From a virus, in the IMG/VR virus record IMGVR_UViG_3300025671_000142, positions 1 through 42,155 of that record: a stretch of 42,155 bases of DNA, one strand, 5' to 3'. Below the pieces are notes generated by a model. The model had not been told where the DNA came from. It saw nothing but the letters and a program-made list of their open reading frames with translations, and ran no database searches. Shown one piece after another: positions 1-42,155 of this stretch. The stretch's first letter is position 1. Each line of letters begins with the position of its first letter. The position numbers and the translations under genes are program-made.

Positions 1-10
1 TTTAGTCCCA

Positions 11-385
11 TCAGTTTTTATATCCACCCCCAGCTTCTTTATACTGCTTTGCAAGCATTTGAGCCTTTCTGGCTGACCATTGTCCAGGCTTTCCGCCTTT
101 TCCGCCAGCTTTAATTTTCTCAAACAACCGTTTGCGCAATGATGGTTTTGTGTAGTTACCTGCCTCATTGACTCTACTTTTTGTTTTGCCACCTTTACCC
201 ATTCGAATAAGGTTGAGATCTTTCGTGTCATCACCAGTAGAAGTAAAGCCGCCGTATTTCATTTCTTCTACACCAGATATCGTTCCTTTATTCTTAGAAG
301 CATAGAACACACGCTCACCCTTTTTAGGGCCATACTCCTTCTTCATGGAGCGCATGATTTCTTTGCCCTTATCTGTTAGCGGCAT
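11..385 (-). CDS. Small basic phage protein, DUF5872-like C-terminus
   Basis: A 124-residue, Lys/Gly-rich protein of unknown function. The N-terminal third carries a motif common in marine phages (MPLTDKGKEIM, then YGPKKGERVFYASKNKGTI). The C-terminus (GKPGQWSARKAQMLAKQYK) resembles what I recall as DUF5872. The high basic charge would suit nucleic-acid or virion contact, but that is inference. It is the last gene of the minus-strand head operon inside the window and overlaps the end of the upstream membrane-protein gene by 17 bases, so translation is probably coupled. The stop is TGA at 13-11. Confidence 0.75.
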   Translation of the reverse strand: MPLTDKGKEIMRSMKKEYGPKKGERVFYASKNKGTISGVEEMKYGGFTSTGDDTKDLNLIRMGKGGKTKSRVNEAGNYTKPSLRKRLFEKIKAGGKGGKPGQWSARKAQMLAKQYKEAGGGYKN

Positions 386-563
386 ACAAACGCTCCAGTT
401 CCAGTTTTATTGCTTGCATCTGAACAGCCATGACTTCAGTTCGTTTATCTACAGCGATCAAGGTTTCTGTCGTCCAACTAGCCCAATTATACGAAACCGC
501 GCCCACTAGACCGATTAAAGCCGCTGCGACCCCCATCACAACCTTACTGCTCAAGATATCCAT
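369..563 (-). CDS. Small single-pass membrane protein
   Basis: A 64-residue protein with one hydrophobic segment (about residues 5-22, VVMGVAAALIGLVGAV) followed by an amphipathic helix ending ELERLYAANR. An earlier in-frame ATG exists at 581. ATG 563 is preferred because it forms a TAATG stop-start overlap with the preceding gene and has an AGAAAGG ribosome site. Size and topology fit a holin or spanin-like accessory protein, and it sits in the late operon, but no family signature proves this. Confidence 0.65.
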   Translation of the reverse strand: MDILSSKVVMGVAAALIGLVGAVSYNWASWTTETLIAVDKRTEVMAVQMQAIKLELERLYAANR

Positions 564-880
564 TACGAACCTTTCTTCCATTTTGGAGAGCTAGATTTAG
601 TTTTACTAGGGGACCACTTAACACGATCAGCCCAATAAGCTGCAGACATTTTGCCTTTACTAATGTTCTTCGCGTGACGAGACTTAAAGGCTTTTCGCTG
701 CCCTACGGTCTGATTTGTCTTTACACCCTGCTGACCAAAGCGAATAGTCTTCACCTTATCGCCCTCTTTAGCCACAACAATGTGTGACTTCTTTGGGTGA
801 TTAGGTGTACGCTTGGGTTTGTTGTATCCACTAACTCCTGCGCGTTCTAACCGACTATCCTTCTTTTTCTTTTCAGCCAT
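563..880 (-). CDS. Basic phage protein, DUF6321-like
   Basis: A 105-residue, very Lys/Arg-rich protein. The motifs SGYNKPKRTPNHPKKSH, KTIRFGQQGVK and SRHAKNISKGKMSAAYWA match a conserved phage family that I recall as DUF6321; its function is unknown. Its charge suggests nucleic-acid binding or a place in the virion. It starts at ATG 880 in a TAATG overlap with the 265-aa structural gene and ends in a TAATG overlap with the membrane-protein gene, so the three are translationally coupled. Confidence 0.75.
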   Translation of the reverse strand: MAEKKKKDSRLERAGVSGYNKPKRTPNHPKKSHIVVAKEGDKVKTIRFGQQGVKTNQTVGQRKAFKSRHAKNISKGKMSAAYWADRVKWSPSKTKSSSPKWKKGS

Positions 881-1677
881 TAAAGAGTATCCCCATCGTT
901 GATGTAGATAAACTCCATTGACGCGGAGACATTAAAGGTAACAGATCCAGAGGAAGAAAACGCCCTCATCTCTAAGTCTGTTTTTTCTGTGAACCTTAAT
1001 GGAAAAGTGTAAAACTGCTCATGTGTGGCATCTGTCAGGGTAAATCTTTCCTTTATCTGGAAGACTTCTCCGTATGGCCTAGCAACAAGACTAGCATTCA
1101 AAAGGGCTTTGGTGTTGGTAGATGTGCCTGTGGACAAAGACATTTTTGTAAGGAACGCTGTATATCCTGCGGGAACTGTCCAAAGAGCCATCAATGTTTG
1201 GTTGTCTCCATCGCCATTGATGCTAAGATAAACATTAGCTGGAACTCCAGTGGTCACTGTGCCTGTTCCTGCATAAATTGTTCCAGCGTTTGCGCCACCA
1301 CTACCCGCGCTGCGAACAAGACCGCGATTTATCCGTAGGTAAGATTTTGTAGTGTTAACAGCCGTTTGTCCGTTTAATGTGACAACTTCGTTTATTTCGT
1401 TGTAATCGGCGTCTAAGCCAAAAACTTCTACTGTTCTTGCACCAGTCCCTGCGGCAGTGTCGTCAGTTGAACTGCTTGATACAGTCATTACTGTAGCTGA
1501 TGCAGGATAAGCGTATAAACCACCTTGTTCCCAGATGGTTTCTTTTGAGTCTCCGACATCGTTGTTGTAACCAAACTTAAATACCGTTTTATGGAATGAT
1601 ATTTGCCCACGAGCAACTTGAAGCTCAAACGGCTCGCTAGTTCCAACTCTGGAAATTGAACTTACTTCACGAGCCAT
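880..1677 (-). CDS. Probable virion protein, beta-rich
   Basis: A 265-residue protein rich in Ser, Thr, Gly and Ala with alternating hydrophobic strands, typical of beta-sandwich virion proteins. No cysteines, membrane segments or catalytic motifs are visible. It lies downstream of the capsid gene among other beta-rich proteins, so a capsid fibre, decoration or tail-associated role is likely, but the exact role is unknown. The start ATG has an AGGAG site 6 bases upstream. Confidence 0.7.
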   Translation of the reverse strand: MAREVSSISRVGTSEPFELQVARGQISFHKTVFKFGYNNDVGDSKETIWEQGGLYAYPASATVMTVSSSSTDDTAAGTGARTVEVFGLDADYNEINEVVTLNGQTAVNTTKSYLRINRGLVRSAGSGGANAGTIYAGTGTVTTGVPANVYLSINGDGDNQTLMALWTVPAGYTAFLTKMSLSTGTSTNTKALLNASLVARPYGEVFQIKERFTLTDATHEQFYTFPLRFTEKTDLEMRAFSSSGSVTFNVSASMEFIYINDGDTL

Positions 1678-1686
1678 TTAAATCTC

Positions 1687-1956
1687 CTAGTTATAAAACA
1701 CCGTCATAGCAGTGATGTTAGTAAATGCAGAAACGTACACGTCACTGACACGAATACCGTCAGACGGAATGTTTACTGAGTGAGAATCAGATGCAATAAA
1801 GTCCAGATCAAGAACTGTAGAGCCACCGTTACCATCAGTGATTGTCAGTCTAGGCGATCCAGTAGTTGTTAATACTTGGATCTGACGGATTCGAGCGGGG
1901 CCAACACTAAGTGACCCCGTTCCAGTAACACGTTTCGATTGTACATCAGAACGCAT
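1687..1956 (-). CDS. Small beta-rich virion-type protein
   Basis: An 89-residue protein of alternating beta strands (SLSVGPARIRQIQVLTT, then PRLTITDGNGG) without a recognisable family. It looks like a small one-domain beta-sandwich and lies between two other beta-rich genes in the head operon. A structural role is inferred from context. The start has AGGAG 7 bases upstream. The next gene begins 10 bases downstream. Confidence 0.65.
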   Translation of the reverse strand: MRSDVQSKRVTGTGSLSVGPARIRQIQVLTTTGSPRLTITDGNGGSTVLDLDFIASDSHSVNIPSDGIRVSDVYVSAFTNITAMTVFYN

Positions 1957-1968
1957 ATCTTACTCCTA

Positions 1969-2442
1969 TTAGCTATCAGCAAACGGAGTAGCGAGTGTGC
2001 CTGATCCTAACAATGTGCCAGTAACAAGATATTCTGCAGTTGCAATTGCTGTGACTTCCACAACAGAACCAGCAATACCACCTGTAGTGGTGCCGTTCAT
2101 AGAAATGACATCGTTGCTTGCTGCAGGAGCGAAACCCCTAGCTTGAGAAGTGGCGGCGGCGGCAAGAACGAGATTGCCAACAAACTTATCTGTGCCATCT
2201 GTTTTGATATCCAAGTCAGAAGCAGTGGTGCCTACAAAGAATTTGTAGGTTGCGCCAATAGTGTCACTGGTGATTGCTGGAAGCGTAACTGCACCGTCTG
2301 CATCATTGATTTCAATAATGCGTCCTACGTGGTCTGCATATGTGAGAGTTGTTTCTGCTGTGATTGCTACAACTGCGGTTGATCCTACAGCAGTAAATCC
2401 GCGTTCAGAACGAACGGGACCTGAAAAGGTAGTTAGACCCAT
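1969..2442 (-). CDS. Probable head-decoration or fibre protein
   Basis: A 157-residue protein, Ala/Thr/Gly-rich, with repeated short strands and a motif seen in phage head-fibre and carbohydrate-facing proteins (IIEINDADGAVTLPAI). No enzyme motif is seen. It is the first gene after the terminator that follows the major capsid gene, with AGGAG 6 bases before ATG 2442. Because a terminator lies upstream, it needs read-through or its own promoter. The virion role is inferred. Confidence 0.65.
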   Translation of the reverse strand: MGLTTFSGPVRSERGFTAVGSTAVVAITAETTLTYADHVGRIIEINDADGAVTLPAITSDTIGATYKFFVGTTASDLDIKTDGTDKFVGNLVLAAAATSQARGFAPAASNDVISMNGTTTGGIAGSVVEVTAIATAEYLVTGTLLGSGTLATPFADS

Positions 2443-2511
2443 TTTGATCTCCTGTCTTTGGGTGTGTCAGCCAATGGCTGTCAGGGATGAAAACAGGATA
2501 CCACACTTTTT

Positions 2512-2542
2512 AAAAAAGAAAAGGGGCGAGTAAACCCGCCCC
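2512..2542 (-). terminator. Rho-independent terminator after the capsid gene
   Basis: On the minus strand: stem GGGGCG / CGCCCC around an 8-base loop, followed by TTTTCTTTTTT. It lies just downstream of the major capsid gene stop (2565). A partial stop to transcription here would give more capsid than downstream transcripts, as in many phages. Confidence 0.85.
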
Positions 2543-2548
2543 TCTAAA

Positions 2549-2562
2549 AGTTCTATTGAACT
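2549..2562. repeat. Dispersed near-palindrome, copy 1
   Basis: AGTTCTATTGAACT preceded by AA and followed by AA on the plus strand. It lies between the capsid stop codon and the terminator hairpin. Confidence 0.7.
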
Positions 2563-2564
2563 AA

Positions 2565-3470
2565 TTATGCACCTGGTGATCCGTAGATGCCTAGCGGATC
2601 TGATACACCGAATGAATAACGCTCACGCGCTTTGTAGCGCACGTTACCTGTATCGAAGTCACCATCCATAGATGTCTGCATTGCAGTACGCACAAAGTGC
2701 TTCATGCCGTTTGGAACATCTGTGGTGATGAAGAAGGCGTCTACGTCAGTCAGATAGTGGTTGACGCGATAGCCTTCTGGGATCGAACCATTCGAACGCA
2801 ATGCGTTGATGTCGTTATCCGCTGTACCTGTGCGAAGCTCTGTTTGCAGCAAGCGAGTTGCGACGAACATAAGCGCAGGTGGAACGATCAACTTACGTGG
2901 ACGTGCCGCAATCAACAGGCCGCGTTCATCAGTGTACGCTGCAATGTCGATAACTGCTTGCTCAAGTGAAGTTTCGTTCAAGTCAGCATTTGTTGAAGGT
3001 TTGTTTGCGTTTGTTCCACCTTCCACTGTTGGGTGGTTGGTTGCGAACAAGAACACATTGTCACCTGATTTAAAGGTGTCAAAACCTGTATTCAACAAAG
3101 AAGCCGCTTTAACCTGCTTGGTATACGCCATAGCACGAGCCAAGGCTTTTGTATAACGAGCAGATAGTGAGTCGTACAAGTTGTCTTCCATCGCTTCTTC
3201 AGTGACAGAAAAGCCCATTGCAACCGTTTCGTGGTTGTAACGAGCGGTGAACGACTCTTGTGCATTGTCGTAAGAAATTGATGCACCTTCTGCTTTCACA
3301 GGGGCTGCAGCAAACCCGGACAATTTAACTTCTTCCTCAAAGCTACGCTCTGAGTTTTCAGTTTCGTAAATCTCTGCGTGTTCATTTTCGTACTTATCGT
3401 ACTCAAGTCCAAACAACGCATTGAGACCAGGTAATAGCTCTTTAAGGAGCTGGGCGCGTGAAATAGCCAT
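2565..3470 (-). CDS. Major capsid protein (Mu gpT-like, HK97 fold)
   Basis: A 301-residue protein that forms the icosahedral shell. The segment SVTEEAMEDNLYDSLSARY and the helix ALARAMAYTKQVKAASLLN, then FATNHPTVEGGTN and a C-terminal beta region, are characteristic of the Mu gpT-like capsid family. The length is normal for that family. No N-terminal delta domain is visible, consistent with the separate scaffold gene upstream. AGGAG lies 8 bases before ATG 3470. The gene is followed by a strong terminator and preceded by a probable decoration protein, the usual capsid context. Confidence 0.9.
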   Translation of the reverse strand: MAISRAQLLKELLPGLNALFGLEYDKYENEHAEIYETENSERSFEEEVKLSGFAAAPVKAEGASISYDNAQESFTARYNHETVAMGFSVTEEAMEDNLYDSLSARYTKALARAMAYTKQVKAASLLNTGFDTFKSGDNVFLFATNHPTVEGGTNANKPSTNADLNETSLEQAVIDIAAYTDERGLLIAARPRKLIVPPALMFVATRLLQTELRTGTADNDINALRSNGSIPEGYRVNHYLTDVDAFFITTDVPNGMKHFVRTAMQTSMDGDFDTGNVRYKARERYSFGVSDPLGIYGSPGA

Positions 3471-3482
3471 TATTTAACTCCT

Positions 3483-4097
3483 TTATAAGCCAACATTGTT
3501 CGTCATCTGGTGAGCGCCCGGATTGAACTTTACAAGTACATCTGGATACGCATCAGCAGGATCAGAAACATGAGCAACGATGCGGAATGCAGCCGCTGCG
3601 GTTTGAACAGTCGCATCTAGTGCAGACGTAGAGTTACCTGTAACTGTATCACCAGTTGAGGTAGACTGCGCTGATGCGAAGCCTGTGTTCGTGCCAATGA
3701 TTGTCTGCGCTCCAGCACCATCAAGCTGCGCTTGGAACAGTACGTTTGGATCATCGACAACATAGGCTGTGATCTTAGTACTATTGCTGTTTGTACCAGA
3801 CGGATAGTACTGTGCTTGAACACGTTGACCTGAAGAGTTTACATATTCACAACCAACGAAGACGCCGATTCCGCCTACACCTGTTGTGCCTGAAATGCTG
3901 TTAGAGGTCAGGTCCATACCTGTACCCGTAGCCAGCGCGATATACCCATCGGCCCCAATGATAACAACTTGCCCGTAGAATAGATTAGTTGCTTCACCAG
4001 CAGGGTCGATGAGATACTGGGACGTTGCCCCAGCGTATGGCATTCCGTCAGCACGTTTTACTGGACGGAGACCATAAGGAGCCGCTGTTGTAGCCAT
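3483..4097 (-). CDS. Probable capsid decoration/structural protein
   Basis: A 204-residue, Gly/Thr/Ser-rich beta protein starting MATTAAPYGLRPVKRADG, an N-terminus seen in many marine-phage structural proteins encoded next to the capsid gene. It is 12 bases upstream of the capsid gene in the same operon. Position and composition suggest a head-decoration or capsid-stabilising protein. No enzymatic motif is visible. The start ATG has a GAGGAAAG ribosome site. Confidence 0.65.
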   Translation of the reverse strand: MATTAAPYGLRPVKRADGMPYAGATSQYLIDPAGEATNLFYGQVVIIGADGYIALATGTGMDLTSNSISGTTGVGGIGVFVGCEYVNSSGQRVQAQYYPSGTNSNSTKITAYVVDDPNVLFQAQLDGAGAQTIIGTNTGFASAQSTSTGDTVTGNSTSALDATVQTAAAAFRIVAHVSDPADAYPDVLVKFNPGAHQMTNNVGL

Positions 4098-4147
4098 AGC
4101 TCTTTCCTCATCATCTGAGTTTCAACCAAGCAAGCCCCCCCGAAAGG

Positions 4148-4591
4148 TTACTTGCCAAACGAAGTCCGCGTAGACCGCTCAGGATTCAGAACGGGCATGC
4201 GAGGGTCTGAGTTACGCAAGTAGGAGTTATCAACAGCATGCATCTGACTTGTCGCCATCTCATTCTGTGCATCCCTTCTAGCTTGCATATTTTCGGTTGA
4301 GTTCTGACATAGCAATAACCCACCGACCTCAATATTGTCTGTAAATCGAGAATCGATATCAGACACAACTTGAAGGTTTGGATGATCCCCTTTCAAAACA
4401 GGTGTCCATCCCTCACGAAATTTGGAAGAAACATTCGTATTGTCACTCTGCCCAAGTGTTGCTGTGCGAATCCAGCGGTACTCAATGCCCTCTCTGGGTT
4501 CGGGGGTAGGTAACATAGAAGGTCTCTGCCATGACACTTTGCGCTTTGACTCTTCACGAGTCTCTGTGGTGCGTGGGGTTCTGTTTGTCAT
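4148..4591 (-). CDS. Hypothetical protein between scaffold and decoration genes
   Basis: A 147-residue hydrophilic protein with an Arg/Thr/Pro-rich, probably disordered N-terminus, a central EYRWIRTATLGQSDNTNVSSK segment and a helical Gln/Met-rich C-terminal part. It starts in an ATGA overlap with the scaffold gene stop, so the two are translationally coupled. Its fixed place between scaffold and capsid genes suggests a role in head assembly, but I do not recognise the family beyond phage hypotheticals. Confidence 0.6.
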   Translation of the reverse strand: MTNRTPRTTETREESKRKVSWQRPSMLPTPEPREGIEYRWIRTATLGQSDNTNVSSKFREGWTPVLKGDHPNLQVVSDIDSRFTDNIEVGGLLLCQNSTENMQARRDAQNEMATSQMHAVDNSYLRNSDPRMPVLNPERSTRTSFGK

Positions 4592-5562
4592 TTGGATGCT
4601 TCCTTCATTAATTGCGCCGCATATTGCTCATTTGTCAGACCAAGTCTCTTGGCGAGAGAGACCTGCGTTGAGGTCAGTTGCACTTTGCGTGGTTTTTTTC
4701 CGCTTCTCGCGGCAGGGGCAACCACGTTGCCAGTTTGACGTTGGGGTGCTTCCTCAATAGGCCCATCGTCAAACTTATCTGGGAACACACGGCGAACCGC
4801 GTTATGTATAGTAGTATAGTACTCTTCTGAATCTGGAGCAACACCTTCTGTTACAAGTCTTTGATGAAGTCCATAAGCGTACCCTGTGATCTCAGGATCT
4901 TTTTCAAACCATTGATTTTTTTCTGCCCACTTCAAAGCCAGTTCACTTGGTCGCTTCGGTCGCTGGGTTTGCTGTTCATATTGGGGTTGAGGCGCTGGCC
5001 TTGGAGCCTGTTGTTGTTGGGGCGGCTTGTAATTTTCGTATCTACGTTTTTCATCACGTAGCTCATCAAGCCTATCCTCAGCTTCTAAAAGGGCATCGGG
5101 ATCTCCGCTATCATAAGCCGCTTTATATGCTGCTTTAGCCTTTTCTATCTCCGCAGAAACTCTTCCCTTAGCCTGATCAAGCAGTACACTCTTGCCGCTT
5201 TCAAGCTGCTGACGAAGAGCTTCGTTTTCGCTCTTGACCTGCTGTGCATAACGAAGAGCTTCTTCGCGCAAATTCTCTGCTTCAATACGCTGGCGCTCTT
5301 TCTCTTCACGCTCCCAAGTTATTTTCTTAATGCGCTTTTGAACACCTTCACTATAAGATTTTATCTCATCGTCATCATCAGAAAGAGAGCTATCTACCTT
5401 AGCATCCTTTGCTTGACGAGGTCTGTTTTGATGCTCTGGTGGAAGATCGTCTACGACTTCAATTTCGAAATCGCTTTCGTCTTTTTTACTTTCCTTTGCT
5501 TTTTCAATGGCTTCTGCGACTGTTTCGTCTTCGAAGTCTTGTTCTTCAGCTAAATTGCTCAT
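4588..5562 (-). CDS. Capsid scaffolding protein
   Basis: A 324-residue, highly charged protein: an acidic N-terminal 90 residues, a long coiled coil at about 85-170 (EREEKERQRIEAENLREEAL and following), a Gln/Pro-rich linker at about 180-205 and a C-terminal helical, basic region. This order is typical of phage scaffolds, whose C-terminal helix binds the capsid protein inside the prohead. It lies between portal/GroES and capsid, starts in an ATGA overlap with GroES and ends in an ATGA overlap with the next gene. No protease motif is present. Confidence 0.8.
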   Translation of the reverse strand: MSNLAEEQDFEDETVAEAIEKAKESKKDESDFEIEVVDDLPPEHQNRPRQAKDAKVDSSLSDDDDEIKSYSEGVQKRIKKITWEREEKERQRIEAENLREEALRYAQQVKSENEALRQQLESGKSVLLDQAKGRVSAEIEKAKAAYKAAYDSGDPDALLEAEDRLDELRDEKRRYENYKPPQQQQAPRPAPQPQYEQQTQRPKRPSELALKWAEKNQWFEKDPEITGYAYGLHQRLVTEGVAPDSEEYYTTIHNAVRRVFPDKFDDGPIEEAPQRQTGNVVAPAARSGKKPRKVQLTSTQVSLAKRLGLTNEQYAAQLMKEASK

Positions 5563-5927
5563 ACCCGTGTGTACCCCCTTGGATCGTCAACAACCGCTTC
5601 CACGGTGTCATCATTAATGAGTCGAAACTCTTTTCCATGAATTTTAAATCTAGTGCCAGAATAAGAACGAAAGATTACGAAATCTCCCTTCTTGCAGAAC
5701 GGACCATTCGGAAATTTAGCATGATCTTTGTAAGCATCTGCCCCCATATCCATGACAAATCCAATAATAGACGCCGTTTCTTCTGCGGCTCTAAGCCCAT
5801 CAGGCATGAATACGCCGCCTTCTGTTTTGTCGCTTACCTCTGGTACACCGATAAGGATCTTGTATCCTTGGGGTATTGGTAGTTTGGAAGCTACCTTTTC
5901 TTCTGTAGTTTTATTACCTGTATACAT
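5559..5927 (-). CDS. groES: GroES-like co-chaperonin
   Basis: A 122-residue Cpn10-family protein, somewhat longer than bacterial GroES (about 97). It begins with the family's first strand (PIPQGYKILIGVPEV) and then has a mobile-loop-like segment SDKTEGGVFMPDGL with the hydrophobic tripeptide after GG that would contact GroEL. Further strands follow (IIGFVMDMGADAY, KKGDFVIFRSYSGTRFKIHG, and VEAVV near the end). Phage co-chaperonins such as T4 gp31 replace host GroES so that GroEL can fold the capsid protein. Its place directly before the scaffold and capsid genes supports that role here. Confidence 0.9.
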   Translation of the reverse strand: MYTGNKTTEEKVASKLPIPQGYKILIGVPEVSDKTEGGVFMPDGLRAAEETASIIGFVMDMGADAYKDHAKFPNGPFCKKGDFVIFRSYSGTRFKIHGKEFRLINDDTVEAVVDDPRGYTRV

Positions 5928-6006
5928 ATTTTACCTGCAGTGATTTAAGGTTCACAGTCACCTTGCGTGGCAACGCCACGAGGTCTCCCTGCTTTGAAAG
6001 ATACAT
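5914..6006 (-). CDS. Possible 30-residue peptide gene before GroES
   Basis: A short open frame fills the gap between the coiled-coil gene and GroES. It encodes a basic peptide (MYLSKQGDLVALPRKVTVNL, then a short tail) and overlaps the GroES start by 14 bases. No ribosome site is visible before its ATG. The segment also contains a hairpin, CGTGGC-GTT-GCCACG, so it could instead be a leader for GroES. Confidence 0.3.
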   Translation of the reverse strand: MYLSKQGDLVALPRKVTVNLKSLQVKYVYR

Positions 6007-6015
6007 AAAAAAGTT

Positions 6016-6201
6016 CTATGTTTCAACATATCTCTTTTCTATGTCGTTAAGATCTTGCTTCATGAACTGCAATGCTTCGTATCTGCCCACTATTCTGTTA
6101 TACATTGCAATGTCTTCAGCCTGACCTGCGGCGAGAAAGGTTTTTATGTCTTCCTCGTATTCATCAATCTTTCGATTCAACAACGCAAAAACGTCATCCA
6201 T
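6016..6201 (-). CDS. Small coiled-coil protein downstream of portal
   Basis: A 61-residue, mostly helical acidic protein (DEYEEDIKTFLAAGQAED, then YEALQFMKQDLNDIEKRY). Small helical proteins like this commonly follow portal genes in marine podoviruses; the function is unknown. It overlaps the 3' end of the portal gene by 8 bases and has GGGAG before its ATG. It ends with TAG next to a degenerate half of the dispersed AGTTC repeat (6012-6016). Confidence 0.65.
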   Translation of the reverse strand: MDDVFALLNRKIDEYEEDIKTFLAAGQAEDIAMYNRIVGRYEALQFMKQDLNDIEKRYVET

Positions 6202-8638
6202 CTCCCTTTGTTAACTCCTTCGCTATTGATATACCAAGTTTCGCACCTTCTTTTTGATCTGCTCGCTGCGACTTATCTAGGTCTGTAGCAAGCTTAACTC
6301 CCAGACGCGCCCCTTCGCGCTGGTTCTCAGCGGCGATGCGTTCCGCTTGAATTTGTGCATTTGAACTTTTTGCCATCGCATCAAGCTGCAACTTCTGTGT
6401 GTCCATTTGTATTTTGTGATCAAGCTCTTTAGCTTTAAGCTGAAGCTCTTGCTGTTGCATCTGGATAACGGGATCCTGTTGTTGCTGTTGTATTTGCTTT
6501 TGCTGCTGCTCTGCCAAATCTTTTTGAAGAAGTTTTTCTGCTGCTTCTTTTGCAAGCCTTGATACCTGCACCTCAACATCTTGTGGCAGAGGCTCATCTT
6601 CATTTGGCATTTCAACGCCAAGCATCTTTTCGATTTCACGACGATACTGGAAGGCAACGTGTTCTGTTATGTGGGAAGCCATTGCTTGCTGTATCTGTTG
6701 CGCAAACGGAGACTGTCCTATCATCTGCATAATCTTTGGATCTTGAGCCGCCGACATGTGAACTGCAATGTGTGCTTCGTGGTCCTGATACTTGAATACC
6801 TTAACAGGCTCTTGTTTCAGAATCATCATGTTCTCAGTTACTGGGTCTGCTGGTTTGATATCATCTGGCAGTTTAATAATATCATCAGCATCTTGAATAC
6901 CAAGAACCTCTAGCATTTGGCGATGCAGCCTTCCCATGTCATATAGCTGGGGAGCTTGCTGAGAAAGCTGCAAAGCCGCCTGATACTGCATAATTCTCTG
7001 GGACATAGTAGCAGCATTCGGATCAGAAACAGGGATAACATCAACGCGAGCATCAAAGTCTTTTCTGCGATTAAAGTCACCGTCCATTTCGTAGGCGTAT
7101 TCTTCTGGCATATAATCCCGAATAATACGGGCAAGAAGGCGAAGCTCGTTCTTCATTGCGGCATGCATACGAGCTTGAACTCCAGACATAACCTTCATGG
7201 ATCTTTCCATAAGGGCAAGTGTTGTTCCAACTGGTGCCTGTGAATTCATGTCACCGACTTGAATGTCAGCAACGGAACCTATGCGCCTTCCCTCTTCGAC
7301 GATATTTCCAAGCAGCGAATAGAGTACACCGCTTGGTTCTTTATAAGGGATGAACGTAATGGAATCACGAATCGCACCACCTGGGACATCCACGTCCCTG
7401 AACTCACCTGGCATAAGAGGCGAATCATCTCCTTTAATGCGAAGTCCACGAGCTTTAAGACCTGCAGGTAAATTCGATAACGTACCAGCGTCAATAAGCT
7501 GACGAAGGATGGAAGTTGCCGATTTAGCCAATCCACCAATGAGATGGATAAGTCCCGTGCCGTAGAACCCAAGACCAGGAAGATATTTATAATGGACAAA
7601 GTGAAGTCGCTTCTTTTTCTTTTCATCTTCTTCGTACCAGTTACGTCTGATTGCTAAAATTTCACGAGAGCTTTTATCTATGGTGACAACGTAAGGACGG
7701 GCAATCCCGTCTGGATCATCGAACTCCTCTGGCATGTTCATGGTGACATGCATCTCCAGAATTGTGTGACGGTCATCATCTTCTAAGACCGCAGTGTCTC
7801 CATCCAGTTCATCGTATTTCTCTTGAATGTCTGTGAACTCTGGCTCTGGATCTGGCAGATCAACATCACGATAGAAACCAGCAACCTGCAACTGCAGTAT
7901 TTCATTAGAGGTTTTCTTCATGATGTGCGTATATCGTGGGCATGAAGCAAGATCAGATGCACCATATGAAGCAACAAAATCTTCTGCAGGTACGAATACG
8001 GCAACAGGGCGATCTTCTAAGGGATCGTAATAAACCTTTTTAAATGCCGAACCAGCGAGAGGAAGCTTGAATAGCATCTGTTCCGTCTCGTCACGGTATT
8101 CGGTCATCTCTTCTGTAAGAAGATAGTTCATCTCAGTTTGTATTCGATTTGCTTGTTCTGACTTCTCAGGTGTTAACTTGCCCATAATTTTTGTGCGAAC
8201 TGGCCCAGAAGCGGGGAACAACTCACCCATTGCCTGTGCCTGAAATCTAACAACAGCTTCAGTTAAGACTGGATGATACACCCCAGACGCCCCAGCCCAC
8301 GGCTGACTGCGATCTTCAATCTTCATCCCTAAGAGATCCAAGCCTTTAACGTATGCTCTTGACCAATCAGCCCGTGACTCTCTGTCTGCTTCAAAATCAG
8401 AAACAAGCTCAGACGCCATACTGTTGAGTGTTTGCTCATCTATAAAATCTGCTAGGTTGGCATCATGGTCTGGTCCGACAAGCCCTTCTGTCATACTGCC
8501 TTCGAAGTCGATAATAACACCGCCATCTCCAGTATCGATTGAAACCGCGTCTGGATTTACAATCTCGACCTCAACATCTGTCGCGTCCGTTTCTTCGATC
8601 TCAAGATCAGAAGGTTCCATCTGCTTTTCGATAGCCAT
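6194..8638 (-). CDS. Portal protein
   Basis: An 814-residue portal of the large P22-like type, the dodecameric ring at one capsid vertex through which DNA enters and leaves. Diagnostic stretches include RADWSRAYVKGLDLLGMKIE, QPWAGASGVYHPVLTEAVVR, FKLPLAGSAFKKVYYDP and the GLGFYGTGLIHLIGG region. The C-terminal 150 residues are a Gln/Lys-rich coiled coil (about 690-800), plausibly the barrel. AGGAG lies 7 bases before ATG 8638. It directly follows the large terminase gene, the usual packaging order. Confidence 0.88.
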   Translation of the reverse strand: MAIEKQMEPSDLEIEETDATDVEVEIVNPDAVSIDTGDGGVIIDFEGSMTEGLVGPDHDANLADFIDEQTLNSMASELVSDFEADRESRADWSRAYVKGLDLLGMKIEDRSQPWAGASGVYHPVLTEAVVRFQAQAMGELFPASGPVRTKIMGKLTPEKSEQANRIQTEMNYLLTEEMTEYRDETEQMLFKLPLAGSAFKKVYYDPLEDRPVAVFVPAEDFVASYGASDLASCPRYTHIMKKTSNEILQLQVAGFYRDVDLPDPEPEFTDIQEKYDELDGDTAVLEDDDRHTILEMHVTMNMPEEFDDPDGIARPYVVTIDKSSREILAIRRNWYEEDEKKKKRLHFVHYKYLPGLGFYGTGLIHLIGGLAKSATSILRQLIDAGTLSNLPAGLKARGLRIKGDDSPLMPGEFRDVDVPGGAIRDSITFIPYKEPSGVLYSLLGNIVEEGRRIGSVADIQVGDMNSQAPVGTTLALMERSMKVMSGVQARMHAAMKNELRLLARIIRDYMPEEYAYEMDGDFNRRKDFDARVDVIPVSDPNAATMSQRIMQYQAALQLSQQAPQLYDMGRLHRQMLEVLGIQDADDIIKLPDDIKPADPVTENMMILKQEPVKVFKYQDHEAHIAVHMSAAQDPKIMQMIGQSPFAQQIQQAMASHITEHVAFQYRREIEKMLGVEMPNEDEPLPQDVEVQVSRLAKEAAEKLLQKDLAEQQQKQIQQQQQDPVIQMQQQELQLKAKELDHKIQMDTQKLQLDAMAKSSNAQIQAERIAAENQREGARLGVKLATDLDKSQRADQKEGAKLGISIAKELTKGDG

Positions 8639-8647
8639 GCCTATCTC

Positions 8648-10141
8648 CTAGTAATACTCAACTGGTCTGCGGTATTTTGGTTCGTCGTCCCAGTCATCCA
8701 TTTCGGCCCTCACCCAGCCGCCTTGCCTAAACCTTAACAGAGCTTGAGTGGTTGAGTCCACTAAGTCGTCATGATCCCCAGAGGGAAATGACGCACATTC
8801 TTCAATCACTTCTTCTGCCCATCTGGTAGGAGGATACCATATTGAACCGCTTGCGAATAGATCTGTTATTGCATTAACCCTTGCTATCTTATCTTGTCCG
8901 CGTGATGGAGTAAACTCTGTTACTGGAATTCCCATAGATCTAAGCTCAAATATTAGTGGCGCACCAGAAGCTTTTTTCTCCACAATCATCTGATCTGGCT
9001 CAAACTCCATGTACTTGTCGTATGCCGCACGTTTCAAATCAGGGAACTCCAGCTTTTCTTTGAAGGCATCCAAAAGAATTATGTTTGGAGAGCCTTCATG
9101 GTAAAACACACCCCACGTTGTACAGGCGCTATAGTCGCTACGCTGTGTTTTGAGAAATGCCGTGTCCCAAGATTGTATGATTGCTTCGCATTCTGGTGGC
9201 TTGCTGCTCTCCCATTCGCGCCACCACTCCCGTTTAATCAGCGCACCCTCTTCTGATGTGGGGTTTTGTTGGTACTGGGCTGACCATTTGGATACAGGAA
9301 GTTCTGCTTTGAGAGCGTCTAATTCCTTTTGAGACCAGAATTCAGGCCATAGAGGGTTGCCAGATGGCAAGATAGCAGGGAACTCAATCACTTCCCATTC
9401 ATCAACGCCAGCCCTATCTGCCATTGAGTTTAGGATTTGTCCCGTCAGATCCTTCTTTGACCAGCGGGTCATAACCACAATAATCGCACCACCTGGCTGC
9501 AAACGCTGACGAGGACCAGATGTGTACCATTCATACACACGATCATACACATCAGAGTTGAACTGACCCTGCTGGGCATCCTGTTCTGAGTGTGGATCAT
9601 CAATAATCAAAAGATCAGCACCCTTACCAGTAACGGCACCACCAACACCAATCGCAAAGTAATCCCCACGTTTGTTGGTATTCCAACGTCCCGCAGCTTT
9701 CGAATCAGAAGACAGAGTAATGTTGGGAAACACTTTCCCAAAATCCTCAGACTGTATCAGGTTTCTAACCTTACGACCAAAGCCAACAGCCAGTTCTGCA
9801 GTGTGTGCCGTTTGAATAACTTTCTTCTCAGGAAACTTTCCAAGAAACCAAGCTGGGAGAAGGTAGGATGCAAACTCTGACTTCGTGTGTCTGGGTGGCA
9901 TATTGATTATCAGCCGCCTCAATTCTCCTCGCGCCACTCTCTCAAAGGCATTAGCCATGTCTTTATGGTGCCGACCAGAAATAAAACTGGGCCACATAAG
10001 ATTCACAAAGCTTATGAAGTTATCCTTTGCGTTCTTTTTGTTTTCTGCTTCCTCTAGCTGCTCAAGCAATTCTAAAAGCTCAACCTGCTGCTCCACAGGT
10101 AGCTGAGATATCTTGTCTTTCATTGCAGTGATGTTCTGCAT
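8648..10141 (-). CDS. terL: Terminase large subunit
   Basis: The DNA-packaging motor: an ATPase that pumps DNA through the portal and a nuclease that cuts it. The ATPase domain has a Walker A-like loop (NMPPRHTKSE), Walker B (LLIIDDPH) and a coupling motif (VVMTRWSKKDLTG). The nuclease domain begins at IQSWDTAFLKT with its catalytic Asp. Upstream GTG 10192 is possible, but ATG 10141 is preferred: it has AGGAGA 5 bases before it and gives a 497-residue protein of normal length. It is the first gene of the late minus-strand operon, reading away from the AT-rich control region. Confidence 0.93.
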   Translation of the reverse strand: MQNITAMKDKISQLPVEQQVELLELLEQLEEAENKKNAKDNFISFVNLMWPSFISGRHHKDMANAFERVARGELRRLIINMPPRHTKSEFASYLLPAWFLGKFPEKKVIQTAHTAELAVGFGRKVRNLIQSEDFGKVFPNITLSSDSKAAGRWNTNKRGDYFAIGVGGAVTGKGADLLIIDDPHSEQDAQQGQFNSDVYDRVYEWYTSGPRQRLQPGGAIIVVMTRWSKKDLTGQILNSMADRAGVDEWEVIEFPAILPSGNPLWPEFWSQKELDALKAELPVSKWSAQYQQNPTSEEGALIKREWWREWESSKPPECEAIIQSWDTAFLKTQRSDYSACTTWGVFYHEGSPNIILLDAFKEKLEFPDLKRAAYDKYMEFEPDQMIVEKKASGAPLIFELRSMGIPVTEFTPSRGQDKIARVNAITDLFASGSIWYPPTRWAEEVIEECASFPSGDHDDLVDSTTQALLRFRQGGWVRAEMDDWDDEPKYRRPVEYY

Positions 10142-10238
10142 AGTCTCTCCTATTGTGTGAGGTAGGTGAGCATTGAGTGGGGGAATGCCCACCTACCAGA
10201 GAAAAGGGACAGGGAGGAAACCCTTCTCTCGCGTGTAG

Positions 10239-10274
10239 TATATTATATATACGCGCACGCGTATATATAATATA
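10239..10274. repeat. Perfect inverted repeat, 17-bp arms
   Basis: Left arm TATATTATATATACGCG, two central bases CA, and the exact reverse complement as right arm. The CGCG core within alternating TA tracts could extrude as a cruciform or serve as a protein-binding or origin site. Confidence 0.9.
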
Positions 10275-10283
10275 TATATAATA

Positions 10284-10337
10284 TATATCGGTAGACTACC
10301 GATATAAGATATCGTCTACCGTAACGTCTACCGATAT
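10284..10337. repeat. GTCTACCG repeat cluster, site A
   Basis: Contains the palindrome TATATCGGTAG-A-CTACCGATATA and two direct copies of CGTCTACCG separated by TAA. Bases 10292-10338 match 22193-22239 at about 43 of 47 positions. Read on the minus strand, the segment still encodes a tail like the RusA C-terminus (DVTVDDIxYR, then stop). Confidence 0.85.
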
Positions 10338-10348
10338 ATAGAAGTAAA

Positions 10349-10362
10349 AGTTCAATTGAACT
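10349..10362. repeat. Dispersed near-palindrome, copy 2
   Basis: Perfect 14-base palindrome AGTTCAATTGAACT, flanked by AAA and AA, 13 bases upstream of a small plus-strand gene. Confidence 0.75.
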
Positions 10363-10375
10363 AACGGTGACTCGT

Positions 10376-10543
10376 ATGACATGTGTTTTGATCTCAATAC
10401 TGTGGGGACATGCGTTTTCATTCGGACTCTACAAGGTCTGCATCTACGATTGTGGGTATGAAAGACCAAGCTACATGTGGTACGATAAAGCTTACAGGGT
10501 GGAACCAAACTATCAATGTCCTGTGAGGTTCTACGACACATGA
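10376..10543 (+). CDS. Small Tyr/Cys-rich protein with hydrophobic N-terminus
   Basis: A 55-residue gene. It has a hydrophobic start (MTCVLISILWGHAFSFGLYK) that may be a signal peptide or membrane anchor, then a Tyr/Cys-rich tail with YMWYDKAYRVEPNYQCP. GGTGA lies a few bases upstream of the ATG. Its stop overlaps the next start as ATGA, so both are probably translated together. Similar short exported-looking proteins occur in marine phages; the function is unknown. Confidence 0.6.
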   Translation: MTCVLISILWGHAFSFGLYKVCIYDCGYERPSYMWYDKAYRVEPNYQCPVRFYDT

Positions 10544-11007
10544 TTGAAATAGGTGTGGCGATTGCCGGGGCGCAAGCCGCTTACAATTTTTTGAAAAAAG
10601 GCGTCCAAGTCGGACGAGATCTCCAAGATATGGGGCAGCAGTTGCAGCAATGGGCCAACTGTATGGCTGATATTGATCAGGCTGAGAAGATGGCAGAAAA
10701 ACCACCGTGGTACAAACTACTAGGCGGTGGCGTACAGGCACAAGCTATGGAAGTGTTTCTTGCAAGAAAGCAAGCACAGAGAATGCGTGATGAATTGCGG
10801 GAGTTAATTAGCCATCCAGCTATATTAGGACCATCTCACTGGCAGGAGTTTTTGAGAATAGAAGCGGAGATCAGGAAGCAGAAGCGTGAGCATGACTACC
10901 GAAGGATGGAAATAAAACAAAAGATCATAGAATGGGTGGCAGGAATATTACTATTCATCATCGGGGTAGGGTGCCTCGTCGGATTCGTGTGGCTCGCCAA
11001 TGCTTGA
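10540..11007 (+). CDS. Helical protein with C-terminal membrane anchor
   Basis: A 155-residue protein, mainly amphipathic helix. After a short N-terminal AIAGAQAAYNFLKKGVQVG segment comes a long charged helical region (EIRKQKREHDYRRMEIKQK), then one strong transmembrane segment near the C-terminus (ILLFIIGVGCLVGFVWL). ATG 10540 is chosen over 10516 because of the ATGA overlap. This is a recurring phage family, but I know no proven function. Topology suggests an inner-membrane protein with a cytoplasmic coil, possibly in lysis or membrane remodelling. Confidence 0.7.
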   Translation: MIEIGVAIAGAQAAYNFLKKGVQVGRDLQDMGQQLQQWANCMADIDQAEKMAEKPPWYKLLGGGVQAQAMEVFLARKQAQRMRDELRELISHPAILGPSHWQEFLRIEAEIRKQKREHDYRRMEIKQKIIEWVAGILLFIIGVGCLVGFVWLANA

Positions 11008-11230
11008 CCCCGTAGGAAACCTTCCCTTCGCCATAGACGCCCAGAGAGCGCGTGAGAGCATCGAAAACCATCAGGCGCAGCAACAGGTCCAGAAACAACA
11101 CAACCGCGCTCACAAGCTCGCTAAGGCGCTGGAGAGACAACAACTGGATCTCATGCTAAGTTACGACAGGTTCGGCAATCAGAATACAGGCACTAAACCA
11201 CAAGGTTCCATCGTAGACATAGAAACATAA
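11000..11230 (+). CDS. Small Gln/His-rich helical protein
   Basis: A 76-residue protein (MLDPVGNLPFAIDAQRARES, then a Gln/His-rich helix HQAQQQVQKQHNRAHKLAKA). It overlaps the preceding membrane-protein gene by 8 bases and is the last gene of a three-gene plus-strand group. No family recognised. The two genes may make a functional pair, judging only from overlap. Confidence 0.55.
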   Translation: MLDPVGNLPFAIDAQRARESIENHQAQQQVQKQHNRAHKLAKALERQQLDLMLSYDRFGNQNTGTKPQGSIVDIET

Positions 11231-11306
11231 AGATTGCTTGCTCAGACAGTACGCTAGTGGCTTACTTCAGTAGACGATACAGCAAGCATAGACCAATTTT
11301 AGATAT

Positions 11307-11333
11307 GTCAATAGAGTCAATAGGGTCAATAGG
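11307..11333 (+). repeat. Three tandem 9-base units GTCAATAGR
   Basis: GTCAATAGA, GTCAATAGG, GTCAATAGG in a row, followed by a decayed unit GTAAAGAGG. Iteron-like, in the noncoding gap beside terS. Confidence 0.75.
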
Positions 11334-11479
11334 GTAAAGAGGCATATGTCATGGTGGGTAAAGGTTTCTGTTTTCTAAATCTTTGAACTTTTTATAGGGG
11401 GGGGTATAGGATTCCTAGCAGTATGTAATCGTTTGTGTGGAACATCATGTATGCGCGTGTCCATGCGACGAGCGAGCAA

Positions 11480-11502
11480 GGGGGGGATGGGGGTGGGTGG
11501 GG
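11480..11502 (+). other. Strong G-quadruplex motif
   Basis: G7-AT-G5-T-G3-T-G4: four G runs with loops of one or two bases on the plus strand, the most stable class of intramolecular quadruplex by sequence rule. It lies in the noncoding gap downstream of terS. Confidence 0.8.
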
Positions 11503-11572
11503 TGTCGCGTTCCTTCTGAATTCGCAAGGCCCACCCCTGAGCCGCTGCACTGACTGCGATGCGGGGCGCAGA

Positions 11573-11586
11573 AGTGCAATTGAACT
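11573..11586. repeat. Dispersed near-palindrome, copy 3
   Basis: AGTGCAATTGAACT, touching the stop codon of the small terminase gene. Confidence 0.65.
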
Positions 11587-12095
11587 TATCCCAACAGGCG
11601 ATCCAGCTTGGCTTGCAGTTCAGCCTTGATGCTTTCCGCGTCACGCTCTGTCTTGTCTTCCGTCTCCACCTTGTCTGTGAACAGCGCCACGCTCTTCCCA
11701 AGCAGTTCCAGTGCGCGGACCCTCGCCCCATCAGAATTGTCAGGGTTCAGTGCCTCATCTGTTAGCTGTTTCAAAACAAAGTCACCTCTTGAGAGGCTCT
11801 GCATGCGCCGCTGCTGCTCTCTTTCAGCATTTAGCTGCTCTAATCTCATGGACACCTTGGGGTTCTGGACCAACAGGCAAGCCTCATTGTGTATGCTTGC
11901 ATTACTCATGTTTGCTGCATCATATGACTTCCGATACGCATCACTAAAGTTTGCCCCCTCAAAGATGGCCTGAGCGAAGGCTTCCTGTTTGTCTGTAAGC
12001 CCTCTGGTATTGGTGGCACTTTTCTTCCTAGTGCCTGTACTCTTCTTACCTGTATTACTCACTACTGTGAGATTTGGCTTATTCTTATTTGTCAT
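11586..12095 (-). CDS. terS: Terminase small subunit
   Basis: A 169-residue DNA-recognition partner of the large terminase. It has a basic disordered N-terminus, then the family signature LTDKQEAFAQAIFEGANFSD with a helix-turn-helix region (YDAANMSNASIHNEACLLVQ and PKVSMRLEQL) and a helical oligomerisation part. The C-terminal helix (about 140-169) is acidic and would contact the large subunit. The gene is unusual in standing alone, about 1.4 kb from terL and separated from it by three opposite-strand genes and the AT-rich control region. Confidence 0.85.
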   Translation of the reverse strand: MTNKNKPNLTVVSNTGKKSTGTRKKSATNTRGLTDKQEAFAQAIFEGANFSDAYRKSYDAANMSNASIHNEACLLVQNPKVSMRLEQLNAEREQQRRMQSLSRGDFVLKQLTDEALNPDNSDGARVRALELLGKSVALFTDKVETEDKTERDAESIKAELQAKLDRLLG

Positions 12096-12190
12096 CCTGA
12101 CCTCGACGCTGCGCTTGGCTTTCGGGGTTTTCGGTCCAGCGAATCACCCCTGATTTGGCACTGTGATCTGGTCCAAGCGATCCCCAGAAA

Positions 12191-12204
12191 AGTGCAATTG
12201 AACT
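12191..12204. repeat. Dispersed near-palindrome, copy 4
   Basis: AGTGCAATTGAACT with AAA before and AA after, about 95 bases upstream of the terS start. Confidence 0.65.
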
Positions 12205-12266
12205 AATTTGCAGCATACACCCCCAAACTTTTTTTGTCATGTTTTATTGGTGTTCCTGTGTCACAC

Positions 12267-12319
12267 TGGTAATATCAGGTAGCATGGGGGTTGACAGGGT
12301 AACATCAGGTCATTAGATA
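12267..12319 (+). promoter_or_regulatory. Candidate sigma70-type promoter with flanking direct repeat
   Basis: A perfect TTGACA (12291-12296), a 17-base spacer and TAGATA (12314-12319), which matches the -10 consensus only partly. The -35 box sits between two copies of a direct repeat, TGGTAATATCAGGT and GGGTAACATCAGGT, spaced exactly 30 bases, suggesting an operator. It points to the plus-strand accessory genes. Confidence 0.4.
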
Positions 12320-12713
12320 AAGGGGTGTCGGACGGGCTGACGCGGCCTCTTTTGCCCCCTCGCCCTAACCCCGACAAGGTCCTTGGGACCGCGCCGCCAC
12401 CTCTCAGCGGACAAGACATAAAGCCCCGCACGGGCAGTAGAGAGAGCTTCGGTCCTAGCGGACGGATGATCGGGCAACACGCCGACAATCATCTTTCCCC
12501 ATGAAGATCGGGCTTCCCACCAAACGGGGCGCACCATTGATGCACAGTATCGGAACTAGGTCCGCTGGAACAGCATCCCCTTCCAGAAGGGATGTCCTTT
12601 CAGATTTGCCACGGCGACAGGTAGAGAACGCAAAGATGGTTGGAGTGAGACAATACGAGAACGGCAGCTACGGTTGCCGTTGTCATGGTCCCACTTGACT
12701 GAAAGGAAACACA

Positions 12714-12854
12714 ATGGGTTTTGTCCTGTTTGTTTTGATCTTCACCTGTATTGCTTGGTTCTTGCATGAGCCACGCCCTAAGATGGTCTTCGCTGTGAGC
12801 GAGGCTCAACTGCGCAGAGACGCTGCTTATGCAGTACGCGCCAACAACCTTTGA
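12714..12854 (+). CDS. Small membrane protein
   Basis: A 46-residue gene. A hydrophobic N-terminal segment (GFVLFVLIFTCIAWFL) precedes a short charged tail (SEAQLRRDAAYAVRANNL). AGGAAA lies about 6 bases before ATG 12714. It is the first gene of the plus-strand accessory operon and ends 12 bases before the next gene. Function unknown. Confidence 0.6.
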   Translation: MGFVLFVLIFTCIAWFLHEPRPKMVFAVSEAQLRRDAAYAVRANNL

Positions 12855-12866
12855 GAGGAGTTTCCA

Positions 12867-13067
12867 ATGATCCACTTGAAAAACGCTGCCGCTGCTTATC
12901 GCATGCATACACGCTGCAAGTCTGAAGGCCGCGATTACGAAGCTGAGAGCTACTACCAGATGGCTCAAAACTTTGCCGCAAAGCATGCCGCTCAGATCGG
13001 CAGCAACCGCTTGAATGTCATGTGGGACGTGATGGACCACATGATCGAAAACCCCAGCAATTCTTAA
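12867..13067 (+). CDS. Small hypothetical helical protein
   Basis: A 66-residue, Ala/His/Met-rich helical protein (HLKNAAAAYRMHTRCKSEGR, then YYQMAQNFAAKHAAQIG). GAGAGGAG precedes the ATG. No family recognised. It sits in a closely packed group of small plus-strand genes that are probably expressed early. Confidence 0.6.
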   Translation: MIHLKNAAAAYRMHTRCKSEGRDYEAESYYQMAQNFAAKHAAQIGSNRLNVMWDVMDHMIENPSNS

Positions 13068-13079
13068 TCGGAGGCTATT

Positions 13080-13382
13080 ATGGCAGAACTACGTTCTAAA
13101 ATTCAACAAATCACGCCCTTTGGCGTGTCGGTCCTGATCACCTTGGTTGGTGACGGTGGGCAATCTCAGTTGCTGATCCGCGCCAGCACCAACACTGCGC
13201 ATCAGTGGGTGTACCAGTACAATAGCAGTGCTGGTGATATCTGGATCTACAAGACCGATGAGTTCCTTCACAACGAGAACGCTTTCGGTGAATTCGATCC
13301 TGATGACATCATGCACGTCAGCATGGTTGCTGGTCAGGTTGCCAGCCTTGGCAAGCACTATCCCCCATCCCAAGCAGCATGA
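13080..13382 (+). CDS. Hypothetical protein
   Basis: A 100-residue mixed alpha/beta protein with no recognised motif (TPFGVSVLITLVGDGGQSQL, then an acidic EFDPDDIMHVSMVAGQ part). GGAGG lies 6 bases before ATG 13080. It is followed by a short gap with a GCAGCCC hairpin before the next gene. Function unknown. Confidence 0.6.
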   Translation: MAELRSKIQQITPFGVSVLITLVGDGGQSQLLIRASTNTAHQWVYQYNSSAGDIWIYKTDEFLHNENAFGEFDPDDIMHVSMVAGQVASLGKHYPPSQAA

Positions 13383-13392
13383 CCCCAAGTTT

Positions 13393-13410
13393 GCAGCCCC
13401 ACGGGGCTGC
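13393..13410 (+). other. Intercistronic hairpin GCAGCCC-CACG-GGGCTGC
   Basis: A perfect 7-bp GC-rich stem with a 4-base loop between two plus-strand genes, with no following T run, so it is not a classic terminator. Related hairpins lie at 13963-13980 and 14845-14860. Likely an mRNA processing or stability element. Confidence 0.7.
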
Positions 13411-13439
13411 GATGTTGGTATCATGAAGAGGAGAAAATC

Positions 13440-13952
13440 ATGAAATATCATGTTATGAAAAAGCGCATGTCACCCCATGTCCGTGCGATGCTCAACGCCC
13501 CACAGGGTAGCTGGGACGATCACCCACAATCACGGGCGTATGCTGACCTGCAATGCTTGTTCAGCCGTGACGCCAAAGCCCTTGAGCTTCCAGCCCTGTA
13601 TGGCCTGATACACAGGGTCTATGGACACAAGACCTCTTATGAGATCGAACTGGACGCAGGTGACAATGGCGCTGAACAAATCAAAGAAAATCTTGAGAAG
13701 ATTTTTGTGTTCGAGAACGCGCCCTACCCCACTGAGCTAAATCAGATTGCTTGTCGCCACGGTGGCGGTAGCAGCCTGTCCGTGGGTGATTTGATCTTTG
13801 TCGATGCGCCTAAGCCCATGATCTTCATGTGCGCCTCTGTTGGCTACGTTCAGTTGTCCAGCAAGTTTGTGGACGCTTTCAAAGACATGGGGCCTTCAAT
13901 CATTGTTGATGAGGAATGCATCAACGATGCTTGGTTGGGCCATGCAGCATGA
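13440..13952 (+). CDS. Hypothetical protein
   Basis: A 170-residue soluble protein without a recognised domain. It has an N-terminal basic helical part, a middle alpha/beta region (SYEIELDAGDNGAEQIKENL) and a hydrophobic C-terminal region (LIFVDAPKPMIFMCASVGYV). GAGGAG lies 8 bases before the ATG. It lies between two intercistronic hairpins. No membrane segment or catalytic motif is clear. Confidence 0.6.
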   Translation: MKYHVMKKRMSPHVRAMLNAPQGSWDDHPQSRAYADLQCLFSRDAKALELPALYGLIHRVYGHKTSYEIELDAGDNGAEQIKENLEKIFVFENAPYPTELNQIACRHGGGSSLSVGDLIFVDAPKPMIFMCASVGYVQLSSKFVDAFKDMGPSIIVDEECINDAWLGHAA

Positions 13953-13962
13953 ACCCAAACAG

Positions 13963-13980
13963 TGCAGCCTACGGGCTGCA
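13963..13980 (+). other. Intercistronic hairpin TGCAGCC-TACG-GGCTGCA
   Basis: A perfect 7-bp stem closed by C(TACG)G, an unusually stable UNCG-type tetraloop in RNA. It lies between two plus-strand genes, without a T run. Confidence 0.7.
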
Positions 13981-14032
13981 TCTTTGGCTTCATGCCTATC
14001 TCGAAACCAGTCAGCCAGAAAAGGATGAACAG

Positions 14033-14731
14033 ATGACTGCTTCAAAAAACTTTACCGTATCCGATGCCTCAATCAATGTTGTCTTCAAGGCTGAGGCAGC
14101 AATTGCTGACCTCAAGGGCCAGAACCGTGACAACAACGAGGCTGCTAACGCCCAGAAGATGGGGGCCTACGGCGAGGTGATCGCCACCATCGCCCACGTC
14201 AAACTGGTCAAGGGTAACCTGCCCCGCGCTGTTTCCAAGACGCTCCGCGCTGCGCTGCTTGAAGAGGCTGGCCTCAAAGAGGCTACCGTCAAGCGGTACG
14301 TCGAAAACTCTGTCGGTGCCGTGCGTCTGATCACTGACCAGATTGGCGACATCCCCAGCCAGTACACCGCTGACGCCATTGTGCGTGACCTCGCTGCAAT
14401 GGAGATCGATAGCGAGAACAAGCTCGCCAAAGCGGTCAAGGGCGAGAGCGATAAGTCAAAAGCTCAACGCTTGGCTGAACAGGTTGTCGGCAAGTTCTCT
14501 ACCAAGAAGGATGAGAACGGCAAGCAGGTGCAAGGCGATGTCTTCAAGGATGGCCTTGATGACGATGAGCTTGACGAATTCCAAAACGTCATGCGGGAGT
14601 TGATGGCTGCGCGGAAAGCGTACCGTGACACTGCCGCTGCCAAGGCCGCTGAGGCTGAGGCGGCTAACGAGAACGACACTGTCGATGCTGCCGTTGTGGC
14701 GATGCTCGACGAGCTTGGTATTGCGTCATGA
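14033..14731 (+). CDS. Hypothetical Ala-rich helical protein
   Basis: A 232-residue, mostly helical protein with an acidic C-terminal region (DDDELDEFQNVMRELMAARK and an Ala/Glu-rich coil). An earlier in-frame start at 13916 would overlap the preceding gene. ATG 14033 is preferred because of AAGGA 8 bases upstream. I do not recognise the family. The DNA is markedly GC-rich compared with the structural genes. Its 3' end overlaps a small membrane-protein gene by ATGA. Confidence 0.65.
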   Translation: MTASKNFTVSDASINVVFKAEAAIADLKGQNRDNNEAANAQKMGAYGEVIATIAHVKLVKGNLPRAVSKTLRAALLEEAGLKEATVKRYVENSVGAVRLITDQIGDIPSQYTADAIVRDLAAMEIDSENKLAKAVKGESDKSKAQRLAEQVVGKFSTKKDENGKQVQGDVFKDGLDDDELDEFQNVMRELMAARKAYRDTAAAKAAEAEAANENDTVDAAVVAMLDELGIAS

Positions 14732-14832
14732 ACAAACGCCAACGCTTCCTGTTGATCCTAGAGGCTTTTGTCTCTGGGGTCGCCTTCACGGCTTTCACCG
14801 TTGGCCTGTTTCTTTTCATGTTCGCATGGTGA
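14728..14832 (+). CDS. Very small membrane protein
   Basis: A 34-residue gene starting in an ATGA overlap with the preceding stop. A basic N-terminus (MNKRQR) leads into a hydrophobic segment (FTAFTVGLFLFMFAW), an arrangement typical of a single-pass inner-membrane peptide. Because it is coupled to the upstream gene by overlap, it is probably translated. Function unknown. Confidence 0.55.
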   Translation: MNKRQRFLLILEAFVSGVAFTAFTVGLFLFMFAW

Positions 14833-14844
14833 GTTTTGGTTGGT

Positions 14845-14860
14845 AGCCCCTCGCGGGGCT
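14845..14860 (+). other. Intercistronic hairpin AGCCCC-TCGC-GGGGCT
   Basis: A 6-bp GC-rich stem with 4-base loop just after the small membrane-protein gene, the third member of the GCAGCC hairpin group, directly followed by a copy of the AGTTC palindrome. Confidence 0.65.
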
Positions 14861-14869
14861 GCTGCGCAA

Positions 14870-14883
14870 AGTTCATTTGAACT
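14870..14883. repeat. Dispersed near-palindrome, copy 5
   Basis: AGTTCATTTGAACT followed by TTTTTA, 17 bases upstream of the next gene. Confidence 0.65.
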
Positions 14884-14899
14884 TTTTATGGAGTGCAAA

Positions 14900-15070
14900 A
14901 TGTACATCAAGATTGATCAAATCACCGCACGGGGAAAAGTCTACGAGCGGTACGAGTTCCAGTCTTTCGAAGACTTGGAAGAATATTTCGTCACTGAGAT
15001 CCTTGGTCGGACAGACATACGGTCCAAGGTGATCGGTAAAGTTTTGATATGGGGAAAGGAAGAAAAGTGA
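14900..15070 (+). CDS. Small hypothetical protein
   Basis: A 56-residue protein (MYIKIDQITARGKVYERYEF, then an acidic FEDLEEYFVTEIL helix). Several in-frame starts exist upstream. ATG 14900 is chosen because GGAG lies 6 bases before it, after the hairpin and palindrome. It overlaps the next gene through GTGA. Function unknown. Confidence 0.6.
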   Translation: MYIKIDQITARGKVYERYEFQSFEDLEEYFVTEILGRTDIRSKVIGKVLIWGKEEK

Positions 15071-15339
15071 CCAAATATACATATCACATTGATGCGGGTC
15101 ATGGCTGGCTGGAAGTGCCGCTACGTGACCTGCAGAACGCAGGGCTTCAACTGTGTGAGGTCAGCAAGTTCAGTTACGGTCAGGTGACTGACAAGTTTGT
15201 ACCGACACTGTACCTCGAAGAGGACTGCGACATGGCCCTCTTCCTCAATGCCTTACAGGCAAAGGGTGAAGAGTTTGAGTTGGTCGAAAAGCATCACGAT
15301 GGTGATGCGTTCATCCGTAATCTTGGGAGAATATGGTGA
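15067..15339 (+). CDS. Phage hypothetical protein, HGWLEVP family
   Basis: A 90-residue protein starting at GTG 15067 in a GTGA overlap with the preceding gene. It has YHIDAGHGWLEVPLRDLQNA, a serine/tyrosine strand (KFSYGQVTD) and PTLYLEEDCDMALFLNA, a pattern seen in small proteins of many phages and plasmids. The function is unknown. It overlaps the DUF6011-like gene by one base. Confidence 0.65.
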   Translation: MTKYTYHIDAGHGWLEVPLRDLQNAGLQLCEVSKFSYGQVTDKFVPTLYLEEDCDMALFLNALQAKGEEFELVEKHHDGDAFIRNLGRIW

Positions 15340-15881
15340 TGGAAGAAGAAGAAATCCTTTTGAAGCTTGGCGAGATGCGCCAGTGGAACAGCTTCGCAAT
15401 GTCCCTGCTTGTGCAGTACACAAACAAGGGCAACCTGTCTGAGCGCCAGTGGGATGCGGCAGAGAACATGATCAGCAAAGTTCAGCGCAGAACTGAGCGC
15501 CGCGAGGAAATGACCCGCGATGTTGACGTGTCACGCATCAAGACGTTGCTTGAAACAGCCAAGGTCAAGAAACCAGTCTTTCGCGCAGCGGAGCTTGCCT
15601 TCTCTCTCGCACCCATGCAGGGCCGCAACGGTGGTGCCGTGTACGTGAAGCGTGGACCTGATTACCAAGGCAAGATCATGCAGGGCAAGTTCATGCCCGT
15701 AAGCACCTGTCACGGCGATACAGCGGACGCTGTAGTGCGGGTAGCATCTGACCCAAGGGGTGAGGCAGTCCAGCATGGTAAGGTCACTGGGCGGTGTTCC
15801 TGTTGCGGACGCGAGCTTACGGATCCTGTCTCCATTGAGATGGGCATTGGCCCCGTGTGCGCCAGCAACTGGGGGCTGTAA
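15339..15881 (+). CDS. DUF6011-like zinc-ribbon protein
   Basis: A 180-residue protein with a helical N-terminal region and a C-terminal zinc-binding motif (GRCSCCGRELTDPVSIEMGI then GPVCASNWGL) typical of DUF6011: a Cys-x2-Cys pair, then a third Cys near the end. The family is widespread in phages and mobile elements, with unknown function. ATG 15333 is also possible, but it lies too close to the GGGAGA site. ATG 15339 has normal spacing and a one-base overlap with the preceding stop. Confidence 0.7.
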   Translation: MEEEEILLKLGEMRQWNSFAMSLLVQYTNKGNLSERQWDAAENMISKVQRRTERREEMTRDVDVSRIKTLLETAKVKKPVFRAAELAFSLAPMQGRNGGAVYVKRGPDYQGKIMQGKFMPVSTCHGDTADAVVRVASDPRGEAVQHGKVTGRCSCCGRELTDPVSIEMGIGPVCASNWGL

Positions 15882-16132
15882 TGATTGCGTTCTTTACGAT
15901 CCTCTTCATCGATTATGAGATGCCAGAATTCGGCGCAGCGCCTATGATGAGCATCGTTTATGCAAGTGCAGAGCATTGCCAGCAAGCTATGGATCGGGGT
16001 CTTGCTGACCCCATCTATGACCACCTAAGAGGTCTTTATGGCGATGACATCATGATGTTCTGCTACGAGACAGATACCGTTTCATCATACATCAGGCCCA
16101 GAGCGAGGCCAGAAAGGATTGTCAGTGGATGA
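15881..16132 (+). CDS. Small exported-looking protein
   Basis: An 83-residue protein starting in a TAATG overlap with the zinc-ribbon gene. Its hydrophobic N-terminus (MIAFFTILFIDYEMP) may be a signal or anchor. It has two Cys (HCQQAMD and MFCYETD) and a basic C-terminus (SYIRPRARPERIVSG). The pattern, with two Cys and a final IRPxxRP, recurs in phage proteins of unknown role. Confidence 0.6.
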   Translation: MIAFFTILFIDYEMPEFGAAPMMSIVYASAEHCQQAMDRGLADPIYDHLRGLYGDDIMMFCYETDTVSSYIRPRARPERIVSG

Positions 16133-16352
16133 CTACATTGAGCGATACCGCCAGCGTATCGCCAGCCTTTACGAAGACGATACCATCGACGAGCTAAAGG
16201 ACAAGCTGGCTGCAGCGCGTGAGCAATACGAGGCTGCAGTCAGAAGATATCAGAGGCACTATCTGCGCTCTGAGAAAGTGCTAATCGAAAACGCATCAGT
16301 GCGTATCGAAAATCTTAAATCTGTGATCGAACAAAGAGAGAGTGGAGATTGA
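16125..16352 (+). CDS. Small coiled-coil protein
   Basis: A 75-residue helical protein of charged heptads (DELKDKLAAAREQYEAAVRR, then IENLKSVIEQRES). GTG 16125 is chosen over TTG 16119 because AAAGGA has proper spacing only for the former. It overlaps the preceding gene by 8 bases and precedes the MoxR-like gene by 2 bases, so it may work with that ATPase. Function unknown. Confidence 0.55.
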   Translation: MDDYIERYRQRIASLYEDDTIDELKDKLAAAREQYEAAVRRYQRHYLRSEKVLIENASVRIENLKSVIEQRESGD

Positions 16353-16354
16353 TC

Positions 16355-17374
16355 ATGAAACTATCACAAGCAACTGCGATTACTGAGGCGGCAATTGACT
16401 TTGCACTCAGTTTGAAAAATGGACGCGATGCTCAGTACGTTGTGCCGTACTGGGTATCTGGTGCGGGTATCGGTAAGACAACTGCCGTGAAAGACATTTC
16501 AGCCCGTCGAAAAATTCCCTGCCATATTCTGTCGCTCGCCCAGTACGATGCGGGTGAGCTTGGCGGGTGGCCTGTTCCAGCCAAGGATGGCGATACGATG
16601 GTGCGTATGCGGCCTGACTGGATGCCGACAGAAGGTCCATGTATTTTGTTTGTTGACGAGCTTCCACAAGCTCCGACTGCGAACATGAACATTGCCGCAC
16701 AACTGTTCAACGAGCGGCGCATTGGGCCACATTATCTGCCTGATGAGTGTGTGCTTGTTGCCGCAGGTAACCGCATGTCTGATCGTGCTGGAACCAACAA
16801 CATGCCATCCCATCTCAAGGACAGACTGATGTTCTTGGAGATCGAAGCGGATCTTGAGGACACGATTGCTTATTACTACAGCAAGCGTATTGACGAGCGC
16901 GTCTGCGCTTTCTTGCGCTTTCGTCCTGAGTTCTTGCACAAGTTTGATCGTGATGCGGATGCATGCCCATCGCCCCGCTCATGGGAACGCGTTGGAACGA
17001 TCATGTCATGGGGTCTTGACCCGCTCAATCAACTTGAGGCCATTGCAGGTCAGGTTGGTCGTGCTGCGACTGCCGACTTCACGGGCTTTCTCAAGATGTA
17101 TAGCAGTGTGCCAGACATTGATGAGCTTATCGCCCAACCAATGGCGGCTGACGTACCGTCTGACCCCGCTGTTCTTTACGCGATCTGCGCAGCCGTTGCA
17201 TCCCGCGTGAACGAAAAGAACGTGGGCAATGTGATCAAGTACCTCAATCGTTTGCCGCAACAAGAGTTCTCTGCTTTTGTGATTAAAGATGCGATGAGCC
17301 GCAACAAAGATCTCAAGCAGTCTCAAGCGATCCGCGATTGGATCATGCAAACGGGATCAAAACTGGTCCTTTAA
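16355..17374 (+). CDS. MoxR-like AAA+ ATPase
   Basis: A 339-residue AAA+ ATPase. It has Walker A GAGIGKTT (36-43), Walker B CILFVDE (96-102), sensor 1 AAGNR (137-140), a candidate arginine finger at R157 (LKDRLMF) and a PRSWERV sensor-2 region. MoxR-type ATPases work as chaperones that act on, or with, VWA-domain partners such as ViaA. The next gene encodes such a protein. ATG 16355 has GGAG 7 bases upstream; TTG 16349 is less likely. Its role in phage infection is not known. Confidence 0.85.
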   Translation: MKLSQATAITEAAIDFALSLKNGRDAQYVVPYWVSGAGIGKTTAVKDISARRKIPCHILSLAQYDAGELGGWPVPAKDGDTMVRMRPDWMPTEGPCILFVDELPQAPTANMNIAAQLFNERRIGPHYLPDECVLVAAGNRMSDRAGTNNMPSHLKDRLMFLEIEADLEDTIAYYYSKRIDERVCAFLRFRPEFLHKFDRDADACPSPRSWERVGTIMSWGLDPLNQLEAIAGQVGRAATADFTGFLKMYSSVPDIDELIAQPMAADVPSDPAVLYAICAAVASRVNEKNVGNVIKYLNRLPQQEFSAFVIKDAMSRNKDLKQSQAIRDWIMQTGSKLVL

Positions 17375-17390
17375 AATCAGCAGCTTACGC

Positions 17391-17416
17391 GGATAGTTGA
17401 TGGCCTTCAACTATCC
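17391..17416 (+). other. Hairpin between moxR-like and VWA genes
   Basis: Perfect 10-bp stem GGATAGTTGA / TCAACTATCC with a 6-base loop and no T run. It is followed by an AGTTC palindrome and a second hairpin TTGGGTA/TACCCAA. Possibly an mRNA stability or processing element. Confidence 0.65.
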
Positions 17417-17426
17417 CAAGCAAAAA

Positions 17427-17440
17427 AGTTCAATAGAACT
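17427..17440. repeat. Dispersed near-palindrome, copy 6
   Basis: AGTTCAATAGAACT, preceded by AAAAA and followed by AAAA, between the MoxR and VWA genes. Confidence 0.7.
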
Positions 17441-17488
17441 AAAACCTTGGGTACGTTTGCTACCCAAAAAAAGAAAGTGGAGTGTGGT

Positions 17489-18616
17489 ATGGACGCACAA
17501 ATGAAAGTATCCCGTGCAGTTACGCGCCTTGTAGTGAAGCACCCGTTCTTCGGGTCGCTTGCGCTATCCCTGCGTGTCGCACCAGACACGACCATCCCGA
17601 CCATGTGTACGGATGGCAAGTCTATCTTGTGGTCACCAGATTTTGTTGATGGCATGGATCAAGAAGAAACCGTGGGCGTCATGGCTCATGAGGTGATGCA
17701 TGTTACGATGAAGCACAACCTTCGCCGTGGAGATCGTGATCCAGAACTCTGGAACATCGCATGTGACTTTGCGATCAATGAAATCCTCATTGAGGCTGGA
17801 TTTATCTTGCCGAAAGGTGGCCTGTACGACGAACAGTATAAGGGTCTTATGGCTGAGGCGATCTTTGACAGACTGCCAGAGGATGCCAAGGAACGCTTTG
17901 GTCAGGCAGCATCTGTCGGTCAGGTTGTGGACGCGACTAACGACATGGGCAACCCTGTCTCTCAGGCTGAGGCCAAGCAGATGGAAGCTGACGTGGATAG
18001 CAAGATCATGATGGCTGCGACTGGCGCAAAGGCTGTTGGCAATCTGCCCACTGCAATCAAAGAAATGATTGAGCGCATGAAGCGCAGCCAAGTAGACTGG
18101 CGCGATAAGATGCGCAGGTTTGTCGGTGGTGATCAGCCAGATGACTACAGCATGCGCAAACCTCAGCGCAAAATGTATCACATGAGCGGCATTGTTGCCC
18201 CATCCATTGAGAAGCTGGGCGCTGGTCATCTTGTTGCGCTGATCGATAGCAGCGGATCCGTTTCATCTAGCCGTGAGCTTCCCAGTTTCCTTGGAGAGAT
18301 GAACGCGATCAGCCAAGATCTCAAACCCAAATCGATCACGGTCATCACCTTTGATGCAAGGGTCCAGACCGTTCGCAGATACGAACAGGGTGAAGAGATA
18401 GACACCATCGAATTGGGTGGGCGTGGCGGCACAATGGTGTCTCCCGCCTTCCAATATGTGGAAGACAAAGGCATTGAGGTAGACAACCTAGTAGTCTTCA
18501 CTGACCTTTGCATCCATGACTTCCCAGACAAACCTGACTACCCAGTGCTTTGGGTTTCGTCTTGGGATCAAGCAAGCCCCGCACCTTGGGGGGAAACAAC
18601 TTACATCCAAGCATAA
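17489..18616 (+). CDS. Zincin-like/VWA-domain protein, MoxR partner
   Basis: A 375-residue protein of the DUF2201 type: an N-terminal zincin-like domain with HEVMH (67-71), followed by IACDFAINEIL, and a C-terminal VWA-like domain. The metal-binding MIDAS set is complete: DSSGS (253-257), T315 in GGT and D339 in FTD. ATG 17489 is chosen (GGAG 6 bases upstream). The pairing of a MoxR ATPase with a VWA protein recalls RavA-ViaA and cobalt-chelatase-type systems. In this phage the pair may remodel or proteolyse a target; inference only. Confidence 0.85.
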   Translation: MDAQMKVSRAVTRLVVKHPFFGSLALSLRVAPDTTIPTMCTDGKSILWSPDFVDGMDQEETVGVMAHEVMHVTMKHNLRRGDRDPELWNIACDFAINEILIEAGFILPKGGLYDEQYKGLMAEAIFDRLPEDAKERFGQAASVGQVVDATNDMGNPVSQAEAKQMEADVDSKIMMAATGAKAVGNLPTAIKEMIERMKRSQVDWRDKMRRFVGGDQPDDYSMRKPQRKMYHMSGIVAPSIEKLGAGHLVALIDSSGSVSSSRELPSFLGEMNAISQDLKPKSITVITFDARVQTVRRYEQGEEIDTIELGGRGGTMVSPAFQYVEDKGIEVDNLVVFTDLCIHDFPDKPDYPVLWVSSWDQASPAPWGETTYIQA

Positions 18617-18625
18617 GGAGAAGTA

Positions 18626-18811
18626 ATGACAAACTGCGAGATCGATGCTCTACTTCAAGAAGAGGGCGTCGATCTTCGTCCACTGTGGTGGGCGATGACG
18701 TGTGAAGCCCTCGTCAATGACCGCTGGGAAGGCGGCATTGATGATCCGTTTTATTTAATTGTGAGAGATCCATGCAAAGACATATTGGGCCAGAGCAGAG
18801 AGCTTACATGA
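18626..18811 (+). CDS. Small hypothetical protein
   Basis: A 61-residue acidic protein (MTNCEIDALLQEEGVDLRPL, WWAMTCEALVNDRWEGG). AAGGAGAAG lies just before ATG 18626. It overlaps the next gene by ATGA and follows the VWA-protein gene by 9 bases, so it is probably cotranscribed. Function unknown. Confidence 0.6.
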   Translation: MTNCEIDALLQEEGVDLRPLWWAMTCEALVNDRWEGGIDDPFYLIVRDPCKDILGQSRELT

Positions 18812-18969
18812 GATACCTAAGAAACGAGGTATCTAAATGGGAACGAGAAGCAAATCGGAGTGACCACCACCCGAATGCTCACAAGTATTTATGGGAAGCG
18901 CGAAAAGAATTGCGCGAGTATAGGCTATCGCTGGAAAGGCGAGGCTTCAGTGTGGAAAAAGTTCAATAG
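18808..18969 (+). CDS. Small helical protein
   Basis: A 53-residue basic helical protein (MRYLRNEVSKWEREANRSDH and YLWEARKELREYRLSLERRG). ATG 18808 overlaps the previous stop (ATGA); an upstream start at 18772 is possible. Its last codons (KVQ, then TAG) are built from a copy of the dispersed AGTTC palindrome, so the repeat supplies the stop codon. Function unknown. Confidence 0.55.
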   Translation: MRYLRNEVSKWEREANRSDHHPNAHKYLWEARKELREYRLSLERRGFSVEKVQ

Positions 18970-18973
18970 AACT
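18960..18973. repeat. Dispersed near-palindrome, copy 7
   Basis: AGTTCAATAGAACT with AAAA before and AAAA after. Contains the TAG stop of the preceding gene. Confidence 0.7.
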
Positions 18974-19000
18974 AAAAGACGTGGAAGGACGTGAAACAAA

Positions 19001-19783
19001 ATGTCTACTGTAATCTATGTAAAAAATAAAAACACTTTCGCAAAGAATAACTACTTTGCGATCAAGCGGATGAGCAAAGCTCTTGGTCTGTTCTTTAAGG
19101 CTCATGAGTTCTCAGACGAAAACATCAAAAACTTTGCTTACAACCCAAACCAATTCGAATGGAAGTCTTTTGATTATCCAGACGCACCAAGGGGTTTGAA
19201 AGAATTACCAATGGAAGACGCAAATTTTTGCGCAAGGTATGGAGCAAACTTGATCAGGCAAATAAGACGTTTGCGAAAAGTCCAAGGAGTAGATGATGCT
19301 CCTAAAACAATCATCCAAAAGTCAAAGGAAGCATCGTGCCTGTATGGAGAGAGTGCTTTAAAAGTATGCTTTCCTTCCATGCGTTGGCAAATTCGACCAG
19401 TGATGAGCGGCAACCTTTTTGTTGAAAAGGAGAGGCAAGACTACGGTCAGTATGATTGGGTGGTCAATGTTCCAATTACTTGGTACAGCACGATCAATCG
19501 TAAAGGCTTATCGATTGCCGTTGCTGGCGATGGCAATCGATTTATCATGGCTGTTAAGCCCCGTGATCTTTCTCGCCTGACCGACCAAGGCATATATGCT
19601 TATGAAGTTGTGGCAGTCAAAGCAAAAAACAAGAAGGCAGAGATGGAGACAGGTTGGTTAATGAGCTACCCCACTGGTAATGAGACTGATGTCCGCGCCT
19701 ATCACAAAGAGTTCTCCAGATGCGAAAGCTTGCTTAGAAGACGCATTAGGGATACAGTTACAAAAGAACTCATGGGGTATTGA
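19001..19783 (+). CDS. Hypothetical protein
   Basis: A 260-residue soluble protein with mixed alpha/beta composition, Asn/Lys/Arg-rich. I do not recognise a domain; visible segments include WVVNVPITWYSTINRKG and LSIAVAGDGNRFIMAVKPRD, which look like consecutive beta strands. AAGGA precedes the ATG. Its DNA is visibly AT-richer than the 13-18.6 kb genes. It overlaps the next gene by one base. Confidence 0.65.
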   Translation: MSTVIYVKNKNTFAKNNYFAIKRMSKALGLFFKAHEFSDENIKNFAYNPNQFEWKSFDYPDAPRGLKELPMEDANFCARYGANLIRQIRRLRKVQGVDDAPKTIIQKSKEASCLYGESALKVCFPSMRWQIRPVMSGNLFVEKERQDYGQYDWVVNVPITWYSTINRKGLSIAVAGDGNRFIMAVKPRDLSRLTDQGIYAYEVVAVKAKNKKAEMETGWLMSYPTGNETDVRAYHKEFSRCESLLRRRIRDTVTKELMGY

Positions 19784-19986
19784 TGGAAACTGAAGAGCTT
19801 AATGCTGATAAAATACTGGATGTTATCCTTAGCTTGCCGCCATCAGCAAACAGAAATCAAGTGTGTGACTTGATTGTGAATGTCGTCATGGCATATCAAA
19901 TGAGAGACGACTTCCCACTCATAATGCTCAACGTCGCAAATGTTTTAATGCAGATAGACGATGTTGAAAATATTTCGATCCACTAA
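19783..19986 (+). CDS. Small hypothetical protein
   Basis: A 67-residue protein starting at ATG 19783 in a TGATG overlap with the preceding stop. It is mostly hydrophobic helix (ADKILDVILSLPPSANRNQV, CDLIVNVVMAYQM). It is the last gene before the paired terminators at 20034-20096. Function unknown. Confidence 0.6.
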   Translation: METEELNADKILDVILSLPPSANRNQVCDLIVNVVMAYQMRDDFPLIMLNVANVLMQIDDVENISIH

Positions 19987-20033
19987 CCCGCTGACGTTTA
20001 CTGGCGTCCGCCTCGCGGGTTGGTGTGAAACTA

Positions 20034-20067
20034 GCAGGGAAGAGGAGAAATCTTCCCTGCCTTTTTT
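20034..20067 (+). terminator. Rho-independent terminator, plus strand
   Basis: Stem GCAGGGAAGA / TCTTCCCTGC with a 7-base loop, then CTTTTTT. It ends the plus-strand accessory operon. Confidence 0.92.
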
Positions 20068-20096
20068 AAAAGAAAAGGGTCACCCGAAGGTGACCC
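20068..20096 (-). terminator. Rho-independent terminator, minus strand
   Basis: On the minus strand: GGGTCACC-TTCG-GGTGACCC with a UUCG tetraloop, then TTTTCTTTT. It ends the RusA/primase operon and sits back to back with the plus-strand terminator. Confidence 0.9.
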
Positions 20097-20164
20097 AGTC
20101 AAGAGTGGAGAAGATGTGTAAACCAATATCCTCACACAAGACCTAGCACTCTATATGTAGTAGG

Positions 20165-20332
20165 TCAAATCGTTTCGAACATCTTATCTGCTAAGTTGCT
20201 AATAAGACGCAGTGTCTCTCTTGAGTTAAGTTCAACCACTGCAACCTCATCCCCGCCTACAAATACATGAAGCACAGGACCCGTCTCGCCTTCTCTGACG
20301 ATCACAAATTTATTGTCCGAAGATTTGGTCAA
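20165..20332 (-). CDS. Small hypothetical protein with TTG start
   Basis: A 55-residue gene overlapping the 3' end of the primase-helicase gene by 23 bases in another frame. It encodes MTKSSDNKFVIVREGETGPV, then LHVFVGGDEVAVVELNSRET and a helical end (LRLISNLADKMFETI). This regular beta-then-helix pattern, and its place between the primase stop and the minus-strand terminator, support a real gene. TTG 20332 is likely, since a stop lies just upstream in frame; GTG 20305 is the alternative. Function unknown. Confidence 0.6.
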   Translation of the reverse strand: MTKSSDNKFVIVREGETGPVLHVFVGGDEVAVVELNSRETLRLISNLADKMFETI

Positions 20333-22091
20333 AGTCTATATCAACTTCTGTGTATGGAGTTGGCGCATCCAGTATCGGATCTGGTATGTGCTTCTTGTAT
20401 GTTGACGTTGGAACATCGAAGGCAAGATCGGTATTGCCCTGCTTTCCAACCCAAGAGAAACGACATTTCCATATGTGGATTTCTGAAACACGAGAACGCG
20501 CAGGGTCTGGTCTGTGAACTGTCAGACCCACGTCAGCCTTGGCGAACCAAGCTGCACTGCCTGAGATATCATACCCCTTGGGAGCAGGTACATTTCCTGA
20601 CTGGTCCCGCATCATCTTTGCTGGATGAGCTACGAACCAAAGGTGAATGCCATGTGCCTGAGCAAACACGCGCAGCCTTGTCAGAATATCAGAAACCCAT
20701 TCGGTTTCGCTGACATCCCGCCCCTTCTGGATGTAGTTGTATGGGTCAATGATGGCACCTCGAACACCGTGCCGCATGACTGCAATCTTCAATCTTTCAA
20801 TGATGCTTTCGATAGAAGACATCGAACCGTCTGCCTGATAAAGAAAAGAAAAGTGCGATTGAACAAATTCCTTTCCGCGATTCAGCTCCTCTTGGGTTAT
20901 TCTATCTGTTGCACCTTCGAAGAAAGGCTTACGAATATACTTGCTGATCAGCTTGGCAATATGAAGACGCGGTTCATTTTCAAAAGAACAGATTGCAAAC
21001 TTCCAATCTTTTTCTTGTGCCATGTTGACCATAATCTGATCAATGAATTCCGACTTACCTGATGATGGATGACCCGTCACCACGGTAAGCTGACCAGTGA
21101 CAATGGTGTATAACTCATCGACGTTATCGTATCCCGTACTCTCGCCACGTCCCATTCCTTTTTCGTAGATCTCATCGATCTGATCATAGAAGTGAGACGC
21201 ATCATACAGACCAGCGACAGGCCACGGCTTGGCGGCAACCACGATATCATCAATGCCATCCTTGCCAGAGTTCAACAAGACATCGTTGGCATCCTTGCAC
21301 CCCTCTGGGTACTCTATCTTGAAGCATCGATCCTTTCCGATACGACGAGCGATCTCTTCAGCGGTTGCCTGTCCCGCTGCGTCCGCATCCATAGCGATGA
21401 TGATACGACTGGCGGCATCAATTTTCTTCTTTGCTGCCCATAAGTATTTGAATTTATTATCTTCTTTTGGATCGATGTTTCCATCGACGACCTTCATGAC
21501 TGCCCCGTTTGGGATTGACACAACGCTTTCGTAACCCGTTTCCATAAACGCGAGAGCATCCATCTCGCCCTCGCATATGATTAAATCATCGTCCCGCTGG
21601 ACGTTTTGCAAATTGAAAAAAGTTTGGGGTGCGCCATTGCACTTGAACCCTTTGCTCTCAATGGACCGCACCTTGTATGCATATTCTTGACCCTCGTTTG
21701 TGTACGGGAACATGATGCATTCTGTTTCCTTGTTGAGTGCCTGTATCCAAGATGAGGTTGAGACGAGGTTTGCTTTCTTCGCAGTCTCTTCACTGATCCC
21801 ACGGCTACTCAGCCATGCCAGTGCCGCGTCTGTAAGCGGGGATTTGTTTACGTTCTTTGCAACGGACATTGGTTCCACTCTATTTGTTTTTGTAAAGCCA
21901 TCACTCAAAGGAACAATGCCCTGCTGATTACAGTGCCAGCACTGAAACAGTATCTTGTCTTGTTCTATTTTGAGAGAAAGCGTTTTATCGGTTTTGTTTT
22001 TGCGGCTGGGACTACAGCTTGGGCATTTTATTTTGTATTGACCTTGCCCTAATCTGTATGCCTCGCCACGAACTTGCTGTTCGATTTGCAC
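20310..22091 (-). CDS. Primase-helicase (T7 gp4-like)
   Basis: A 593-residue bifunctional replication protein. The N-terminal zinc finger has C23-x2-C26 and C51-x2-C54. The TOPRIM primase domain has E174 in CEGEMD and D235/D237 in MDADAAG. The helicase domain has Walker A GHPSSGKS (340-347) followed by RecA-fold segments such as GAIIDPYNY. It would unwind the fork and make primers on the lagging strand. GTG start with AGGAG 6 bases upstream. No phage DNA polymerase accompanies it, so it probably loads the host replisome. Confidence 0.92.
   Translation of the reverse strand: MQIEQQVRGEAYRLGQGQYKIKCPSCSPSRKNKTDKTLSLKIEQDKILFQCWHCNQQGIVPLSDGFTKTNRVEPMSVAKNVNKSPLTDAALAWLSSRGISEETAKKANLVSTSSWIQALNKETECIMFPYTNEGQEYAYKVRSIESKGFKCNGAPQTFFNLQNVQRDDDLIICEGEMDALAFMETGYESVVSIPNGAVMKVVDGNIDPKEDNKFKYLWAAKKKIDAASRIIIAMDADAAGQATAEEIARRIGKDRCFKIEYPEGCKDANDVLLNSGKDGIDDIVVAAKPWPVAGLYDASHFYDQIDEIYEKGMGRGESTGYDNVDELYTIVTGQLTVVTGHPSSGKSEFIDQIMVNMAQEKDWKFAICSFENEPRLHIAKLISKYIRKPFFEGATDRITQEELNRGKEFVQSHFSFLYQADGSMSSIESIIERLKIAVMRHGVRGAIIDPYNYIQKGRDVSETEWVSDILTRLRVFAQAHGIHLWFVAHPAKMMRDQSGNVPAPKGYDISGSAAWFAKADVGLTVHRPDPARSRVSEIHIWKCRFSWVGKQGNTDLAFDVPTSTYKKHIPDPILDAPTPYTEVDIDFDQIFGQ
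20852..20865. repeat. Dispersed near-palindrome, coding copy in primase-helicase
   Basis: AGTGCGATTGAACA inside the helicase domain; a weaker match that may be chance. Confidence 0.35.
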
Positions 22092-22196
22092 GGCTATCTC
22101 CTACTCTATTCGAGCATCATAGGGGATACGAATAGCGTCCGTCAATCTACGATTTTTTTGCCGCCTAATAATATAATATATATATATATACTTAGA
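22092..22196. promoter_or_regulatory. AT-rich gap upstream of primase-helicase
   Basis: A 105-base gap with an alternating TA tract next to site B of the 47-bp repeat. It parallels the control region at 10.2-10.3 kb and may hold the primase promoter or a replication site. Confidence 0.5.
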
Positions 22197-22240
22197 CTAC
22201 CGATATGTAATATCGTCTACCGTAACGTCTTCCGATAATA
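22193..22240. repeat. GTCTACCG repeat cluster, site B
   Basis: Second copy of the 47-bp motif at 10292-10338, with about four differences. It includes the last codons and stop of the RusA-like gene, and one CGTCTACCG plus a varied CGTCTTCCG copy. Confidence 0.85.
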
Positions 22241-22619
22241 AATACTGTGGAATATTTTTTATATTACACGAGCGAACTCTAATTATTGACCGTGGATTTT
22301 CTTTGTCTAAACCCCAGTAAATAAATTTTTGTTTTACCTGCCTATCGTTTTTGTAGATGCGGTTCTGCATGCAATCTAGGATCAGGCTTTCGTCCAAGTC
22401 TGGGCGGCGGGATGCATAGTAAATCATCATCTCAACTATGACATCATCTGTTGTCGGCACTTTCAAAGTGGGGCATTGCGCCTCAAAGAAACTCACATAG
22501 TCCCGTGCTTTCTGGGACTTGATCAAGGCTGGTCTGCCTTTTATCATGACCATCTTACGTGAATTTGCTTTCGACGCAGGTTCACCATACACCGTAAACG
22601 TAACATCAAATGCAGCCAT
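22197..22619 (-). CDS. rusA: RusA-like Holliday junction resolvase
   Basis: A 140-residue nuclease-type protein that would cut four-way junctions during replication or before packaging. The catalytic motif RRPDLDESLILD gives D74 and D76, and D92 comes from NDRQV; a C-terminal basic strand follows. The lysine usually found four residues after the second Asp is isoleucine here (I80), which may affect catalysis. ATG 22619 has GGGGGAAG just upstream and is preferred over TTG 22631. It heads the minus-strand replication operon; its last codons lie in the 47-bp repeat. Confidence 0.82.
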   Translation of the reverse strand: MAAFDVTFTVYGEPASKANSRKMVMIKGRPALIKSQKARDYVSFFEAQCPTLKVPTTDDVIVEMMIYYASRRPDLDESLILDCMQNRIYKNDRQVKQKFIYWGLDKENPRSIIRVRSCNIKNIPQYLLSEDVTVDDITYR

Positions 22620-22641
22620 ATCTTCCCCCAAATAATCCCAT

Positions 22642-22670
22642 TTGACTTTATGTTCCTTATGTGATTTAAC
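22642..22670 (+). promoter_or_regulatory. Candidate sigma70-type promoter
   Basis: TTGACT, 17-base spacer, TTTAAC, about 22 bases upstream of the plus-strand nuclease gene in the divergent gap with rusA. Confidence 0.4.
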
Positions 22671-22691
22671 TACATACGAGTGGAGAAAACA

Positions 22692-23597
22692 ATGAAAATA
22701 ACTAACAACTATAACCTGCCTGATGCGTTCTTGAATTTCGCAAGAGACGATAAGTATTCGAAGGGCAAAGCTGACATCAGCATTACAACATTGATCGACG
22801 CACCACGGGTGCGGTTGATGAAAGACTTACACGCTGACAAAATGGAGAAGGATGTCGTTGACATGATCTGGCCTCTGTTTGGTACAGCGGTCCATCATAT
22901 TCTTGAGAGTGCCGACGATCCTAAGAACGTGCAGGTAGAGGAACGTCTTTATGTGGACGTTGCGAACTGGACTATCTCTGGTGCGCTTGACCATCAAGAG
23001 GTTCTTGAGGATGGCACTGTGCAAATTACTGACTACAAGGTTACGTCTGCTTGGTCAGTAATCCTTGGCAAGGTTGAGTGGGAGCGCCAGCAAAACTGTT
23101 ACGCTTGGCTCGTTGAGAATTCCAAGGAAGGTGCGAACCGTGGCAAGACTGTAAGCAAGCTGCGCATCTGCGCTATTCTCAGAGACTGGCACAGACGCAA
23201 GGCAGAATTCGATCCTGAGTATCCTCAGTCACCAGTGGTGATTGTTGATCTGCCCCTGTGGAGCAAAGACGAGCGCGAGGATTACATTCAAGAGCGCATT
23301 GATGCCCACCAAGAAGCGCAGATGTTCAGCGATCTGTATGATGAGTTTCCTGCATGCTCTCCAGAAGATCAGTGGGCGAAGCCTGATACGTGGGCCGTTA
23401 AGAAGAAGGGCCAGAAGAGAGCGATGAAGGTTCATCAGTCTGAAGACGAGGCTGTTAGACATGCGAATGCAAACACTGCGCTCAAGGGAAATTGTGAGAT
23501 TGAATACCGCAAGGGTGAGAAGACCCGTTGCGAAGGGAACTACTGCGGAGTGGCAGAGTTTTGTGATCAATTTAAAGGATGGAAAAATGCCAACTAA
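22692..23597 (+). CDS. RecB/Cas4-like PD-(D/E)XK exonuclease
   Basis: A 301-residue nuclease of the PD-(D/E)XK superfamily. It has the N-terminal GTAVHHILE motif (His 68/69), ISGALDH with D100, QITDYK with D114 and K116, and QQNCYAWL, the order seen in RecB-like and Cas4 nucleases. Near the C-terminus, C280, C285 and C291, with C268 or C222, could hold an iron-sulphur cluster as in AddB and Cas4. ATG 22692 has GGAG 6 bases upstream. Likely makes single-strand ends for the annealing protein encoded two genes downstream. Confidence 0.83.
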   Translation: MKITNNYNLPDAFLNFARDDKYSKGKADISITTLIDAPRVRLMKDLHADKMEKDVVDMIWPLFGTAVHHILESADDPKNVQVEERLYVDVANWTISGALDHQEVLEDGTVQITDYKVTSAWSVILGKVEWERQQNCYAWLVENSKEGANRGKTVSKLRICAILRDWHRRKAEFDPEYPQSPVVIVDLPLWSKDEREDYIQERIDAHQEAQMFSDLYDEFPACSPEDQWAKPDTWAVKKKGQKRAMKVHQSEDEAVRHANANTALKGNCEIEYRKGEKTRCEGNYCGVAEFCDQFKGWKNAN

Positions 23598-23943
23598 AAA
23601 GAAAATGAGAGCGGTGATTTGCATTGATCTGGAGATAAACGCTGAGGGTTGGAAGCATTTAGTTTCCATTGAAGATCAATTGGAAGATGCTGCTGATTAC
23701 TTTTTATGGAAACAAGATCCAACAAAAGTGAAGGTCATCCAAAAACAAGCCGCGCTTGGTGACAGAAGAACATCTCAGGTTTACGGAGATAAAAGTGGCC
23801 CGATCCATGAGATGGTTTGGAGACGTGAGGGAGAGAAAGAGCCAAGGGTTAAAAGAAAGAAGGGAGCTAAAAGCTCCCCCCCTCACTCACCAACTGTAAA
23901 GGAAAACGGAAGTGACCAAACTTCAGTAATCAATAACAATTAG
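23587..23943 (+). CDS. Hypothetical protein
   Basis: A 118-residue protein overlapping the nuclease gene by 11 bases, with a basic, probably disordered C-terminal part (EPRVKRKKGAKSSPPHSPTV). The N-terminal region has MPTKKKMRAVICIDLEINAE, a likely beta strand. AAGGA lies 6-8 bases before ATG 23587. It sits between the nuclease and annealing-protein genes and may take part in recombination. No recognised domain. Confidence 0.6.
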   Translation: MPTKKKMRAVICIDLEINAEGWKHLVSIEDQLEDAADYFLWKQDPTKVKVIQKQAALGDRRTSQVYGDKSGPIHEMVWRREGEKEPRVKRKKGAKSSPPHSPTVKENGSDQTSVINNN

Positions 23944-23984
23944 TTTACAGTAAAAAACTAAGAAAGCAAGTGGAGAATAAATAA

Positions 23985-24719
23985 ATGTCAGTATGGAAAA
24001 CACTGTCCTCAATTAATGTTAATGACAAAAAGCAAGAAAAGATGGGATTGAGTTACCTATCTTGGGCTTGGGCTTGGGGCGAGGTAAAATCTAAGTACCC
24101 GACTGCGTCATACACAGTTCATGATGACATCATCTATCCCGATAGCACCGTTGAGGTGCGGGTCACCGTGACTGTAGAAGATCAGGATCACATGATGTGG
24201 TTGCCAGTCATGGACAACAGAAACAATGCTATCTCTGGACCGACATCACGTCAGATTAGTGATGCCAGAATGCGCTGCTTTGCCAAGGCAATCGCCATGC
24301 ATGGCTTGGGTCATTACATTTATGCGGGTGAGGATATCCCTCAGAGCAACGGAGAGGCCCCGCAGAGTGAGGGAAAGGAAAATCCTAAGCCTACCCCCCA
24401 GAAAAAAGAAAAGGCTCCTGAGCCGCCCTCTGAGGAAAAAGTTCAATTGAACAAAGATGAGAAACTCTTGGGCTACATGAAGAACACTGGTGCCTACAAG
24501 GAAGCGGATCGTGAACCTCGTGCTGTTTACGACTGGGATAGCTGGGCAACACTGGCGATAGCATGGATCAATACCATCAAGTCCGAAAAGACTTTGAACG
24601 GTTTTTATCTTGCTAATAAAGAGATGTTTGAACGCGCAAAAGAAGAAGCGTTTTCAAAGTATGAAGAGGTTGGGCAGGTGATCTCAGCCAAGAAGGCAGA
24701 ACTAAAGGAGAAAAAGTAA
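23985..24719 (+). CDS. ssDNA-annealing protein, DUF1071 (Sak3-like)
   Basis: A 244-residue protein whose N-terminal 115 residues match the DUF1071/Sak3 type of phage recombinase: LSYLSWAWAWGEVKSKYP, then MMWLPVMDNRNNAI, SDARMRCFAKAIAMHGLG and HYIYAGEDIP. Such proteins anneal complementary single strands in phage recombination. A Pro/Lys/Glu-rich linker follows (about 125-155), containing a copy of the AGTTC palindrome, then a helical C-terminal part. GGAG before the ATG. It is followed with TAATG by the SSB-like gene. Confidence 0.82.
   Translation: MSVWKTLSSINVNDKKQEKMGLSYLSWAWAWGEVKSKYPTASYTVHDDIIYPDSTVEVRVTVTVEDQDHMMWLPVMDNRNNAISGPTSRQISDARMRCFAKAIAMHGLGHYIYAGEDIPQSNGEAPQSEGKENPKPTPQKKEKAPEPPSEEKVQLNKDEKLLGYMKNTGAYKEADREPRAVYDWDSWATLAIAWINTIKSEKTLNGFYLANKEMFERAKEEAFSKYEEVGQVISAKKAELKEKK
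24440..24453. repeat. Dispersed near-palindrome, coding copy in annealing protein
   Basis: AGTTCAATTGAACA preceded by AAAA, within the disordered linker (residues KVQLN). Thirteen of 14 core positions match. Confidence 0.6.
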
Positions 24720-25051
24720 TGTCAGAATATCCCGCATCAGGAATCCTGTTTCAGAACGACAGGAAACAAAATGATCGTCAGCCAGATTACACTGGCAACA
24801 TCGAACTCAATAGTGAAACGGTGACAGACTTATGGAACCAATTACAGGAAGGGGTGAAGAACCCGAAGGCCAATCTCGTTGGGTGGAGAAAGACATCCAA
24901 GGGTGGCAGACCATTTCTGTCCTTGCGCGGCGACTTGTTGAGAGAGCGCAAGGAAAAGAGCGGATACCAAGCACCGTCTGGGTATCAAAACAACAACGGA
25001 TATCGACCCAGTCAAAGTTCTCAAGACTTAGACGATGAGATACCGTTTTAA
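24719..25051 (+). CDS. SSB-like protein with acidic C-terminal tip
   Basis: A 110-residue protein. The N-terminal part (LFQNDRKQNDRQPDYTGNIE) resembles small phage SSB-type proteins, and the C-terminus DLDDEIPF is a near-match to the bacterial SSB tip (DDDIPF) that recruits partner proteins. A Gly/Asn/Ser/Tyr-rich linker lies between. It follows the annealing gene in a TAATG overlap with AAGGAG, so the two are coupled. The fold itself is not certain from sequence, but the tail makes single-strand binding likely. Confidence 0.7.
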   Translation: MSEYPASGILFQNDRKQNDRQPDYTGNIELNSETVTDLWNQLQEGVKNPKANLVGWRKTSKGGRPFLSLRGDLLRERKEKSGYQAPSGYQNNNGYRPSQSSQDLDDEIPF

Positions 25052-25071
25052 TTTTTTGTTAGGAGTGGAAA

Positions 25072-25890
25072 ATGCAACAGCATCAAATCGAAAAGATCAA
25101 AGTAAACAAGTTTCTCATGACCCCAGAAAAGGCGAGTGAACTTCTTAATAAAAACACAAGAAATAGAAAGGCATCTAAACTTGCTGTGAGCCTTTATTAC
25201 ACAGACATGTTGCACGATAACTTTAATCTGAATGGCTCAACAATATGTGTGGCAGAAAATGGTGTACTCATTGACGGTCAACAACGTCTCATGGCATGCG
25301 AGAGGGCTAAAAAACCTTTCTGGACGATACTTGTGGAAGACCTTCCAGAAGAAGCAATCCTATCAATTGATAGCGGAAAAAAACGCACATACGCTGATAG
25401 GCTTAAAATAAGAGGCTACGATAATGCAGGTCCTCTTGCGCATACTGTGAAGATGGTTGCATTGATTGCCAACAAAACGGCAAAGGATAACGGGTATACC
25501 GTACATCAACTTGATACTGTTTTGGCAGCTAATCCAGATTTAATTGAGAGCGTGTGTTTTTGTAGGAAAACTTACTACAAAGCTGACGCATTATTAGGTG
25601 CAATACACTACATTGCTTCTAAAACTGGATACGCTGATCAAGGAAATGAATTCATTAGAACATGGCGAGATGGTCAAATGAATTATCCAAATGACCCAGT
25701 TGTTTATATCAGAGAAAAATTAAACAACAATGAGCGCCATAAGGACAAGATGACTACAACTACAAGGATGAAATACATCATGTTGTCTTGGCACAAGTTT
25801 AAAAATTCTAGTGAAATGAATAAAGCCTACCTTCCTTCTGATGGGTTTTATATGGACGACTGGGATACCCGTAACTGTAGGCCAAAATAA
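25072..25890 (+). CDS. ParB/Srx-like domain protein
   Basis: A 272-residue protein with the ParB/sulfiredoxin-type core motif IDGQQRLMACE (about 67-76) and the following SIDSGKKRTYADRLKIRGYD block seen in phage members. This fold can bind nucleotides and DNA. The larger C-terminal part is helical and Lys-rich and without known motif. AGGAG lies before ATG 25072. It is followed by a GNAT-like gene. Whether it acts in DNA partition, as a nuclease or otherwise is unknown. Confidence 0.72.
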   Translation: MQQHQIEKIKVNKFLMTPEKASELLNKNTRNRKASKLAVSLYYTDMLHDNFNLNGSTICVAENGVLIDGQQRLMACERAKKPFWTILVEDLPEEAILSIDSGKKRTYADRLKIRGYDNAGPLAHTVKMVALIANKTAKDNGYTVHQLDTVLAANPDLIESVCFCRKTYYKADALLGAIHYIASKTGYADQGNEFIRTWRDGQMNYPNDPVVYIREKLNNNERHKDKMTTTTRMKYIMLSWHKFKNSSEMNKAYLPSDGFYMDDWDTRNCRPK

Positions 25891-25893
25891 TCA

Positions 25894-26526
25894 ATGGATA
25901 TACAAGTCGTGCCAGCAATAGAAAGTGATTTGACTTACATCGATCATCTGCAACGGAAGAACGCAGAGGACTTAGCGTTTTATCCAAGGCAGGTATTCGA
26001 GCGTGAGATATTAAATCACAGAATACTTCTGGCCCGTGTCAACAATGATCCCGCTGGCTACATCTATCATGGTTCCCTTGGGCAGCAGGTGAAGATACAT
26101 CAGGCTTGTATTGAATATGATCTGCGAGGTCAGTTGTACGGTGCCGCCCTAATCAGGCACTTGATTGACCTCGTTTCCGCATCCAACGGATTGTCAATTA
26201 GCTTGCGTTGTGGCTCTGATATTGCAGCAAATGGTTTCTGGAAAGCTATGGGCTTCTACTGTCAGGGCGTAACGGCAGGTGGCATACGCCGAATGAGAGA
26301 TATTAACAACTGGCGCTACGATCTACAGCCTCAACTGTTTGTCACTCAAACGGATCCATCTGACAAAAAGAAATCGGCTGCGTTGTGGCGTAAGTACAAG
26401 GACGAAAATCCTATCAACAGCTTCAAGAGAGGTAAGGCTCTTACCGATCACAGAAAAATGATTGAGGATAAAGATGCTGACGAGAAAATGGCGAGGCTTT
26501 CGCTTCCCAAAGCAAGACAGGATTAG
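25894..26526 (+). CDS. GNAT-fold acetyltransferase-like protein
   Basis: A 210-residue protein. The first 145 residues look like a GNAT domain: beta strands around AGYIYHGS, an acceptor-like EYDLRGQLYGAALIRHLIDL helix in the acetyl-CoA loop region (R-G-Q-L-Y-G), and the classic C-terminal AANGFWKAMGFYCQG. The final 60 residues are a charged, mostly helical extension. A weak ribosome site suggests coupling with the ParB-like gene 4 bases upstream. The target is unknown. Confidence 0.72.
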   Translation: MDIQVVPAIESDLTYIDHLQRKNAEDLAFYPRQVFEREILNHRILLARVNNDPAGYIYHGSLGQQVKIHQACIEYDLRGQLYGAALIRHLIDLVSASNGLSISLRCGSDIAANGFWKAMGFYCQGVTAGGIRRMRDINNWRYDLQPQLFVTQTDPSDKKKSAALWRKYKDENPINSFKRGKALTDHRKMIEDKDADEKMARLSLPKARQD

Positions 26527-26782
26527 GCGGGAGAGATATTTGAAAACTTTGCGGGGGTCACCCTGCTTAGTGTGTAGTCGTGGCGCAGAGGCGCACCACC
26601 TGCAGCATGTGGGGGAACGTGGTGTAGGTATGAGGTCGGGAGATAACTGGGCTGTACCTCTGTGTCACGATTGCCATATGGACCTGCACCGTTTTGGTGA
26701 TGAGCGCACATGGTGGGATCTTATGGGGATAGATGCCAAAGCATGGGCTGAAAGAAATTGGGAGAGATACAGTGAACTTTAA
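26474..26782 (+). CDS. HNH-family nuclease, DUF968-like
   Basis: A 102-residue protein with a zinc site C31-x2-C34 and C64-x2-C67, a catalytic HH (41-42) and a final MDLHR segment (H72), the HNH/DUF968 arrangement of phage recombination-associated nucleases. ATG 26474 has GAGGATAAAG upstream and lies inside the preceding GNAT-like gene, overlapping it by 53 bases. The next gene starts within its last codons. Likely acts in recombination or DNA processing. Confidence 0.8.
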   Translation: MLTRKWRGFRFPKQDRIRRERYLKTLRGSPCLVCSRGAEAHHLQHVGERGVGMRSGDNWAVPLCHDCHMDLHRFGDERTWWDLMGIDAKAWAERNWERYSEL

Positions 26783-27059
26783 TGGAAAGCTCTTAAAGAA
26801 GATCCGCGAACAAAAAGGCTTAATTCAAACAGAAATATGTGACGCCATAAACTTACATCAATCTCTTTATTCTAAGTACGAGAGAGGCGTAATAAAAGAG
26901 CCACCTGCAACAGCAATCAAAGACATTGCTGATTACTTAGGTGTGCCTTACGAAAGTTTCTTTGGTGAATTCGATGAGCCTGTGTTGATCAATCAAACAT
27001 CAGGCATTCCAGAACGCATTGACGTTCATGTTCATGTAAAAATTGATTGGGGTTTTTAA
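26772..27059 (+). CDS. Xre-family transcriptional regulator
   Basis: A 95-residue helix-turn-helix protein (GKLLKKIREQKGLIQTEICD, recognition helix region NLHQSLYSKYERG, then DIADYLGVPYESFFG). GTG 26772 has GGAGAG 5 bases upstream and is in frame, while the nearby ATG 26782 is not. It overlaps the HNH gene by 11 bases. It is one of only two recognisable regulators here and a candidate binder of the dispersed palindromes, though no link is shown. The C-terminal strand (RIDVHVHVKID) may dimerise. Confidence 0.85.
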   Translation: MNFNGKLLKKIREQKGLIQTEICDAINLHQSLYSKYERGVIKEPPATAIKDIADYLGVPYESFFGEFDEPVLINQTSGIPERIDVHVHVKIDWGF

Positions 27060-27060
27060 A

Positions 27061-27510
27061 ATGAGTAGCATAAGAGATGCAGCTATGGGCTTTGAAGCTG
27101 TAAAGGTATCCATGTCTCAAGATAGAAATGGAATTATCCTTCGACTCAACGTCCATCCAAACGACTGCCCACAAGAGCTTCACACTGACTGGGTGGGAAC
27201 AAGATACATGGTGGCTATGGTTCGACTTAACGATCAGGATGAACCAGAGACACGGGAAGAACATCAGCGAATAGAAAGGCTGATTGCATCGGCAGGGCTT
27301 CTGTGCCGTAACCCAGAATTCGGAGAGTACCTCTGGTCTTGTGGGTTGATGGATGAAGAAGACCCTTTCAAAATTGAAGGCGCAGCGGTGAAGGCTGTAA
27401 GAGAATACTGTGGCATCACATCACGGTCAGAGTTTAGAGATAATCCTGATGCCAGAAGTAAGTTCGAAACACTAAGAGAGGACTTTAGGCAATGGAAGAA
27501 AAACTCCTAG
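27061..27510 (+). CDS. Phage hypothetical protein
   Basis: A 149-residue protein of a type recurring in phages: VKVSMSQDRNGIILRLNVHP, TDWVGTRYMVAMVRL, then SAGLLCRNPEFGEYLW and a C-terminal EFRDNPDARSKFETLREDFR. No catalytic motif is evident. The start is ATG 27061, one base after the regulator stop, with a poor ribosome site. It overlaps the AlpA-like gene by 19 bases. Function unknown. Confidence 0.65.
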   Translation: MSSIRDAAMGFEAVKVSMSQDRNGIILRLNVHPNDCPQELHTDWVGTRYMVAMVRLNDQDEPETREEHQRIERLIASAGLLCRNPEFGEYLWSCGLMDEEDPFKIEGAAVKAVREYCGITSRSEFRDNPDARSKFETLREDFRQWKKNS

Positions 27511-27677
27511 ATACAAATGATCTGTCTGTGATGCTGTCGCTTCACTTAAAGACTGTTCAAAAAATGTTGCGGGAAGAGAATGATTTCCCGAAACCAATCA
27601 TGATTACACCACACACACGGCGGTGGAAGAGATCAGAAATAATTGAGTGGATGGAGAAGAAGCGTGACACCGTATGA
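27492..27677 (+). CDS. AlpA/excisionase-like HTH protein
   Basis: A 61-residue small DNA-binding protein of the AlpA/MerR-like winged-helix type: LLDTNDLSVMLSLHLKTVQK, then ENDFPKPIMITPHTRRWKRS and IIEWMEKK. Such proteins act as excisionases or regulators. No integrase is seen, so regulation is more likely. It overlaps both neighbours. Confidence 0.78.
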   Translation: MEEKLLDTNDLSVMLSLHLKTVQKMLREENDFPKPIMITPHTRRWKRSEIIEWMEKKRDTV

Positions 27678-28104
27678 CGGGAACTACCACCCCGAAGATC
27701 AGAAGAATGAAGATAGGATTTCAAAGTTAATATCTGAACGCTGGAAATGTGACCTTGTGAGGCAGGGTCACTATGAAAACTTTGACTTCATTGGCATGAG
27801 AGACGGAGAGATACTTTCTTTCGTTGAAGTTAGATGTAGAAGTCATGACTACGGTGATTTCCCTGACTGCTTCATATCTTTAACAAAGTTACTAAAAGCA
27901 AACGAACTCACGCAAACAACAGGGCTTCCATGTTTCTTTGTTGTGTCGTGGAAAGGACTTAATGAAACTATAGGTTGGATAAACTTAGGTTCAATTCAGC
28001 CTAAGCTAGTTAGATCTGGAAAAAAATGGAGCAGAAGAGAGAACCCAGAAATATCAGAGCTTCTTGGTTCTCTTCCAATAGATAAGTTTATAAAGTTCAA
28101 TTGA
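27664..28104 (+). CDS. PD-(D/E)XK-like nuclease candidate
   Basis: A 146-residue protein. The order FDFIGMRDGEI then SFVEVRCRSHDYGD recalls the Asp...Glu-x-Lys core of PD-(D/E)XK nucleases, with Arg replacing Lys in ExK (EVR). A hydrophobic strand FFVVSWKG follows. GTG 27664 has GGAG 7 bases upstream. Its last codons and TGA stop lie inside a perfect 22-bp palindrome shared with the converging giant gene. Nuclease activity is inference. Confidence 0.55.
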   Translation: MTPYDGNYHPEDQKNEDRISKLISERWKCDLVRQGHYENFDFIGMRDGEILSFVEVRCRSHDYGDFPDCFISLTKLLKANELTQTTGLPCFFVVSWKGLNETIGWINLGSIQPKLVRSGKKWSRRENPEISELLGSLPIDKFIKFN

Positions 28105-28111
28105 ACTTTAT
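28090..28111. repeat. Dispersed palindrome, copy 8 (22-bp perfect)
   Basis: Extends the AGTTCAATTGAACT core (28094-28107) to 22 perfectly self-complementary bases. It holds the TGA stop of the plus-strand gene (28102-28104) and the TAA stop of the minus-strand giant gene (28110-28108). Confidence 0.85.
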
Positions 28112-31100
28112 CGATAGTCCTTCATGATCATGTTGCCACGAGCATACAGCATCTGCTTTTGCTCATCCAACCTATCAAGAATTAACTGACGCTGACTGTC
28201 AGGAAGGTTTACATTATCACGGATAGCGTTCTGCTGCCGTGATATTTTTTTGATGGCATTGTTGATTGCTTTGATGCGAGGCAGAAGAGCAACCTCTTCA
28301 GAATACTTTTCTCTTGCCCTCATAAACCTTTCACGGTCACCTGCTTCTTGTGCCGCCTTGATCTCCTGACCTACGTTCAAGATACGATCACGCTTCTCCA
28401 CAAACATGCCAATGTTTTCACGCTCTGACACAGTGCCGATTGCCTTACGAACAAAAGGTATCTCGCGGACCAAGTCTTCGTTGAAGCCATCGGTGTACAC
28501 ACGAGCAGGTAATTCGGCTGTTCTTTGGACGAACCGCCCGATACCACCTGTCAGATATTCAAACCAGTAGTCCATGATCTCTGGGTTCCAATCAACGAAA
28601 CCAGACATCTCAGTGGTGCCGCCAGTCAGAGCATTTAAGTTGTTTGTAATCCAACGCGCTGAAGGGCTGACACTATTGAAGTAACGCTGGCTATCTGGAG
28701 ACTGATCTCCTGGATACTGCTGCTTATATATCGGAACTCCAGCGTAGTTTTCGTTACGCATGATTTCAATAAACGGATCGAACACAGTTGGCGCTGCAAA
28801 GTTGGCAAGGTTTTCCGTGCCGCCCAGTGGATTGAGAGCATCCACCGCAGTCATGATGATTGAGTTGGCACCTTCTGACGCAGAGTATTCTCCGCGTAAT
28901 GTGCGATTGAATGCGCGACCAGCATTGACTGCCATGTTCAAGCCGTATGGCATTGGTATTGCAAGATATTGACGATCAGTTCCCATACCAAATGTCGGAA
29001 GGATCAAGTTATGCTCAAGGATGTAATCGGGTATCTTGTCATAAACCAAGATCTCGTCGTCATCTTCTTCAGAGAATGTTGAGTTAAGAAGGTCTTGCAT
29101 TACACCAGCAACAACCAAGGCACCCCATAGTCTGCGAACCTTTGGTGATCTTAGGAAGGCATTGAAAAGCGCAAATGAACCTTGGATGGATGCGTTATAG
29201 AACAAGTACATTGAGTTCATCAGTGTCTTGTATTCGCCACCCTTACCAAAGTTTACAGTCACATTACGTGCAGCTTGTGCCGCTCTCTCAGGAGAGAAGC
29301 CTTTGTCCTTTAGACCTTTGTAAACAGCAACCCGCACAGCGTTTTCAGCCACAGTGTTGTAGTCTTCTAAGAACTTGAGAAGAGACTTAACTCTCTCCCC
29401 TGCGAAACTGTTCTTCATCTTGTTGAACTTGCCACGCGCACCATCCTCAGCGATGTCGCCCAGTAAGTTGCTAATGTTTGCCATCTGATCGGCAACACTG
29501 TTCATTGGGTTTGCAGAATTCTGACCACCATCACGGACGAAGTCAGCGTATATCTTTGCCCACTCACTATCCTTGTCACCATTTCTGATGGCTCTCTTGA
29601 TGCCACCAAATGCGCTTCTGTAGTCCTTGGCAATACTCTTCACCATGCCATCAGCATCAAACTGCTGCACGTTTATACCTGCAGTCTGGATGTCACGGAC
29701 GATGTTAGTGATAAAGAATTCTGGGTTGTACGAGGTGTTAATGTTTGACAGGTATCTGTTAAGCTTACCCAAAGATCTAGTGATAAATCCAAGTGAGCTA
29801 GATCCTGTTCCATCACTACCCTTCAAGGAGTTGGCGAGACGTATGTCACTGATCTCAACATAAACATCTTTGCCATCAACTTTAGCTATGAAGATATTAG
29901 GGTCTTGTCCTGCCATCATGTCGGGTATTTCTCTTACCTTACCTGATGTATCCAACACACGGCGTGTCGGCATGCGATCTAGGATCCGACCAAAGCCACG
30001 GGTTTTGTCTGGGTTTGCGCGTAGCAATTCAATGAATGCCTGACCAACCTTGTTGCGTTCTCCGCGAACAACAGAGTTCTGGTTCTGATTAATCACAGTT
30101 GCAAGGATATCTGTGGCATAGTCAAAACGACCTAGCGCACGACGATCTTCCCTACCACGTACACCAAACGGCGCACCGCTGGCTGGGCGGGTAAAGTCCA
30201 TTTCGCCCTCAAGCATATCCACCTTGCCACGCAGAGGCACGTATGAATTAAAGTTTGTATCAGTGCGCAATTCCTCTGGTATCAAACCATAATCAGCACG
30301 GCTCTGGTTTGTATTTGCAACAATACTTCTGACCCCTTGCTGAACTCTCTGCAGAGCAGCCACACTTGGCGCGTCCAACGTGGCAACCCACGCTAGGATT
30401 GAATCAGCTTCCATGTCTGACATGCCTGAGCCAGAGGTGTTATCTGGATCTCTTTTTCTGATGAATGCGTTGCGTTCCTTGGCGTGTGTCGCGTAAAGAA
30501 CAGCATCAACTACTGCAAGTTTTTTGCTTGGGTAACTAGCAAGAGCTTTCTTAACAAACCCATCACCCGTCTCTGACGCCTTGTCTGAAATAGCTTTTAG
30601 CTGATCGATCTTACCCTGAGAAATGTTAACACCTTTAACTGCATCCACAGCATCTTTGTAGATTGTCTTCTCACGGCTTTCGATCTCTGCGCCTACACGA
30701 CCATGATACAATTCTTCTTGCAGATAAGGATCAAACGCATCTGTAATTGTAGCGTTCTTCTTTTGAAGCTCTTGCATCATACGTCCCACGGGAAGCATGT
30801 CGTCTTGGAACCTGCGAATAATCCCATCCGCTGCAGTCTGTGCTTTTTCTTCTGGCACAAAAAATTTCAAACCTTTTGCCAAGAAGTCAGAGGTTCTAGC
30901 ATATTCTAAATTGTATTGCTTTTCGCCTATCTGCTCTGGAAGTCTGCTCATCAAGCGAGACTGACGAACAGGCGCAGTCTTACGTGCCTTCTTCTCTAAG
31001 ATCGGGAAGAATGTCTTTACATAGAATACATTTTTAGAAGGTGCATTTGGTAGATCACGACCCGACTGCAGTACAAGGCGCATGGGTGGCGCTTTGAACG

Positions 31101-34100
31101 CTAGGTTATTGCGCCACTCAAGAACGATAACACCCTGACTTGGATAGGAGATAACCGCATCACCATCCTCGTACCCTTGATCTTGCCAGCGGCGAAGGAG
31201 ATCAAAGATGGCATTCTCAACACGCTTGTATTTAGAATTCTCCACCAGTTCCTTATCGTGGTTGCGTTGTTGTATGTGATACAATCCCTGACCAACCTCT
31301 ACACCATTCTCGTATGTTTTGTGGGAACCTTTAGGCAAAACTATAGGACGTAGCTTGCCCGTTGTGTCATCCCTAAAGTACCCATAGACTGGATTGGGAG
31401 AGCCATCAGCCATGTTAACTGGTGCGCGTAATGGCATGAGTGCCTGAGCAGGGATGAGGCGAGAGAACCGTTGAGGTGGTAGCTCTGGATCAACTTCTGC
31501 TCCCGCAAGATCTGCTTCTGTTTGCCGTAGCTGTTCGGTTGTTAGCTGTTCCTGTGGGGCCATAGACCCATCAAGAAGTGTTAGCTCTCTTGGAGCGAAG
31601 AAGTTTCCTTCTTCTGGCCCTCTTTGTATCGCATCAATCTCTCTGCCAATTTCAGAATCTCTGTCGAGTTGAGATTCGACACTACGGATTCTTCCTCGTT
31701 CTGCATCGGGGAGTGTGGCTTCGATTTTGTCATCGCTTACACCTTTGTTTTTAAGGATGGCTATTGCACCATCTGCATAATCATTGTCATCACCACGACC
31801 TTTGCGCACACCACCAGCTTCAAAGATGCGCTTCTCTGCGTACCACATGAGGGCTTGGAAGTCTGCGTTGGTTAGATCCACACCAATCTGGTTGCTTTGA
31901 CGCAGTATTTCTCTAGCACGATTAGCAGCAGCCCTCATGGCTGAACGCTCACGGGCATTACGTGGATCTTCCTGAAGCTGAGGCTTTAGTTTACCTGCTA
32001 AATTTTTAGCAGCCAGTGCTAAGTCTGTGGATTTAGGACGTGCATCTTGAGCAATCTTCTTAACTTTTTCCGCGTCACGCCCAGTGATTACACCGTCTGA
32101 TGTGACAAGAAAGTTATATTGATCAGCAAGATCATCAAGCTTGTCGTTGAATGCTTTGTTGTAGAAGTTTTTGTCCCAAACTTTTTGTACTTCTGGGGCA
32201 ATAAGTTCAATATCACTTTTCTCTATAGTGGTGATTCCCAAAGCTTCGACAGTATCCACCAAAAGCTTTTGGTCCATTTCCGTCAGGCTATCTGGATTTG
32301 ATATTAGGTTCCAAAGCTTTTCTTTGTTTTCCTGTACAAGTTCTTCACGATAGTTAACTATTGGGTTGCCAGTGATACGGTTGACAAAGCGCATCCACCA
32401 GCGATCCATTGTTAGAGGATCAAAGTTGCCACGTAAGTTTTGATAGAAACCATTTCCAATCTTAGGTCCAATCACATAGGCAACGCCAACGATTTCATCG
32501 GCAAGTTCTTTTCCATCTATTGTAAATGGTAAATCTTTGACACGATCTACACCGAATACTTCTGTCATCAGTGCCGCAAGATCACCCTTACGCATCTGCG
32601 TTGTAAGCAGATCGTTAATCTGATTAGAGTTATAACCAAGATCCACAAGAGCATTCCAAAACTCCCATGCCTTAATCATGGACTTGCCTTGCCCCCCAGA
32701 AGCTGAGAGCGGAAACTTACTGTCTTGGCTGTTCTTCCATGCGTCATACTGGCGAGATGCCAGTAGGTAGTTGTCAATTACAGACAAACCATTTGAGGTA
32801 ACTGCTGTTGCATAGTCAAATGCATGCTCAGACGCTGGATCATACATTGAATTCTCTGTGCCATCAGGACGCAGTGGTGATACCTCTGGGTACACAGGGA
32901 ACAGAATTTGTTTTGCCAGCTTCAGCTTGGCATCATACCAACCAATCGCATCGCTACTGGACAGAAGCGCAGCCTCTGCTTCTGCAGCCATGATGCGAGC
33001 GACCTCTTCGCGGTCTTGCTCTGAGTTGACGATGTCATATGTACGTGTGCCGCGAAGCTCAAGAAGCTTGTTGGCAAAGCTTACAAGGGTTTCGGAACCC
33101 TGCTTGTTTTTAAACTTAGGTTGTCCAGTGTTCGGGTCTAAATAATCCAGAACACTAGCAGCACGTTGCTCAGGAGAGAGGGGTAAGGTTAGACGTGATT
33201 GTCTAAAGCCCTCTACTCCTCTAGTAAGCTGTTCTCTTTGGCTGGCGTTACGGTTATTCCTTGCTTCCGCAAAGCGGCGACCAACCTCTGCAAGGTTTCT
33301 TTGGTATCCGATTGCGGTGTCACCTCTGTAAGCACCACTCTCTTGGAGTTGTCTGATTCCTTCATTGGTCCTGATCTCCTCAAAGTTATTCAGATCAAAG
33401 ATTGCCAGTTGATCTGCAGCCTCAGCGATGTACAGCGCCTCTTCTGCAGTCGGCAGTATCAAAGTGTTGTCTAAGAAATATTGCTGAGAGTCTGTGTCGA
33501 ACCAACCACCAAGGTAAACTGGCTTATTGACAGCCCTCGAAATATCCTTATTATCCTCAATATAACCTAATAGTACCTCCTCTGGCAAGGTCTCTCCGAC
33601 AATTATTTCGGCTTCTTTGAGGGGGGCAACAACGAAACCACCAGACGCAGGTTCCATGGAGACAGGATCAATAGTAAATCCATCAGGATTATTTCTGATA
33701 AAGTCTTGTAAACCTGATACACTAGGGGAGCGAGACAGCCTTGAGAACTTAACTTGCTGTTCAACAGGCAAATCTGTAACATAGTCATCGGAGGTAGATA
33801 AGATGGCAGAACCTTTTGCACTCATAGAAGATGGCTCTTCACGGGCGCTTATATTCAAGGCTGATGGATCTACATCAGTGCGTACTTCTGAAGGCGTTGT
33901 AATGCCAGCCTCTGCCGTTGCGGCAGAAGAGATCCCAACACCAGATGATCTACGTGCATTCCGCGCAGCCTCAAGCAGTGAACTCTCTGCTCTTCTCCAA
34001 GATGCTTCTGCATCCTGACGTGTAGTGTTCATTCGATCTAGCGCAGCTTGGAAAGCCTCATCATAGTTTCTATAACTACGAGCGATGGCAGCAAAGTAAG

Positions 34101-37074
34101 CATCACGCTGCGCTGACAATTCCTCTTGTGTCTTGTTGCGCCATTCCTCAAAGATCAAATGACCACGAGCTTTCTTCTCAACTTCAAGCTCTCTCAGCGG
34201 CAGATACCATTCGACAAGCTGCCCATTCGGCATGCGTAAATCAAACGCAATAATGCGCCAGCCCCATTCCTTTGGCTCAAACAACTTGTTGGTATCTATC
34301 TTGACCAGAGATATCCCATCAGCAAGTAACTCATTGAAAATTGCAGGGACCGCACGGAAGTCATCAATCACTGTCTTAAAGCGATAACTATCACGGATGT
34401 GGGAAACATCATGCCAAGGTTTCTTAGCCAGTATTGATGGGCGACGAGCTTTCTGCGTAACCTTTGACAGGTCTTTGGCGTTGTCGCCTGACTTAGTGCC
34501 GTACCTTTCATCAATCCGTCTGATCAGTTGCTTAACCAGTGGGCGGTTCTGATTTGTCATGCGCTGTATTTCAGCGCGGATTTGATCATTCGGTGCCGCA
34601 ACATTCAGTGGCATTCTAATGTTTTGTTCGGGTGTTGTTTCTTCCTCTGTTGCCGCTAGTCGTGACTGACGCGAAGACGCTGGTTCTGTCTGCTCTTGTG
34701 CAGCAATGCCACGTTCACGCTGCCCAATATTTCCAACAACAATATCATCGAAGATAGATTGCACATCCGTAAAGCCATTAGCTTTCGCGCCGCCAATAAT
34801 AGCTTTGAAGAAGTTTTTAATCTTATTAAACAAGCTTACTGGCTTGCCCTTCATACTCAATCGACCAGCGTTATAATCGCGGAACATTTCTGCAACGGCT
34901 TCTTCAGTCTGTATTTCTGGGTCCATATCCCCATACATACGCTTGGCACGATCTAGGTATGAGTACTTTCTTTGCTGCTTCTCACCGCTCTTGATCTTTG
35001 TATACCGCATTCTAGCGGCAGCATCAGTAAGTGTTTTCCACTCAGCAGGGGTAATAACATTCATCTCCTTCAGGGCGTGAGTTGTTTCGTGATCAAGAAC
35101 TTCTCCAACACGATTAAACAATTCTGCTTCTGAAAGATTGGGGTCATACAAACCCATAGACAAACTCATCATGCGATTGGTTGGATTGTAAGATCCCTCA
35201 ATACCCGCACCGTCTGGAGCCTTTACTAACTGCTCCGCTTCCAACCTAACATCTTTCAACCCGTAACCATCAAGGCGCTTTCGAATGGACTGAAACACCT
35301 TCTCTTGTTTGTCAGTAAGGGCTGCTGTATAGACAGGTTTGTTCGATTGAACTTTTTCTTTCACCTGATCAGCGACACTACGCGCTTTGGCTGCTGCCAA
35401 TTTACGCTCAATCTTCTGCGCCCTATTGAAATCAGGCGTGACTTTAGGAACGTAAGGTAATCTTCCAAGCCTCTGCAGTCCTTGCTGCGCATCGTTCACA
35501 ACACTACTGTACTGCTTGTTTCTCTTACCAAGTCTAGTGATCTCATAATTTATTGCGTTCTCAGTTGTACGCTTTCCTTGAAGATCGCGCCCATACTCGC
35601 GCACAGAATCCAGATCAAGCTTCAGGCTTTCTATGGTTTTATTATTTTTTTCTATTGCTTCATTGGCAATATCAACCTGACGACGATACGCTACATCTGG
35701 CGTCTTTAGTTGAGGCACAATGTTCTGTGTCGCTGCATACTGAGGAGCAGGTGTATATCTGACACCTGTCGCAGGATCACGAATTGCAGTAGGTTGTGGC
35801 TGAGACTGTAGATATCCTCGCGTCTCTAGCTCTGCCATGATGTCACGAACCTGACTAACCTTAGTGTCAGGCAGGTCTGTCTTTATAGCGCGTTGAATTC
35901 CAGTAACGCTAAGAGCCTTCTCCCTTGCGATGTCAGATTTAACTTGCTGAAGAACACGATCATACTGAGCTTTATTGTAGGTCTTGTTTTCAAACTCACT
36001 ATCAGTTGTAACCTCAGATAAAGTAGCTGGGCTTTCTGCTGTTGTCTGTGGGGATTCAGATTGTATGGCTGCTTCAGTCTGAGCCTCCGCTTGCTCCATC
36101 AACTGTTGTGAAATGTCTGATGCAAATCCAATACGCTCACTGTCTTCAACAGCACTTTCTTGAAGATCATCATCAAGCTCTATTTCAGATGCAGACCTTG
36201 GCTTTTCACTAAGGTAATCAATGGGTCCCGATATTGCAGCAACAGTACCAGCCGCAAGTATGCCCTCACCAAAAGCTTGCCTTAGATTTATATCAAGGCC
36301 CTTGTCTGTTAAAGCAGTCTCGCCTGTTTGCTGAATAACAGACTGAACAGTTTCTGTGCCGCCTTCAGCAATAAGTTTTCTTAAAGTGCCTTGCAGACCA
36401 GGAGCAATTGCGTTTAGCGCACCAGATGCGCTTGCGCTTGAGACAGCACCCAACCAGTCATCTTTAGTGGGTATCTCCCTGCCATTGTTTCTTGCCCGTT
36501 GTTGGGCAATTGGTCCGACAAGCTGCACTGCCTCAAACAAAGCTGGGCCAGCCAGCGCACCAGCCAGCACACCCGCAGGGCTACCACCAGTAGCAACACC
36601 ACCTATTGCGGCACCACCTGCCCTAGACAAAAGAGAGCCAGCGAATTGACCCGCTTGTTCTGCTACTGCCTCTGGAGCATACAAGAAGTTGTAGAAGCTA
36701 CCGTCTTCATTTAGAAACTTTTCTGTGGCGCTTTCATAATTCTCTGGCATTTCAACAGCGCCGCTTAGAAAGTCTGCAGTTCTATCAAACCCAGTTAACC
36801 TTGCTGTTGTGGCAAAGTTTTCTAATGGTGCATCAATGGCATATGCAAAGCGATCTCCTAGCCTACTAAAAAACCCGCCCTCTTCTTCCTCAATTGGCTG
36901 ATTAAGAGAGGCAATGCCACCATACTGTGTCTCGTATTGCTGACGATAGGGTAGCTCTTGCTGATCCAAGATCTGAGAGATACGTGCAACTTCTTGCTCA
37001 GTAGGTGTATCACCTGCAATGGTAAATGAATACGGGTTCCCAGAGAATTGACCTACTTGTTGAATAACGCCCAA
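28108..37074 (-). CDS. Giant polyvalent ejection-type protein (2,988 aa)
   Basis: Fifth of the genome in one gene. In order (approximate residues): Gly/Ala-rich hydrophobic segments (145-182, 268-284), coiled coil (about 480-540), zincin domain with HETTH (662-666) and a later TEEAVAEMF, a RelA/SpoT-like nucleotidyltransferase-type region (885-985, HIRDSYRFK...GHLIFEEWR), a conserved GGWFDTDSQQYFLD region (1120-1230), a GNFDPLTMDRWWMRF region (1380-1560), a BECR-nuclease-like region (1890-2030, GLYHIQQRNHDKEL), an LPD38-like region with NPEFFITNIVRDIQT (about 2440-2700) and a charged C-terminal coil. This matches polyvalent proteins ejected with phage DNA. TTG start with GGAG 7 bases upstream; a stop lies two codons before. 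Domain names are recalled by motif; activities are inferred. Confidence 0.82.
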   Translation of the reverse strand: MGVIQQVGQFSGNPYSFTIAGDTPTEQEVARISQILDQQELPYRQQYETQYGGIASLNQPIEEEEGGFFSRLGDRFAYAIDAPLENFATTARLTGFDRTADFLSGAVEMPENYESATEKFLNEDGSFYNFLYAPEAVAEQAGQFAGSLLSRAGGAAIGGVATGGSPAGVLAGALAGPALFEAVQLVGPIAQQRARNNGREIPTKDDWLGAVSSASASGALNAIAPGLQGTLRKLIAEGGTETVQSVIQQTGETALTDKGLDINLRQAFGEGILAAGTVAAISGPIDYLSEKPRSASEIELDDDLQESAVEDSERIGFASDISQQLMEQAEAQTEAAIQSESPQTTAESPATLSEVTTDSEFENKTYNKAQYDRVLQQVKSDIAREKALSVTGIQRAIKTDLPDTKVSQVRDIMAELETRGYLQSQPQPTAIRDPATGVRYTPAPQYAATQNIVPQLKTPDVAYRRQVDIANEAIEKNNKTIESLKLDLDSVREYGRDLQGKRTTENAINYEITRLGKRNKQYSSVVNDAQQGLQRLGRLPYVPKVTPDFNRAQKIERKLAAAKARSVADQVKEKVQSNKPVYTAALTDKQEKVFQSIRKRLDGYGLKDVRLEAEQLVKAPDGAGIEGSYNPTNRMMSLSMGLYDPNLSEAELFNRVGEVLDHETTHALKEMNVITPAEWKTLTDAAARMRYTKIKSGEKQQRKYSYLDRAKRMYGDMDPEIQTEEAVAEMFRDYNAGRLSMKGKPVSLFNKIKNFFKAIIGGAKANGFTDVQSIFDDIVVGNIGQRERGIAAQEQTEPASSRQSRLAATEEETTPEQNIRMPLNVAAPNDQIRAEIQRMTNQNRPLVKQLIRRIDERYGTKSGDNAKDLSKVTQKARRPSILAKKPWHDVSHIRDSYRFKTVIDDFRAVPAIFNELLADGISLVKIDTNKLFEPKEWGWRIIAFDLRMPNGQLVEWYLPLRELEVEKKARGHLIFEEWRNKTQEELSAQRDAYFAAIARSYRNYDEAFQAALDRMNTTRQDAEASWRRAESSLLEAARNARRSSGVGISSAATAEAGITTPSEVRTDVDPSALNISAREEPSSMSAKGSAILSTSDDYVTDLPVEQQVKFSRLSRSPSVSGLQDFIRNNPDGFTIDPVSMEPASGGFVVAPLKEAEIIVGETLPEEVLLGYIEDNKDISRAVNKPVYLGGWFDTDSQQYFLDNTLILPTAEEALYIAEAADQLAIFDLNNFEEIRTNEGIRQLQESGAYRGDTAIGYQRNLAEVGRRFAEARNNRNASQREQLTRGVEGFRQSRLTLPLSPEQRAASVLDYLDPNTGQPKFKNKQGSETLVSFANKLLELRGTRTYDIVNSEQDREEVARIMAAEAEAALLSSSDAIGWYDAKLKLAKQILFPVYPEVSPLRPDGTENSMYDPASEHAFDYATAVTSNGLSVIDNYLLASRQYDAWKNSQDSKFPLSASGGQGKSMIKAWEFWNALVDLGYNSNQINDLLTTQMRKGDLAALMTEVFGVDRVKDLPFTIDGKELADEIVGVAYVIGPKIGNGFYQNLRGNFDPLTMDRWWMRFVNRITGNPIVNYREELVQENKEKLWNLISNPDSLTEMDQKLLVDTVEALGITTIEKSDIELIAPEVQKVWDKNFYNKAFNDKLDDLADQYNFLVTSDGVITGRDAEKVKKIAQDARPKSTDLALAAKNLAGKLKPQLQEDPRNARERSAMRAAANRAREILRQSNQIGVDLTNADFQALMWYAEKRIFEAGGVRKGRGDDNDYADGAIAILKNKGVSDDKIEATLPDAERGRIRSVESQLDRDSEIGREIDAIQRGPEEGNFFAPRELTLLDGSMAPQEQLTTEQLRQTEADLAGAEVDPELPPQRFSRLIPAQALMPLRAPVNMADGSPNPVYGYFRDDTTGKLRPIVLPKGSHKTYENGVEVGQGLYHIQQRNHDKELVENSKYKRVENAIFDLLRRWQDQGYEDGDAVISYPSQGVIVLEWRNNLAFKAPPMRLVLQSGRDLPNAPSKNVFYVKTFFPILEKKARKTAPVRQSRLMSRLPEQIGEKQYNLEYARTSDFLAKGLKFFVPEEKAQTAADGIIRRFQDDMLPVGRMMQELQKKNATITDAFDPYLQEELYHGRVGAEIESREKTIYKDAVDAVKGVNISQGKIDQLKAISDKASETGDGFVKKALASYPSKKLAVVDAVLYATHAKERNAFIRKRDPDNTSGSGMSDMEADSILAWVATLDAPSVAALQRVQQGVRSIVANTNQSRADYGLIPEELRTDTNFNSYVPLRGKVDMLEGEMDFTRPASGAPFGVRGREDRRALGRFDYATDILATVINQNQNSVVRGERNKVGQAFIELLRANPDKTRGFGRILDRMPTRRVLDTSGKVREIPDMMAGQDPNIFIAKVDGKDVYVEISDIRLANSLKGSDGTGSSSLGFITRSLGKLNRYLSNINTSYNPEFFITNIVRDIQTAGINVQQFDADGMVKSIAKDYRSAFGGIKRAIRNGDKDSEWAKIYADFVRDGGQNSANPMNSVADQMANISNLLGDIAEDGARGKFNKMKNSFAGERVKSLLKFLEDYNTVAENAVRVAVYKGLKDKGFSPERAAQAARNVTVNFGKGGEYKTLMNSMYLFYNASIQGSFALFNAFLRSPKVRRLWGALVVAGVMQDLLNSTFSEEDDDEILVYDKIPDYILEHNLILPTFGMGTDRQYLAIPMPYGLNMAVNAGRAFNRTLRGEYSASEGANSIIMTAVDALNPLGGTENLANFAAPTVFDPFIEIMRNENYAGVPIYKQQYPGDQSPDSQRYFNSVSPSARWITNNLNALTGGTTEMSGFVDWNPEIMDYWFEYLTGGIGRFVQRTAELPARVYTDGFNEDLVREIPFVRKAIGTVSERENIGMFVEKRDRILNVGQEIKAAQEAGDRERFMRAREKYSEEVALLPRIKAINNAIKKISRQQNAIRDNVNLPDSQRQLILDRLDEQKQMLYARGNMIMKDYR
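35340..35353. repeat. Dispersed near-palindrome, coding copy in giant gene
   Basis: On the minus strand AGTTCAATCGAACA preceded by AAAA (residues KVQSN), between the coiled coil and the zincin domain. Confidence 0.5.
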
Positions 37075-37085
37075 GAGTCATCTCC

Positions 37086-39497
37086 TTATTGTGAAGCTGT
37101 GCCTAAGCTGTATCCTACACTAGGTTGCTGCGCCGATCCACCTCTTACATCAAATGACTGGCTACCAATACTGCCAGTTCCGCGTAGAGCGTTACGATAT
37201 GTGCCAAGCTCAATATCAGTTCTGAACAACTCTTGCTGCAAGCCCTTTATCTGACGTTCTTTTTCTGCTGGATCCATCATATTGGCTGGAGAGTTAAGGG
37301 CGTCAATGCGATCTTGAATGTCACCCTTGTACCTTCTCAAGTCGTCCATAAGGCTAATCATGTTGCTTGCAGTCAAACCCCCTTTACCAGAAGACCTTGC
37401 TTTCTGTGCGTCTATGCGTTGCTGCAAAGTCAGAAGATCAAGGACATCTTTATCGTACTGATCTTTTCCTTTCTTCAATGCACCAAGACCAACAAGACCA
37501 GCTTCTCCTATGGCACCCCCTAGAGTTGGTGCATCAGATGCCATCAATGCCATACCCGCTTGAGCAAGAGCCATCCACTTGTCGCTCTGGGCGCTCTTCT
37601 CTTTCTCTTCAAGCATCTTAGCTATGCGGCCTTCTATGCCACCAAGAGATGACGTTGCGCTTGCCTTCTGACCACCAGTCACCTTGTTCCCAGCGGGGTT
37701 AGTGGATGTGTCATCTCCGTCAGTAGATGATTTCAATAGCTCACCAAATGAAAGTGCTGTTGATCCTTCTGGTAAAGGTGCTGGCAGCAAATCCCCTGAT
37801 TCATCATCTACCTGAAGCTTGTAATCCTGAAGAGCCTTAACGGTTTCAATCTGTTCTTTTGAAGCAGACTCTGGGGAGAGCAGTTCATCACCGCTAGGAT
37901 TAAATATATTTTGAATAAACTCTGGGGTTCTAATGTCACTAATATCCATTGATTTTATAATCGGATCATAAGTATTAGGAATTACATTTCCAGATTCATC
38001 CAAATCGTGGAAGCCAAAGCGTGGTAATACCGAAAAATCTAAAGGTGATTTACTAAAATCTTGGCCTTGTCTTTGAGCAATGCCAATTGTTTCCATAGCG
38101 TCTCCACCAGAAAGCTCAACAGCTTTCTCGCCCTGTAGCTCAACGACTCTACCTGCTTGGTTTACAAATCTTTGATTTCCTTCAACATTAGTAATTGGCT
38201 TAAAGCCTAAATTTGCAAGGCGATCTGCTGGAGTCATCATCCTAAAGTATTCTTGCTCCAAGAAATCAGCCATTTGCTCTGTGCCTGTTTGACCCTCTAG
38301 CGCAGAAGAAATCGTAGACACCATAGGATTATTCAAATCATTTTCGGCATCTCTTATAATACCCGTACCTCTAGCGGTTGCGCTTAACAAATCACCAGAG
38401 ACCCCAGCAAGATAAGGCACAACATCACCCATAAATGTAGGGCTATCGGTAGGTATTTTATTTATGTCCATCATTCTTAAAGCTTCAGCTTGACGGCTAT
38501 CTTGTTCTTCGTTGTAAATTTTATCCATATCAAAAACAGATATGTCATTTGGGAAAACTTGCGGTTGAGGAAGTTCATCTGCTTTGAGATCAAGGTCTTC
38601 TTGTGTCGGCATTCCTACTTCTGGGCGGTAGATGCTTGGAGTTTCAATAAAATCTGTGTAACTAGCATTATCTTCTGTAAGATCAGGATTTAATTTATTT
38701 ATAGTTTTTTGAGCTATCTCACCAGTAATTAAGTCACCACTTCTTATATCGTAAACACTTCCATCGGGCATAAGCTCAACAAACATGCCATCAATCATAG
38801 TGGCTCGACCAGTACCCTTTTTATATGAAGGAAGAGTTCCAGCTATCATTTGTCTGTTTCTCATTGATTCCTGTTGAGACATACTAGGGTCAGCAAAGAA
38901 AGTACGACGATAGTCGTAATCCCTCATAGGTAATCCACCTGGGTTAACAACTTGAGAAGAAAGCTCTCTTGCTGCATCAATTCCAATATCGTTGATAATG
39001 CCAGACATTTCACGGTATTCCTGACGGCTGGGATCTAGCTCATTTCTGAAGTAAGCATTTAGTGCATTTCCCCTACCCCTATTACCAATATAATTGCTAT
39101 TCCTTCTGTTGTATTCAAATAAATCATTCAACATCCTTCCACCTGGTTGCATTTTAACAACGCCACCATCAGCCATCATTTGAGGTGCCTGTGTCGGTTG
39201 CATCTGTGATCTCTGGTCCATTCCAGTGTTTTGTGCAATTGAACTATTTGGGTTCATGGCCTGAGACATCTGCATGATACCCTCTTGCGGCACACCTGCA
39301 GCAGTTACGGCTTCTTCTGCAACTGTCTTCATGTTTGCAGCTTGCTGGCGCTGATACTCATCACGCATTCTTTTGCGGCGTTTAAGCTCACTAAGCACAA
39401 GAAACTGAGGTGCAAATCCTGTAGGGGCTTGCATCTCTTGCATCAGTCTTTGATCAGGAAGGTCTTTAAGAGCTTCTGTTTGCTCTATAATGTTCAT
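37086..39497 (-). CDS. Large virion-associated protein (803 aa)
   Basis: An 803-residue protein, Gln/Met/Asn-rich at the N-terminus with MMADGGVVKMQPGGRM (about 108-123), a motif common in marine-phage late proteins. The middle part is hydrophilic with low complexity. A hydrophobic Ala/Gly-rich segment lies at about 640-675 (ALAQAGMALMASDAPTLGGA and beyond) and a helical C-terminal part follows. This fits an internal or ejected virion protein. It overlaps the upstream repeat-protein gene by ATGA, with GGAGG 6 bases before its ATG, and precedes the giant gene by 11 bases. No enzyme motif. Confidence 0.65.
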   Translation of the reverse strand: MNIIEQTEALKDLPDQRLMQEMQAPTGFAPQFLVLSELKRRKRMRDEYQRQQAANMKTVAEEAVTAAGVPQEGIMQMSQAMNPNSSIAQNTGMDQRSQMQPTQAPQMMADGGVVKMQPGGRMLNDLFEYNRRNSNYIGNRGRGNALNAYFRNELDPSRQEYREMSGIINDIGIDAARELSSQVVNPGGLPMRDYDYRRTFFADPSMSQQESMRNRQMIAGTLPSYKKGTGRATMIDGMFVELMPDGSVYDIRSGDLITGEIAQKTINKLNPDLTEDNASYTDFIETPSIYRPEVGMPTQEDLDLKADELPQPQVFPNDISVFDMDKIYNEEQDSRQAEALRMMDINKIPTDSPTFMGDVVPYLAGVSGDLLSATARGTGIIRDAENDLNNPMVSTISSALEGQTGTEQMADFLEQEYFRMMTPADRLANLGFKPITNVEGNQRFVNQAGRVVELQGEKAVELSGGDAMETIGIAQRQGQDFSKSPLDFSVLPRFGFHDLDESGNVIPNTYDPIIKSMDISDIRTPEFIQNIFNPSGDELLSPESASKEQIETVKALQDYKLQVDDESGDLLPAPLPEGSTALSFGELLKSSTDGDDTSTNPAGNKVTGGQKASATSSLGGIEGRIAKMLEEKEKSAQSDKWMALAQAGMALMASDAPTLGGAIGEAGLVGLGALKKGKDQYDKDVLDLLTLQQRIDAQKARSSGKGGLTASNMISLMDDLRRYKGDIQDRIDALNSPANMMDPAEKERQIKGLQQELFRTDIELGTYRNALRGTGSIGSQSFDVRGGSAQQPSVGYSLGTASQ
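39232..39245. repeat. Dispersed near-palindrome, coding copy in 803-aa gene
   Basis: TGTGCAATTGAACT in the N-terminal coding part; the right half is intact and the left half is weaker. Confidence 0.35.
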
Positions 39498-41533
39498 TGC
39501 ATACCTCCGTAACCATAACCGCCATAACCACCATATCCACCACCAAGACCTCTATACAATCCAAGCGCAGAAATTCCCGCACCCAATGCTTGTTGGATTG
39601 GATTGTAAGAAGCATACTGCGTTGTTGTCCTGTCCAGATTGCCAGTAGGTACACCACTTAGAAGGCCAGCGAAGCGTTCATACTGACTGATTGGATAGTC
39701 TTGTTGACGTAGGAAATCTTGATACGCTAGGTCTAGGCGAGCCTGATCTTCTCCGCGAATATCCCGACCAAGTGTTTCAAGTAATTGCGCACCCTGTATG
39801 TCGGTGCCACGAGCAAGTTCGCCAAGGCCAAGAAGACCACGACCTGCGCCCATTAAATCACCGTACAGTCCAGCGGTTCCGTATCTCTGAGCTTCTAGTG
39901 CCGCCTGTATCCTTGCTTGCTCTGCTGCGTTTGCGCTCTGCACACGGGCTGCTTCGCTAACATCTATACCTTGTGTTCGAGCAAGCTCCGCTGCTTGTGC
40001 GGCTTGTATGCGAGCGGCTTCATCAATGCTAATACCTTGGGTTCTAGCAAGTTCTGCAGCTTGGGCTGCTTGGATACGACCTGCTTCCGAAGCATCAAGA
40101 CCTTGCACCCTAGCCTGTTCTGCGGCGTTTGCTGCTTGGATTCGTGCGGCCTCATCCAAACTAATACCTTGTGTGCGAGCCAGTTCGGCAGCTTCTGCAG
40201 CTTGCGTTCTAGCTGCCTCGCTAACGTCAACACCTTGCGTTCTGGCAAGTTCAGCGGCTTCAGCGGCCTGTATTCTACGTGCCTCATCAATACTAATGCC
40301 TTGAGTTCTGGCAAGCTCCGCTGCTCTTGCTGCTTGTGTCCTTGCAGCTTCGCTAACATCAACGCCTTGAGTTCTTGCCAACTCTGAAGCTTCCGCTGCT
40401 TGAATCCGTGCAGCTTCGTCAAGGCTAATTCCCTGCGTCCTAGCAAGTTCTGCCGCTCTTCCAGCCTGAGTACGAGCCATCTCAGCCGCTGTACCAGTTT
40501 GCGTTCTTCCTGTTTCACCAACATCAATGCCTTGAACTCGTGCCGCTTCTGCTGCACGGCGCTGATCAACGTCCATTTGTGCCGCACGATCAGACTCAAA
40601 CATCTGCATTGCACGGTCAAACGCTGCCTGACTTCCAATTTGTTGTATATCACCCAATCTTTGATCTAGGTTCTGCTCTGCCATTCCTTGAGCAACAGCC
40701 TGACGTGATCCACCAAAGGCACCTGCAGTTACAGCCGCTGCATCTCTGCCAGCCTGACCCCTACCAAAGTCACGTATTGCTTCGCGCTTCTGAACATCCA
40801 CAACATTTTGCATGTATGGGTCCATATAGTCTGACACTTCAGCGCCCGTAAACTGACGTGCTGGTCCAAAATCAAACTCTTTGCCTTGTGCTTTTGAAAA
40901 TTCTGCTTGGGTGAAATCACTAAACGGATCGGCCTGACCCGCTTGGAATCCACCATAAGCTTCAACACTGCTCCTATCAAAATCAGAAAATGGATCAGCT
41001 TGTCTTTCTTGAAACCCGCCATATCCAGTAACTGAACTTCTATCAAATCTATTATACGGATCCGCAGAGCCAGCTTGAAAGCCTGTAAAAGCGGTAGCGG
41101 GACTTGCCGCAAAACCACTATAGGGATCCGCAGACCCAGCCTGAAACCCACTATATGGGTTAACACCTGTCGCAGAAAAATTAGATGCAGTAAAGCTGGG
41201 TGCGTTTAAAGCTAGATTACGAAGCCCAGCGATACCTTCATTTTGAGTGCCAACAGCCGTTGTCATCCCTGCCAGCGGACTTGTGGCTATGTTTCTGATC
41301 ATATCCCGCGACTGAGTAATATCACCATAATCTGCGGATGACGTTAAGCGATCACCTTCGTATGGCACATAAGTGGACTTACCAGCTAAGTCACCATACT
41401 TATTAGGATCGTCTGGGTAATATGGCATGGTCGCTTCTTCAGCGCCTTTAAGAAGTCGCTTAAAGTATGGATCAACATAATCAGGCAGACCTGTCGAAAC
41501 TACCTGTTGTTGCGGCGAACTACCTTTGCCCAT
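39494..41533 (-). CDS. Repeat-rich virion protein with 22-residue (2 x 11) repeats
   Basis: A 679-residue protein. Region 1 (about 125-205) has four degenerate copies of GFQAGSADPYSGF-type units. Region 2 (about 325-545) has about nine 22-residue repeats, each of two 11-residue parts, such as AARIQAAEAAE-LARTQGVDVSE, with alternating ISxDE and VDVSE versions. This is a hendecad pattern, expected to form long straight or right-handed helical coils. The C-terminus is Gly/Tyr-rich (GGYGGYGGYGYGGMQ). Its place among giant late genes suggests an ejected or internal virion protein. GGAG lies 8 bases before the ATG. Confidence 0.72.
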   Translation of the reverse strand: MGKGSSPQQQVVSTGLPDYVDPYFKRLLKGAEEATMPYYPDDPNKYGDLAGKSTYVPYEGDRLTSSADYGDITQSRDMIRNIATSPLAGMTTAVGTQNEGIAGLRNLALNAPSFTASNFSATGVNPYSGFQAGSADPYSGFAASPATAFTGFQAGSADPYNRFDRSSVTGYGGFQERQADPFSDFDRSSVEAYGGFQAGQADPFSDFTQAEFSKAQGKEFDFGPARQFTGAEVSDYMDPYMQNVVDVQKREAIRDFGRGQAGRDAAAVTAGAFGGSRQAVAQGMAEQNLDQRLGDIQQIGSQAAFDRAMQMFESDRAAQMDVDQRRAAEAARVQGIDVGETGRTQTGTAAEMARTQAGRAAELARTQGISLDEAARIQAAEASELARTQGVDVSEAARTQAARAAELARTQGISIDEARRIQAAEAAELARTQGVDVSEAARTQAAEAAELARTQGISLDEAARIQAANAAEQARVQGLDASEAGRIQAAQAAELARTQGISIDEAARIQAAQAAELARTQGIDVSEAARVQSANAAEQARIQAALEAQRYGTAGLYGDLMGAGRGLLGLGELARGTDIQGAQLLETLGRDIRGEDQARLDLAYQDFLRQQDYPISQYERFAGLLSGVPTGNLDRTTTQYASYNPIQQALGAGISALGLYRGLGGGYGGYGGYGYGGMQ
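39895..40560 (-). repeat. 66-bp tandem repeat region inside the virion gene
   Basis: About nine imperfect 66-base units coding for the 22-residue hendecad repeats. Codon use differs between units while protein sequence is conserved, so selection acts on the protein. Confidence 0.8.
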
Positions 41534-41945
41534 TTTCTATCTCCATACGAAACGCAATGTACTCTGGATAAAACTTGTGCTTTCGCAAAGCCCGACCCCA
41601 AGCCTTTCTTCCATAGCCTTCTAAGTGCTGACAGTCATTCTGAATAGCAAAGTCTATAACCTTTTCCATTCCTATATCCAGCCATTCTTTCATTCGACTT
41701 CCACCTACCCAATCAAGTGCCATGCTTTTGCGTTGCGGGTACTTTATTATTCTGGTTGTGAATGCAGCTACAATCTTGTCTTCTTCAAACACAACCCAAA
41801 GAACGTAAGTGTCTTCCAATATCCCCTTTAAAACATCTATCATTTTCATTTTACCGATAGCTGTTTCGACACTTTCCTTCAGTACCTTTTCAACGTCCTT
41901 CCATATATACTTGACTGATTCCTTTGGAACAGCACTTACCTTCAA
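41520..41945 (-). CDS. GNAT-fold-like late protein
   Basis: A 141-residue protein of a phage family with a GNAT-like pattern: LWVVFEEDKIVAAFTTRIIK (strand pair), GGSRMKEWLDIGMEKVID, and GYGRKAWGRALRKHKFYPEY near the end. It is encoded beside large ejection-type proteins, as GNAT-like internal virion proteins are in other podoviruses. TTG 41945 is the first possible start after the upstream stop (GTGGGG just before). It overlaps the next gene by 14 bases. Catalysis is not certain. Confidence 0.65.
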   Translation of the reverse strand: MKVSAVPKESVKYIWKDVEKVLKESVETAIGKMKMIDVLKGILEDTYVLWVVFEEDKIVAAFTTRIIKYPQRKSMALDWVGGSRMKEWLDIGMEKVIDFAIQNDCQHLEGYGRKAWGRALRKHKFYPEYIAFRMEIENGQR

Positions 41946-42155
41946 TTACCCCACCATTTCTTTTAGCACCTCTGGCGCTCTTTCCTCTGCCTGATTTATC
42001 TTATCTAAAAACCCACCGCCATACGCTTTAGTTAACGCATCTGTTGTTGGCTCACGAAAAACGTATTCGCCTTCAGTAAGCAATACATCTTGTTGATTGT
42101 CTAGGGTTGCTGGAACCTTATCGTCTTCGCCAGAGCCATCACCAGGTCCGCGCAC
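41946..42155 (-). CDS. Truncated late gene, C-terminal fragment
   Basis: The last 69 codons of a minus-strand gene reaching the window end. It contains GPGDGSGEDDKVPATLDNQ and LLTEGEYVFREPTTDALTKA, which resembles the Gly-Pro-Gly ... Ser-Asp-Gly-Glu-Tyr-Val motif of virion and tail proteins. A GTG is the first codon available, but the start probably lies outside. If the map is circular, the frame stays open into the opposite end, past position 100. Confidence 0.6.
   Translation of the reverse strand: MRGPGDGSGEDDKVPATLDNQQDVLLTEGEYVFREPTTDALTKAYGGGFLDKINQAEERAPEVLKEMVG

Follow-up and report, generated by a model that had tools for sequence, protein, structure and literature searches.

The window analysed here, a 42,155-base virus record from a marine phage, contains two matching AT-rich repeat elements 11.9 kb apart, of which one (element T, positions 10239 to 10340) lies upstream of the terminase large subunit gene terL and the other (element P, 70 nt, positions 22168 to 22237) lies directly upstream of a helicase-primase gene. 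Their repeats, positions and low duplex stability suggest that T and P are paired replication origins, similar to oriL and oriR of Bacillus phage SPP1, in a phage with a helicase-primase, a reading whose probability is put at about 0.5. The original prediction had described a single candidate region at T; the site itself is confirmed, and a second such element, P, which had been missed, is found when the window is searched with positions 10200 to 10360. The origins of uncultured marine phages are seldom located, and here both elements can be picked out across the whole clade by a two-copy rule together with their extremely low duplex stability.

Element T combines an AT-rich palindrome with a cluster of iterons. 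It is intergenic and lies between divergent genes, as had been predicted, with terL (8648 to 10192, minus strand; phrog_38, E = 8e-109) on one side and rightward ORFs from 10376 on the other. A perfect palindrome (10239 to 10274), specific to this lineage, has 17-nt arms (10239-10255 and 10258-10274) around a 2-nt centre and overlaps an alternating, DUE-like TA tract (10262 to 10288) that adjoins the first iteron. The sequence CGGTAG-A-CTACCG (10289 to 10301) forms an inverted pair of iteron cores; the second CTACCG core (10316 to 10321) follows 20 bp past the first and the third (10328 to 10333) another 12 bp further on, both on the plus strand. The element also holds a palindrome with 11-nt arms (10284-10294/10296-10306), a 15-nt inverted repeat (10282-10296/10326-10340) and direct copies of CGTCTACCG at 10313 and 10325, so that the perfect inverted repeat, the TA alternation, the shorter palindrome and the two direct repeats of the original prediction are all in place. 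The 17-bp-arm palindrome is far above chance expectation: arms of this length were reached in none of 500 dinucleotide-preserving shuffles of 10200 to 10360 (maximum 12), and no other palindrome in the window has arms longer than 11 nt. CGTCTACCG alone shows marginal enrichment in the window (7 near matches, 3.5 expected), while for the longer TATCGTCTACCGATA the enrichment is clear (6 compared with 0.4 expected; 0 of 100 shuffles), in part because of element P (22168 to 22237).

Element P is on the same strand as T and is 87% identical to it in a gapped BLAST alignment (81% ungapped). Its right half overlaps the 3′ end of rusA, a RusA-like Holliday-junction resolvase gene (22197 to 22619, minus strand), and a putative sigma70 promoter (TTGACG-18-TATGAT; 22116 to 22145, minus strand) lies between P and the helicase-primase gene (Toprim and DnaB_C; 20310 to 22091, minus strand). 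Common to both elements are a TA tract and three direct CTACC/CTTCC cores, at 10296, 10316 and 10328 in T and at 22197, 22217 and 22229 in P; with core spacings of 20 and 12 bp, the sites all look towards much the same side of the DNA helix. By its sequence, the anatomy of both elements is that of an iteron origin, with a putative AT-rich unwinding tract beside helically phased iterons.

IMG/VR searches with terL and with the primase returned 80 loci each, and all 13 relatives that were scanned carry such elements at the T and P loci, about 10.5 to 14.4 kb apart. Within the window's own lineage, three CTACCG sites are kept at both loci beside a TA tract, with spacings of 20-21 and 11-12 bp. 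Poor conservation of the repeats in relatives had been named as grounds for abandoning the original prediction; the iteron cores and their spacing are conserved, whereas the 17-bp palindrome is found only in relatives with a 99-100% identical terL. As judged from these sequences, the conserved part is the iterons and the AT tract, not the palindrome. Moreover, exact searches of 2.9 million viral contigs with two core patterns matched 20 and 18 stretches, five of them common to both, and all of the 33 distinct loci lay upstream of terL or the primase, 92-164 bp from the aligned start of terL and 97-101 bp from the primase. These loci are not all independent, since a few come from contigs already represented among the relatives above.

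In other lineages, where terL is still 76-90% identical, the repeats are quite different, and they are the same or similar at both loci of one genome. The repeat types seen are CTACC(T/G)A, TACTAAAGGGACT, TATATTAATATTATA, CTCTCTCTTAGAGAGAG, GGTATATAACTGTTAA and ACTAGTTATAACTAGT; from lineage to lineage they are unrelated, as in CGTCTACCG, ACTAGTTATAACTAGT and CTCTCTCTTAGAGAGAG. All of the relatives with a T-P pair are metagenomic, and most of the contigs are fragments; no cultured phage carrying the pair was found, and a primase search of genome contigs gave no link to a host. By terL or primase, the closest cultured phages are HTVC023P, HTVC027P, DSL-LC04 and Pag-Yong1 (terL identity 46-58%), the last also with a homologous primase-helicase (37%); the paired element was not found in the stretches examined of HTVC023P, DSL-LC04 and Pag-Yong1.

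The T-P pair is present in 11 of 14 contigs compared with themselves, the window included, and no third copy occurs among the matches listed. The exceptions are G012 and G029, for which no match was listed, and G013, in which, of the two elements, only P appeared, as a self-palindrome. T-P alignments were scored with a composition-aware scheme of our own that assumes a base composition. The mean score of a genome's own pair is 58.7, compared with a permutation mean of 33.3 and a permutation maximum of 53.7 (20,000 permutations), in a set of 11 representatives, one per element type, that were selected by visual inspection once the matching was already evident and that leave out G029 and G030. 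Of the 11 own pairs, 10 exceed dinucleotide shuffles with z of at least 5; the own match of G013 reaches only z = 1.5 against shuffles of its own P. In G029 and G030, CTATTAGAGATAG is common to T and P (top-pair score 33), and their own P ranks just 7th to 8th for T in the wider comparison. One genome is mismatched: G041 (IMGVR_UViG_3300021379_001157; L145 / L228) combines a primase and a P of the window's CGTCTACCG type with a terL and a T of another, CT-hairpin type, which indicates that T-P matching is not absolute, unless this contig is chimeric.

Further, a nearest-neighbour stability scan of whole contigs, scored over stretches of 80 bp, ranks P as the least stable 80-bp stretch of the window and T as the second. 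T and P occupy the first two ranks in 11 of 12 genomes and ranks 2 and 3 in the remaining one (G013); they are also the first two in G029 and G030. In the 13 genomes where they come first, the two stretches share sequence, with scores of 33-84 (lowest, at 33, in G029 and G030); the two top-ranked stretches of HTVC023P, DSL-LC04 and Pag-Yong1 have no sequence in common (scores 15-22). The original wording of a replication origin or a major switch agrees with these melting ranks and with the helically phased, conserved iterons, but there are two such elements where it had one, and the palindrome is not the conserved part. The cumulative GC skew, which had been proposed as a check, has a local minimum near 10 kb and yields no origin signal: the minimum tracks gene direction, and four-fold-degenerate sites have no consistent switch there. 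Skew follows the coding strand in this genome and is therefore uninformative as an origin test.

The oriL and oriR of SPP1 are 12-13 kb apart, each with direct repeats and an AT-rich DUE; the origin-binding protein is gp38, and fork stalling at the second origin, with a RusA-like resolvase, an exonuclease, an annealing protein and SSB, has been proposed to give concatemers (PMC3485210, PMC6316719). The window resembles SPP1 in having two separate cis elements with common repeats, one in the replication region and one in the late region, each with an AT-rich, easily melted tract. It also encodes a DnaB-family helicase, the RusA-type resolvase, an exonuclease (22692 to 23597; phrog_2139), a Sak-like single-strand annealing protein (23985 to 24719; phrog_8492, phrog_659) and a single-strand DNA binding protein (SSB; 24719 to 25051), the last three on the plus strand. 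SPP1 uses the host polymerase; in the present phage, no DNA polymerase was recognised among the annotated ORFs of the window, nor on reading the ORF list (not a profile search) of the 58-kb relative G002. In contrast to SPP1, a gp38- or gp39-like gene was not recognised in the window, the primase is fused to the helicase, P occupies intergenic sequence and the 3′ end of rusA instead of lying within an initiator gene, and the repeat sequence is wholly different between close relatives.

Portal and major head protein genes were also recognised in the window; no tRNA genes were. A MoxR-like ATPase followed by a DUF2201/VWA metallopeptidase-like protein (16355 to 18616) is kept in the relatives compared. 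A large polyvalent protein of 2,988 aa with an LPD38 domain is encoded at 28108 to 37074, and the ORF at 39494 to 41533 contains a seven-copy repeat with a 66-nt period (39948 to 40475).

If T and P are paired origins, a putative initiator would bind the iterons at both, which are spaced about one and two helical turns, open the adjacent TA-rich unwinding tract and then load the helicase-primase of the phage. On the SPP1 model, theta replication would probably begin at P, which belongs to the replication module. T, which sits by terL in the late region, would be a second origin or a fork-stalling site; it would trigger a switch, carried out by the RusA-type resolvase, exonuclease, Sak and SSB, to the concatemers that are packaged. 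Since a single initiator would have to recognise both elements, the two copies would remain alike within a genome even as their recognition sequence diverges from one lineage to the next. A search for a gp38-like, origin-binding initiator gene by Pfam/PHROGs and two structure predictions gave no candidate; the universal ORFs at 14033-14731 and 19001-19783 had no match at E <= 0.001 by structure prediction and PDB fold search. TerS (terS, 11586 to 12095, minus strand) and an AlpA-like HTH protein were considered as the factor that keeps the elements matched and were rejected, as neither follows element type.

Phage P4, another phage with a helicase-primase, has two separated cis regions with the same iterons, ori and crr, and its alpha protein itself binds the iterons. 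Unlike P4 alpha, the primase-helicase of the window has no evident extra DNA-binding domain; a literature search found no paper on a P4-type two-site origin. A bolder and rather doubtful extension is that the clade carries a matched origin pair under diversifying selection, in which one recognition sequence replaces another at both loci between close relatives and the phages form 'incompatibility groups', each initiator serving only the two elements of its own genome. The pattern of elements matched within genomes and different between them opens a direct way to test how origin (or operator) specificity evolves in phages.

As no initiator gene was found and the origin role is read from sequence, a serious rival, possible if somewhat unlikely, is that the two elements form a pair of transcriptional control regions, where a regulator on the phased iterons would switch the terL (late) and primase (early) operons in the manner of OL and OR for the lambda repressor, and the AT tracts would be promoter -10 regions. 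Lambdoid genomes have two such matching sites, and in lambdoid immunity the operators as a rule match each other and have sequences specific to their lineage. T and P each precede leftward operons, HTH genes are present (26733-27059 and 27492-27677), a TTGAC-17/18-TATnnT-like promoter follows P in most relatives, and the P core of this lineage is placed 97-101 bp from the primase start. However, P, unlike a lambdoid operator, lies upstream of the -35 and not over it, no promoter-like match was found at T, and the distance between element and gene varies widely by lineage (about 15 to 890 bp between the start of T and that of the terL match). A covarying repressor was not found among the two HTH proteins checked, the AlpA-like HTH being nearly identical across two different element types and the HTH_3 gene not being universal but missing from most relatives. 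The lowest duplex stability in the genome, moreover, exceeds what a promoter needs.

Readings based on recombination, packaging, terminators or RNA structure fit less well. That T and P flank a segment of about 12 kb with terS, that one adjoins terL and that G041 resembles the product of a crossover at some point between T and P would suit att-, pac- or parS-like sites for site-specific recombination, packaging or segregation, or the boundaries of an exchangeable 12-kb cassette; this is improbable, as the segment's terS, MoxR and VWA genes are kept in all genomes compared, TerS does not follow repeat type, no integrase was recognised among the annotated ORFs, and two pac sites would leave the unwinding tract unexplained. 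It is very improbable that the elements are RNA hairpins (terminators, RNase III sites) or DNA cruciforms whose likeness gene conversion maintains. Several types do form strong hairpins (the P region of G013 folds at -75 kcal/mol) and rusA adjoins P, but type A at P folds weakly, and the only terminator-like match is a weak, AT-rich one at T, with none at P. In most members, T and P differ at the third core site (CTTCC versus CTACC) in a locus-specific way, which argues against strong recent gene conversion. Neither element has the GC-rich stem and following U run of an intrinsic terminator, and an Rfam search gave no match.

Other inverted repeats occur near T and elsewhere in the window. The terL leader (10150 to 10235) contains two imperfect ones, GGTAGGTG...CACCTACC and GAGAAAAGGG...CCCTTCTC, and relatives have similar hairpins there. 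A dispersed AAAGTTCAATTGAACTTT-like palindrome (AGTTC-N4-GAACT; about 20 nt each) is found at 2545, 10345, 11572, 12187, 14869, 17423, 18956 and 28090, mostly between genes, and once more within an ORF, at 24436. It is possibly a regulator site, and the TTGAAC inside it could be used as a -35; it also adjoins T in many relatives of differing element types.
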